Origin: Halichondria panicea | Taxonomy: Eukaryota; Porifera; Demospongiae; Suberitida; Halichondriidae | Direction of reading: 5' to 3' | Length of the DNA stretch: 64,000 nt | Assembly: GCF_963675165.1 (NCBI RefSeq) | Contig: NC_087391.1 | Coordinates: 4,204,646-4,268,645, forward strand | Shown here: piece by piece, positions 1 to 64,000 of the stretch | Layout of the letters: each line of letters begins with the position of its first letter | Position numbering within the stretch: position 1 is the first letter of the stretch | Position numbers and translations under genes: made by a program | Notes under the pieces: model-generated | Seen by the model: the letters and a program-made list of their open reading frames with translations, nothing else | Database searches by the model: none | What the model was told of the DNA's origin: nothing

Positions 1-203
1 ATTACTTCAGTGGTTCATGAGCCAGATCTCACCCTAGTGTACTGAACAAACTTGCATGTGTGGTGTATACTATATAAGTATTAATTGTGACGGATAAAAC
101 AACTGTTTGGACAGCAATGTTACAACTTTTTAGTCACTGTTTGCTCAATACGAAATAATTATACTTCAAAAATTAATTATGAATATTGGTTGAATGTAAC
201 CAG

Positions 204-2133
204 ATTCTTCATGGATCTCCTGGAGTAAAGCCATCTGAAATTGCCATTGACTTCATTCACTCTTGCCACGCTAAATTTGCAGCTGGCATTTTCTGGATCA
301 GCTGTCGCACACCAGACATCATTGACGCCAGTCTGAAAAGCATTGAGAAAGTGAGTGAATCGACAATCACTGTGTTACCACACCCAATTTCAAGCTGTAA
401 AGTCACTGTATGAAGTGGTGGTATAAAAAGAAAGAGGCTTAATTACATGTTGTGACTGATAGACAAGCATCACTAATATGATGCCGCTGAATAGGATAAT
501 AATCGTAATAGGATAACAGAGACAGATTGCTTACTAATTCTTGTAAGTTCGTATACAGTTCACGATACATCTGTTAAGGACATACGTTGATAAGTACAGG
601 GAATTTGAAGATCGAAGTGACTTACAAAGTGTTTGTGAAGTGACGTGTTTTAATATAATTATTTTGATGATGAAGTAGGTAGGTCTAGGTTAATATGTTG
701 TGTAAAGCGCAGAGATTCCAAAGCCTTACTACGTGACTGAAATAGAAGTGACAGGTGGTATTGTAGGCAGGATTAAATGTTTAGGGGGGGGGCTTTACGC
801 ACGGTAGCGCGCCGCAAATTTTCCCGCTTTGTTGACTTCACCGTTATATCACAGTATTACAGTCTATAGATAGAGTCTACTTTCTACTTAATGGTTACAG
901 GTTGCATGCAGGTATATATAGCGTTAATAAATGTATTGCATGCAGACAATTGACAAGCCTCTGAACAAGCTGCGACTTAGTGACACACAGCAAGCATTGG
1001 TGGTCCTGGACAATACAATTGAACTGCCAAGCTCGGGAAAACTGATCAGCTTCCTAAAGCACACAAACGTTCACATCATCATTCTGTCAAAGTCAGCAGA
1101 TCCCCTCGACTTTTTCGTAAAAGAAGTTGATAAAGCCTTGATCAGAGGTTGCAGTATACACGAAGTGAAAACACTCTCAACAATTGACTCCACCCAGCGA
1201 ATCGTGTACGAAATCTCCAAGCAGTACTATCTAAAAGCAAACAACAATGATCAAGCAATCTTTGAGAAGTTGGCTGAGTTTACATCCGGCTCACCCCTAA
1301 TTGTTGATATAGCCGCACAAGTTCTGCTCAAGTATGTGCAAGAGAATTCTGACGAACCTTCTGAAGGTCTAAACCAATTTGCCGATTCCATTCAGCTTTC
1401 AAAATCTCGGAAAGTTGTCCATAAATCTCCTCCACTGGCAAGTTTTCTTCAAGGAGTTGAAGATACATGTTTTCAAGTGAGGGAAATTTCAGATGCATTC
1501 ACACACCTTGTTTCAAACGTCGCCAGTGTCTCGCCGAATCACACAGATGTGTGGGAGTCAGAGAGTAAGTATGACTCTTGGGACTCGATCGGAGCCTTGA
1601 TCCAACGTTGCGTATCCACTCCAGGAGAAATGTTGCTGCTTCAAGCCCTGTCCATTTTTGGTTGTATACCAATTCCAATTCCTTTGGTCACTACCATGTC
1701 CTCCCTGATAGCTCAGTCATCAGGTCACTCACACTTGGGTGGAATCTTGCATGAGCGACTAATGGAGGCAAAGTTGATATTAAGGTATCCCCAGCCAGTT
1801 GTTCTTCATTCTACTTACACTAAAGGTGACAAAGCCAGTGAAGAGCCACTTTTCTTATACCTTCCTCAGCACTTGGCTAGTCAGCTGTGGCTATGTAATG
1901 ACATCGATCAAGTAATGGCTGTAACAGTTGCATACAAAGCATTGCAAAAGGTTATCGACGAAAATTCATCAAAAAATCCAGAGCTCTTACATTTTTATCT
2001 CGGGCTCATCCCACCTCTTGAGGAAAAAACTGCACTACTAGCTGTTGAAAAGAAGCATTGCTACAAGGCAGTTTACGAGTTATACCTGCAGCTATCACAT
2101 CAGCTCAGCTCCACTAATCACACCCACATCTGA
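204..2133 (+). CDS. 3' end of a CHAT/NB-ARC-like gene (tandem paralogue, cut by window edge)
   Basis: Two exons are visible: 204-350 (147 bases, CAG acceptor, GTGAGT donor) and 946-2133 (1188 bases, acceptor TGCATGCAG, TGA stop), both phase 0. They encode about 444 residues of an NB-ARC-like (STAND NTPase) module. A P-loop-like segment reads GSPGVKPSE, so the usual Gly-Lys pair is replaced by Lys-Pro. It is followed by GIFWISCRT, a Walker B-like ALVVLDN, a sensor-like IIILSKS, and a GSPLIVDIA stretch resembling the GLPL motif. Both exons match 35792-35938 and 36561-37748 in length and in almost all residues; the 3' UTR and the introns are also alignable. The upstream CHAT and TPR exons would lie left of base 1. 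Function of the degenerate NTPase is inferred only: possibly oligomerisation or autoinhibition without ATP hydrolysis. Confidence 0.75.
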
Positions 2134-2690
2134 TTCTACGTTATTAAAGTAAGACTACATGTGTAAGAACGTACCGTATATTCTAAAAATAAGCAAAAGT
2201 GGATACACCATTTATTGTCAGAAGGGCCTCCAATATCAGTGTTTGAATGTGTCTTTACAATAGGTTTTTTTCTACAGGTTTGTTCTGTAGTTTACACTAC
2301 ATTGCTCGGACCCCTATAGAGTCTCAAAGCTATAACTTTATACATGCACATTTAAAATGTACTCCCTTACGTCTCCCTGTCATACAGATACGTCGTATGT
2401 AAATTAATTACCTCAGTGGCTATATATATTAAATGCCTTTTCACTGAAGTGATTCTATTGACTGATATTATTATTCAGTTACATGCAAGTGTGCATGTGC
2501 CTCTTAGTTTGTATTTTGTTTCTATTTACTATACTTACTGTTGCTTATTATTGTAAGCTGCCTATTTTGTGTTTCAATATTTAGCTGCCTCATATTTACG
2601 TATCCTGACACCTATATGTATGTGTCAAGTTTGTTTCTATTTTTGTATTGATTACGTATACGACTATATTTATCTTGATCTTTGTAGTAA
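2134..2690. other. 3' flank of the duplicated gene, no coding sequence seen
   Basis: AT-rich sequence that aligns with the flank of the second gene copy at 37749-38420. Shared landmarks are AAGCAAAAGTGGATAC, GTGATTCTATTGACTGAT and TTTAGCTGCC. It therefore belongs to the tandem duplication and probably holds the 3' UTR. No canonical AATAAA was singled out. Confidence 0.6.
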
Positions 2691-2699
2691 GTATATACT

Positions 2700-3286
2700 T
2701 AGCCTCGATTCCAGGCCGATTAATATACGGCCTGATACCTATTGCATGGTGATAGTGCGCATGCGTTAGTTTATTCACCAGAATCTGGGGAGTCCCCTTT
2801 TTTCTTTCTCTCATTTACTTTCTATCTTTGTACATCAGCTTAGCTATCTATTGCGTTGTTGGCTTTCACACTAGTCTGAAGCCAGAAGAGGCTCTCATCT
2901 ACCTCTATGACGGTTGTATGGTCAGGATGTCTTACCTTAGATTTGTAAAGGCTATGGGAAGTGTATGGTGCCTCAAACTGCTACTTGCGAAGACAACCCG
3001 GCCGGCTATAGGACCATCCTAGACGTAGATGAGAGTCTCTTCTGTCTTAAAACTAGTGTGCAAGCCTTCTAGACCAACACAATAGACGGCATAAGCCACA
3101 GCTTCACAGAACTCAGTCATAGAGATAAAGTATTACGGAACATATTCTTAGTAAACGGACTAATGTCCGTATCGTTTTACCTTCGTAGTACGATTACCCA
3201 TATTGTGGGTAATTTGAAGCGCGTGCGCACTATCACCCCTGCAATAGGTACCAGGCCATATTTTAATCGGCCTTGAATCGAGGCTA
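2700..3286. mobile_element. Mutator-like foldback element with 9-bp target duplication
   Basis: The left end is TAGCCTCGATTCCAGGCCG and the right end is its near reverse complement, closing with ATCGAGGCTA. The nine bases GTATATACT flank both sides (2691-2699 and 3287-3295). A second inverted pair lies inside (about 2826-2950 against 2990-3095). The paralogous flank near 38.43 kb lacks the insert, which supports a real insertion. No transposase is encoded. The 9-bp duplication suggests mobilisation by a Mutator-like enzyme; the superfamily is inference. Confidence 0.8.
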
Positions 3287-3553
3287 GTATATACTTGCCT
3301 AAAATCAATAATCCATGCCATGTGTTGTCGATGACACCTATTTATGTATACCTTAATGGCACTTATCCCCAATGTCAAATGGAAGTTCATGACCTTGAGA
3401 CTGACTCATAAGTATAGATAAAATTAAAAGCAGGAGTACTCCTGATAAAAGTTATTGTTAAACAGTGGTTTGCACAACAGTTGTCCAGAGCACAGCAGAT
3501 AAGTGTTTATACAACACTTTCCTAATATGGCTATACATGTAGTAGGTTATGCA

Positions 3554-4022
3554 TAGTCTCATGAATCAGCCGCCGTTCTTTTGGAACCACCGTCTGAGCA
3601 CTCTTGTCATCGTTTTATGTGCCAAGACGGAATTCCGTCTTGACCAATCAAATTGCAGAAGTCCAGTCAGGTGATGAACTTGGAGGCAGCAAAGAACTGC
3701 ACTTTGCTCAACGCAATTTGGATAATCATTACGCATGCATTACGCATGGTAAACACTTCATACATAGAAGCTGCTACGAAGCATAAGCAAGGCAAGCAGG
3801 GGTCCTTGGGCACAGATTTAGCACCACAGCAAAACACAAGTAGAGAGAGATGCCTTCGCTTGGCGATTTGTATAACAATTAGGAAATATGTGTGGGCGTA
3901 AGATCACGATTTAATTACATTCCATTGGTTTTGTGAGCAATCAACATTCCATTTTGAAATGACTTCATGACAAGAGTGCTCAGACGGTGGTTCCAAAGAA
4001 CGGCGGCTGATTCATGAGACTA
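3554..4022. mobile_element. MITE with TAGTCTCATGAATCAGCC termini, nested in the mariner-type element
   Basis: The inverted repeats are about 55 bases long (from TAGTCTCATGAATCAGCCGC to the ACTCTTGTCAT region and the mirror image at 3967-4022). Perfect 9-bp target duplications GGTTATGCA flank the ends at 3545-3553 and 4023-4031. No coding sequence is convincing inside. Two shorter palindromic relatives lie at 11440-11506 and 18915-18983. The 9-bp duplication again points to a Mutator-like mobiliser. Confidence 0.85.
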
Positions 4023-4189
4023 GGTTATGCACTGAAGTCAGTGAAGTGCTGCCCAGATCTACAATTATGTAACACGTGCACCTTTCAGAAAACCATGTGA
4101 CTAGTCAGCTGTTTGGTGAATGAGAGAGTTTTAATAGCCTGGAGAGAGTTCAGAGTGTAGGTATTAAAGATCCATAGAGGCATGCAATC

Positions 4190-5162
4190 ATGTACAATTA
4201 TTTTTGGCAGCAAGCTTATCCAAACATTTATCAACCAGCAACTCCTTGCAATGTATCAACTACTCCTCCTGCTCAGCAAGCGCAAGCTGGGCTAACTGGT
4301 ACTGGTATAGATACTGGTCAGTGTGGTGGTGGTGCTAGCAAAAGCAAAATGGATATTCAACTCAAGGTACTGAACCCAACTAATAAAAAGGAGTTTAAGA
4401 TGTTTACTTTACGAAATATCGCATTAGACGAAACAGATAGCCCAGAAAAACTTAAGAAAATAATTATCGACCAGTGTGGTGGCTCTGTAGCTGAACAGAT
4501 GGACATGGGTTATTTTAACAAGCACTCTAAGAAGATGTGGTTGAACAACAGACTGGACATGAGTGATTTGTGGGACCTGGTGCACAAGGGAGATAACATT
4601 ACCCTTTGGTGTGCAATGAGCTCACGCAAACGCATCCAACACGATGTTGGCACAAATGATACTGAGGATATTTCTTCGGAAAAGTCAACAAAAAAGCCAA
4701 AAAAAGCTATCAAAAATGGAAGAAAAGAAGATTGAGTCTGATAAATACGAACAAGTTCTGAGCGAAAAACATGGTAAAACCTACACACACTTTCAGTATA
4801 AGCTATGGGCAGAGATGTATGTAGGGAAAGTTCACCCGTCTCTTGAAGAGCCTCCTAACGCAGCTATGTTTAGACGTGATAACAAGAAGAGTAACAAATC
4901 ACAACCTGATTTGAACAACACTGTTGTAGATGGGATGCTAACTGTTATGAACACACTTTGTCAGGCTCTGACACCAACTAAGCAGGTAGAAAAGCAGTGC
5001 CCTACTCCTACTTTCTCACCCATGAAACAAGCTCAGCTACGCAGTACGTACCTCAAACAGTTGGGTGAATTGAGAGATCTTCATGATGGTGGAGTTTTAA
5101 GCAGTGAAGAATACGAGGAACAAAGATCTAGAATTGTTAATTTACTTTGTCAATTAAAATGA
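4190..5162 (+). CDS. Accessory protein of the mariner-type element, two overlapping frames
   Basis: One open frame (4190-4735, 181 residues) overlaps a second frame (4644-5162) whose natural entry is near 4717. The two look like one protein broken by a frameshift at the A-rich stretch near 4690-4730, or joined by programmed slippage. The first half has a Gln/Pro/Gly-rich start, then a folded-looking region with KMWLNNRLDMSDLWDLV, then a basic tail. The second half has an acidic/basic linker, a conserved-looking block (HFQYKLWAEMYVGKVHPS), and a C-terminal helix pair (YLKQLGELRDLHDGGVLSSE) that resembles a SHOCT short C-terminal domain. Its place between the inverted repeats makes it a transposon gene. 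Its function is not known to me; DNA binding or regulation is possible. Confidence 0.6.
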
Positions 5163-5235
5163 CACTTAAGCTACCTTTGTACATTATTAGAGTTTTGCAA
5201 AATTAATTTTCATAATAATTAAAGTGTCACATTAA

Positions 5236-6105
5236 TTATAAATAGCCAGCATGTCTGATGTAAGCTAAACAGTCAGCTTGAGTCACTGTACAAAAGGCCA
5301 TTTTCAAAGTAAGGGACGTATAAAGGTACGCAGCTTCATTAGCCTTTAGCACAGATTTAACTTTTGAGAATACTTCCTCCAACGGCATTAAGTCGGGGCT
5401 ATATGGGGGGAGAAATACAAGTCTAGCTCCCGGACCAACTCTAGTAATGATATCATACACCCTTTGAATGTGATTCTTTGCATTGTCCATTACAACGACT
5501 GATCTGGGGTTATTCCCATCAAATGGTAGTATCACAGGTAGCACACACTGAAAAACGAAGTCTTCAAATACATCACCATTCACAGAATCTGCACATACAT
5601 AAACGTCTTCAATTCCACGCGTTGTCGACATTACAGGAATTGCCAAATATCTTTTTCCAGACACTCTTAGTACGTGTGTGCGAGGTCTAGTTCTTCTAAG
5701 TGAGTAGCCAAATTTTCGAATGCTGTTCCTTCGATCTGAACCTGTCTCGTCAATCCAAATCAACATATCAGGGTCAAATACAGATATGTCAGACATGAAT
5801 TGTACCCTCTTCGTTTCACTTTGCTGTAGAGCAATAGACTGCACTCTTTTCCTAGTAAATCCATGCCTTTTGATTGTACGACATATCGTTGAGAGATGTA
5901 CCCACCTGCCGGTGATGTCAAATAGTTCCTGCCGAACTTCATCCAGGTATGCCTTGGGCTGATGAAGTATAGACTGCAGCACAGTGAATGCTTCAAAATC
6001 AGTTAAACCGTTACTGCAATTGCCAGTGGGCAGCATAGGCTCAACTGTCCCAGTTGCATAAAATAAGTGAAGATACCTATAAACGGATTTCTCACTCATG
6101 AACAA
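5236..6105 (-). CDS. IS630/Tc1-mariner superfamily DDE transposase
   Basis: A 289-residue open frame. The N-terminal third looks like a helix-turn-helix region (SEKSVYRYLHLFYATGTVEP and LSTICRTIKRHGF). The catalytic DDE_3-type core has the three expected motifs: LIWIDETG (first Asp), VVVMDNAKNH (second Asp) and PPYSPDLMPLEEVFSKVK (Glu). By hand count 35 residues separate the second Asp and the Glu. The sequence upstream of the start (6106-6200) continues in another frame with helix-like coding potential, so the N-terminus may be short or spliced. It cuts and pastes the element by binding the flanking inverted repeats. All catalytic residues are present, so the core may still be functional. 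Confidence 0.85.
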   Translation of the reverse strand: MFMSEKSVYRYLHLFYATGTVEPMLPTGNCSNGLTDFEAFTVLQSILHQPKAYLDEVRQELFDITGRWVHLSTICRTIKRHGFTRKRVQSIALQQSETKRVQFMSDISVFDPDMLIWIDETGSDRRNSIRKFGYSLRRTRPRTHVLRVSGKRYLAIPVMSTTRGIEDVYVCADSVNGDVFEDFVFQCVLPVILPFDGNNPRSVVVMDNAKNHIQRVYDIITRVGPGARLVFLPPYSPDLMPLEEVFSKVKSVLKANEAAYLYTSLTLKMAFCTVTQADCLAYIRHAGYL

Positions 6106-6563
6106 GCACTGTAGCTATTTCAGAGTAAGACATGCCTCTAATGAGACTCAACCACACAGCTCTCCACCGCAGATCATCTGAATAAGCTTTAGGCATCTTT
6201 ACAATGTAGCAATTTTTAAACTCAATTTATTGGGCATGCGCACTATAGGCTTATAATTTAGCACAAGTCATGTATTAATTGTGGGCATGTACATAGTCCA
6301 TATTAGGAAAGTGTTGTATAAACAAACAAATTCCTTATCTGATGCTCTGGACAACTGTTGTGCAAACCACTGTAGTCTCGGCCGGTGTCACAGAAAATAA
6401 GGTCCGGCAGGAATTTGGTCCGGAGGACTAATTGCGCGTGCAGAAACGGTCCGTGCCGGACAGCGTTCGCGTCGCATTTCCTGTCTGGTGTCGCGTATAT
6501 TATCTGGAGTTACACCATGGTTACAATGACTAGATGCTATGCGCTGTAACTGACTATAGCACA

Positions 6564-7861
6564 ATGGAGTTTGTAGAGTACGAGGACGTATTTAACTACC
6601 TTCAAGGAGGATCTTACCCAGCTGAGCCAAGAGAAGCATTAGGAGGAAGTCAAAAAAGTTTAGAAGTCATGATGGCCTTCTTTACTACACTCATGGTGGC
6701 AGAGAGAGGCAGTGGATCAAAGATGAGGGTACAAAAAAGAGAATCATAGCTGCTTGTCATTCAGACAAGCTAGCTGGGCATTTTGGAAGAGATAAAACCA
6801 GGGAGAAGATAAGCTCTAGGTAATTATTACACTCAGTTGTACGTATGAAAAAACTTGTAATGAAATACATGCATAATTTATTATACAGGTACTACTGGAA
6901 TGGAATGATTAACAACTATGTCAAGACTTGTGATAGCTGCCAACGAGCCAATCTCACTCTTAAAAAAACACCAGCTACCCTTCACCCTGTGCCTGTCAGC
7001 AGTGTCTGGCACAGGATTGGCATTGATTTGATTGGCCCACTAAAAGAAACACCCCGTGGGAATAAGTACATCATTACGTGTACTGATTATCACTCCAAGT
7101 GGGCAGAAGCTCTTCCACTCAAAACGAAAGAAGCAGGGAGTGTAGCAGATTTTCTGTATGACCTTGTTATTATTCATAGTTGCCCCTCAATCATCATGTC
7201 TGATCAAGGAAGAGAATTTATCAACAAGGTTATATCGAACCTGTGCAAGAAGCTTCATATTGACCAGCGAATATCTTCTGCTTACCACCCTCAAACGAAT
7301 GGTCTAGACGAGAGGTTTAACCAGACATTGATTCGGTCACTGCAGAAGGTGGTTGAGACAGAAGAAGAATGGGATTTGTGTATCAAGCCTGTTCTGTTTG
7401 CTTACAGAACTTCCAAACAGGCCTCAAGCAAATACACTCCCTTCGAGCTTCTGTATGGTCGCAAACCATGTCTTCCAATTGAGCTGGAAACAGCACCTAC
7501 AGCTCAAAGTGAAACAACTCAAAGTGAAGAGGAAGGATTTTCTTCCAATGAAGCCTTCGATGACACTGTTGCAAAGCACATAGAACTTTGTAGAGACATC
7601 CGCTCAGCAGCTAAAGCCAACATTGAAGTTGCTCAGAATAGGCAGAAGAGGATCTATGATTCCAAGCATGTTCTTCCTTCCTTTAAAATAGGAGACAAGT
7701 GTTGTTGAGAAATCTTCGAAAAACAACTAGGAAAGGAGGAAAACTTGATCCAAATTGAACTGGTCCGTATGAGATTGCTGAGAGGCTGGACAAAGGATGC
7801 TACAAGCTGAAGAATGCAAGTGGAACTGTGCTGATACTTCCTGTAACTCGTCTAGGCTAAA
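6564..7861 (+). pseudogene. Ginger1 integrase-like transposase, N-terminal part, broken
   Basis: Exon-like sequence begins at the ATG at 6564 (MEFVEYEDVFNYLQ). A frame change near 6655 leads to a His-containing block (ACHSDKLAGHFGRDKT), and after an intron the Cys half of an H2C2 zinc finger follows (RYYWNGMINNYVKTCDSCQ, 6890-6950). The integrase core in 6845-7708 shows IGIDLIGPL with the first Asp, MSDQGREF with the second Asp, and SSAYHPQTNGLDERFNQTL with the catalytic Glu. A stop near 7706 follows. The GPY/F-type C-terminal motif (TGPYEIAERLDKGCYKLKN) is recognisable at 7763-7820 after a frame change and an in-frame TGA where a Trp is expected. The core is intact but the full protein is not. 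Confidence 0.8.
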
Positions 7862-7915
7862 GCTGTACCTACGATCCACCGAGTGAAGGTATATAGCATT
7901 AAATATCATGCATGA

Positions 7916-8800
7916 ATGACAATCATGTATAATCATACAGATCATGCTACTGAGTTTACTCCTGATGGTCAAACCACTGTCACCTGCGGTCGTTCTACTA
8001 CCAACCCTGATGGCTCTAATGCTGCTGTCCCTCCTGGTGATCCTGCCATTCCTGATGATCCAACCACTGCCAATGATGGTTCTACTGATAGCTTTAATGC
8101 TGCTGTCCCTGATGATTTTGCTGACCGTGCAGCTTTCCCTGATCAATCTCAAGATTGTGATCAGGTGTTGAAGGAGCTTCTCTTTGATGAGCATCTTCTA
8201 CGTTTATGGAGAACTGGAGCTAGTCAGGAGTTGTATCTTGCAGAAGAAGATAAAGACTTCGATGTAAGTTATTATGACTACTGAACTGTGTATAATAATA
8301 CAATGCAGATGAATCTGCTTTCACTTGGAGAAGGGGAGTATTGTTTGAGTAAAGATGTCGATGTGTCCCTCTGGCTGGACTACAGAGCCTCAGTGAGCAA
8401 GGAACCTCCTCTCAGAGAAGCTTGGGATTTTGTCATCATAAACGGCAAGCTGCATGATGAGTTTGATGCCTTCAAGAAAGCAGAAGTACCACTCGGGACC
8501 AATTATGTTGAGATAAATCCATTGCTCGAGTATTACTCCCATCAAATCAAGATTGATTTGAAGAAGCTGATCAGCCATCGATATGGGAAGACCTACCTGC
8601 TGTTCACTATAGCTCCCACATAGATGACCTTTGTCAGTGGATCTACCAATCGAAAAAGGCTTTCAAGCAGCATGGACCATCAATCTTTCAGTTCAGAGGT
8701 TAGTATACATGCTGTATAATTATAGGCAAAGTTTGATCCCTAGCTATAATAATAGTTGAAGTTTCATACAAGTCATCATGTACGTTTTCTTTTGATTTAG
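7916..8800 (+). pseudogene. Ginger1 middle region: Asp/Pro-rich linker and unknown domain
   Basis: The first segment (7916-8262) is an acidic linker rich in Pro, Asp, Ala and Thr with loose repeats of PDG/PDD. It ends at a GTAAGT donor. After the acceptor at 8306-8308 (ATGCAG) comes MNLLSLGEGEYCLSKDV and a folded-looking stretch that reaches RYGKTYLLFT. A one-base slip near 8605 then moves to a frame reading HIDDLCQWIYQSKKAF and ends at a GTTAGT donor near 8699. The region lies between integrase and protease as in the Ginger1 copy at 42.9 kb. The domain itself is not recognised. Confidence 0.5.
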
Positions 8801-9654
8801 ACACAGGACGTGTCAAACGCCCATTGTCCCCAGATACCGAAAGAAGTGAAGCCAAGCACTGTAAACTGGACGATGTTGGTAATACAGAATTCAGTGACAC
8901 AATTCCAGCACTAACATGCTCCGAATATCACCTGCTGTCAGGTGGAGATGAGTTAGATGATTGCATCATACATACTGCACAGGTATAATATATATACATA
9001 GTATGCATTTTGTATGTCATAAGCTGTTTAAACAAACCTAGGTACTATACACCTAGGTACTGTACCTAGGATTGGTGTCGTTATCTAATGTCAGGGATTG
9101 TGGGAGCCATGACTAGAGGGTATTCAGAACCGCTAGTCATAGCTCCCACAATCTCTTATGCCGCTTCCTACTCAGTATAATTATATTGCCATCCTATACA
9201 CACGTAACATTTTGTATCTTGTACTTTATATAGATACTGCTGAAGAGTGACAAAGATCTGTTACCTATGGCTGGAATACAAAACCCTATCCTAGGTCAAA
9301 ATCTATCGTTTCAAATAGTAACAGGACAGGCAGTACAGGTTCTTCATACTGGTGGCAATCACTGGATCACAATAGGCACTAATGGAAACAAAGTTAGGGT
9401 GTACGACAGTCTTTGATCCAAGCGTTTGCCATTTGATATCAAGGAACAAATTGCATCATTGCTGCACTGTCAAGAAACATCCTTTTCTTTGGAGTACGCA
9501 AATGTCCAGGTGGGACGATTTATAAAAAATCTGTTTAATTATGATTATATAGATATACATATACTACATGATACTGCATGGTTCTCAATTATAGAACTGT
9601 TTGTCTATAAGTTAGCTACTGTTATTATTATATCCTGCTCATGCAGGGGCAAAC

Positions 9655-10721
9655 TAGCCTCGACTCCAGCCCCTTGAATAGTGGGCCTGGTATTTACTGT
9701 TGGCGCGTGGGTGGACAATTAATTTATTATTTACCGTATTTTATCTTATTGAACGTTAAAACAGTATTTTATCTTATTGTGATAAAGAACAGAAAAAAGA
9801 AAAAGGAGAGGCTACCTCTCTGTATATACTGTAGACAGAGACAGCTAAGTAAAACATCAGCTCTGTAGATTTATTCATTAACTTGAGGCTCGGATCGGAT
9901 ACACACTCAGGCGACAAGTTAATCTTAGTTAAACCTGTGGGTAAAAAATAAATGTGGATAAGTACAGTGGCTGTGACGTAACATAATGTGAGGACTACTT
10001 ATTGATTTACACAATAGATTTACCATTGAAAGCACTGTCCATTAATACACACTCAAGCAACAAGTCCCTCGGATCGGATACACACAAGTCCCTCGGATTG
10101 TAAACACATTCAGGCCACACAGTTCTCGGACCAGATACCACGTACTTACTCTGTGACCAATTTTCGGCAAATGTCACAACAATACTTCCTTCCAGAGAGA
10201 ATGGCACTGAACGTCGAACAGACACACCAACACTTTGAAGATGGCTTCACTCAGAGAAACAAGAGGAGAAATCACCATCACAACACTTCTTTCAGAGAGA
10301 GGTGCACTGGTCCTGTCAAGCTTCACATCAATCAAGAAAGGGAGTGTCTGGAAAGCAGATGGACTTGCTCTGGGACTTGCCATAGCCGGTCGGTACGGTA
10401 CCCACATAAACACCAGCGTACAGACACTTCAACGCCTCCAGCTGCTTGTCTTTCAAGACTAGACCTGGTTTTCCAACACAGGATAACGCGTACGCGAGAG
10501 CAGAAGAGAAGGTAGCAGCCATTACACAACTTGGACTAGATTTCTTTTTTCAATGACATCATTATAAATGAAACGGATATCAATGTTTTACAAACTAATG
10601 CGGAATAAGAATACTGATAAATATACTGCAATTTACGATTACCCAGATTCTGGGTAATTCTGGTGCATGCGTAAACAGTGTATACCAGGCCGTCTTTCTC
10701 AGCGGCTTGGAATCGAGGCTA
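9655..10721. mobile_element. Mutator-like element with 9-bp target duplication carrying a RecQ fragment
   Basis: The ends are TAGCCTCGACTCC and GGAATCGAGGCTA. GGGGCAAAC is duplicated at 9646-9654 and 10722-10730. The element sits inside the Ginger1 protease gene and has no transposase of its own. It belongs to the same family as 2700-3286 and 29321-29894. Inside, a minus-strand gene fragment resembles RecQ helicase (separate entry). A TTTATCTTATTGAACG repeat at 9735-9790 also occurs at 17425-17475. Confidence 0.8.
10160..10525 (-). pseudogene. Captured fragment of a RecQ-family DNA helicase
   Basis: Three minus-strand frames follow one another. The first reads LVLKDKQLEALKCLYAG and VPTGYGKS, the Q-like region and Walker A (motif I) of RecQ helicases. 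The second reads FQTLPFLIDVKLDR and VVMVISPLVSL, which fits motif Ia. The third reads SVRRSVPFSLEGSIVVTF. The frames change at about 10370 and 10210, so the fragment is not translatable as one protein. No DEAH box or later motifs occur before the element ends, so only about 120 codons were captured. This looks like Pack-MULE style capture. Family assignment rests on motif reading alone. Confidence 0.6.
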
Positions 10722-11369
10722 GGGGCAAACCAACAAAAAAGATTGTGGAGTTTTTGCAGTAGCTTTTGCTATGGCTATGTGCAATGAAATGGTCCCAGAA
10801 GAGCTCACCTTTTATCAGGAAAGAATTAGAGGACACCTCCAGTTTTGCCTTGAGGACAAGTTGATGCGGCACTTTCCATCAAAACATCGCAAATGTTCTG
10901 TTAAAACTCTGAAAACCGAGATAGTGCAAGTTTTCTGCAAGTGTAGACGTCAAGAAAAGGGTGAAATGATAGAATGTGCAAAATGCGAGGAGTGGTACCA
11001 CAAGACCTGTATCACAGTTCCTGGCAGTGCCTGGAGTGATGCTGAATTTGAGTGGTCTTGTGATAATTGTTCTCCCTGACTAGACTGATGATAATAATAA
11101 TTAAAGTATTCATGTATCACTATTGATTAATTTGCAGCTGATCATTACTAAAACTTCTATTGCTGTTTTACCTTCTATTGCTGTTTACTCTTACACTGAC
11201 TCTGTACCTTGCTGCTGTAAATGAATTTGGCTAATGGGTGGTTTTGACCATATGTTTTGACAGTGTAGATCTATTACAGATGTTCTGCTAAAAAGTAATC
11301 CATTTCCGCTAGTGTTTAGTGTCCAGCCGGACACATTTTTGGCCCGGACTGTATTTGCTGTGACACCGC

Positions 11370-11510
11370 AGAGGAGGCGCGAAGCACTTAACCTTTGCTA
11401 ATCAGGTCTCTAATTGCCGTTGTGTTAATTGCATGCCAGTCTCATGAATTAGCCGCCCTTCCTACCTGAGGGGAGAGACCTTGAGAAGGGCGGCTGATTC
11501 AAGAGCCTAA
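11370..11510. repeat. Repeat with TAGTCTCATGAATTAGCC palindrome (inverted partner at 18.9 kb)
   Basis: From AGAGGAGG through CTTAACCTTTGCTAAT to a 67-base palindrome (11440-11506) built on AGTCTCATGAATTAGCCGCC and its complement. The same order of blocks occurs in reverse at 18910-19060. The two are therefore inverted copies of one repeat. Confidence 0.7.
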
Positions 11511-11748
11511 CCATGGGTACACAGGAGTGAACTGCTATAAAGATCTCTCTCACTTGCACTGAGGAGATATCAAGCATTCAAGAGCTTCCATAACTGAAGA
11601 TGTGAGATGTGGAATGCTTTTTCAGAGATATGGTGGGCACATTTTACACTTCACACCGTCAAGTAAAATTGGAGGAAAGTTCTCCCAAACGAATGGATCC
11701 CTCGTTGCCATCAATTATTACTGTTTTATCAAATGCCTTCATTTGATG

Positions 11749-12247
11749 TAGCCTCGTTCCCAGGCCTTACTTTTTCTTGCTGTTGTCACTGTTCATCCAT
11801 AAACAAAAGAAAGACATAGTGAGGCAGCAAAAAAAGAAATGGGCGTACAGTTAAGAAAAAGTAAGGCCTGGTTTGGGAAATCGCGTGATCCACAAGGATT
11901 TTTATGAACATGGGCGATATGTAGCCCACAATCGTGACGTAAGGTATTTTTCCACGCATTCAGAGTAATAAGACTGTACTGTACTGCACTGAGACAACCA
12001 CCAAGCTGTGCTGCAAGTCAGATCAGAGAACCAGCGTGGCCAGCTCTGGTGGCAGTACCTGCTATATGATAATGATGACTAAGCTATTCTACTATAGCAT
12101 GTAGAAAGACACAAGAAAAGGTAATAGTGATAGAATCTAAACACACAATCTAGACTAGTAGATCATCTAGCTAAGCCTAAGGTATAGCTAGCTATAGTGC
12201 TTGCAAACTTCCAGTTCCAAGTCCATGTCCAGCTTGCTGCAGGCAAA
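11749..12247. repeat. Left part of a dispersed repeat split by the P element
   Basis: The sequence from TAGCCTCGTTCCCAGGCC through a hairpin (TTACTTTTTCTTGCTGTTG) to CAGCTTGCTGCAGGCAAAG recurs in inverse at 54240-54925. The repeat continues on the other side of the P element at 17260-17395. No coding sequence was seen. Confidence 0.7.
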
Positions 12248-12822
12248 GTTTTATCATAGATAGAAAAGGGAGGGATTGGAAACGAACGGCAGTTGCAATG
12301 ATATCCGTTGAAACACTCCTCGTCTTGTTACGTAATCACTTTTTGGCGGGATTGCAACAAAGATTTTTTCTGACTCTGTTCGTTTGCAGACGTTGTTAGA
12401 CTTCTGGGTTAGGCCAGTGTCCTTGGCATTAACTGTATTCATACTTGGTAAGTTAGAGTGTCATTATAACTCACTTCAGTAGAATTGAAGCAGAATAATA
12501 GGCCAGTTTTGTAGGTAGTAAGGTGATAGCCAAATTATGTCTCCCTCTAGCAGATATGTAAAGCTGATTTGCAGTTTGTAATTGTGTCAAACTGTATACT
12601 TGGGTCCTAGGGTTTTGCGTAAGCAATACTTTTTGAATGATACAAGTGAAACTTTAATACTAGATCAATAAATAAGTATTTTTAGGAGTGTTTTTTGTCT
12701 CCTTCTTTCATCTCTAAAAAGGGCTAGTTGAGTATATTCTGCTAATATACTGTTAGAGGAGTATTTGAAGTTTTGCATAGTCTTTGTTTCTTTTTGCATA
12801 GTCTTTGTTTGCACTTACAGAA

Positions 12823-15800
12823 ATGCCCCGAAAATTCAGAATTGCGGTTCACCGCAAGAATGAATTTAGGAAGTTGAGAGCAAAGAAACTCTCATTGCCT
12901 ATCGATATCAGTGAATTGAAAGTTAGCATCCCGAGAAAGATATTTGCGGATGCTCCCTTATCAACAATTGCCACCCTCAGGCAGAGGCTAAAGATTGCCA
13001 TTGTGCTTCCTGAAGGTACGTAACTTAATTATGTGAACGGTTTTTCATTTAGTTACATGTACACTCTATACTTGAATAGGATGGTTGAATGTATCGGACT
13101 CAGAGGATATCCATATTTCCAAGCATGCTCAGTTGGCCGTCAGCATAGTGATACACAGTGATCTTTCTTGGCATGCTCTTGCCAATGGTTGCAAAGTACC
13201 TAGCAACAATCCTGAATTATCAATGAAGCATCAAGTAATTGCGTCTGTGACTGATGTACAAGACATTATCGACTTCTTGGACTCGTGCACTGTTTGTGTT
13301 GGGAATGACGACGCCAAGTATGCTGCCTTAGTAACTGACAGAAATGGGACATTTGTGGATGTTTCAGGTACGTATACATGTAGTGTACTGAGTGCATGTG
13401 CTCTTGCCAAGAATGAAATCTGCTATTACAGTTAATTAATTTTGTGTATACAGGGAAAAATCGTGTGGCATTTTACGATGATAAGCTCAGCCACGGAACA
13501 ATCCGATGTGATGGATGTCAGATTCTTGTGCCTGTGGAATCAAACCAGTGCAGTGTATGCCATGCCTACAGACAAACACTCAATCGAATGTTCCTTCGTT
13601 TTGAAGATTCCACTAGAGACACGTGTACCGAGTTAAACAGGGTTAATCCTCAGAGTCATACTAACTATCGATACTTGTCATCACTTGAAAAGGACAAACG
13701 AATGAAAGTTCTACATCAACAGAGCAGAGTGGCACAACAACAGATAAATCGCCTTAAAAAGAAACTCAAAAATGTAATTGAACAGAGAAGCAACTTCGTT
13801 GAAGAAGAGCTCCATAATGATCTGTCACAGATCATAAAGGATAATGACGATTCTGTTAAGAAAACCTTCCCCCTGGAAGATTCGTTTCAACGAGTGTTTT
13901 GGGAAAGCCAAAAGCGAGCTTCCTCTCTCAAAAATGCCAAATCGATGAAGTGGGATCCCTTAATGATACGTTGGTGTCTTTATCTTAGACATCTGTCGAG
14001 TAGTGCATACCAAATGCTGCGAGAGTCTGGTGTTATTTGCCTTCCCTCGCAGAGGACATTGCGTGATTATACCTATCACATCCAAAGCTCCATTGGCTTC
14101 TCCGAAGAAGTTGACAAGTACTTGATGGATCTCGCTAAAATCAGCTTGTGTCCGGAGAGGGAGAAGTATGTGGTTCTTTTAATGGATGAAATGCACATAA
14201 AAGAAGACTTGGTGTATGACAAACATTCAGGTATTTACACAAATGCATGCACTAGGTGTGAAGGCATTACCTTTTTATCTCTATAATTGTAGGTGCTATC
14301 ATTGGCTTCACCAATATTGGCGATATCAATTCCCACTTGTTGGCTTTTGAAAGATCTCTAAACAACGATATGGACCAAAGCACCCCACTGGCACATTCTA
14401 TGCTTGTACTACTTGTGAGGGGACTCTTTAGCAAGTTACAGTTTCCTTATGTTCAATTTCCTTGTACATCATTGACTGGTGACCAGATGTTCGAGCCATT
14501 TTGGGAGGCGGTTGGTCGGTTGGAATTGTGTGGATTTAAGGTACTTGCACTCACTTGTGATGGCCTAGCAGCAAATCGCCGTCTCTTTAAGTTGCATAAG
14601 CCTGGTTCGAAGTCTTTGGTCAACAAAGTTGGTAACCCGTATGCCAGTGACAACAGGTCTCTGTTTTTCTTTTCTGACCCACCCCACCTTATTAAGACTG
14701 TCAGAAACGGCTGGGCTAGCCCTAAGAGAAAATTGTGGGTGAGTGCTTGCGTTTATAGATTTACTGTCTAAGACTCTTGTTGTGCATAGCTACACTTACA
14801 ATATTCTAATTGTAGAACATGTATGTACTATACATATTTCCACAGTGCAAAGGGAAAGATATTTTATGGTCTCAACTGAAGCTACTGTATATGAAGAATC
14901 GATCTCAAGAGACCCCTGGCCTAGCATTGATACCGAAGCTTAAGTATGAGCATGTTGAGTTATCCAGCTTCTCCAAGATGCGAGTAGATCTGGCAGCTCA
15001 AGTAAGTGAATTAATGGTGCTGTTACAGATGTACAAGCACTCTATGTCAAAATTCCGTGTGTGTGTGTGTGTGTATACTTAAAATTCCCACATTCGTTTA
15101 TGTCTTATATTTATGCATGCAGGTTCTCAGTAACTCCGTTGCTAAAGCACTACAACTGACACAGGGAGATGAAGTTGCTGAGACCATAACGTTTGTTGAC
15201 AAGTTCAATAAGTTGTTCGACACATTGAATGTCAGCAGTATTTCTGTCGGGAAGCTAAAGCGAAACCCATTCAAAGACCCTTACAGATCAGCATCAGACT
15301 TTAGGCTGAAGGTAAGATATACTGTGGGATTGTGGAGTGTAACTGTGAGTAAATTCGTAATTGTATACATAATTATGCATGTACAAATATTATACAGTGG
15401 TTGGAAGAGGAATTCATCCCATACTTGGATGCTTGGGAGAAAAGCGTGGAGGCTAGGGAAGGCTTCACAAAAACCCAAAAAAAATTGATGATGCTCAGCC
15501 CTGAGACTAGTAAAGGCCTGAGGATTACTGGTAAGCATATACTATTATTGCCCACACTATACTTTTATAGCAATACCTGCAGTGAGGTCATTTGTGGAAA
15601 TGGTTAAGTATCTATTCACGATACCTGGAGTCACACTGTTCCTCAGCAACAGGTTGTGCCAGGACCCCGTTGAGAATTTTTTTGGTCAGCAAAGACAGAG
15701 GGGTAAATCGAACGAAAACCCAAATGTTAGCGAATTTGCAAAGAACACACAGGCTCTTCGGGTGATCAACAGCACATGTGCAACAATTAGAGGCAACTGT

Positions 15801-15881
15801 CGAAAGGACAGTAGAAAACGAACATTGGAACTGGGTGATGAGAACAAACCCCTTCCCAAAAGAAGGCACAAGCACAAGTAG
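12823..15881 (+). CDS. P-element superfamily transposase (THAP9-like), 8 exons, open
   Basis: Exons by GT-AG borders with matching phase: 12823-13015, 13080-13367, 13454-14230, 14293-14738, 14846-15001, 15123-15311, 15398-15530 and 15571-15881. They sum to 2493 bases, giving 830 residues with no internal stop. Features in order: a basic N-terminus (MPRKFRIAVHRKNEF) without an obvious THAP zinc finger; a Cys4 knuckle (CDGCQILVP, then CSVCHAYR); a coiled segment; then the catalytic region with VLLMDEMHIKE, ALTCDGLAANRRLFKLH and FFSDPPHLIKTVRNGW; and near the end the hallmark DPVENFFGQQRQRGKSNENP. The tail is Lys/Arg-rich, probably nuclear targeting. The absence of a THAP domain means DNA binding may use the Cys4 knuckle or a missed upstream exon. 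Open frame and intact ends suggest recent activity. Confidence 0.85.
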
Positions 15882-16015
15882 TAGTATAATTATAGAGTAA
15901 TGTTTGTAACTCTGTACATTCAATTAATTTTATCATACACATGTTTAATTTAACTGATAATTAATAATTTTATTAACCATGATTATTAAATGATGTACAG
16001 AGTGTATGAAGTTAT

Positions 16016-17050
16016 TTACACGGACTTTCGAAGTGCCCTTTTTTTCTGAAGAGATTTCTTTTGTGCTTGTTTATACAATTCTAGGCAAGATGTTGCAAAT
16101 GCAAATCCTCGAATAGTTACATACAATGATATGATCTTCCTCAATAAACTTAAGTCTACATCATTCGTTTCAACACCAAGAATACACCACTGGAATAGGA
16201 CATCTTCATTCTTAAGCAGGGTATCAGTAAGCGTTTTACCTCCTTGTACCGTACTTGCGGTTGCTATGGTCATGTGTTCTCTGATACACTCATCTATTAT
16301 CAAAAACAGCATGTAGGTATCATCACTGATATGCCAAAGTCCACCTCTATCAATAAGATCAGTCCAAGCTTCTGTGTCTTGGTCATTCATTTCATCTCCA
16401 CTTAACTCCATCAGAGCATATATCATATCATCTTTATCAGGAATCGTAGATGATTCAAGACATTTTCTCAATGTGCGGCATACATATCCTGCAACATATC
16501 TCAGAGCATTCTTCTCCTCAAATGTCATCAAACCCGAGTGGCCATTTGAGTTCGTTGTACTGTTCAGAGGGAACTCCTCTTCTATCAGTTGTTTGAAGAG
16601 TGTGTTAGTAACAAACTGGACAAAAGAAGCACACGGTTGTTTACCACACTCATGCAGGAAACGACTCCATTCCTCCTTGAAGCTGTCTGATGTGCGCAAC
16701 TCATGATACAATCCCCACATCTTTTCTCTGTTTAAATGAAGTGATGAGTGAGTGTGCTGGAAACACGACTTCAATTTTGAGTACAATTTGACAGTAAAAT
16801 CCTCAACCATCACACTTTGCTTTGAATCCTCTAACAAAACTAACAACGCAGAAGCTGTGTTGAGGGCAACTGCTGCCTCTGGTGATGAGGCTTTGAATCT
16901 ACCCTCGGTCAAAACAGCTTTAACAGCTTCCTTAAACCTACCTGCATTTACATGAAAAGGGAAAAAAGTAAATGGAAAGTAATTAGCTAATTCATATAAA
17001 ACAGTTCAACATCACTTACTCTGAAATGGAGCCGGAGCACTACTTGCCAT
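16016..17050 (-). CDS. Second gene of the P element (unknown function), 2 exons
   Basis: Exon 1 is 17020-17050 (MASSAPAPFQ, donor GTAAGT) and exon 2 is 16016-16941 (acceptor ATGCAG). Phases match and the total is 957 bases, 318 residues. The protein is mostly helical in appearance and includes a conserved-looking block (EEKNALRYVAGYVCRTLRKC) that resembles a motif often found beside transposon proteins. The end is strongly basic (KKSLQKKRALRK). It faces the transposase tail to tail, with about 135 bases between stop codons. No catalytic motif is recognised; an accessory or regulatory role in transposition is inference. Confidence 0.65.
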
Positions 17051-17259
17051 TGTATAACAGTGCAAATGTACCTGAGCTAGAAAGCCATACTAGAGAGCAT
17101 ACTCGAGCTAGAAAGCCATATAGAAATCAGCTGGAACGCTTTTGAGGAAGTATAAGCATAGTCATCACTTCCCTCTTCAATCTATACTTCCGGCAGACAA
17201 GGAGTGTTCGGCACACGTGATTCGTTTCCAATCCCTCTCTCTTCTATCTATGGTTTTAT

Positions 17260-17525
17260 TTAGTGGTAGACCTCTGCGTGGGCAGTCCAACATCTCTAGC
17301 TCAGTATGCCCACGCTCATTTTCACCCTTCTACCACCCTTCTACCCTCACGCGACTTCCCGATACAGGCTCTCCTTTTTCCTAACTTTACGTCTATTTCT
17401 TTCTTTATTCCTCCAATTAATACCGTATTTTATCTCATTGAACGGAATAATACAGTATTTTATCTTATTGAACGATTGTGATAAAGAACAGAAAAAGGAG
17501 AGCCTGTGTAGAGGCTACATTTGAT
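17260..17525. repeat. Right part of the dispersed repeat split by the P element
   Basis: CTGCGTGGGCAGTCCAACATC through CACCCTTCTACCACCC to GGCTCTCCTTTTTCCTAAC matches 54104-54225 in inverse. It continues into ATTTTATCTTATTGAACG repeats shared with 9735-9790. Confidence 0.7.
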
Positions 17526-18910
17526 GTACGTGCGAATATATATACTACAATGTGCCAGTTGATCATCCTCCCTCACAAGTTACTGCAATATAACTGACCA
17601 CAACTATTAAAAAATTGGACATTGATAATCATGAGCATTATATTCATGGCTAACAGCTATTAATACGTGTATAATTATGATTATGATGCATGTTATTGCT
17701 GCACTTGGTCGAATTTCAATAGAAATGTACAACAAAAAATGGCATGAGCGGTGAGCAATGCTATTAGAACATGATTGTTTATAGTCGTGCGAGTGTTAAA
17801 TTAATGCAGTCATTGGAAATGATCAATGCAAAATTAGGTTAGGCGACAACAGTACTTAATGTGTGCTTCAACATTAATTTGATGGCCATACACCTTTCGT
17901 TGTTATGTTAGCAAAAAAACCCTGGGCCCACACGGTATATACCAGTGAGTCACTTTTTTATTTGACCCACTTGAATGTTACAGTAATGTCATTCCTTATG
18001 AGGGCATCGTACACAGCATCCCATGCTTCCTTCACTACGTATCCAAAGGAACCGTCTACAACGCAATTGCATTTGGAGTCACAGAATTGTCAGGTTCAAC
18101 ATGTACTTCTATATATAGGTACAGGGACACTTTCGTCAATAAGTACACTTGCTTTTCAGAGTACTTCTGGATATAGTTTTTCCTTAATACATCCGATCAC
18201 TTTGAAAGGTATGGTGTGTGACTGTTTCAGACTCTGCGTCCGAATAGTCCGGGGTTCCGTTGGCCGAAAACAAACAGCAATTCCCCTCACTATTATTACT
18301 GTCTTGATGTAGCACCTGCCACTTCCAAATAACAAACACCTTGCCGTCTTTAATTCTCAATCTATATCGACATTGACCACATTGGCAAACTCAGGTGTGA
18401 ATACTAATGAGGAAGAATGCTCGAGCTCATCAAAATCTTCATTTCTTATCGTATCTTGAACTGGCTTGGCAACAACAAGATTATTTTGGAGTTGAATGAG
18501 CGTCACATGTACATTAACTGTGTAAACGAGAATGGATTATTAAAACGTAAAACAGAGAATAAAACTAACTTGTGCGTTTAGCCTAGCTGCTTTGCGACCA
18601 CTTTCAGTCAAGTATTGAGCTGCTTCCTCCCACAGTCGAACACAGGGCGGATGAGATTTTGGCCAGGCTTCTCAATAGCTGGCCTTTGTTGCATGTAGCA
18701 TGCATGTACGGTCCACTTTATACGTATATACATTGTAAAAGGAGGCCTCAGGCTCTTCTGCTGTGGTACATGCATGGTCCTGGATATAACTTCTTTTAAT
18801 CATAGATAATGGCTTCTTATAGCTGGTTGTTTTGGAGTGTTCCCTGACATGATTCTATTGATGGCAAGGTCTTTGCTCCAGGCTGTCTTGCATGATGTCT
18901 TTCAGCTTGT
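17526..18910. other. Intergenic; weak minus-strand exon-like fragments
   Basis: No convincing complete gene. Minus-strand stretches look exon-like: 18570-18640 ends in AAQYLTESGRKAARLNAQ at a GTTAGT donor; 18365-18517 follows a TTTACACAG acceptor and reads NVHVTLIQLQNNLVVAKPV; 17951-18085 contains GSFGYVVKEAWDAVYDALI. The phases of the first two do not join, so they may be the remains of a host gene or chance. The plus-strand open frame 17905-18312 lacks any recognisable feature. Confidence 0.3.
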
Positions 18911-19060
18911 TGGTTAGTCTCACGAATCAGCCGCCCTTCCTAGGTCTCTCACTTGGAAGGGCGGCTAATTCATGAGACTGGCATGCAATTAGCCCAACGG
19001 CAATTAGAGACCTAATGAGCAAAGGTTAAGTGCTTCGCTCCTCCTCTGGCACCGGCTAAG
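18910..19060. repeat. Inverted copy of the repeat at 11370-11510
   Basis: Contains a palindromic MITE (18915-18983, ends AGTCTCACGAATCAGCC and GGCTAATTCATGAGACT) followed by GGCATGCAATTAG, GGCAATTAGAGACCTAAT and AAGTGCTTCGCTCCTCCTCT, which mirrors the block order near 11.4 kb. Confidence 0.7.
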
Positions 19061-21860
19061 GAAATTCTTTGGGGAAAGTCCCTGCTGAGCTAAGCACCCG
19101 GAAGTGTAAGCTTTCATTATTGCAATGCAAATCATGGCGGACCTAGCAAAACTGCTGCATCATCCTGAACTACAATGATAGCCGCAGGATCATCACCACA
19201 GTAGGCTCTATGTAAATTAAATAATGATGTTAAATAATATTTATTTATGAAGTAGCCAATGTTCATGTACATGTACGTATATTTCCCACCTACTACACTT
19301 TTGCCATGTAGTCTAGTGGGGTTTAACTGTCATAAATTGGCACCTCAGGGCTACAAGGGAAAATATGGCTCATAAATTGGCACCTTAAGCATATGCAGTA
19401 AAAATAGTGTTTTCGATGAATGAAAATGTCTTGCATGAGAAACAAAATGTCATAAATGAAAACATAGAGACAGAGGGTGTAGTCTGTAGACTAGTTCATC
19501 AAAAATTCTGCTGTGTGCTTGCAGAAGGAGCTGCTTTAGAGACACTCTGGGAGAGGGCTAGGGCTCAGGCTGAGCCTTGCTCACTAGCACTAGTACTGCA
19601 CGCACTGCACTAGGCCTGTTCAGCTTCTGTATTTAAGAAGCCAGTTTAGTAATAATATAGGAGTGGCTATTTTAAGCTTACCTTTGCTTGCCTACTAGCC
19701 TGGCATAGCTGAAGAGAGCTGGTCTAGACACCGTCTAGAGCTAGCTGTGTTGTTTCTTCTGGCTGGTTGCTGCGCAGTAGTAAGTGGAGGGAGGGGCTGA
19801 CTAATTGAACAGAGAGGGGGAGTGGCTCTGTACCGTTCGCTTTGAGGGAGAGGCTGGCTGCTCATATTCTGTCCGGGCTGCGCAAGGATTTGAGTGTGGA
19901 CAGCAGCCATGGTGTGAACGAGCTATCTTTTCCTAGTTGTCTTCTTGTTTGAATAGTGTTGCTATGTGGTAGTCATGCAGCTTGATGCATAGCAACCAGT
20001 CAGCCAATCAGATGGGACATATATCAATTAATGCACAGTGCCTCGGGGTTTATGATAGTAAACCACACCTCCCCCTCGGGCTTACGCCCTCGTAGTCGGG
20101 AGGTTTACTGTCATAAACCCCTCTACACTGTACATTAACTAATACATAATGTCATGCATCTAGAGTCGAGTCGAGTCTATAATTTTATTGTGGAATTACA
20201 GGAAGTATAGGGGTTAAGGTGTAAGTGGGTATTTGAGAGACATCTAATGTTTAACGTCCCTGTGTAATTTTGAGGGAGCTAAATAGCCTGTTCAATAGGC
20301 TTTGCAAGCAATGCTTTTATATGCTATCTTTCAACGGCCATCGTTCATGTTTGTATCATATTTGTGCATTTAGGAATAGGCCTATTAATTGAACCAAGTA
20401 ACAAAGATATTCATAACCTCTCCCCCTTCATTCTCCACTCCAACGCAGACTGCCTATTATGTGTAGGTTCGAAATTATGGATTATGCAATTTAGCAGGCT
20501 GTAGGTATTTTACGAATCTAAATTGCGAGCAGCCTGACTCTCGGTTGACTCTCTTTAGTGTGCCAGTGTTGGTCACCAGTTTAGTCACAAAAATAGAACT
20601 ATTATATTTCCAAAGGAGGCGGCACATGCCTTATCAGTTCCATGGCAATGGAATGTGTGGCATGCAATGTTTATTGACCTTTAAGATTTCAGTGTTTTTG
20701 GTGTCTGTGGTAGAGATCTATACTGTTGTGCTCTCTAGCTTTTTCTAGTAAATCTCGACTATTGTAAACTATTATGGAAGACGGTAACTAACATGAGAAT
20801 AAAATGTGTACTCTCAGATAATTGGAAAATGCAATGAGTTATCTACAATGTAAGTTTTAAAAGTATTTTACATTTCCAAAAAAAGCGGGTGGATCTACAA
20901 TGATGTCAGAGTTCACAAAGGCTGCTGGGAGGATTGGCAACAATAAGCGCCTCAAAAACTATCCGCGTTTGGTTTAATCGAGGCCACCTGCTGAAAAAAT
21001 TGCCAAAGAGACCAAAAGATGCTCTTAATTCTAATACTCGAGGTCATAATTGTTATGACACGTACGTATTACACTACTTATTAATTTAGACAGTTCTAGC
21101 TATATCCTAAAAGAACAAACAATAATGTTTTGCTACTTCCTAGCAATTGACTCTAATGATGCCTACTATAAAGAGTCAGAAGTTGTGCTTAGAATGGTCT
21201 GAATTTTTCAAAACAGCCGTAGAAGTAGTTTTCCCGGGTTAGGGAGCAAAATATGACTATCTTAGCTCAGTATGCAGTTTATGTGAGCACGTGATCCGTT
21301 GCCAATCCATTTAACTCTTTATCTATGCTGGCTTGTATACATGTATGCATCTTTGCAGCTCTTCAAGTTTCTGACTCTTGTAGCTACTAGATCATAGTGC
21401 TTTAGTGCAAGGCTAAATCATAAGTTGAATAGTTTGTGCGAACAGATGCTGATGCTATGAAAGATTCTGAAGAGAATTCAGCAGCCTTTACTGTGAGTCA
21501 AACTAGCCAACTCAAGAAAGAAGCTTTAGTTACAACTCGAGAAAGAAGTTTTAGTTACAGCTGGAACACACACACACACAATACATTTCCTTTCTGGTTC
21601 ATTCTGGTTCAGTGTGACCATAAAATATTTAATAAATGGCCTGATTCTGCAGCTGCGTTTTAAGTATTATCAGGAGTTCATGTACTCTTGATATTATGCT
21701 TGAATTTACATAATTTGGTTGGCAGTAGTTGAAGTGCACTCAACCATGACCACACACTGTATGTTTTTCCTACTAATGCAATTAGTGGTCATGGTTGACT
21801 GCATTTCAACTTTTAACTTCTGCCAACCACCCTGAAATCCTTATCATTGGCAGCAACTAT
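19061..21860. other. Intergenic sequence with hairpins, no gene seen
   Basis: Holds an inverted repeat at 20045-20122 (GGGTTTATGATAGTAAACC with its complement) and a palindrome at 21717-21831 (GGTTGGCAGTAGTTGAAG against its complement, with GTGGTCATGGTTGA in the stem), both typical of short foldback MITEs. A short CA run lies near 21571 and a small tandem duplication (AAGAAGTTTTAGTTACA-like) at 21508-21560. Short open frames here lack codon bias or motifs. Confidence 0.5.
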
Positions 21861-21869
21861 AATAATTCT

Positions 21870-22260
21870 ACTATCGTGACGTGGTAAAAGATTCAGTAAC
21901 TTTTGCATGGTGCTTGACTAGGAACCAAGTCGCCTTGAAAAAATGCATGCAGAAATCATGAATGTCTTTGTACGGTCAGTGACATGCACTATATTATTAA
22001 CTACAAAAATTGAAGATTTTGCAAATCATCCTAGCCCCAAAAGACTAGACGAAAAGCGTATACCGTGTCAACACTACTACTATATCACAGTTTCTTTTTC
22101 AAAAGTTTTATTCAGTAGGAAAGACAAGAAACTTTCCAAAACAACCAGACGAGTACTAACTCCCCCGTTCACCTGAATCGAGACTATAACAACAATATAA
22201 TAAATGAGCAATAATTATATAAGCCAGCAGACTTCTACTGCTATACCTGTATTGAAACCA
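21870..22260 (+). pseudogene. Degenerate copy of the 5' end of the main gene
   Basis: The sequence from GTAAAAGATTCAGTAAC through ACCAAGTCGCCTTGAAA to AACCAGACGAGTACTAAC parallels 23140-23530. The translation (CQHYYYITVSF, then SRKDKKLSK) resembles the start of the gene at 23211 (CQHYSTTFSIFRKDQKLS). It ends in stops after about 77 codons. It is a partial local duplication whose remaining copy is 1.2 kb downstream. Confidence 0.6.
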
Positions 22261-23210
22261 AGAGATAAAAGTGTGTAGCTCTTTTCAATATTTCACAAAC
22301 TTCCTTTCTTGAAAATAATAGCGCATGCATTGCAGAATGCAGAGGCTGCAAAACTGTGCAGCTCAGCACAATTTTACTGCGGAAGCTGTACAGGAAGTAG
22401 TTAGTGGGCGTTCAAAAAGCAATCAAAATTCCAGGCTCTTAAAACGAATAGCTATTCTATGGTTGTGGTAAATTGTGAGGAATTTTAATTTTGTTTCAAT
22501 AGGGTATCCAGAATGTGTCACAGGCAGTGTGTTATGGCCTATAAAATTTACAATTGCCAGGGGGGCACTCGCCCCCCCCTTTATGAAGCCCTGAGCCCGT
22601 TCTAATATTTTCGTCAAATGCCAGGAAACCACACCCACCAATAGCTTTGAATTACCAGTGCGTGAGAGCTCCCAGTTTTAATTTGCGCTCTGCCCTCGAA
22701 AAACACAACATTTTGCACCTCACGAAACCCTGTATGTTATAATTTTATACAGCAAAGGTATATAGAACCCAGGACAATAACGTTTAATGTTTCATTCTAT
22801 TGACCTGGCATTCCTTCTGCGAATATAGCACAATGAATGACCTTAAAAGAGCCACCCATACACGCTTAATACATGAATCTCATTACATGTACATGGCCTG
22901 ATTCTGCATTATACTTTAATGATTCTGCATTATTAGTATTGCTTGCTTATTATGATTATAATGGCCTGATTCTGCATATAATGGCATGAATCTGCATATT
23001 CTGTATTAGCATGTAAACTATTATACTTCTGTTATACTGACTCTACACATGCATCATCTGTGTTAGTATAATTATTATGCTTGTCGTTATTAATTTATGA
23101 TTACAGTTTATCATGACATGCAGCAACTAATTCTACTGCCGTTACGTGATAAAAGATTCAGTGTACTCCTAACGTCTGGTACTCGAGCAACCAAGTCGTC
23201 TTGAAATAAC
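22261..23210. other. Upstream region of the main gene, with short repeats
   Basis: 22545-22720 is related to the MITE copy at 28785-29311 (shared GGAAACCACACCCACCAA, CTCCCAGTTTTAAT and TCTGCCCT). 22890-23010 contains repeated GGCCTGATTCTGCAT units, also seen at 21638. A promoter for the main gene may lie here but no element is certain. Confidence 0.4.
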
Positions 23211-26009
23211 ATGTATGCAGAATACAATGCTATTGTGTTAGTAATATGGACTAGTGACTCCAGAAATGAAGATACTCCAAATTATCCTAGCCTACAGAGA
23301 GAGCCTATAATATGTCAACACTACAGTACCACATTTTCAATTTTTAGGAAAGACCAGAAACTTTCCAACCTAAGTAAAATCCAAGCCAACTCCAACGTTT
23401 TTCAAAACAACCAGACTAGTTCTAGCTCTACTCATCTAAATCGAGACTATAACGGGAATATTCTAATTAATGAGCAAGACACAAGCCAGCAGCCGTTGAC
23501 ACTTGCGATACTTGCATTGAAACCAAGAGAGTTCAAACCAAAGCGATGTGAAATTTCAAAAGTCTCCTTGGAACAGACCGAAAAAGATAGCGTGAATGAC
23601 ACAGTTGCAAAAATTAGACCTACTACTGGCCACTACATTGTCGGATTCTTTGTAACTACATCCTTTCCTCAACCATTCCAAAAAGCTATTAAATGGCCTT
23701 TGTATGAGAAGAAGAGAGAAAACTCGTTACACACTCTGCGACAGCTTTTACCAAACACAATTTCAAGCATTTACGAAACTGCTATAGTTTGTTGTGTCAA
23801 AAAAAATGCTCTATTATCAGAATATTTGTATGAAATTTTTGTCATACTTCACCAGGAAAAAAAAGACCAGTCCTTTTTGTCAAAAACTAGGAAAATTAAT
23901 TGCAAACAAGCAGCATCCAATTTAAAAGAACACCCTGATGATCACAGTTTTCCAGTTGACAAATCTATTGCTCAAACAAGCCATTTGCTAGATGAAGAGA
24001 AATGCATGCTGCTACAAATGTCATGCCTTGTCAAGTCCCTGCCAGGTAGCACTGCCTCTCATCAAATGGACAGTATAGCATCTGTTGTGCCAGAAGGAAT
24101 CACCGAACAATTTGTTTACATTGATGTTGGCAGTCTAACCAATGAAGCGTCTCACCAAGCATTGCTGATCATACAGCATGAAATGGTTGGAAAAGACTGT
24201 AAATTACACACTGAGTTATCCCTTAAAACAGATCTTAGACTTCACCAGACTTTTAGCATACCACCCAGTATCAAAAATGGAATGTTTCATTGCTCATCAT
24301 CAAAATCGCTATCGGAGTTTATTGATGATAACATTTTGTCACGAAATAAACTTAATTTTAACAAGCCATTTTTGAATAATTATGGAGTATGTATTACTGT
24401 TTCACCAGAACTCATTGACACTGAGGATACTAGAAGTGTTCTATCACTCCAAGTTTCGGCTAACGTATCAATTTATCGTCAACCCCTACCACTGAAAATC
24501 CTTAATGAAGCCATGAAGGCTGGATTTGTCTATGTGAATACTACTAATATCTTATTCTTTGGAATGGCTGGTACTGGTAAAACCTCCACTAAGCATCTCC
24601 TTTTGGGACTGCCTCCTCCTCAAGATCGAAATAGCGCTCCATTAGCTAGCACAGCAGGGAGGGTACGTGTTATTAGACAAATTCGAAACACTACAAAGTT
24701 GAAAATAGAAGATAGAATATGGAAACCTGTATCTAGTGATGAGCTACAACGCATTGTTGCTGATGCTATTAAATCTCATGTATCCAGCTCAGATCCCAAC
24801 TCTAAAGTATCTGCTATCCCACAAGAACTCAGCATTGCTCTAAAGGAACTTGAACCTATCAATGAATTGGATACGGAAGTTGACGCAATTTGTCCAGCTA
24901 TAATATCAGTAGCTAGAGCAAAAACAACACAAGAAATCAACACTGTTTCTAATAACACTGCAATACATCTGTTAAAACACTGGTTAATTTTTCCTGGTAA
25001 AGGAATTATTACAATTGAGCTTTTATCCAGGTATTATGTCTATGGACTCTTTGCACCCATTGATCTCATTGAAATATTCAAGCACTTGCTGATAGCCATC
25101 CCATTTGGTTTATTCTCACGAGGGCAAGATAAGCGTTTCTATGTGCCATCACTTCTATCATTGCTCCCACCAACTCAAGTCAATGACAAACGGGTTGATT
25201 TACTTCAGACCGGTTTAATCCCACTCGTTTTACACTTCAAAAGTAACTGGCAGTGCTGTGGAGTGTTTTGCTGTCTCCAAGTGTATCTGATTAAAGAATG
25301 TGATTGGGAAATTGAAATGGATCACCAGCCGAGCAGAAACTTTGTAAAATTTTTTCGTCAAGATAGTTTTATCACACTAATCAGTGACGGATTTTCGTTC
25401 CTTGAAATTCATTCCAGTAGTGATCGAAAAGAAATGTTGTCGTTGATAAATAAAAATATTCACTCTGGTATTCAATCTGCTTACCGAGCCCTAAAATACA
25501 CATATGAGGATCCTGAAGTAGCATTTTTGTGTCCCTATGATTTTCTCGAATTTCAACCACCTTCAACTGAAATAAATTCCCAAGTGCCCCACCACCCAGC
25601 TTGTGTTATGTCTGAGGACAATGTTATGAGGTGTACTCTATGCAAGAAGATTACGTATAGGCTAGAAGACGGTCATAAAGATTGGCTCTCTGCTCGTAAA
25701 CTCGAAGGTGAAACAATGCTTACCTGTAACTGTAAATATTCTATACCATATGTACCTAGGTCTCTCGTAGCACATAAAATGTGTACGCTAGCTAGTCATC
25801 TCGGTAGTGTAACAACTCGGTAATTTGATCTCGCTAACCTGCCATTTCATTGCTCACTAGATTACGTATAGCTTCACATTAGCACTGTATCTATTCCTAC
25901 TGCATACGTACAGATCCTCTAGCCTCAGGACAGCGCACGAGATTATTGTCAGCAGATAAAGAAGGTGAAACTGTGTCAAAGCGTCAGAAGAACGATGTCA
26001 CTGTACAAG
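23211..26009 (+). CDS. Main gene, exons 1-2: N-terminal P-loop/COR-like module
   Basis: An open frame of 870 codons (23211-25823). In the joined model exon 1 ends at 25803 (donor GTAGTG) and exon 2 is 25914-26009 (DPLASGQRTRLLSADKEG, donor GTATGA); the phases then fit the exon at 29958. Residues 1-430 are unrecognised and Ser/Asn-rich at the start. A Walker A motif GMAGTGKTS lies at about residue 451, followed by LLLGLPPPQDRN. The G3-type DxGGQ segment expected of Roc-like G domains is missing. After about residue 580 a COR-like or winged-helix stretch follows (LLKHWLIFPGKG, VYGLFAPIDLIEIFKHLL). A possible zinc site (CTLCKK, then CNCKY) comes near the end. The start ATG is 23211; an acceptor at 23220 (TATGCAG) is an alternative. 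The exon 1 donor is the weakest part of the model: if it is not used, this is a separate 870-residue gene. Confidence 0.7.
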
Positions 26010-26705
26010 GTATGATTTACATTACAGTTAGGCAGCAAATATTGTGTGCTAGAGTTAAAGCTATATCTGGTTTTGTGTGTACCGTGTAGAAACTGGATTA
26101 TTAGCGCTTACTTGACTATAACCGTATCTTTATTTTAAGCGCATGCTCAACTGCAGGCTTTTTTATACAAGCGCTTTTCCAATGATGCGAAGGTTATAGT
26201 GAAATTTTAGAATTGATTCAGCTAATCTATGCGCTAGTTATAGCTTGTACAGTGCATGGCAGCTATATAGCTGGTGATGTCCATCTGGAAGGACTCTCTG
26301 GGCATGTTGTTACCTTGCCTGATAATACTGAGAGAATGTGAGACACAGATGAGGTCCAAGTTCCTAGTCAATATGAATGTTTTTATAATATGAATTTAAA
26401 TGATGTAAATGTAAAATGAACTGTAACATAGTATGCCAGTTAGAGTTGCCTGCTTGCCTTGCTTGCTCACTTTCTAGCCAGCTTGCGAGTCAGCTCTCAT
26501 CACAGAGACATCCGATTGCTGGGTGGGGCTCGAAATGACTTACATTATAGGCGCATTCTTGAATATATAAGCGTATAGAGCTCTACTATTGACCCCAAGA
26601 GCGCTGACATTCTGCGTGGCCCGTAATGCTTCTAGATTGAGGTTGTCCTCTACTTCACAGTAAAACTGGCCTAATGCATGTGCACTGTCAAACTATAGAT
26701 TAAAG

Positions 26706-28131
26706 TAGCCTCCTTCACCGGCCTTCGAAGAAAAAAGAAAGCCTGCTACTGACTGCTTGCACATGCACCAAATTATTGGATATTTTTCCTCGTAAAATTT
26801 CCTATAATACCAGAGAAAATATCCTAAAAGTCATACACAGAGCTATGTAGCTAGCTAGCTAGAGCAGAGCTGTAGGTATGTGTTGTATATACAGCTATTT
26901 TCTTTCAGTATAGCAGTAGTATATAGACTGCTATAGTAGACTTTCACCAAAGTTAGTGTTAGATGGGCGTGGCCTGTCCGTATAGGCTTTTGTCAGCTTT
27001 CACTCTGTTCAGACAATTGTCATCCACACTGTTGAAGGCTGTGAGTCTTTTGTTAACATAGCAAGCTAAGGGTATAGCTATCAGAAAATGCTATTCGATG
27101 GGCTAGAAACCTTCAATCGAAATATCTATCTACTTCCTTCAGTCCACTTCCGTTTGTTGTGTGTCATTGTTTTACTGCATGAGCATATAATATTATCCAT
27201 GGGATAATGCACTTATTGCTTAGCAACCTAAATGCAGGTTAAATCTGCGCATGCGCGACATGCGATTGCTTTGTCAACTAGAAGGATGTGTAGCAAAAAA
27301 ATTGAGTTTCTCCCAGTTGGACGAGTTTATGAGAACAAAAACGGCTAAAAGACAAAGAAATAAAGACTCTAGAACACCAGGAGAGCTTGCAGAAGGCTAC
27401 TAAAGATTTTGTACAAACGTTGACAACCAACAACCCGTTTTGAAAATGGATAGTTCTGAAGGATAAACAGCGTGTGCTTGCTTTCTATCATGCTCCAGTG
27501 TATCAGAAGAGGAAACGTGGACCGCTATAGCAAAAGAAAGTGTGACAACCGTTTTGAAGCAAAAACTACTTACAAGAGCCTGAACAGGCTTAAAATGGTG
27601 GTGCAGTACACTTCTACATGTGCAATATTCCGCTCAAAGCACTCATTCCCAACATGCACTGATGCCAGTGTTAGATGCATTAAATATGACTGGAACATTG
27701 ACAACCTTCTGACCGTCAGCCTCACTGCAAAAGAGCAAAGAAGTTATACAGAGCATCAGAGAGCATCAGAAAACATGAAAAGAGACGGATAAACATTGCA
27801 TTGCATGATCATAAGTGTGTAAATTTATTGTTTTTCTTGTTCTCTCACTGCTGAAAAACGTTTCATTCCAAATAAGAATCACTTCCTAGCGTGCAATAAC
27901 AAGTGTACAATAATACTTCCGGGTGTGCGATATGGAAAAATATCTGCAAACTTGGTGATGAGTCGCTTCCTGTGCAATTTAAATGTAAAACGCTGATGTC
28001 AGCACTTATTAAAAAGCAATAAACGATGATATCTAAAGCCCCCCCCCCTATCCGGGAGGATATTAGTGCATGAGCAAGCAGTCGATACCAGGCCCACTTC
28101 CCTGATGAAGTGGGGCCTGGGATCGAGGCTA
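26706..28131. mobile_element. Mutator-like nonautonomous element, long copy
   Basis: The left end TAGCCTCCTTCACCGGCC, with GACTGCTTGCACATGC just inside, pairs with the right end GCAAGCAGTCGATACCAGGC and ATCGAGGCTA. AGATTAAAG occurs at both sides (26697-26705 and 28134-28142), two bases offset on the right. It shares about 450 bases with 29321-29894 but has about 830 extra internal bases (about 27195-28020). Confidence 0.65.
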
Positions 28132-28784
28132 TAAGATTAAAGCTTCATGTCGAATAAAAGCTAAGAAGCTTGAACTTGCACGTTGGCCATAGATATTACA
28201 TGGCTTTAATTCGAAGCACTATATTACAGCCACCATGCAGGAGTTCATTAAGAGGAATTCCCACGCTCTACGTCTAGGCGTCACTAACACTGTAAACTGT
28301 TAGCCATAAATAAAATAAAATGTGGGCTGGGTGGGTGGGTGTCTGTGTGAAGTCTACCGAGACATCATCAGTGCTTTCATTATAACAAGAGTTCATTAGG
28401 AAGAGTACACAACTCCAATAGACTGTACACAAAAAGCATTCCTCCAGACCTACGTCACAGATGCTGGCTGCGGTGCAACTAGCAGGAAAGGCAATGAATA
28501 AAATTAGTAACTATGTTTTCCTACTGGCAGTTGTAAATGAATAACATTAGTGATAATTATCACAATCATCACTACGTTATTCATTGCAAATTTGAGTTTA
28601 TACAACAACATGTGGTTGCGACGTAAGGTTGCAAAAACGCCCCCTAATGGTTGAGTTGCGTACTCTTCCTTGATTATAATAATTAATGGTGTTTGTTCAT
28701 TGACAAGTGTCTACCTCTTGTGTCATATACTCAGTGGTATATAGATTATTGATTATCAGCAATCACTTGGTAGAGAGTATAATT

Positions 28785-29311
28785 ATATAGCGGGAAATTT
28801 TCGCCAATGCAAATTTTCAAGAGCCCTCAGAAAAAAATGTTTGTGGGTTGTGTTTAATGCCAGAAAACCACACCCACCAAGACCTTTGCATGTGAAATAC
28901 CAAGAGTATATGATATAGAGAGTATCAAACGTAGGCATACTGCATATACATCAGATGTATGCGGAAAGTAACGTGACTTCCTGTATCTGTTTGGAATTTG
29001 CACACTGACCAATCCAAGTGTGGGTGATGTAATCTATCAAGTAGATTACATCACCCACACTTAGATGGGTTGATAGATTACATCACCCACACTTAGATTG
29101 GTCAGTGTGCAAATTCCAAGCTTGTGACATATACAGGAAGTCACGTTACTCTCTGCATACATCTGATACACAGTATGCCTATACGTTCGATACTCTCTCT
29201 CTATCATAATACTCTTGGAAATACCAATGCATAGGAGTTTCTCCCAGTTTTAATATTCGCGTTCACTACTCTGCCCTAAAAAAGTGCACTTCACGAAAAT
29301 TTCCCGCTCTA
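28785..29311. mobile_element. MITE with AGCGGGAAATTTTCG ends, holding a nested palindrome
   Basis: TAGCGGGAAATTTTCGCC at the left and GAAAATTTCCCGCTCT at the right form the ends. The nested palindrome (about 28917-29205) interrupts the sequence otherwise shared with 22600-22720. No coding sequence. Confidence 0.65.
28917..29205. repeat. About 290-bp near-perfect palindrome
   Basis: The arms start GAGAGTATCAAACGTAGGCA and include CATCAGATGTATGC, AGTAACGTGACTTCCTG and TTTGCACACTGACCAATC, mirrored on the right. The centre has GATTACATCACCCACACTTAG twice in the same direction. The right arm carries a short extra unit. Confidence 0.8.
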
Positions 29312-29320
29312 CATGCATGC

Positions 29321-29894
29321 TAGCCTCCTTCACCGGCCTTCATACAAAAGAAGGCCTGCTATCGACTGCTTGCGCATGCGCCAAATTATTGGATATTTTT
29401 TCCCGTAAAATTTCCTATAATACAGAATTCATCAGAGAAAATATCCTAAAAGTCGCTAGCTAGCTAGAGACAGAGCTGCGTAGGTTTGTTGTACAGCTAT
29501 TTTCTTCTGATAGAATCAGTAGCAGTAGTATAGTAGACTTTCACCAAAGTTAATGTTAAATGGGCGTGGTCTGTCCATATAGGCTCTTGTCAGCTTTCAC
29601 TCCGTTCAGACGATTGTCATCCACACTGTTGCAGGCTGTGAGTCTTTTGTTAACATAGCAGGCTAAGGGTAGCTATCAGATAATGCTATCCGATGGGCTA
29701 GAAACCTTCAATCGAACTTTCTATCTACTTCCTTCAATCCACTTTCGTTCGTTGTGATGTCATAGTTTTACTGAGCATTTACGATGTTATCCAAAACCCC
29801 CAGATACCGGGGGAATATTAGCGCATGCGCAAGCAGTCGATACCAGGCCCACTTCCCTAAGTTAAGTGGGAAGTGCGGCCTGGGATCGAGGCTA
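29321..29894. mobile_element. Mutator-like nonautonomous element, short copy
   Basis: Ends TAGCCTCCTTCACCGGCC and GGCCTGGGATCGAGGCTA, with subterminal ATCGACTGCTTGCGCATGCG and its complement. CATGCATGC is duplicated at 29312-29320 and 29895-29903. The element lies just upstream of the acceptor of main-gene exon 3 and may supply intronic sequence. Confidence 0.8.
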
Positions 29895-29957
29895 CATGCA
29901 TGCATGCATGGTGTGTATTTTTTGATACAGTTGAACAATTGAATTCCTTCTGTACAG

Positions 29958-32900
29958 GGGTGGAGGAAGGGCACCTTTATCAAGAAGCCATCAAGAACGA
30001 TCAAACAGTGTCTCTTCGCTACCTCAAGCTCCTTCTTCTTGGTCCTGGCCAAGTTGGAAAGTCAACCTTTTTCCGTAGACTTCTTGGTGAAATGAAATGG
30101 GACATTGACTCAGATCCAAAACCTCATTGTAGCACAGAAATGGCTCGCTTACAGCAAGTATGTATTAAATATACTCCTATTGCTGCCGCTGTTACTATGG
30201 ATTGTTGGCACACTATTGAAGAATTACACAACCAAGTTGCCGTATTAACCTCAATGTTGGTGAACGAACAAGTGCATGTTAAAGAAGTTGGTACTACCAA
30301 GTTAACAGAATCCCAGAGAATAAACAAACCTGAAGCAGAGTCTCACCAACCTCAAGTACAATGCAATAGTCATTCAAGTGCTTTGCCACTAACCAGTACT
30401 CAGGAACGTCTGGGAGCTATAACCTCAACTGACAATCTAAAATTGGATTATAAATATCAACAGGATACATTGTCTCCAAACATAGCAAATGTTCTCGATA
30501 AATATGAAGAGCTAAGACACAATTTGAAGCTAAAACCACAAATTTTGATCGAGACCCTGCTTAATATAGTGGATGTAGGTGGGCAACTAGCATTTTTGGA
30601 TATGTTTCCATCATTAACAATTGGTCCTGCTATGTACTTGGTGTTCATGAAGCTCGTAGACGGATTAGGAACTGAACACCCTGTAACGTTTGTCGATACA
30701 GATCCAATTGTGTGCAAAGAGTACACTTACACATCAAAAGATATCATTTTCACTGCTCTTTCAAGCATTGCATGTTTTGGAAATTCGGATGCTGATGTAG
30801 AAGCAAGTGACAACAAATCAAACAAATTTTTAAGTTCAATAGCGTTATTGTTAGAAACATTTAAAGATGAATACTTGGAAGCAACGAAAGAAGTCCAGTT
30901 AGTGGTTGATCGAAACGAAACAGAACTCAAAACCCGATTAAAGGACACTGGTCTTCATAATATAGAATACTATGACCGAGAAAAAGGTCATATCTTTTTG
31001 AACAAAAATGGAGAGATTGTTACTTATCGAAAATGTCTTGAAGAATTTATACCATTGTTTAAGAAACTGATCATAAATATCTCGATTACTAACAATTCTC
31101 CTTTGCTTATGGGAAACTACAATATAATTACATTACCAGACCTCAGTGTAAGTCATCTAGTAACTGAAACAAGAAGTAAAGAAGAAACAAAGAGCAAAAA
31201 GAAGAAAAGTGGATTTGTACCTCCAAGAAGGCAGATATTTCTATTGTTGAAGCGTCGTCGTAAACGAAAGATAAGAGGCAAACAAAGTGCTTTGAAAGCA
31301 CGGCCATTAAGTGATTCTGAAGATGATAAAAACTTGCCGGATGTAGTTCAAGAAAAAAGCCTTAAGACATTAAAATCAAGAATGCAAATAGTAACAACAT
31401 CCAGGTATACTGATCCCCCAAAGTTGAAAGGTCATGTTTCTGCTAAACTTGCATATTTAGAGTCTGATTCAAACAGTCAAGAAGAAGATATAGGCAACCG
31501 AACTGACATTTTTGCTACTGATCAATGCTCCTCTGTTAAAATGGATCTCGTACACAATTGCCAATATTCATATTCAGAAGAACCAGTTGCACAAACAAGG
31601 CAAGCCCTGTTATCCATGAAAGGGACAGCTATTTTCAGAGTGGGGGCACCTTCAACTGAACTAGAATTTAAGCGTCTGCGAGTCTCAGTCAATGTTCAAG
31701 CATTCTATTTGTTGATCAAGCGTGAGAAATCAGCTATAGTCACATACATTTCTACTGAAAACAAACAAGAACTGTATTGCTTTGAAAATCGAGGATTGGG
31801 TAGGAAAAAGAAACCAGTTTACAGAGTCACATCTGAGGCTGAAACATTGTACGATTTCTCCAAGTCTGCAATAGTTCATGGATCATTTTCAAAACGAAAC
31901 TTAGTGGTTATCAAGGAATTGGAAACACCAAAAAGTAACTTTGTTGGTATTCCATCACATGAGAAACTTAGTCAGTCCAATATTGGATTAGTAGATCATA
32001 TATCTACCTCTGAAACATCATCACAACAACTCTATAGCTCAGAACGTACTGACTCCATGAGACTTCCTACATTGGCTGCTGCAAATAGCTTGAGCACGAG
32101 TTCATCACCTGTAGCAGCAGAATCTCCAGTTAAAAGTAAAGGTGTAAGAGGAAGAGTACAAGTAGATGGTGAACAAAAGGCCTCATTGAATGCTTCTATT
32201 CCACGAGCAAGTACTATAAGGACAAGTGAGAGGACAAGGGAGAGAAACTCTCCTCGCGAAAACGACAGTAGCCTACAGCGAAGTATCCCTACACGGAGAT
32301 CACCTGATTGGATTGCCATAGCAACTAAACTTCTTCATGTTCCTGACTATCAAAAAATGATACAGATTCTAAATGGTGTCACACCAGCTCAAGAAGATGT
32401 TGTGGCTCACAAATTCATCAAGGGAATTGCTTACTTCAAAGTTGGCAAGTTACGACAAGCAATGGATGACCTACACGAATGTGAGAAATTTGCTTTAGAA
32501 TCCATTGAAGACGAAAGACGTGCACACTCTCAAAGGCAATTGGATAGTGGAGTATTTTCAATGCAACCTGGATCACAGGCTTCCCCCCAGGCATCAAGTT
32601 TGCAATATTTGCAACAATCATCGAAAAAAGGAGACGTTGCAGTTTGTAATGTGTACATGGGAGATCTGCACTATACTTCAAGCTCCTATCTTGAGGCATC
32701 GAAATGTTATCAACGAGCGGCCGATTTGTATGACAGAGAATGTGTAGCAAGACTGTTCAGGATGGTTCCCCCCACCATATCAACAATTCATTCTAAATGT
32801 GGCAGCTGCTTACGCAATTTGTCCAAATCAATGGAGGCCATTCAAGAGTACAGAAATGCTATTGAGACAGCCATTAGAGACAAAGACCGTCTTGCTGCTC

Positions 32901-35567
32901 ACACTAGCCTTGGAAACCTCCAACAGACTCTAGGTCAGAACAAAGAAGCACTGGTAGAGTACGAACATGCCCTTGATCTAGCAGAGACACTCAATGAACA
33001 CATGTCGGTTGGTTGGACTCATGGGAATATTGGAAATGCCTTCCTCGGACTGAATGAAAAAGACAAAGCACTATTTCACCTCCAAAAAGCCCTTGATATC
33101 ACTATCAAGTACGAACCAAAACCAGATTCTATAGGAAGGGCATATAATAACCTAGGCACTGCCTACCAGTCAATGGGCGATCTTGACAAAGCTGAAGAAC
33201 ATTATGACCTTGCTTTAAGTCAGGCTATCTACGGCAACGACCCAGCTGGACAATCCAGGGTTTATGGCAATATCGGAAACATATATATTGTCAGGAAACG
33301 TTTTGAAAAAGCTATCCCTCACTACACCGAAGTGCTTCGCCTCTCCAAAGATGAGGCTACGATTAGCACCGCTCACCACAACAGAGGATGTGCACTATAT
33401 GAGTGGGCAGAGAGTAAAATGCTTGCTCTAGAACAATCTTTACAGAAAACTTCCTCAAGTAAGGAGCCAACATTTCGATTTCACGGATCCCAAACTACAC
33501 TTCCCCAAAAGCATAGTCCTCGTATTGTGATCGATAGCATTGCCAAACTCTTCAGAGATGGAATGTCAGATTTGCAAAAGGTTGCTGAAACTCACGAAGC
33601 AAAACTTGACCACATTAAAGGATCAGCCAAAGGACTTTCACTTTCAGTCTCCCTCACAGAGTCAAATTCTCGCACTTTCCATCGCTTACAGGACTGCATG
33701 GTTGCTATAGGCAACTGGAGGGAGGCTCTTCTCATTGCTGAGCAAAGCAGAGCTCGTACGCTCGGAGAAATAATGCTTGCACGAAAAGAAAGTCAACTTG
33801 AGAAGGCTCTTACCTCACCACTAAACCTGGAGCATGTGTACTCCATTGTGAGCTCACAAAAGTCTCCTGTTCTCTACCTCACCCACACTGGAGCTAGTCT
33901 GTTTGGCTGGGTGCTTGTCCCAGCTGAAGACAGTGACAGCATTTCGATCGAGATGTTTGAAATTCCCATATCAGATGACCAGTTCAATGGAAAGAGCTTC
34001 GATTACCACATCAGATACGGCCTTACAGAGGTCTTAGTGGAGCAGAGCTATGAGATGTATCGCAGCATTGACTATGACAAAGAAACTACTGCTCCTGTTG
34101 CTCAACTCTTCAAGGTCATTGGTAAACCCTTTCAAATGACTCTTGACCGACTTCTTCCAGGAAACAAGAAAGCAAAAATGCAAAAGATTGTTTTGATTAC
34201 TGATACTTACACCAGTCTATTGCCATTTACTTGCATGTACGATCCAGACAGTGAAACCTTTCTTGGTGATCATTATTATTTTGAAACCATGCAATCTTTG
34301 TTGACAATGGGTATAATGAATCAGCTCCCAGAACCAATGGTTGAATTACCAGCAGATCCACAAAGTATGTGCATTGTGGGAAATCCCATCATTCCCAAAT
34401 TTTACCTTAATGGTGAAGTATGGTCCCTGGGGAAACTCCCTTATGCAAGACGAGAGGCTCAGTGGGTGGGGCATATCCTGAACACTCCACCTATTCTGGA
34501 CGAGCAAGCGACCAAAAGTGCTGTCGTAATGCGATTCATGAGAGCCAAAGTGATACACATAGCAACCCACGGCAGCTCGGTCTCGGGTTTCTTAGCATTT
34601 GCCTCACTCACCTCTACCAGACAAGGGGAAGGGGTTGACTCCAGTGGAGTACTGCTGCACCCGGAGGAGGTGGAGAAGCTCTCCATCAGTCCAGCTCTTG
34701 TCGTTCTCTCCAGCTGTGACTCCTCAAGAGGTACCGTGAAGGCGGACGGTGTGCAAGGGATGGCAAGAGCATTTTTGTTGGCAGGTATGTATACTATGAT
34801 GTACTTATGGTATAAGTATAATCGTGTACTCCTGGTATAATACGTAAACCATAATTATATGTATGCTAGAGTAGGTATATGTAATTGAGTACATAAAGAG
34901 GAGTATCCAATTCCCACGCACATTCCATTCTACATCTTGGACTAAATCCCGTCACTAACACTTGTAGTTGAGTAAACTGTTAGCCATGAATAAAATTAAA
35001 TGTGGGCTGATAGTACAAACCACATGTGTGTGTGTGCTGATATCATTTTTAACCACGACACCTACGCACCACTTAAGATGAGGTCTGATAGTGACGTGGT
35101 ATATACTCGTACCCTAACCTGGTTTACACTACAACTGCTACAGTTGGATACTCCTCTTCATGTTTTCCTGTTATATGTAATTGAGTACAATAAAGGCTGC
35201 TACTAAATTAAGTTGTTTTTCTGCAGGTGCACAAGCTGTACTCACCGCTCTGTGGAGGGTGCCTGACGAATCTGCAGCTGTGTTCATGCGTTTCTTTTAC
35301 CGGTTCCTTGAAAATGGGTTTGAGAGCTCCCTCTCACTTCAGAAGGCAATCCTCAGTTTGAGATGCTTCTCCAAGTACTCACAGTACATACATTGGTCCG
35401 GTTACCAGCTAACAGGGAGATCCATTCGTTTGGACATGAAGCCGTCTCCAGTGACGACTATATTAGAGAGCACCCTGAGGCCAAGCTCTCCGTTTCCCCG
35501 GCTCATGCTAGTCAAGAAGCTGGAGAGTGTGTTGGTGGATAATCCAAGACTACCCACTGATATTCAG
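29958..35567 (+). CDS. Main gene, exons 3-4: G domain, TPR repeats and CHAT protease
   Basis: Exon 3 is 29958-34784 (acceptor TGTACAG, donor GTATGT) and exon 4 is 35227-35567 (acceptor TTTCTGCAG); phases join. Domains in order, using the 3063-residue model: a Ras/Roc-like G domain with GPGQVGKST (residue about 925) and DVGGQ (about 1102); a long polar linker with a basic cluster (KRRRKRKIRGK); an unrecognised domain; about eight TPRs (about 1708-2050; for example LGNLQQTLGQNKEALVEYEHAL); and a CHAT caspase-clan peptidase domain. The catalytic His is in VIHIATHGSS (codon 34568-34570) and the Cys in VVLSSCDSSRG (codon 34715-34717), as expected of CHAT. The order resembles TPR-CHAT proteins such as TTC28-like proteins and the bacterial TPR-CHAT protease. 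Proteolytic signalling or cell-death control is inference. Confidence 0.85.
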
Positions 35568-35791
35568 GTTCGTAATTGCCAATCACTCTCAGGCTAATTA
35601 CTTCAGTGGTTTATGAGCCAGATCTCACCCTAGTATACTGAACAAACGTGCATGTGTGGTGTATACTAAGTATTAATTGTGGCGGATAAAACAACTGTTT
35701 GACAGCAATGTTACAACTTTTTAGTCACTGTTGCTCAATACGAAATAATTATACTAAAAATTAATTATGAATATTGGTTGAATGTAACCAG

Positions 35792-37748
35792 ATTCTTCAT
35801 GGATCTCCTGGAGTGAAGCCATCTGAAATTGCCATTGACTTCATTCACTCTTGCCACGCTAAATTTCCAGCTGGCATTTTCTGGATCAGCTGTCGCACAC
35901 CAGACATCATTGATGCCAGTCTGAAAAGCATTGAGAAAGTGAGTGAATCGACAATCACTGTGTTTACCACACCCAATTTCAAGCTTTAAAGCCATTGTGT
36001 GAAGTAATGGTATAAAAAGAAAGAAGTGGGGGTGGCTTAATTGACAAGTTGTGACAGACAAAGACAAGCATCGCTAATATGATGCGGCTGAATAGGATAA
36101 AATGCATAATCGTAATAGGATAACAGAGACAGATTGCTTATATAAACTTAAGTTCGTATACAGTTCGCGATACATCTGTTAAGGACATACGTTGATAAGT
36201 ACAGGGAATTTGAAGATCGAAGTGACTTATGAAGTGTTCGTGAAGTGACGTGTTTTAATATATAATTATTTTGATAGATGAAGTTGGTAGGTCTAGGTTA
36301 ATATGTTTTGTCAAGCGCAGAGATTCCAAAGCCTTACTACGTGACTGAAATATAAGTGACAGGTGGCATTGTAGGCAGGATTAAATGTTTAGGGGGGAGG
36401 GCTTTACGCGCGGTAGCCGCCGCAAATTTGCCCGCTTTGTTGATTTCACCGTTATATCATAGTATTACAGTCTATAGATACGTAGAGTCTACTTTCTACT
36501 TAATGGTTACAGGTTGCATGCACGTATATATAGTTGGGTTAATAAATGTATTGCATGCAGACAATTGACAAGCCTCTGAACAAGCTGCGACTTAGTGACA
36601 CACAGCAAGCATTGGTGGTCCTGGACAATGCAATCGAACTGCCAAGCTCGGGAAAACTGATCAGCTTCCTAAAGCACACGAACGTTCACATCATTATTCT
36701 GTCAAAGTCAGCAGATCCCCTCGACTCTTTCGTAAAAGAAGTTGATAAAGCCTTGATCAGAGGTTGCAGTATACACGAAGTGAAAACACTCTCAACAATT
36801 GACTCCACCCAGCGAATCGTGTACGAAATCTCCAAGCAGTACTATCTAAAAGCAAATAACAATGATCAAGCAATCTTTGAGAAATTGGCTGAGTTTACAT
36901 CTGGCTCACCCCTAATTGTTGACATAGCCGCACAAGTTCTGCTCAAGTTTGTGCAAGAGAATTCTGACGAACCTTCTGAAGGTCTAAACCAATTTGCTGA
37001 TTCCATTCAGCTTTCAAAATCTCGGAAAGTTGTCCATAAATCTCCTTCATTGGCAAGTTCTCTTCAAGGAGTCGAGGATACATGTTTTCAAGTGAGGGAA
37101 ATTTCAGACGCACTCACACGCCTTGTTCCAAACGTCGCCAGTGTGTCGCCGAATCACACAGATGTGTGGGAGTCAGAGAGTGAGTACGACTCTTGGGACT
37201 CGATCGGAGCCTTGATCCAACGTTGCGTATCCACTCCAGGAGAAATGTTGCTGCTTCAAGCCCTGTCCATTTTTGGTTGTATACCAATTCCAATTCCTTT
37301 GGTCACTACCATGTCCTCCCTGATAGCTCAGTCATCAGGTCACTCACACTTGGCTGGCATCTTGCACGAGCGACTAATGGAGGCAAAGTTGATATTAAGG
37401 TATCCCCAGCCAGTTGTTCTTCATTCTACTTACACTAAAGGTGACAAAGCCAGTGAAGAGCCACTCTTCTTGTACCTTCCTCAGCACTTGGCTAGTCAGC
37501 TGTGGCTATGTAATGACATCGATCAAGTAATGGCTGTAACAGTTGCATACAAAGCATTGCAAAAAGTTATCGACGAAAATTCACCAAAAAGTCCAGAGCT
37601 CTTACATTTTTATCTCGGACTCATCCCACCACTTGAGGAAAAAACTGCACTACTAGCTATTGAAAAGAAGCATTGCTATGAGGCAGTGTACGAGTTATAC
37701 CTGCAGCTGTCACATCAACTCAGCTCCAATAATCACACCCACACCTGA
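35792..37748 (+). CDS. Main gene, exons 5-6: C-terminal NB-ARC-like module with lost Walker A
   Basis: Exon 5 is 35792-35938 and exon 6 is 36561-37748 (TGA stop), both phase 0 with exon 4. Exon 5 encodes ILHGSPGVKPSEIAIDF; in NB-ARC proteins this position normally reads G-x-x-G-x-G-K-S/T, so Gly and the catalytic Lys have become Lys-Pro. Exon 6 keeps a Walker B-like ALVVLDN, IIILSKS and GSPLIVDIA, then a winged-helix-like part (MLLLQALSIFGCIPIPIPLV). Placed after CHAT, it gives an unusual order in which the NTPase is C-terminal to the protease. The paralogue at 204-2133 shows the same substitution, so the loss predates the duplication. The gene boundary with exon 4 is supported by phase and by retention of both introns in the duplicate. 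Confidence 0.75.
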
Positions 37749-38614
37749 TTCTTCGTTTAAAAGTAAGACTGTAACAACATTGCCGTATACTTTATAATAA
37801 GCAAAAGTGGATACTCCGCAGAAGATCCTCTAATATTTAGCCCGTTATTTAAAGGCTCAGTATAGTACTGTTACTTGTACTCCAATTGAATAATCAGTAT
37901 AATTATGTGTTTTACATCAAGGTTTTTTTTTTTTTACAGGTCAGTTCTAGTTTACACTTGTTTTTTTGGACCAAGTACACACCCCTAAAGTCACCAAGCT
38001 AACTTATAATTATAGCATTAATCAGTCACATTGTTACACTGTACTCTGTACTTTTCCCTAGCTGTCATACAGATAGATATCTCTAGTCCATAATTGCCTC
38101 ATGCAGTGGCTATTTAATGCCTTTCATGTACTGAAGTGATTCTATTGACTGATACTCAGTTTCACTTTTGAATTCATGTGTGTGCCTCTCTTTGTATTTT
38201 GTTTCTATTATTTACTATTGTAAGTTGCCTATTATTTTGTGTTTCAATGTTTAGCTGCCTATTAGTGTTTCAATGTTTAGCTGCCTATTAGTGTTTCAAT
38301 ATGTTTAGCTGCCTTTGTACTCGCCTAAAGTATTATATAGCTACGTACATCATAATGGTTTGTTTCTATTTTGTATATACCGATATTCACTTTGTATGTA
38401 TTTGTTTTGATGTTTAGTAATAATTATACTTCACCATGCATGTGTTGTCGATGACAACTGTTTATGTACCCTAATGGGACAGTGGAGATGTTGTGTCAGT
38501 GACGTGGGGGTACTCAACCAATGTTATCGCAAGTTAAGAATGAATGGTGCATACACAATGTAAGTATTTTTCACATAATTTATAGAACAGTTGTCTATTA
38601 AATGCAGTTGTCTA
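37749..38614. other. 3' flank of the main gene and spacer, no gene seen
   Basis: 37749 to about 38480 aligns with the flank of the first copy (2134-2690 plus 3296-3360), giving the right limit of the visible duplication near TGTTGTCGATGACA. It includes a short triplicated TTAGCTGCCTATTAGTGTTTC-type repeat at 38250-38310. Confidence 0.5.
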
Positions 38615-40971
38615 TTAAATGGGTTTTTTGTGACAAAAAAACTGTTTTTGATTTTCCAAAGCTTCTTCCTTGTTCAGTTTTCTTGGATATTCACCAAACT
38701 CCCGCTGGAATGTTTTCTTCTTAATTGCCTTCAGGAAAGCTCCAACTGTATGGAGGTAATAGGTGAGTCAAATTAGAATAACTGAGCACACCAACATCAA
38801 TAAGGTACAAGCATGAGTAACAGATCTGTTTACCTTCCCCCCATCATCATCTATATACCTAAGGTGAGTGCTGGTTAATATCTGTGTATGCCAGACATGC
38901 ACTAAAGGGTCACTATGAATACGGAATGCCATAATTTTCGAGGGTATAATTGTTCACGAATTGTGAATTTCGTGTATAATTATTTTCGAGGATAATTTAG
39001 CGGACTTGTATTATTTTTGCGGTTGAAATGTTCGTGGCTTGGTTGAATTTGCGAACATTACCTGATGCTGAGCTCTAGAGAAATGAATGCGTTAATATCG
39101 TTGAACGTTTCTTTGAGGGTATATGCCCCTACAAACAGTGAAGTTTAGACTGCATCTGGACCCTGTTCTGTACTGTCAAGGAGCCCATGTCAGAGACTCT
39201 AAAATCTTTATCTAAATTGTCAGTTTTTAGGCCTTGAAAAACAGGCTGTCTCCCAACTGAGTCTACGAAATTAATTGCGCTAGCTTAATTGGCGGCTCAC
39301 TTTTCTCCAATGTGTTGCCAGCTGTAGCATCCCATGTTGACACTTCAACTGAGTCTATTAGGTAGACGGGAAACAGAAACCTCACTCCTAACGTCCTCTA
39401 CATGAAAATTAACAATTGTTTGTAGGTATCTTGACTGAGTGAACGCTGCATGGAAGACAATGGCTATATACCGTGCATACTCATTGCATACCTCTGTATG
39501 TGGTACTCCATCAAAGATGTCCTCCATTGGCAGTGTGAGTGTGCTGGTGCAGAGAAGAGTGTCGGTGGAGCATATGGAGGCAATATCTGTAGGACGAGCA
39601 GGTCATACTAATAGAAATGGTTGGTTGAGCATTGTTTTTGTGCACTATTGACAATGTTGTAGGGAATAAGGGCAAATACGGTTTTCAGTATAGTAGAAAG
39701 TATAAGGGGAAAGACCGTGGTGCTAATGCTTTGGTGGAGGTGTCAAAGCTAAAGCTATACAGTACTAGCTATTCTATATACACACATTATATCATGATGA
39801 ACATTTTTTGCATGCAGAGGCATAATCCACTGAGAAACTCAAAGAGTGGGTAATGATCGACCATGATTGTTGTTAAAAACGATATGCCAAAGGTCTCGGT
39901 CTAAAATGATGGCTGCATCAACAGAGCCTTGCAGCTCTCGTCTCACTCTTGCAGCTACCAATAGCTAGCGTTCTAGTGCAGAGCTAAGTAGAGTAGCAAC
40001 ACTCTGTGGACAAGTTATTCTACGCACTCTTCTGAAAAGGCTGCAATGGCATTCCAAGTAAGCAAAACTAGGCATAACTTGAGAACGAAGCATTATTTTG
40101 CAAATCCAAGAAAACATGACTAGAAGCCTATAGAAACTCTTACTTGCACTTTATTGATCCTTGAGCAGCTGTAGCAGTCTACACACACACAACACACTAC
40201 CGTATACCTTGCTTGCACATGCGCACCGAGGCATAATGTTATGGAGACAATAATTATACCTCTAAATATAGAGTTCTTGATTGAGATGTTTTCATTGACT
40301 GCCTCTAATACAATGTCAGCATCAGCCACCGCTGAAGAGAGGAGACCATCAGCTATTACTTCTCCCTGTGAGGAGAGTAACATATCCCAACAAACCAGTG
40401 GAGTACTCTTACAAAATATGATATAAAATGCATGTTATACAGAGTAACTCAATCCCCATAATATATTCAATAATGTCTCCCTAAAAGCATTAATTTTGGT
40501 GATGACTTGCATAAATCTAGTAGAAACATCTCCATAGCCTACAACTATATACACTTTACTGCGGGTAATAAACAAACTTCAACATGCAAGCATGTTCCAG
40601 AGTACCGTATAACGCCAAATTTTAGAGGACCTAATATTTCGCCGATTAATGGATAGCTCCTTACAGCACCGAAAGTATGCAATGATTTGAGGCAATAATT
40701 TTCGAGGTTCAGATCAAACTGCGAAAGGTTGGCACTATACGTCATAGTAGATCTACCCAGATACTCATCAGACACACCCACCCACCTTGATGTTGAGGTG
40801 TGTGGGCAGCAGGTTGTTGTCTCGGAGCTCCTGGAAATGAGCTTCAATAATGGAGTGGATTGTTTGAATGGTGAGTGGATTGTGGTCGTAGATGTGCACA
40901 GTGCAGCCTTGCAGAGCCAGCTCTCCTGTATTGAGTACGAGAGCATTGTGCATTGTGAACTGATTGTCCAT
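38615..40971 (-). CDS. 3-hydroxyacyl-CoA dehydrogenase-like protein, 5 exons, N-terminus missing
   Basis: Minus-strand exons 40786-40971, 40260-40365, 39492-39586, 39301-39397 and 38615-38745 have GT-AG borders and fitting phases. They sum to 615 bases, 204 residues ending in TAA. The protein resembles the NAD-binding half of the 3-hydroxyacyl-CoA dehydrogenase/lambda-crystallin family: GCTVHIYDHNP for the beta-alpha-beta turn, then VADADIVLEAVNENISIKN, STDTLLCTSTLTLP, and GVRFLFPVYLIDSVEVST in the place of HFFNPV. The usual GxGxxG start is absent; an acceptor at ACTCAATACAG inside exon 1 hints at an upstream exon, but the element at 41233 lies there. The substrate is unknown. The intron 39587-40259 contains a MITE. 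Possibly a truncated gene. Confidence 0.6.
39800..40236. mobile_element. MITE of the GCCTCGGTGCGCATGC family, copy 1 (in an intron)
   Basis: The right end GCTTGCACATGCGCACCGAGGC matches the other copies. Shared internal blocks include GAGTGGGTAATGATCGACC, GCCTTGCAGCTCTC, TAGCTAGCGTTCTAG and TTTTGCAAATCC. It lies in intron 2 of the dehydrogenase-like gene. The left limit is approximate. Confidence 0.65.
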
Positions 40972-41232
40972 GGTTACAAAACACTACGTTAATATGTGTA
41001 CAAACTTTTTTTTTTCAATTGATAGCTAGCTCTACTTCAATTGTGAACAGTACCACCTTCAATTCTAAATAAAAGGCAAGAAAATTAATTAACACAGTGT
41101 TCTGTTACACCATGCTGACGAGTCCAATAAGACAGAAACAATCACAATTTTTGTTGTATACCTGCAATTCTTATTCCAGGAGCCCGCCTCCTATAACAGC
41201 CACTCTACGGTGAATCCAGTGGTCTGTATCTA

Positions 41233-42888
41233 TGAGAGGTGAATAGTGCCAAAAGAAAACGAATTTGCTGTGTTAGGAGGCGGCGGTGTTTACTTGGTGG
41301 CGGCGGCTTAACCTCGAGGGTGGCGGCAGGTGTCAGTTGTTGGTGGCGGCGAGTGTCAGTTGGTGACGGCAATGTGGTTGGTGGCGGCGGCTTAGCCTCG
41401 AAAATGTAAAGGCCAGCCGTGAAGTTAGAACCACTTGACCTTAGCTAATAGAGAAACAGAGGGTTGCTCCTGTGCTAGCTAGCCTCGAGACCATGAGCAG
41501 CCTGATATCAGGTCAGGGCTAGAGCAACTGTGGTCTTGACCACTCCACAATCCCTCCCAAACACTAAAAACAAGCTTGAGAAGTAGTCTGCCAATAATAA
41601 TAGTTAATTAAAGGTCAAGTGGTCCAACATTATCTTATTCACATCCACACATTAATATATTCGAGGCTAAGCCGCCTCCACCAAGTAAACACCCGACATA
41701 ACCTCGAGGTTAAGCCGCCGCCGCCACCGTAGATAGAGTCTCTACACTGTACTCTCATATGGAACGCCGTTTGCGACAAAATTCAGGCAGAATGTGATAG
41801 GCGTGTGCATCCAATATAAAATCGATTTTTGAAGATCGATTTTTAATAATCGATTTTTTACAGTTGATTTTCGATTTACACGTGAACGATCTTTGACAAT
41901 CGATCTGATAATCGATTTTTGAAATTCGATTTTTGATAATGGATTTTTGATAATCGATTAGATTTTTGATAATCTATTTTTGATAATCGATTTTTGATAA
42001 TCGATTTTAGAACTGCTCTGAAGGTGGGCTGGGGGGGCCCCTGTCTAAAGCTGTATCACGTGATACTATCCATTGAAGAAGCCACTATTCATGACTTCTA
42101 TTCTATCTGGAATCACCAAACTCTTTCTCAGCTCTTTCTCTAAGCACACACAAGATGGCCAAATAAAACAGTGCTGGCGAGAAAGCATACAAAAATGGGT
42201 GCATGAAGAAACTAAATAAGATAGCACCAACTGAGCAGTTCTAAAATTAATGATTTTTACTGTGACTTATGGCCCTCCTTTTTAATGGTTCCAAAAAACA
42301 ATAATGTTTCGCTTTTGCGTTATAGTCTATCATGTGAGATAGCTAACCAAGCCAAGCTTTGATTCCAGGCCGCGGAGAAGGAGTTTGTGCATGTTCTGAG
42401 TTTCAAGGGCGGCCTAACTGTAGCCTTGAATCCATTTTAATCGGCCTGGATTCGAGGCTAGTATATCAATCAATTGCAATCGAGTTTTAAAAATCGATTA
42501 TCAAAAATCGAATTTCAAAAATCGATTATCAGATCGATTGTCAAAGATCGTTCACGTGTAAATCGAAAATCAACTGTAAAAAATCGATTATTAAAAATCG
42601 ATCTTCAAAAATCGATTTTATATTGGATGCACACGCCTATCAGATTCTGCCTGAATTTTGTCGCAAACGGCGTTCCATACTCTCATGCCGCCACCAAAAA
42701 ACACCAGCCGCCACCATAGATAGAAGAAGGAAACAGCCTCCGCCACATTCGAGGTTAAGCCGCCACCTTCGAAGTTAAGCCGCCGCCAGCAAGTAAACAC
42801 CCGCCGCCACCTTCGAGGTTATGCCGCCGCCACCAAACAAACACCCCCCTCCTAAAAACATCCTCCTTTTGGCACTACTCACCCCTCA
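41233..42888. mobile_element. GGCGGC-rich nonautonomous element with nested foldback
   Basis: The ends TGAGAGGTGAATAGTGCC and GGCACTACTCACCCCTCA pair imperfectly. The outer parts are rich in GGTGGCGGC and AACCTCGAGG units (41270-41400, 41690-41730, 42690-42840) in opposite directions. Its centre holds a hAT-like foldback (41759-42678). No transposase is visible. The apparent target duplication is unclear. Confidence 0.6.
41759..42678. mobile_element. hAT-like foldback of ATCGATTTTTGA repeats with 8-bp target duplication
   Basis: Ends ATGGAACGCCGTTTGCGAC and its complement; ACTCTCAT is duplicated at 41751-41758 and 42679-42686. The arms (about 250 bases) consist of degenerate ATCGATTTTTGATA units: direct repeats in one arm and their complements in the other. 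The centre contains CAGGCCG-type Mutator-like end fragments (42355-42460). An 8-bp duplication fits the hAT superfamily; the arm repeats could be transposase-binding iterons (inference). Confidence 0.75.
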
Positions 42889-43270
42889 TATGTATCGGCC
42901 ATTCTTCTCTATATAGCTTTTGCACAGTCATGGCCGGTGTCATAAAATTTTGGGCCCCCCCGGGCCTAGAATTTTAAAATTTTGGGACCCCCGGGCCTAG
43001 AATGTTAACAGTTTAGGCCCCCCAGGGGGTCCAAAATGTTAACATTCTAGGCCCCCCTCTTTTCTGCAGGAACAAAAAGCGCTTACGGACTTACTATAAC
43101 TTCTAGCTATTAGCTGACTTATCTATGCATGATACTAATGGACAAAGCAAAGGGAGTGCTATGACACTATGACTTCTAGCTATTAGTTATCTGTGAACCC
43201 TCACCTCAGATCCTGTCAGAGAGTGTATAAAAGTAGCAAATATGTTAGCAGGCATGTTACTAAATCTACC

Positions 43271-44873
43271 ATGGAATCCAAAAGTGATGAAGGAAGATTT
43301 ACCTTTGAAGTTATTCATGCTTTCATAAGCAGGAACGAGTACCCTTCATCCTTTAGTAAAGAAGACAAGCGTTCCCTGAGGCGGAGAGTTAAATGCTTTG
43401 ATGCAGTGGATGTTGGATCTACCCGTAAGAGACAGTTGCCATAAATTACCTAGATATTGTACATAATTGTAGTTATCGCTATATATTTGTGTCTACATAC
43501 TGTTACATGCAGTATTACATTTTCAAAAAAGGTGATGAGAAGAGGCTTGTTGTGGAAGACAAGGAGCAGAGGAAAAGGATTATAGGAGCAATCCATGATC
43601 CAAGTCATATGGGAGTCAACAGAACATTGGACATGATCACAGCCAAGTATTATTGGCCTGGTCAAACGAATGAAGTCAAAGAATATGTAAGTGAAGCCGG
43701 ACTTTACTATATATTATTGCTTTTAGTGTATTTGCATGATCTACTTATTTCTTATAGGTGAAAACATGTACCAAGTGCCAGTGTACCAATCCTAGACTAC
43801 TAAAACCAGCATCGACTCTCCACCCAATACCAGTGACACCAAAGGTTTGGCATACAGTTGGGATGGATTTGATTGGCCCTCTGACAGAGACACCCAGGGG
43901 CAACAAGTATGTCATAACGCTCATGCACCGACTATTTCAGCAAGTGGGCGGAAGCAGCCCCAATTGCACTACCAGACAAGACAGCACATGGAGTAGCTAA
44001 ATTCCTTTACTCTGTAAGTGCACTATAGCAATAATTATTATGCACATCATTTACAGCAAATCAATCTCTCTTAATAGGTTATGTGCAGAATGGGCTGTGC
44101 AGAAGTCATCATCACTGACCAGGGTCGGGAATTCGTCAACTCACTCTCAGCCCAGTTGTACCAGAAAACCAACACCCAGCATAGAATCACTAGCGCTTAC
44201 CACCCTCAGACAAATGGATTAACTGAGCGGTTTAACCAGACTCTTTCTAGGTGTTTGGCTAAAACTGTGAATGACAACCAAGATAACTGGGACGAGAAGA
44301 TCAACACGATTCTCATGGGGTATAGGGCATCGCGTCAGGCATCGATTAAGCATTCTCCTTACTTCATGCTCTTCCAAGCTGAGATGCGTTTGCCGATTGA
44401 TAGTGAGCTACTGCCCGGTCAGCCTGAAGAAAGAACCCCAGAAGAAGTTATTGAGCATCTTTTGAAGAGCCGTGAAGAAGTGTTCACAACAGCTGAAGCC
44501 AACATCAAGTCAGCACAAGGCAAACAAAAAGAAACGTATGACAGAAAACACCAGCAAGTCAGCACACTTAGCGTAGGTATGAAAGTTTTGCTGGAGAATA
44601 CTGCTCAAAAGCAGAGGAAGGGAGGAAAACTGGACTCAAGATGGCTAGGTCCATATTTCATCAACCGAGATTTAGGTAAGTTATTATTATTTAGTGATAA
44701 TAGTTATATCTATACAGCCTGTATGTTATACAGCTAAAATGAATTCACATGCACTATAATTATATATAATTATATATATATTATATGTATATATAGGTAA
44801 GGGCTTATATGAGCTAAAAAACCTTTCTGGTCAAATACTCAAGAAGAAGGCGAATGTCTGTCGGCTGAAGTTT
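43271..44873 (+). pseudogene. Ginger1 integrase-like transposase, two frameshifts
   Basis: It starts at MESKSDEGRFTFEVIHAF (43271). An exon from about 43511 gives YYIFKKGDEKRLVVEDKEQR and the HDPSHMGVNRTLD part of the zinc finger; the next exon (from about 43759) gives VKTCTKCQC. The core has VGMDLIGPL (first Asp), then a one-base slip near 43925, after which TDYFSKWAEAAPI follows in another frame. The next exon (from about 44079) carries IITDQGREF (second Asp) and TSAYHPQTNGLTERFNQTL (Glu). The GPY/F motif is WLGPYFINRDLG at 44642-44677, continued after an intron by KGLYELKNLSG. A second slip at the T-rich AAGTTTTTT (44870) separates this from the Pro-rich part. All catalytic residues remain. 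Confidence 0.8.
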
Positions 44874-44874
44874 T

Positions 44875-45215
44875 TTAATTGAAAGGAGCTTGTCTAGAGA
44901 CAATAAACAGCCACCAGAAGGCGATCGGCCACCAGAGAGAGACGACCAACAGCCACCAGAGAGAGACGACCAACAGCCACCAGAGAGAGACGACCAACAG
45001 CCACCAGAGAGAGACGACCCACAGCCACCAGAGAGAGACGACCCACAGCCACCAAAGGGAGACGACCCACAGCCACCAAAGGGAGACGACCCACAGCCAC
45101 CAGAGAGAGACGACCAACAGCCACCAAAGAAAGACGACCCAAAGAAAGAGGACCCACAGCCACCAAAGAGAGACCCTAAGTCAAACAAATGTAAGACTAA
45201 GGATGTTTTCAAGAA
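44875..45215 (+). CDS. Pro-rich linker of tandem QPPERDD repeats in Ginger1
   Basis: About ten units of a 24-base repeat (CAGCCACCAGAGAGAGACGA type) encode Gln-Pro-Pro-Glu-Arg-Asp-Asp with Lys-Gly or Lys-Lys variants. The plus-strand frame runs from SLSRDNKQPPEGDRPPERDD to KCKTKDVFKK and a GTGAGT donor at about 45216. It links integrase and protease. Minus-strand open frames across this stretch are shadows of the repeat. The unit multiple of three keeps the frame despite expansion. Confidence 0.7.
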
Positions 45216-45292
45216 GGTGAGTGTTGTGTCTCAATCAATTATCTTTTGTCTGTTACTGTACCTTTACTGTACTATTCTTACCTTATCATAGA

Positions 45293-46106
45293 CCGAAGTA
45301 CAGTGGGTCAATGAGCTCTCTCTCACGGCACATGACAGAGAGATACTACTCGCCCCAACAGGCATGCTGTCTGACAAGCATGTGGATGCTGCAATGATGC
45401 TTTTAAGTGGCCAATTCTCCAAAACATCTGGGTTGCAATCGTCACTTAAAGTGCAGTTTCGTCTTGGTTTTCGCCCAATTGATTTGGACAAGCGCACGAG
45501 GGTTCAAGGTGAGTTAAGTAAACTGTCTCAAGATTATGAAACAATTCAGGAGTGCAGATACTGTTTGTGCCAGAACGTCATCACTGGATCCTGACAAGTT
45601 GTATTGAAGGCAGTGTCTATGTGTATGACAGCCTGCAGACAGGCACTGAGGAATTTCCTAGATCTGTAGAAAATCAACTACTACAGCTCTACCATCCCAC
45701 ACTTAGTCCACCACAACGTCAAGAAATTGGTTTACTGGCAGAGTGTTCGCCTGTCCAACAACAACAAGAGTCATATGACTGTGGCTTATTTGCTATTGCA
45801 TGGGCATACCACCTCTTAGTTGGAGACTCTTTGAACACGCTGACACTGGACCAGCAAAAACTCAGACGGCATTTGGTAAGGTGCTTTGAAAAGAAGAAAC
45901 TATCAAGGTTCCCAAAATCAAGGCAAGAGACCCCTCGAAGTGAGATAGTGTGGGTATCTGTAGTAGCTTCGTGCTACCAGTGCATAAGGCCTGACTCGTG
46001 GAACGACATGGTGCAGTGTGATGGCTGCGACAGGTGGTACCACATGAAGTGTGCGCGTATAAAGAAAGCTCCATTCAGTGACTGGCACTGTAAAGACTGC
46101 AAATAG
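45293..46106 (+). CDS. Ginger1 Ulp1-type protease and PHD finger
   Basis: Exon 1 is about 45293-45511 (TEVQWVNELSLTAHDREILL to KRTRVQ, donor GTGAGT). Exon 2 runs from the acceptor near 45549 to the TAG at 46106. The C48/Ulp1 triad is visible: His in VPERHHWIL, Asp in VYVYDSLQTG, the oxyanion Gln run QQQQESYDCG and Cys in YDCGLFAIAWAY. The PHD finger (45977-46104) has CYQCIRPDSWNDMVQCDGCD, WYHMKC and WHCKDC in Cys4-His-Cys3 order. This half is undamaged. It may process the transposase or a SUMO-like conjugate; the PHD finger could direct insertion to marked chromatin (inference). Confidence 0.85.
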
Positions 46107-46530
46107 ACTGCAAATAGACTGCAAATAGATAGCTAGTTTTTCTGTTGTTGTACTTGTTCAATTTTTGAGATGCATCATAATAACCGCTGAGATACTTTTA
46201 ATAGGGGGGCCTAAACTTTTAAGAGGGGGCCTAAAATTTTAAAATTCTAGGTCCGGGGGGGGGGGCCCAATCTCATGGGGGGCCCAAAATTTTATGACAC
46301 CGGCCATCTCCTCAGCCTAACGTACCTCCCTAAAAATCAATCTAGCCACGCCCCTAGTAGAGTCAATTGGAAAGAGGACCTGTTTGGAGTGATCTGATGG
46401 CTCATAATAATAAAGTAAGTCAGTATGATAGTAGATCTAATGCCTGAGGCCTTTGTTCTGAGCATGCCCATAGCTAGCTGGCTAGTATTCATTTCTAAGT
46501 TACCAACCAAAAGTTCTGCTCTTTGCTATC

Positions 46531-47795
46531 ATGGATGCTGTTGCTGTATCTGTTGCTATTTTATTGAGGGAAAGAAGCACTATGCTTAGAAAACAAGCTG
46601 TAAGTACAAACAAAAAGAAGTCAGCAAACAGAAGAAATCGGTTTTATGAGAGACAGGCTCGAGAGCGTTTACTGTTTGCTGTCACAATGTCATTAGCTAC
46701 AGTCAGCTTTGCGTCCACACCAAGAGCTATCTCGACAAGAGAAAGAAGTTCTCAGTGGTGGGAGCGGGTCGTAATGGAAATATTTACCCATCAAGACTGG
46801 ATTCAAAATTTCAGAATGAGCCGAGATACGTTTCTATTTGTCTGCCAAGAGTTAAAGTCCATTGAGAAAAGCAATACCTCTATGAGGAAAGCCATCCCAC
46901 TCCAAAAAAGGGTCTCTATCGCTCTGTGGTTTCTCTCAACAAACTCGGATTTTAGGACAATTAGCCATTAATTTTGTTTGGTGTCTCAAAAGCATCAGTT
47001 TGCCTAATAACGAAAGACGTATGTGTGTGCATTCATTCGCCATTGTGGACCATCTTCTTCCCAGGTATATTCGTATGCCTTGTGGTGATGCATTGAAGCA
47101 AGTGGTGGCTGGATTCAAGGACAAACTGGGTTTTCCACAGTGTGTTGGAGCAATTGACGGTACACATATCCCGATCATCTCACCACAAGAGTGCCCAGCC
47201 GACTACTACAACAGGAAAGGTTGGCATTCCATCATACTCCAAGGATTGGTTGATCACAATGGTCTTTTCATGGACATTTATGTCGGCTGGCCAGGACGAG
47301 TCCACGACGCAAGAGTCTTCTCTAATTCTTCTCTATTTAAAAAAGGACAAGAAGGATCACTTTTACCCAATTCGACAGAGACAATTGGGCAGCATGAAAT
47401 TCCTCTCGTTATTTTAGGTGACCCAGCGTACCCTCTTTTGAAGTGGCTCATGAAAGCTTACCCCGACACAGGAAGTCTCACCCCTCAACAGAAGACGTTT
47501 AACTACCGCCTTAGTAGAGCTTGAGTAGTTGTTGAGCATGCCTATGGTCGTCTAAAGGCTCGATGGAGATGTTTAATGAAGCGCAACGATACCAGCATTG
47601 GTGATATACCTACTCTTGTTTCAGCTTGTTGTGTTTTGCACAATATCTGTGAAGTTTGTGGGGAATTAATCATTTAATGACGAGTGGATTGAGACTGACT
47701 CATCCTTTAGCGAGATTAGACAGTCGGCATCTGACTCAGTAGATATTAGTGGTAACCAAATAAGGAGTAATTAACACAATATTTTAGTACATGAT
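46531..47795 (+). pseudogene. Harbinger DDE transposase, copy A, broken
   Basis: The frame from 46531 is open to 46971, where an insertion (CATTAATTTTG) in the SHLFGVSKASV region shifts it. It resumes at about 47030 with GAIDGTHIPIISPQE (first Asp) and VGWPGRVHDARVFSN (second Asp). A TGA at 47522 replaces the Arg of [14 protein letters not shown], which carries the Glu. A further frameshift lies near 47665. Copy B has an intact frame throughout. Confidence 0.8.
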
Positions 47796-47879
47796 AATTA
47801 TGTGAACTTATGTTATCATACACATCATTATTTTATTGTTATATGACTGTATGATTAATGTTTGATGTTTAAAAGTTAG

Positions 47880-48772
47880 TAGTCCTACGGTGAGTCAGGG
47901 TTAAATGGTTGCGATGATGGTGGATAATACTGTGATGGTCCTGGTTGCCGTATCATTTGTCCAAGCATTTGAATCATGTTGAGTTGGTGCGTCTGTTCCT
48001 CCTTTCTTCTTGTTTCTGCTAACTTTCTCTCTCTCTCTCCCATCTTTCCTCCTCTCTTTTCTCAAATCTTTCCTCTGCTTCTCTCTGGTAGCCCAGAAAT
48101 GTCTCCAGCTGCTTCTCCATAGCCTTTTCGGTTTTGTTTTTCCTGCTTTTCTTTGTTGGCGGGGGAGTACCTGTTTTTGGGTGTGTATAGATAATTATTA
48201 TTGAAAATTAATTTTGTATGTTTTCTTTTAACTCACAATCATCTATTTCCCATTTCCAGAGGTACTGGGCTCTCCCTCAGTATTGGCCACATCATCCGCA
48301 CTCTCCACTGGAGACTGTGGCTGGATCTGACTGCCATCTGTGTTAAAAAGAAAGTTAAGTATACAATTATAACATTATATTGTACCGTCTGTATCCTCCA
48401 CAACCTCATCCACCCCTTTCCTTCACCTCAGAGCTGGTGTCAACGAGGAAAGATGGAGCGGAGGCTGGTCGGTGCCCCAGAATCCTATCCAGCTCGTCAT
48501 AAAACTTGCATGTTTTCCTACGTTCCCCTGTCTTATTGTTACCGTCCTTTACTTTTTTGTAGTTTGTTTTTACGTTCTTAATTTTTACCCTACATTGAAT
48601 CCAGTCTCTTTCGTATCCTTTTTTCTTCATTTCTTTTGATATTTTTTCGTAAATCAGTTTATTTCTTACAGCTCCATCAAGTTGCTGCTGCAAGTCAGTA
48701 GCTCCCCAGATAGCTATTACTGCTTTTATCTCAATGTCACTCCAATATGTGCCTCTGTTCATTGTTCTTCTC
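47880..48772 (-). pseudogene. Harbinger Myb/SANT-like protein, copy A, C-terminal part decayed
   Basis: The first exon (48406-48762) is open: MNRGTYWSDIEIKAVIAIWG starts a trihelix/Myb-SANT-like domain with WIQCRVKIKNVKTNYKKVK. Later exons are recognisable near 48230-48340 and 47895-48180 (Glu/Arg-rich coiled coil, complement of a pyrimidine-rich plus strand) but contain frame breaks. In Harbingers this protein binds DNA and brings the transposase to the ends. Confidence 0.65.
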
Positions 48773-48780
48773 CTTATACC

Positions 48781-48838
48781 TAGCCTCGATTCAAGGCCGA
48801 TTAAAATACGTATTTTAATCGGCCTGGAATCGAGGCTA
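48781..48838. repeat. 58-bp palindrome made of two Mutator-like ends
   Basis: TAGCCTCGATTCAAGGCCG, then AATACGTATT at the centre, then the complement ending in ATCGAGGCTA. It is a minimal form of the 2700-3286 family, reduced to the two ends. Confidence 0.8.
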
Positions 48839-48870
48839 CCTTACATACCACTTCTTATACCACAAATGAA

Positions 48871-49432
48871 TGCTTCGGTGCGCATGCGCAAGCGAGGTAT
48901 ACGGTAGTGTGTTTGTGTGTCTGTGTGTGTGTAGACTGTTTCAGCTGCTTAAGGATGAATGAAGTGCAAGTAAGAGTTTCTATAGGCTTCTAGTCATGTT
49001 TTCATGGCTTCTTATTTGTGGATTTGCAATATAAAGCTTCGTTCTCGAGTTATGCCTAGTTTTGCTTACTTGGAATGCCATTGCAGCCTTTTCAGAAGAG
49101 TTCGTAGCAAAACTTGTTCACCGAGTGTTGCTACTCTACTTAGTAGTTAACTCTGCACTAGAACGCTAGCTATTGGTACCTGCAAGAGTGAGAAGAGAGC
49201 TGCAAGGCTCTGCTGACTTGCAGCCATTAATTTTAGACTTGAACGTTTGGCATCGATCGTTTTAACAAAGATCATCGTCGATCATTACCCACTCTTTGAG
49301 TTTCCCTGCGATTCTGGATTCTGCATGCAGCAAAATTAATCATGATAATTATAATCAATGTCATTGTGTGTATAAAAGCTAGCTATTAGTAGCTTTATGT
49401 TATGTAGCTTTGGCACCTCCACCGAGGCATCA
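48871..49432. mobile_element. MITE of the GCCTCGGTGCGCATGC family, copy 2
   Basis: Left end TGCTTCGGTGCGCATGCGC, then GTATACGGTAGTGTGTTTGT. Right end CCACCGAGGCATCA. The internal blocks CAAGTAAGAGTTTCTATAGG, TGGAATGCCATTGCAGCC and GGCATCGATCG are shared with copies at 39.8, 55.6 and 62.6 kb. Confidence 0.75.
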
Positions 49433-50184
49433 GCACCCGCGGTGCTTTCATTATTGTATCAATCCTTACTTGTTATTCTGGGCACTGTAGTTACAGAGCA
49501 ACAAAATCCCAAACCATAGCCGGAAACCGTTGGTCTTTTCTCTCCCTACCCGATTACCCACTATAACAATTTTACTGTTCTATTAATCACCACAAAACCA
49601 CCCTTAATATTTACATACACAATGGTATCAGCATATTGTCTTAGAAATGTTCCAATCATAAGTATTTACATTTATAAGTACACGACAGCATAATTATTAT
49701 GATATTCATAGCTGACTACCTTATAAAGATAACTGTGGTTTACTATTGACTGTGTTGCCTTAATTTGCTCTGGACAACTATTGTGCAACTATTGTGCAAA
49801 CCACTGTATGAACACAACCGAGTTATAGCTATGAATTCATTATCCATATAGATCTATCTATTATGTACGTTATGAAGAGTCTGTCCATAATTAATAAATT
49901 GGGGAGGATTCCAGGAAAACGCCCTGTTTACACGCAGCATCTAATGCGCATTGTAAAGCGCATTACTACAAACGAGGTCTAGTCTAAACGCACTAATGCG
50001 CTATCAAAACCGGCTTACGTAAACCGCCTACCTGATGTGGTTTGAAGCCGGATCAATGCGGTTTAGACAGTAGTGTAAACAGCTGCAAGCGCATTAAAGG
50101 AATGCAAAGAATTCATTTGTGGCATAAGAAGTCCTATAAGAAGAGAAGACAATGAACAGAGGCACATACTGAAGTGACAATGAA

Positions 50185-51013
50185 ATGAAGGCACTAATAG
50201 CTATCTGGGGAGCTAGTGACTTGCAGCAGCAACTGGACGGAGCTGTAAGAAATAAAGTAATTTACGAAAAAATAGCACAAGAAATGAAGAAAAAGGAATA
50301 TGAAAGAGACTGGACGCAATGTAGGATAAAAATTAAAAACTTAAAAACAAACTACAAAAAAGTAAAGGATAGCAATAACAAGACTGGGGAAAGGAGGAAA
50401 ACATGTAAGTTTTATGACGAGCTGGATAGGATTCTGGGGCACCGACCAGCCTCCGCTCCATCTTTCCTCGTTGACACAAGCTCTGAGATGGAGGAAAGGG
50501 TGGATGAGATTGTGGAGGATACAGACGGTACAATAATTATAATGATACACTTGATACTTATCTTAAATTTATTAACACAGATGGCAGTCAAATTCAGCCA
50601 CAGTTTCCAGTGGAGAGTGCCGGTGCTGTGGCCAATACTGAAGGAGAGGCCAGTACCTCTGAAAAGGAGAAAACAGATGAATGTAAGTTCATAGAAAACA
50701 TACAAGTGCACACACTTAAAATCTACACACACAGGTGCTCCCCCTAAAACAAAAAACCCCAGAAAAAACAAGACAGAAGGCTATGGAGAGGCAGACGGAG
50801 ACATTCTTAAGCTACCAGAGAGAAGCAGAGGAAAGATTTGAAAAAAGAGAGGAAGAAAGATGGGATAAAGAGAGAAAATTAGAAGACGTGAGAAGAAAGG
50901 AGGAACAGGCACACCAACTACAGATGATGCAAATGCTTGAACAGATGATACAGCAGCCAAGACAGTACTTCCCGCCACCATCACAATCATTTAACCAAGA
51001 CTCGAATTACTAA
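50185..51013 (+). CDS. Harbinger Myb/SANT-like DNA-binding protein, copy B
   Basis: Exon 1 starts further up at 50152 in copy A's equivalent (MNRGTY), but in this copy the next Trp codon is TGA, so translation could begin only at 50185 (MKALIAIWGASDLQQQL). The trihelix-like domain has DWTQCRIKIKNLKTNYKKVK. A donor lies near 50528. A second exon (about 50583-50680) reads SQIQPQFPVESAGAVANTEG in its likely frame. A third (50735-51013) is a Glu/Arg-rich coiled coil ending PPSQSFNQDSNY. The join of exons 2 and 3 needs a frame change at the A-rich run near 50765. Probably damaged. Confidence 0.6.
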
Positions 51014-51089
51014 CTTCAATAATCAAACGTTATAATTATAATCATAGTATTACAGTCCTTATTACATATAATTATACGTCACATTAATA

Positions 51090-52346
51090 TCATGTACTGA
51101 AATATTGTGTTAATGCACTCCTTATCTGGTCACCACTAATATCTACTGAGTCAGATGCCGACTGTCTAATCATACTAAATGATGAGTCACTCTCAATCCA
51201 CTCGTCATCAAATGATTCCCCTCGAAGTTCACAGATGTTGTGCAAAACACAGCAAGCTGAGACAATGTTAGGTATATCACAAATATTGGTGTCATTACGC
51301 TTCATCAAACATCTCCATCGAGCCTTCAAACGACCATACGCATGCTCAACAACCACTCGAGCTTTACTAAGGCGATAGTTGAAAGTCTTCTGTTCAAGGG
51401 TGAGACGTCCTGTGTCGGGATAGGCCTTCATGAGCCACTTTAAAAGTGGATATGCCGGATCACCTAGAATCACGAGTGGAATTTCACACTGCTCTATCAT
51501 CTCCGTCAAAGTGGGTACCAATGATCCTTCTTGACCTTTTCTGAACAGTGAGGAATTGGAGAAAACTCTTGCATCGTGGACTCGTCCTGGCCAGCCAACG
51601 TAAATGTCCATGAAAAGACCATTGTGATCAACCAATCCTTGGAGAATGATAGAATGCCAACCTTTTCTGTTGTAATAGTCGGCTGGGCACTCTTGTGGTG
51701 AGATTATAGGTATATGTGTACCGTCAATTGCTCCAACGCACTGTGGAAACCCCAATTTCTCTTTAAACCCAGCCACCACTTGCTTCAATGCATCACCACA
51801 AGGCATACGGATATACTTAGGAAGTAGATGGTCAACAATGCACATACACACATCTTTGGTTATGAGGCAAACCGATGCTTTAGAGACACCAAACAAATGG
51901 CTTATCGTTCTAAAATCAGAATTGGTGGAGAGAAACCATAGAGCGATAGAAACCCTTTTTTGGAGTGGAATGGCTTTCCTCATCGAGGTATTTCTTTTTT
52001 CAATAGATTTTAATTCCTGGCAGACGAATAAAAACGTCTCTCGGCTCATTCGGAAATTGTGCATCCAGTCTTGATGGGTAAACGTTTCCATTACAACCCG
52101 CTCCCACCACTGAGAACTTCTTTCTCTTGTCCAGATAGTTCTCGGTGTTGAGGACATTCTGGCTGTTGCTAAAGACATTGTCATAGCAAACAGCAAACGT
52201 TCTTGAGCCTGTCTCTCATAAAAACGAGTTCTTCTTCTTGCTGAATTCTTTTTACTTTTAATTACAGCTTGTTGTCTAAGCATAGTACTTCTTGTCATCA
52301 TTAAATAACCAACAGATACAATAACAACATCCATAATAGCAAGCAA
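51090..52346 (-). CDS. PIF/Harbinger DDE transposase, copy B, open
   Basis: A 418-residue open frame. The N-terminal part has basic helices (RRRTRFYERQAQERLL), then a helix-turn-helix-like FRTISHLFGVSKASV. The DDE_Tnp_4-type core has GAIDGTHIPI (first Asp), YVGWPGRVHDARVFSN (second Asp), LGDPAYPLLKWLM and [20 protein letters not shown] (Glu). The tail includes [12 protein letters not shown], a usual family ending. It works with the Myb/SANT partner to cut the GCCCTGTTTACACG ends. All motifs are intact. Confidence 0.9.
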   Translation of the reverse strand: MLAIMDVVIVSVGYLMMTRSTMLRQQAVIKSKKNSARRRTRFYERQAQERLLFAMTMSLATARMSSTPRTIWTRERSSQWWERVVMETFTHQDWMHNFRMSRETFLFVCQELKSIEKRNTSMRKAIPLQKRVSIALWFLSTNSDFRTISHLFGVSKASVCLITKDVCMCIVDHLLPKYIRMPCGDALKQVVAGFKEKLGFPQCVGAIDGTHIPIISPQECPADYYNRKGWHSIILQGLVDHNGLFMDIYVGWPGRVHDARVFSNSSLFRKGQEGSLVPTLTEMIEQCEIPLVILGDPAYPLLKWLMKAYPDTGRLTLEQKTFNYRLSKARVVVEHAYGRLKARWRCLMKRNDTNICDIPNIVSACCVLHNICELRGESFDDEWIESDSSFSMIRQSASDSVDISGDQIRSALTQYFST

Positions 52347-52690
52347 AGCAAAGCATATAGGCTTATGAGCAGGATTTGGTAACTTAGCAATGAATAGGCC
52401 TTACTATATAGGCATGCTCAGAACACAGGAGGCCTCAGGCATTAGATCTACTATCATACTGACTTACTTTATTATTGTGAGCCATTAGATCACTCCAAAC
52501 TGTTACATAAGGTCCTCTTTCCAAGATTCTTACTTCTTTTCCAATTGAAGCACTTTGCAAGAGGTTACTAATCCGGTTCAGACTGTTTACACAGCATAAA
52601 ACCACAACTGGCTTCGTGGCTGTGTAAACGCACTAATGCGCATTATCTAATCTGGATTACAATGCGCATTACTTTGCGTGTAAACAGGGC

Positions 52691-53069
52691 TGCTACGTGA
52701 AAGAAAAATGTTCTGACTGTGGGCCTGGGACAATTCATCTGGTAAATCAATGTAAGTCCATGTAATCATTATCCATATCCATGCGTGTGTATGTTATAGA
52801 TCTAGCTAGCCAAATGTGTCAGTGCTGATGCATACCAAGCTAGAATAATAAGCTATAATTATAGTGAATTATTGTCCCAGAGTCAACATTTAGAATTCCA
52901 TATATATATGGTCATCATAGCCCACTGCTGCTCCTGGATCACATGTCCCCAGTACAGTACCAGAATAAACGCAGTGCAATAATATTGCGTGCATAAAGAT
53001 AGCGACTAGTTAACTCATGGAATGCGCATGCGCAATGAAAGTGATGCCTCGTGCCATATAAACCAGAGC
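52691..53069. other. Spacer, no gene seen
   Basis: AT-rich sequence between the Harbinger end and the minisatellite; no open frame or repeat structure was recognised. Confidence 0.4.
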
Positions 53070-53545
53070 CATGTGGAGGCTAAGCCGAAGATACAAAGAA
53101 CCTAGCCTTGTGAGATAAAGAATCTAGCGATGTGAGGCCAATAAAATACAAAGAATAGCCCAAGGAACCTATAGCCATTTGAGGCTAAGAATACAGCCTT
53201 GTAAGACGATTAAGCCGGATACAAAGAACCTATAGCCTTGTGAGGCTAATAAGATAGAACCGAGGCTAAGAAGATACAAAGAACCTAGCAATGTGAGGCC
53301 AAGAAGATACTAATAACCTAGCCTTGTGAGGCTAAGAAAGTACAAAGAACGAGGCTAATAAGAAACTAACAATGTGAGGCCAAGAAAACACTAAGAACCT
53401 AGCCTTGTGAGGTTAAAAATATACAAAGAACCTAGACTAAGAAAATACAAAGAACGAAGCTAATAAAATACGAAGAAACTAGCAATGTATAAGGCCAAGA
53501 AAACACTAAGAACCTAGCCTTGTGAGGCTAAGAAGACCCAAACTT
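53070..53545. repeat. Minisatellite of about 34-38 bp units
   Basis: Degenerate direct repeats of the form AACCTAGCCTTGTGAGGCTA followed by AGAAGATACAAAG. About 13 units are countable by eye; some have AGCAATGTGAGGCCAAGAA instead. Each unit contains a small inverted repeat (TAGCCT with AGGCTA). Confidence 0.8.
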
Positions 53546-53611
53546 TTGATTTACACATAAACCTACGAGTTTATTGCCCCTAGAGAAGAGTTGTAGTGAG
53601 GAAACTGCCTA

Positions 53612-53804
53612 CCGTATAGCGGGTATATTTCGAGGGTATAAACTTTCGCGGAACTGCCTTTAGAAAGGTTTTTGCGGATTTATTTTTCGTGGAATAGTGC
53701 CTTTTTTGCAGCATGCATTGCATGCGATATTAAATTTGCGGTTATAAATGTTTGCGGTACATGCCTAATCTGCGAAAACCACGAATATATATACCCGCTA
53801 TACG
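53612..53804. mobile_element. MITE with CCGTATAGCGGGTATAT ends, TA target
   Basis: Inverted ends CCGTATAGCGGGTATAT and ATATACCCGCTATACGG are flanked by TA. Internally it has TTTCGCGGAACTGCC and TTTGCGGTT blocks. The TA target fits a Tc1/mariner-type mobiliser. Confidence 0.7.
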
Positions 53805-54103
53805 GTATACAAGACCACTTCCCTTTTAGTCAACATGTAAAACAACGTTTAACACTGATAAGATTGGATGAACGAAACAGCACTTGAAACCGGTCGTTCC
53901 AGATGAATGCGCAGTGAGTTCATGATTGAGGAGTACGTGTTTCTTGTGTCGGTTGGTGATGGTCTGGAAATTTCTTAGTGTGTTCCTCTTCATAGGAGCT
54001 ATTCTAGGACCTGCTATGCTAATCTGTCCATGTGTAGATCTTTGCTGTGATCCTATGTATAGTGACTACTAAAACTCCGGTCTCAAAAGTTTTAATAGAC
54101 ATA

Positions 54104-54975
54104 GAGTTAGGAAAAAGGAGAGCCTGTATCAGGAAGTCGCGTGAGGGTAGAAGGGTGGTAGAAGGGTGAAAATGAGCGTGAGCATATGCATTGCTAGAGA
54201 TGTTGGACTGCCCACGTAGAGTTGTATGACTTTGCCTGCAGCAAGCTGGACATGGACTTGGAACTGGAAGTTTGGAAGCACTGCATGGCTAGCTATACCT
54301 TTGGCTCAGCTAGATCTATATACTAGTCTAGATTGTGTGTTTAGATTCTATCAGACTATATCACCACCTATCTTTCTTGTGTCTTTCTAAATGCTAGATC
54401 TAAACTAATAGAATAACTTAGGTAGTCAATCATCTAGCAGGTAGCTACTGCCACCAGAGCTGGCCACGCTGGTTCCCCGATCTGACCGTTGCAGCACAGC
54501 TTGGTGGTTGTCTCAGTATATACCGTATAGCACGAAATTTTTGCGGATTTCGTGGGTTAGCAATCCTACACGAAAAATTAAGTCCACGAAAATTGTTCTT
54601 TAATTAGAATTATCTGCTATAACGTGCAAAGATTTAAAGGCGTGGCTTCCGGTAAGCAGTCATTCCGCGAGGCCAATCCACGAAATATAAGTGCCTCGAA
54701 AATTTAGCGCTATACCGTAGAGTCTGAATGCGTGGGAGAATACCTATGTCACGATTGTGGGCTACACATCTTGTGGATCCCAAACAAGGCCTTACTTCTT
54801 CTTAACTGTACGCCCATTTCTTTCTTTGCTGCCTCACTTTGTCTATTCTTTTTTTGCTACCTTCTATTTATGGATGAACAATGACAACAGCAAGAAAAAG
54901 TAAGGCCTGGGAACGAGGCTAGGCCCACTATGATAGTGGGCCTAGCCTTGTTCCCAGGCCTTAAGTATATGTACA
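54104..54975. repeat. Inverted copy of the repeat that hosts the P element (empty site)
   Basis: Matches 17260-17395 and 11749-12247 in reverse. At 54225-54245 the two halves are joined with no P element. A MITE (54533-54717) is inserted in this copy. It ends in nested TAGCCTTGTTCCCAGGCC-type ends with AGGCCCACTATGATAGTGGG in the middle. Confidence 0.75.
54533..54717. mobile_element. MITE related to 53612-53804
   Basis: CCGTATAGCACGAAATTTTT at the left and AAATTTAGCGCTATACCG at the right, with TA on each side. Internal TGCGGATTTCGTGG. About 185 bases, no coding sequence. A further fragment of this family lies near 40603. Confidence 0.65.
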
Positions 54976-55628
54976 CTCAGTAAAGGTTAAGAGCCTAAAC
55001 ATTGTGCCACACATTCCATTGCCATGTGACTGATGGCACATGTCCCGCCTCCTGTTATAAGCCTTACCAGGAGTGCATGAATACACTCCTGGCCACACAG
55101 AGGCCTTTTACATTGTGTACATGTACATGCCTGGCGCCGGGGGGTATCCCTGGGAAGTATCCTGCCAACTTGCGGTTAAGGTTGTATGTAGGCTCACTAA
55201 CTGTAGATGTTAATGGTCAACCTGTTTTGCTAGAGCTACCTGGTAAATCAACAGGTCCATCTCAACCTTCTACTTAGGCTAGTGCTAGATCTAGTTGTGG
55301 CCAAGTGTGCACTGCATGCGCTGTGATATCGTATATTACATTGCTGTTCATGATACTGCACTTTTTATTTTTCTCCTCAGTATCTAGACGTCTAGCGTGT
55401 CTAACGGACCTAGGAAAAGACTGCTTATTACACCGGCTGCCGAAAATACTATAAAGTTGGTGCGTAGAGGTTGATTAACAGTTTAAGGGCCGCACCGATA
55501 GGGACGGATATAGTACGTCTACTATATTATTACTATTTGGGTGAACTGGATCTATATTTCGGTCCTATAGACATCTAGCCGGTAAGTGGCATGTCTTTTA
55601 TATATTAACTTGCATGCACTGTTTTATT
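54976..55628. other. Spacer with a short unassigned open frame
   Basis: The open frame 55002-55277 (91 codons) starts Cys-rich (CHTFHCHVTDGTCPASCYK) but shows no family match and no clear splice context. The remainder shows no gene. Confidence 0.3.
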
Positions 55629-56162
55629 ATGCCTCGGTGCGCATGCGCAAGCGAGGTATACGGTAGTGTGTTTGTGTGTGTGTCTGTGTGTCTGTCTGTC
55701 TGTGTGCGTAGACTGCTACAGCTGCTCAAGGATCAATGAAGTGCAAGTAAGAGTTTCTATAGGCTTCTAGTCATGTTTTCTTGGATTTTAATTTGTGGAT
55801 TTGCAAAATAATGCTTCGTTCTCGAGTTATGCCTAGTTTTGCTTACTTGGAATGCCATTTGCAGCCTTTTCAGAAGAGCACGTAGCCAAACTTGTTTACC
55901 GAGTGTTGCTACTCTACTTAGTAGTTAGCTCTGCACTAGAACGCTAGCTATTGGTAGCTGCAAGAGTGAGAAGAGAGCTGCAAGGCTCTGCTGATGCCAG
56001 CCATTAATTTTAGACTTGAACGTTTGGCATCGATCGTTTTTACCAACATTTATGGTCGATCATTACCCCTCTTTGAGTTTGCATGCAGCAAATTTATTAC
56101 ATTTGTGTGCAAAAATGTTCAACATGTGTAAGCTTTAGCTTTGGCATCTCCACCGAGGCATC
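55629..56162. mobile_element. MITE of the GCCTCGGTGCGCATGC family, copy 3
   Basis: Left end ATGCCTCGGTGCGCATGCGC and right end CTCCACCGAGGCATC. A GT/CTGT microsatellite follows the left end. It is highly similar to 48871-49432 through TTAGACTTGAACGTTTGGC. Confidence 0.75.
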
Positions 56163-58976
56163 AGTACATTGGCAGATATCCAGGATGTCACGTACGGAAC
56201 CCCCTTTCAGTCTGGTTATTATTGTGGCCTTAGGATATAGCTAGCTAGCTAGCTATTCCTTAATTGTAGATCTACCTTTTGTTTTGATTTATAAACTGTC
56301 GAAGGAGTGTTTGAAGTCGATTGTTAGCCTAGGTTATAGTTAGTCCAGAGATAAAGGAAGGAAAGGGATTGGCAACGGTAAAAAAAATGTAAATATCCAT
56401 GATGTGCTACATCATAGACTTTTTTCGTCTTTTGTAGCCTCCATTTATAGCTAAAAATTAAAAAAACATAAGGAAATCAAAATCAAGAATTTATGCAGCC
56501 TAATCGATCAATAGAGACACAACTAAGCAATATATGTGTAGGTAAAACATCATAGGCTTACAGCAGTGCTTCTTAAAAGGGGCACAAACTAATATAACAC
56601 TTTCACGTCTTTCATTTTAGCATTTTAGTTAATTAAATGTACAATGTCGGCAGCCCTGTTCGTCAACATAGACACAAATCAGGATCTGTAGGCAAAACAT
56701 CATATGGCTACGGCAGTGCTTCTTAAAAGGGGGCACAGACCTATAATTTTCAAGCTCTAGAGCAGCACAGTAATTCTTGCATGCTTGGACCCCACTTTAA
56801 ATAAAGCACAGGACACGTGTAGCCTTATTATACGCAATTCTAAGGTCTCAAGAGCTAAATAAAAGTGTTAATTTCGCGAGTGTTGTGCCGGGAAATAATG
56901 CCCATCAAGGATGGTTGTGTACAAACCCAGAGGAAAGCAATGTGAAATGCTCATGTAAGTTACTGCCTTACATTCCTTTATCTCTGCTTAGTCCACTAGC
57001 TGTTCGAGAGCAGCAGCTCTACGATTGCTAAAGATGAGACTCCCTAAATTACGAGAATAGGTAGTTTTATATAGTCTATAACTGGAAAATTTGGCGGATG
57101 AGACATTTAAACATAATATTATTTACTGATTCACTCCGTATCCTAGGTGATTTCCAGTGAATATGAGCCATATTTTACTTTCCCCAGGGAAGTATGGAAT
57201 ATGGCTCATATTTTTACTTCCTACAAGCACTATTCAACTTTTGAATCATCTTGACAATTTGTACACAGTAAAATAGCAATACAGCACGCAAAAAGGTTTG
57301 TAGACTATGTTTTGTGCTATTGTCATATTGACCTGAGCTAGCTAGCAGTCTAAGCTACTTATTACATGTTCATGAGCCTGAAACACCGTCACTGCAGTTC
57401 AATCCTTGCTCTGTGTTTCTAGTCAAGCTATGGCTCAGAGGTAGAGCAGTGTTGGTAGACTTGTGCAATGCAAATTGAAAACGGCAGCTGCTGAATATTG
57501 GTGGTGGGCGGGTCTGGTCAAAGTTTATAGCTTCCAGTAGAACCTAGCTGTTTGGAGAAGTAGCTAGCTCTCATACTTGACAGCTGTAACTGTTCTAACT
57601 GCATATTCTGAGGCACAAGTGGCTGTGAGAGCAAGTTTGACTGTCTCCATTGATGTTCAAATGACTGTTTTGCTGTTTTTGCAGTAAATAAACCAGTTGT
57701 TGACTGGTTGACTAGTCAATAACTATAACTTAGCTGGTTTTTAATTGGTGTCTCAGGCGTGACTATTGCTGCAATGACGTTGTGTCCGGCTACCAGAAAA
57801 CTAGTTTGACAGTTTTAAATTTGGCGTTCTTCGGTAAAATCCGCCAAATTGCCGAATTAAAACACCCACTAAATTCCCCAGTTACACGGTGTTTATATAG
57901 TCCTCATGGATGCTAATAACTAGATGTCCCTGGTGGCCCTGAAGGTCACTCATGCAGTAGTTGCTTGTGTTCTCAACTTGGTGTTCTCTACTTGAGTCTT
58001 CGCTAGTTGGTGTTACTTGAGCTTCGCTATATATAGTCGGTGAACGCTAGTTGAGCTTGGCTAGTTGGCGACCTTTGACCTATGGTAAGTTCAGCTTTTG
58101 CTCGCTTTTATTCGACAACAAATCAAATGCTGTCACTATTAAAACTATTAACATGTTGTGTGAAGGCTATCCATGCTGCCAAATGAGTAGACTCAGATAT
58201 CACAAACAGACCAACGGCCTACTAAAACCAGCTGGCCGCAGCATGGCCTCGGGTTAAATGGATTAAAGTATCTGCCAAGCAGTGTAAGTGTAGCAAGATG
58301 TAAGCTGTATACATAGCACTACACTATAACATGAACCTAACATTATAGATAATAATTTATAGGCAACAAGACCTACAAGTTGTTTGTATTTCATGTCTTG
58401 CATATGAAGTTACTGAAAGAAAAATATTACTCTATGACAATGTGAGAGCAGCTCAGTATCAATAAACAAAAGAGCAAGTAATTTGACTAATGAAGATCTG
58501 TATCAAGTTGCACAGTGAATACTCTACAGGTTCACTATAGTTATAAAAGAAACAATAACAATTCTTCTTACTTCACACAGGAAAAAATTTTGAGTTTCCT
58601 TTGCCTGATATTCCATGAAAACACTTAATTAATTTCAAATCTCCAACAGGATTCATGAAGAAGTATACTCAAAGGAAACTTGAAAAATAATGCACATCAG
58701 AAACATAAGGAAAGAGCACGTTTTCTTTTCTGGAAACTTTATTGGATGCATGATGTTTAATATTAAGTTTCCTATGCAGAACTTAAAGCTACAGTATAGG
58801 ATTCAGGCACAAAATTTACCCTAAATTCCATGTTTATAGCAATTCCTAAATATTATTTTGGCAGAATATATATAATAATCCACTTTGATATCAACGCATG
58901 ATCAATCACAATGACAAATCGTTATTCACAATGACTATTATGTTCACAATGCCAGCAGCATGTTTTGTTCAATTGT
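56163..58976. other. Long intergenic stretch, no gene seen
   Basis: Contains a fragment resembling one P-element end near 56348 (AGATAAAGGAAGGAAAGGGA then TTGGCAACGG), an imperfect direct duplication (56536-56600 and 56688-56750, GGCAAAACATCATATGGCTA type), a hairpin at 57168-57222 (ATATGAGCCATATTTTACTT), and CTAGTTGAGCTTGGCTAGTT-like short repeats at 57960-58075. Confidence 0.4.
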
Positions 58977-60371
58977 CTATTCAGCACCAAACCCCCAGAA
59001 ATTATCAGCAAAAAGGGGTGGCTTCGGTCTAGTTGAATTTTCTCCAATCACTCTGGGTAGCGTCTGCTTCATCGACTGCTTTGACTTTTTCCTCTTGGCC
59101 TTATCGTCTAACTTGAGCAGAAAACGCGAGGCCTTAGCCCCCCCTCCATGGTAGAGGCTTTACAACCATCACATGAAGAGTAGCTCCCTCGACACTTTCA
59201 GTTCCACTCTCTTCACTCGACATAAACTCCTTCACCAGTACGCCTTTCCAGATCTCTTTTTGCTCCATGGGAATTGAAATTGTCTTCAAAAAGGCAGCCA
59301 TTCGAGTATCACGTTTCTGGATTATGAAAATAATGAGATTAATCACAGGTAATAAACCACTCACTCTTTTAATGCGATTTTGCCGACGTTGTTGTATGAG
59401 CTTAGTCTCATACTTTCCATTATCCTTTAAGTTAGCTTCTTCCACTTTAGTTTGATAAAAACGTCTTGCAGCATCTACATGCAGTGAAGCATAAATATAA
59501 TGATGTCAGTGGTTAATTACAAGGTATATGTAGTGTGTGCCCCAAGGATATAGTACACGCACGCACATACACACACTTACAAGGAGGGATTTACAAGTAA
59601 CTGATGTGACCAAATCTTCTCAACTCACCTCTTACTGTTATAGCAGCCACATGTGAATTAATTGCCCTCATTTCTGACACCAGTTTTCGCAAAATATTTT
59701 GATTCACAGGGTCAGTGAAGCGTTTTCTATCATAATAATCATGAGTAACTAACAGAAGGGAAAGGGAACTTCTTACTTTGTATCAAATCCAGAGAATTCT
59801 CTCGATTCATCATCCAACAGAGCCTTCTATACTTCTCGTAGCTCATGCTATAGACATGTACAGCAACTATAATCACAATAATGCTAGCTAGTATCCATGA
59901 CATCAAAAACCGGATATATAAAATTCTAAACGTATACACATAAGATAACTCACCCTAACCCGTGTGGGAACCTTCCTTTGCAATTTCTCACCAGAGCTGC
60001 CTGTATCTGTACTGGTCACTGGGGTATTAAGTTCTCTCCGCTCAACGGCCTCTAGCCTCTTCTCAACGGCATCCAATCTACCTGAGAAGCTTTTGCTAAA
60101 ATCTTCAATGGTAGAATTTGCTTTCATTATTTATCTTCTGTTGCGTGGGGTCGCTTTTATGCTTCTTATTGGATGTACAGCTACTGGTTCCTTTATTCAA
60201 AGGCAGATTTTCATTGGTTTCACTGAATAACCTTCTGCGATGCACAGGATTATCTAAGCCACCTGTATCCTTCTGAGATGGTGTAGCATCAACAAGTGGG
60301 ATAACATCTGAATCCTCAAGGTCCGAAGAGAAGAGCGCAGGACTTAAACAAGCTTCGGAATCGGTACCCAT
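58977..60371 (-). pseudogene. Partner gene of the CACTA/EnSpm element, decayed
   Basis: Minus-strand exons: 60371 to 59954 with a frame change near 60120 (MGTDSEACLSPALFSSDLED, later MKANSTIEDFSKSFSGRLDA, coiled coil); 59777-59847 (KALLDDESREFSGFDTK, preceded by an in-frame TAG); 59629-59726 (KRFTDPVNQNILRKLVSEMR); 59365-59474 (DAARRFYQTKVEEANLKDNG); and 58977-59316 (KRDTRMAAFLKTISIP) with a one-base excess in the G run near 59140. After correcting for the G run the end reads RPKPPLFADNFWGFGAE. It is divergent to the TNP2-like gene and was probably part of the same element. Function unknown. Confidence 0.6.
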
Positions 60372-60589
60372 TGCAGAGTTTGAGTGCAGAGATATAGATT
60401 GCAGCTGCCTTGCACCTAGCTAGCATGGAAAGTATTACGCATGCGCGTGGATCTAATAGCCAGCCCCACCTCTTTTTTCAAATTAATGCCCTGCACACTG
60501 CATATGATCTGGATCTGAGCTAGCTAGCTACAGATATAATTATATATAGACTCATAGATATCACTGACCATACTCAAGCTTTTGTTACG
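60372..60589. promoter_or_regulatory. Divergent spacer between the two CACTA/EnSpm genes
   Basis: 218 bases between opposing start codons; it must hold both promoters if the genes were expressed. A TATATATAG stretch lies at 60542-60550 on the plus side. No other site is defined. Confidence 0.35.
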
Positions 60590-62039
60590 ATGGCTTCACT
60601 CGAAAGAAAGAGAGTTGCATTGCACAGGTATACAGTCTGTCCTCACTGTGGAAAGGAACTAAGTCACAAGAAATTCAAGGAACACGAAAGATTGTACTAT
60701 TGCATTGATGCTAAGAAGTGGTACACAGAAGACTTAATGGATAATGACCACAGTAGTGATTTCAGTAGTATTGAAGAAGTTAGTAACCGAGGTGATACTC
60801 CTGAGTCTGATAATTTATTTGATGACACCATTGATGATGACCCACTTCCCACGTACCGATGCACAGAAATTGTGGATTCTGATAAAGGTATAATTATACT
60901 GACTAGAACTATAATAATTATTAATTATTATGTTTTTTCCAATAGAACATTGGATTGAGAATGATGACGACCTGGATGAAGACCTTTGTGTAAACGATAC
61001 CGTCATCCCACCTCAAGAGGTTGGCGATCTCATTGTTGATGACCCTCAAATAAATCGTCTTGTGAGCTGGATTGTTGTTCTTGTTGCAGTGTTTCAGACA
61101 AAATTCCGTGTCACAGATAGAGCTATAGACTGGCTTCTTCGATTCATTTCTGCAATCTTTAAGGCAATGGCTTTTCTTTCTCCAAGAGTAGGGGCTCTGT
61201 CAGAAGCAATTCCTCGATCTTTTTACAGGTTCAAAAGACACATAGTGACATTTATACCCGATTTCGAATATTTTGACAAAAACGTTGCTTGCAGACAGTG
61301 TTTTTCACTCTACACATGTGGTGAATGCTAGATAGACAGTCTGTGAAAATGTGCTCGTTCAAACCTTTTCCAATGTCAGAAAAATGCGATACACCTCTAT
61401 TGAAAACAATCGTTTCCTCTAGTGGCAAATGCAGACACTATCCTTATCTCTTCTTTTGCTCAAAGAGTATCATATCCAGTCTACAGACGCTCATATTGAA
61501 TTCAAACTTTATGCAAGAGTGTGAGTCAACAAGGAATCAAAGACGATCTGAAGTACGCACATAATAATTATAGAGACATTTATGATGGTAAATTGTGGAA
61601 AGAATTTACTAATTATAAAGGGAAGCCTTTTCTGTCTGAGCCGAATTTCTATGGACTACTTTTAAATGTAGACTGGTTCCAGCCATTTGAACATGTGACA
61701 TACTCTGTTGGGGTTCTTTACATATCTGTTCTCAATCTTCCACGACGAAATCGTTTCAAGATAAAGAACACCATTCTTGTTGGGGTCATTCCCGGTCCAA
61801 AAGAGCCATCTTTGACAATCGATACACTATTGGCGCCACTAGTGTCAGACTTACTTGATTTGTGGAAAGGGGTTTCCTTAAAAGTATCGAATGGAGGCTT
61901 TGCTACATTCCGCTGTGCTCTTTTAGGAGTTTCATGTGACATACCAGCCGGGCGAAAAGTTTGTGGATTCTTAGGGCATTCAGCAAATCTTGGTTGTACT
62001 CGTTGTCTGCAAAACTTTTCGCCAACTAGCAAACGCTAA
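60590..62039 (+). pseudogene. CACTA/EnSpm TNP2-like transposase (Transposase_21), truncated
   Basis: Exon 1 is 60590-60887: MASLERKRVALHRYTVCPHC starts with a CPHC zinc knuckle. Exon 2 begins at 60946 (EHWIENDDDLDEDL) and runs through FRVTDRAIDWLLRFISAIFK and NVACRQCFSLYT. A slip near 61325 changes frame to CDTPLLKTIVSSSGKCRHYP, and another near 61560 leads to YRDIYDGKLWKEF, LLLNVDWFQPFEHVTYSVG and ILVGVIPGPKEPS, ending in CDIPAGRKVCGFLGHSANLG. These are typical TNP2 blocks. The protein stops at 62039, well short of the usual family length. Two frameshifts and the loss of the rest make it a pseudogene. No CACTA ends were found. Confidence 0.8.
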
Positions 62040-62555
62040 ACTAGCGAGAACACCAACTTAAGAACACAACTACTGAGTGACAGTCCACCGTATGTTCTTA
62101 TATACTGCATGACACGCTACTGGATAGGCGTGTCACACTACGCTATGGTTCTATATATAATTTTCTTGTGCTCTAGCCCCCTTTCCTATATTCTCTGCAC
62201 GAATCTGCCACTATTATATACCAACTCAAAGTCATTTAAACACAGTGATAGATACACAGCTCATATACGACGGAAAGGTGACATGTATATTATTATGACA
62301 TGTGACCTATATTCATATCTAAACATAAGAAACCATAGTGCAATAAGAAACATTTAAAGTACAGTCAGGTGTCTACAATTGTTCATTCACATGATCAGCA
62401 ATATGTAATCAACTTGTTTTAATGTGTGCATGCACGAAGATAATACAATAATGCTAATTTTATATTCCCTTTCCTGCTAGTTGCGGTTACAATAGTGACA
62501 GTAGGTCAGACAGAATGCCTTTTTTGTGTACAATATATTGGAGTTGTGTACGACC
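62040..62555. other. Spacer with a small hairpin, no gene seen
   Basis: A hairpin at about 62108-62136 (GACACGC with GCGTGTC) and AT-rich sequence. No coding evidence. Confidence 0.4.
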
Positions 62556-63025
62556 TCTTGACACGTTATATCATGATGAACATTTCTTTTGCGTTTAATT
62601 TTGCTGCATGCAGAAAACTCCAAGAGTGGGTAATAATCGACCATTATTGTTTTAAAAAGCCAAAAGTCCAAGTCTAAAATTAATGCCCGGGCCATCAGCA
62701 GAGCCTTGCAGCTCTCTTCTCACTCTTAATTGCACCTACCGAAAGGCAATAGCTAGCGTTCTAGTGTAGAGCTAACTATGGAACACTCCATGGACAAGTT
62801 TTTCTACGCACTCTTCTGAAAAAGCTGCAATGGCATTCCAAGTAGGCATAACTCAAAAACCAAGCATTATTTGCAATCTCACGAAATTAAAATCCAAGAA
62901 AACATGACTAGAATCCTATAGAAACTCCTTCATTGGTCCTTGAGCAGCTGCATGTAGCAGTCTACACACGCACACAAACAAACACACCATATATACCTCG
63001 CTTGCACATGTGCACCGAGGTATAA
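62556..63025. mobile_element. MITE of the GCCTCGGTGCGCATGC family, copy 4
   Basis: Same orientation as copy 1. Right end CGCTTGCACATGTGCACCGAGG. Shares CAAGAGTGGGTAATAATCGACC-type, CAGAGCCTTGCAGCTCTC and GGCATTCCAAGTAGG blocks. The left limit is approximate. Confidence 0.65.
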
Positions 63026-63190
63026 ATATTGATGCCAACTACTGTTAAAAAGATCGACTGCTTTGTGTAAGGTAGCTATATATAGACTGTGTAAACATTG
63101 ACAGATTTTTAGAAATCCATGAAATGAGTGTTGTTTTCATAATGCATTGTGGTTTTATTAAGATGTCAACAATTCTACAGTTTGCTTCTA

Positions 63191-64000
63191 ATGCTGACAT
63201 CAAAAGTTGAAAATTGGAAGATTGTGACTATCGACTGTGTGGATCCTCCTGATTTAACATCTATCCAAAACATGGTACAATATCATAATACAGATACCAC
63301 ACCACAGAAAAGCTGGAAAAGTATATGTACATGTAAGCTTTATTCAACAACCAATGCAATGTGTGCGACATTATCTGGAAGAAAGGAATCAGAGGAGACA
63401 TCAAAACTCAGGGAAAGAGTCTCTGAAATAAAACAACCAGAGAAAGCTGTCAAAAGTGATGCCGAAGATGGTCAAGAACTAACCAATGGAACTATTTTCA
63501 CCGGTGCAAGCACTTCTATGTGGTTGGACGCTAGAAATATTGTACATACTTCAATTGGTAAAGGTACTACCGTGGTGAAACTTGTCACTTTGGGGCCCTC
63601 TATAATTGTTAGTGAATGTGCAAAAATTTATAACGATTTTTCAGATGAAAATAATAGAAACCGTGCTTTAAATTCCTTGAACAATGAGTTTAGTAAAGTT
63701 ACTACCGTAGTGGAACATGACAAAGATTGTGTTCAGACTGAAGACGAATGTGTCACTTTGGAACCCTGTAGTGCAAGTGCAAACACTTCTTTTTCTGTGG
63801 CTAGAAACGATTTGTCAAAAAATGATGGTAGTAACTGTGCTTCAAATTTTATACACAATAGATTTGGTGTAGATACGGTAATAGGGGAACGTGGAACAGA
63901 TTTTGTTCGTACTGAGCTTCAGTATGAGAAAGTATCTGAGGTGAAGCAGACTGCACAGATGCACAAAAGACTAGCTCTACACTCTGCTGACGTATCATCC
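63191..64000 (+). CDS. Open reading frame running off the window edge, unknown protein
   Basis: Exactly 270 codons without a stop from the ATG at 63191 to the last base; the frame is open from 63143. An acceptor-like TTCTACAG at 63173-63180 means this could be an internal exon. The protein is polar, rich in Ser, Thr, Asn, Glu and Lys (for example SIQNMVQYHNTDTTPQKSWK). It has a weak internal repeat: STSMWLDARN with TTVVKLVTLGPS, then TTVVEHDKD, VTLEPCSASA and NTSFSVARND. No family is recognised. It could be the disordered N-terminus of another large gene such as the one at 23211, but no sequence match supports that. Confidence 0.55.
   Translation, partial: MLTSKVENWKIVTIDCVDPPDLTSIQNMVQYHNTDTTPQKSWKSICTCKLYSTTNAMCATLSGRKESEETSKLRERVSEIKQPEKAVKSDAEDGQELTNGTIFTGASTSMWLDARNIVHTSIGKGTTVVKLVTLGPSIIVSECAKIYNDFSDENNRNRALNSLNNEFSKVTTVVEHDKDCVQTEDECVTLEPCSASANTSFSVARNDLSKNDGSNCASNFIHNRFGVDTVIGERGTDFVRTELQYEKVSEVKQTAQMHKRLALHSADVSS

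Follow-up and report, generated by a model that had tools for sequence, protein, structure and literature searches.

In fungi, CHAT domains are described as N-terminal effectors of NLRs (in the accessible parts of PMC10197012 and PMC12881547), and in animals TPR-CHAT proteins are known, with expansions in corals and with TTC28 as a putative human homologue, for which the accessible text cites a role in cytokinesis (PMC12314368). Within a window of 64,000 nucleotides we analysed what appears, from its sequence, to be a sponge gene (the host is taken as Halichondria panicea) for a very large single-chain protein that combines GTPase-like modules, TPRs, a caspase-like protease and a disabled NB-ARC. 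As in metazoan TPR-CHAT proteins (TTC28/TPRBK and those of corals, in the portion of PMC12314368 available), a TPR array is followed by one CHAT and the gene is tandemly duplicated; compared with TTC28/TPRBK, where the comparison with TTC28 is by its description, the sponge gene adds a G domain in front and a pseudo-NB-ARC behind. It shares with the fungal CHAT-NLRs, as the accessible parts of those two papers present them, the placement of a CHAT before a STAND module on a single chain, but it has TPRs before the CHAT and its STAND module is without a canonical Walker A. By description, it also resembles bacterial iSTAND and iSTAND2 (open portion of PMC8195603), in which an inactive STAND NTPase sits on a conflict-type effector, although the domain partners differ in the sponge gene.

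The initial annotation regarded this arrangement as undescribed. Its domain order is correct, and we found no description of the full order in sponges in the titles and abstracts of open-licence literature; however, its elements are already known from fungal CHAT-NLRs and animal TPR-CHAT proteins. The open-licence literature, at the same partial depth, likewise yielded no description of the wider family of the protease half. This gene is not alone in combining TPR-CHAT with pseudo-NB-ARC: 11 database proteins do so, and 81 further ones end after a shared linker, at the place of this gene's exon 4/5 border. Among the relatives, a GTPase, ANK, TPR and CHAT are found in one protein in P0023 (Roc) and in P0027 and P0032 (AIG1).

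Exon borders and tandem copies

The six proposed exons, all on the forward strand, are bordered by GT/AG, total 9192 bases and contain no internal stops. Exons 3–6 of the model are solid, because tandem copies A and C repeat exons 4–6 with the same splice sites and copy C matches the database protein P0003 exactly. This spliced protein uses junctions 3/4, 4/5 and 5/6, as had been claimed, and aligns to copy C without a mismatch (63191–68005, 68413–68757, 69099–69248 and 69833–71017). Copy C thus mapped starts within the window (63191–64000, forward strand) with an N-terminus unlike those of A and B, and the last exon of copy A lies at 946–2133 on the same strand. Exons 4–6 are 96–99% identical and indel-free in copies A and C, and exon 3 is 98.2% identical to copy A.

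The single gene of 3063 residues proposed at the outset survives in exons 3–6 and needs correction at the end of exon 1, which most likely lies at 25707 and not at 25803, giving a protein of 3031 aa. Among the 11 paralogues that carry a linker exon, six show a GTGAG donor at this position and five end the exon differently there, and P0130 reads KLE/DPLASGQ across the site. In copy A, a 1-base indel just past 25707 breaks the frame to the 25803 donor; this donor is ruled out, being unusable in copy A and disfavoured by the paralogues. With the 25707 donor the frame of the six-exon model stays open in both copies, encoding 3031 aa here (copy B) and an unbroken 3214 aa in copy A.

Relative to copy A, dN/dS is 0.07 for TPR-CHAT, 0.18 for exon 6 and 0.63 for exon 1 (514 aligned codons). 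Comparison of the copies at the sequence level shows strong purifying selection on TPR-CHAT and N-terminal modules that vary from copy to copy.

The protease half and the C-terminal module

Exons 3–6 are shown by their sequence to encode, in order, a G domain, a linker, TPRs, a CHAT and a pseudo-NB-ARC. Exon 3 (29958–34784) begins at a phase-1 acceptor that is the same in A, B and locus E, and holds the first three of these and most of the CHAT. Its G domain, delimited with hhalign (29966–30979, forward strand), has the P-loop GPGQVGKST at 30041–30067 and DVGGQ at 30572–30586, and matches the G domains of the exon-1 family (hhalign Prob 97.1, E 6.4e-11). Both the TPRs (32807–33400, forward strand; residues 983–1180 of the ORF from 29861) and the CHAT (PF12770; 34094–35420, forward strand, split by the intron at 34785–35226) pass their Pfam cut-offs in exon 3, as predicted, with 91 bits against 24 for CHAT; the TTC28-like order of a TPR array and then CHAT is thus present. 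Of the other profiles that the initial annotation had named, NB-ARC gave no match and Roc in exon 3 stayed under the cut-off at E 0.1; Pfam found no COR domain, the partner that defines Roco (Roc-COR) proteins, in exon 3 or in exon 1 of copy A. The CHAT motifs are IHIATHG (34553–34573) and LVVLSSCDS (34697–34723), whose His and Cys we take to be the catalytic residues, and of 122 relatives the corresponding His pattern recurs in 115 and the Cys pattern in 120. A PDB search with the CHAT alone gave no match, and one with the whole of P0003 returned 8rot at E 0.0011. Among the 30 of 160 plasmid records listed, matches to P0003 are confined to TPR-CHAT.

Exon 4 (35227–35567; supported by copies A and C and P0003) contributes the end of the CHAT and a conserved linker up to PTDIQ. 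The pseudo-NB-ARC starts in exon 5 (35792–35938; P0003 splice and motif alignment), which carries GSPGVKPSE, and continues with the C-terminus in exon 6 (36561–37748). By profile comparison this C-terminal module is a true, remote homologue of NB-ARC: against a seven-sequence NB-ARC alignment hhalign gives Prob 96.4, E 1.2e-9 and a score of 78.5, where 60 column shuffles reach at most 22.6 and six other controls at most 24.7. A single NB-ARC sequence as target was not significant (P 0.028), and only the seven-sequence alignment was. NCBIfam NF040586 matches three of four members of the module's family (E 2.7e-6); together with the hhalign controls, this excludes a chance resemblance. The NB-ARC-like module of the initial annotation is therefore upheld over the nucleotide-binding domain, but its P-loop is degenerate and Pfam NB-ARC is not reached, with no Pfam family found in exon 6. 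In place of the Walker A pattern GxxxxGK[ST], alignments of relatives, and also copy D, have a conserved G-x-x-G-x-[KN]-P-S-E. Twelve proteins extend >400 residues beyond the last CHAT-end motif; 11 have the loop motif and the twelfth, P0011, continues into another TPR-CHAT. The Walker B aspartate is kept here and in nine of the 11 tails, which in this loop count were chosen by the motif itself, whereas the four sequences of a separate alignment were chosen by homology only. As to the MHD motif, inspection by eye showed a YxP at a similar position; the profile alignment stopped before it. Searches with the module gave nothing useful in the PDB (one chain at E 0.7) and 0 confirmed of 82 pattern matches in genome contigs.

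The N-terminal module and its link to exon 3

Exon 1 (23211–25707, forward strand; open frame, with the donor taken from paralogues and P0130) encodes an N-terminal segment and a G-domain module that is truncated and belongs to a large gene family with 46 matches in the genome. Its P-loop, GMAGTGKTS, lies at 24561–24587 (forward strand). About 800 bases containing G3 and G4, present in copy A, have been lost in frame at about 24953, so that of the two P-loop modules initially proposed the exon-3 G domain keeps its P-loop and G3 and the exon-1 G domain is without G3/G4. The segment at 23631–24482 (forward strand) has no counterpart in copy A, and a genome search found only this copy. In this copy, exon 1 matches no Pfam family, and neither the NACHT nor the LRR of an NLR (NACHT-LRR) was detected; in copy A, Roc is under the cut-off (E 0.014) and NACHT appears as a fragment only. 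Exon 2 (25914–26009, phase 1 at both ends) is a linker exon; 11 of the 19 other loci of the family have matching ones, as have P0130, P0134 and P0141. These three Halichondria proteins (G-domain module, linker exon, Death domain) are close paralogues of exons 1–2 and, unlike this gene, end in Death-domain-like parts without TPR or CHAT. Of 19 loci with paralogues of exons 1–2, 8 have a Death-domain exon further on within the flank.

Exons 1–2 are probably spliced to exon 3 via a phase-1 intron. The exon 2 donor and exon 3 acceptor agree in phase (both 1). At locus E, exons 1 and 2 and the exon-3 G domain are arranged in this gene's order on one strand, with the exon-3 copy about 11 kb from exon 2; its acceptor is the same, and a short way before it lies an in-frame stop. 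(A weak match close behind exon 2 of locus E, on re-examination, is not an exon-3 copy.) Copy A has no in-frame ATG before the exon-3 P-loop and therefore needs an upstream exon; an unspliced start of exon 3 at an ATG is excluded as the general case by copy A and by the stop in locus E. Copy B, taken by itself, has an ATG ahead of the acceptor, at 29900 or so, and locus E has a Met between acceptor and P-loop and could therefore start there. No Death-domain exon was found between exons 2 and 3 of copy B.

It is possible, if less probable, that two neighbouring genes are present, such that exons 1–2 are a truncated G-domain gene that reads past 26009 or uses another 3′ exon, and exons 3–6 (~2170 aa) are separate with a small first exon of their own. 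No fused relative is known among the proteins compared, with the exon-1 module in 0 of 122 TPR-CHAT relatives and TPR or CHAT in 0 of 120 exon-1 relatives, and in paralogues it is Death-domain exons that come after the linker exon. Within the 163-kb region examined, no homologue of exon 1 accompanies copy C, whose model begins inside exon 3; copy A has an open frame of ~25 codons beyond 26009, and AATAAA/ATTAAA motifs occur between exons 2 and 3. Against a separation stand the order and acceptor common to locus E and the upstream coding exon required by copy A; moreover, only one alternative first exon is conserved (27490–27541, 17 codons), and its donor is weak. A protein search with the C-terminus found no match to copy A or B of 2170 or 3031 aa, with limited sensitivity because it missed six of the 11 known motif tails. 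It is unlikely that this copy's exon 1 is a fragment in decay that has no working module, leaving only exons 3–6 to count: the loss of G3/G4, the segment unrelated to copy A and the dN/dS of exon 1 point that way, but the frame is open throughout the exon in A and B despite a dS of 0.19 between them there.

Proposed mechanism and role

Our main reading, to which we give a probability of roughly 0.5, is that the six exons form one gene for a single-chain sensor-protease of ~3031 aa. In this scheme the CHAT protease would be released through the TPR scaffold, in response either to a ligand or to the GTP state of the N-terminal G domain, and would then cleave a substrate in an immune or cell-death response. 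The C-terminal NB-ARC-like fold, having lost its canonical nucleotide loop, may serve docking, oligomerization or ligand binding and not as an ATP switch. Exons 1–2 would be the front of a G-domain/Death-domain gene that came to sit ahead of exon 3. We consider an immune or cell-death role plausible because of the clustering, the exchange of N-terminal modules and the relatives with Death, ANK and NACHT parts. A search for gasdermin (PF04598) gave no match in this genome or in any control genome.

A TTC28-like scaffold with cytoskeletal or cytokinesis roles, and not an immune sensor, seems rather unlikely. TTC28 also has TPR-CHAT, and the accessible part of PMC12314368 cites a cytokinesis role for it; GPSM2/Pins has the natural TPRs closest to P0003 among PDB chains. 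The tandem copies argue against such a scaffold, as do the exchange at the N-terminus and the Death or NACHT parts in G-domain relatives. More tentatively than the sensor-protease itself, we suggest a sponge family of single-chain 'contracted inflammasomes', in which exchangeable N-terminal sensor/GTPase modules act on TPR-CHAT, the NB-ARC has become a control module that works without nucleotide and bears a new conserved loop, and copies A and B added a second G-domain module by exon shuffling. If correct, this would be a receptor with a built-in protease in an early-branching animal, as described in fungi, and a case of an NB-ARC module persisting without a canonical ATP site; the pseudo-NB-ARC reading can be tested by means of the tandem copies and the conserved loop that replaces Walker A. 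The gene would also document N-terminal exon exchange between two large families of the H. panicea genome. In copy A, a 12-kb insertion has on both flanks, like a target-site duplication, the 9 bases that lie at 28748–28756 (no strand assigned) in the copy comparison.

Gene model and the probable join between exons 1-2 and exon 3

The gene under study, copy B (23211..37748, forward strand), was presented in the initial annotation as six exons in a single frame, and a sequence check bears this out: the borders are proper and one frame is open throughout. The exon-1 end proposed there, 25803, is too late. A donor at 25707 (GAAG/GTGAAAC) is favoured by the donors of paralogues, by database protein P0130 and by a one-base difference between B and its upstream tandem copy, A, immediately after the site. 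Specifically, GTGAG occupies this position in 6 of 11 paralogues with the linker exon (the remaining 5 are different there), and P0130 reads KLE/DPLASGQ across the exon-1/linker border. With this donor the predicted proteins have 3031 (B) and 3214 (A) residues, both frames being open. A spliced database model, P0003, matches the downstream tandem copy, C, with zero mismatches and spans three introns.

We consider it somewhat probable (roughly 0.6), judging from sequence, that exons 1-2 are spliced to exon 3 in one gene. The phases are compatible, the six-exon model holds in both A and B, and ATG is absent ahead of the exon-3 P-loop in copy A. In addition, a second locus on the same contig (locus E, C15, reverse strand) has the order exon 1 (C15:4411102-4413258, 89%), linker exon, exon-3 G domain (C15:4398466-4399611, 87%), and its exon-3 acceptor is common to A and B; just 5′ of this acceptor, locus E carries one additional base and a stop codon in frame. 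Against the join, however, locus E has a Met between acceptor and P-loop, and a fused relative is absent among 122 TPR-CHAT and 120 exon-1 relatives, sets restricted by the length windows used in searching. Death-domain exons are a common partner of exons 1-2 paralogues, occurring within a 1.5-kb flank at 8 of the 19 other exon-1-family loci. Within the region examined, copy C lacks an exon-1 counterpart, and a C-terminal protein search yielded no database protein for A or B.

N-terminal G domains

The family to which exons 1-2 belong is large, with 46 genome matches (44 of 523 candidates scored); 11 of the 19 other family loci cut out contain the linker exon. Pfam finds ANK in the database proteins P0130 and P0141, a Death domain in P0141 and Ras in P0128. 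In P0128 (C5), the exon-1-family module follows a complete Ras-like GTPase (Pfam Ras, E 1.6e-59) in a fusion. The G domain of copy A exon 1 (C15:4178163-4181258) is whole and is preceded by a fused NACHT fragment (Pfam E 2.8e-10, profile positions 3-51 of 167); NLRC3-like Halichondria database proteins cover 13% of the query, at up to 91%. Copy B exon 1 lacks G3/G4, has an N-terminus partly unrelated to that of copy A and matched no Pfam family.

By alignment comparison, the exon-3 G domain (103 genome matches; 100 of 172 candidates scored) groups with the G domains of the exon-1 family: the score is 82.0 over 298 columns (Prob 97.1, E 6.4e-11), and none of 40 shuffles exceeds 21.4. Its score against the NB-ARC alignment is 45.6, confined to 22 P-loop columns.

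The C-terminal module and a putative sensor-protease

A CHAT-end motif is present in 107 of the 122 TPR-CHAT relatives, and 92 of these 107 share a linker ending PTD-x-Q or similar. Most linker-bearing relatives (81) end within 110 residues, which fits an intron at the position of the exon 4/5 border; the other 11 continue with [GA]xPGx[KN]PSE. Assigned to neither group are the remaining 15 motif-bearing relatives and a further 15 that lack the CHAT-end motif. The [GA]xPGx[KN]PSE stretch occupies the Walker A place in the NB-ARC alignment; its counterpart in a divergent copy, D, is GVHGLKPSE, and the Walker B aspartate is retained in 9 of the 11 tails. The module matches the NB-ARC alignment with Prob 96.4, E 1.2e-9 and a score of 78.5 over 256 columns, against at most 22.6 in 60 shuffles, 16.8 when reversed and 15.4-24.7 for TPR, CHAT, COR-like, G and NACHT alignments. 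Among single profiles, NCBIfam NF040586 is matched by 3 of 4 members at 26 bits, far under its own cut-off of 300, and Pfam gives solely nSTAND_NTPase5 (0.041) in 1 of 4.

By analogy with fungal CHAT NLRs and inactive bacterial STAND domains, we infer that the gene product may be a sensor-protease. Passages of PMC10197012 and PMC12881547 describe fungal NLRs with CHAT as contracted pathways, with the caspase inside the receptor, and a fungal gasdermin activated by a TPR-bearing CHAT protease; a passage of PMC8195603 proposes that inactive STAND domains of bacteria act as nucleic-acid receptors. Searches of an open-licence library yielded no sponge description of this domain combination. In the sections covered, the NLRs in the H. 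panicea immune paper (PMC8242945) are NACHT-based and the whole word CHAT is absent from it, the Dysidea NLR paper (PMC12909245) contains no CHAT domain, and PMC7159879 matches neither CHAT nor NB-ARC as whole words.

Copies, possible exchange and mobile elements

Six CHAT loci were found in the 131-Mb genome: four share a stretch of about 131 kb on C15, the contig on which the window occupies 4204646-4268645, and the others are on C5 and C8. Copies A and B are 98.2, 98.5, 98.0 and 96.5% identical in exons 3, 4, 5 and 6. Copy C is about 98-99% identical to B in exons 4-6, and its exon 3 is similar only from about residue 426 onward of a 1659-residue frame; copy D is a divergent, partial, reverse-strand recurrence of exons 3-6. 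Between A and B, dN/dS is 0.07 for TPR-CHAT, 0.18 for exon 6, 0.63 for exon 1 and 1.24 for the exon-3 G domain, the last resting on a dS of just 0.015; exon 2 has three replacement changes and no silent ones. Across 23211-37748 dS is patchy (exon 1, 0.19; exon-3 G domain, 0.015; TPR-CHAT, 0.089), and this range, from 0.015 to 0.19, suggests gene conversion or recombination between copies.

Between exons 2 and 3, copy A carries a 12-kb insertion (C15 about 4186555-4198446, 5′ of the window; 9 bases common to both flanks) containing a Death-domain-like frame (E 0.0004) and, by eye, ANK-like repeats and long reverse-strand frames resembling reverse transcriptase; the corresponding interval of copy B has no Death-domain-like frame. 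Transposase or integrase frames in the window lie at 5239-6114 (reverse strand, DDE_3), 6824-7705 (rve), 13417-14768 (TNP-like RNaseH), 44078-44734 (rve_3, under its cut-off) and 51093-52400 (reverse strand, DDE_Tnp_4). The DDE_Tnp_4 frame lies in one arm of an inverted pair, 46382-48778 and 50135-52500, of about 2.4 kb and 83.5% identity.
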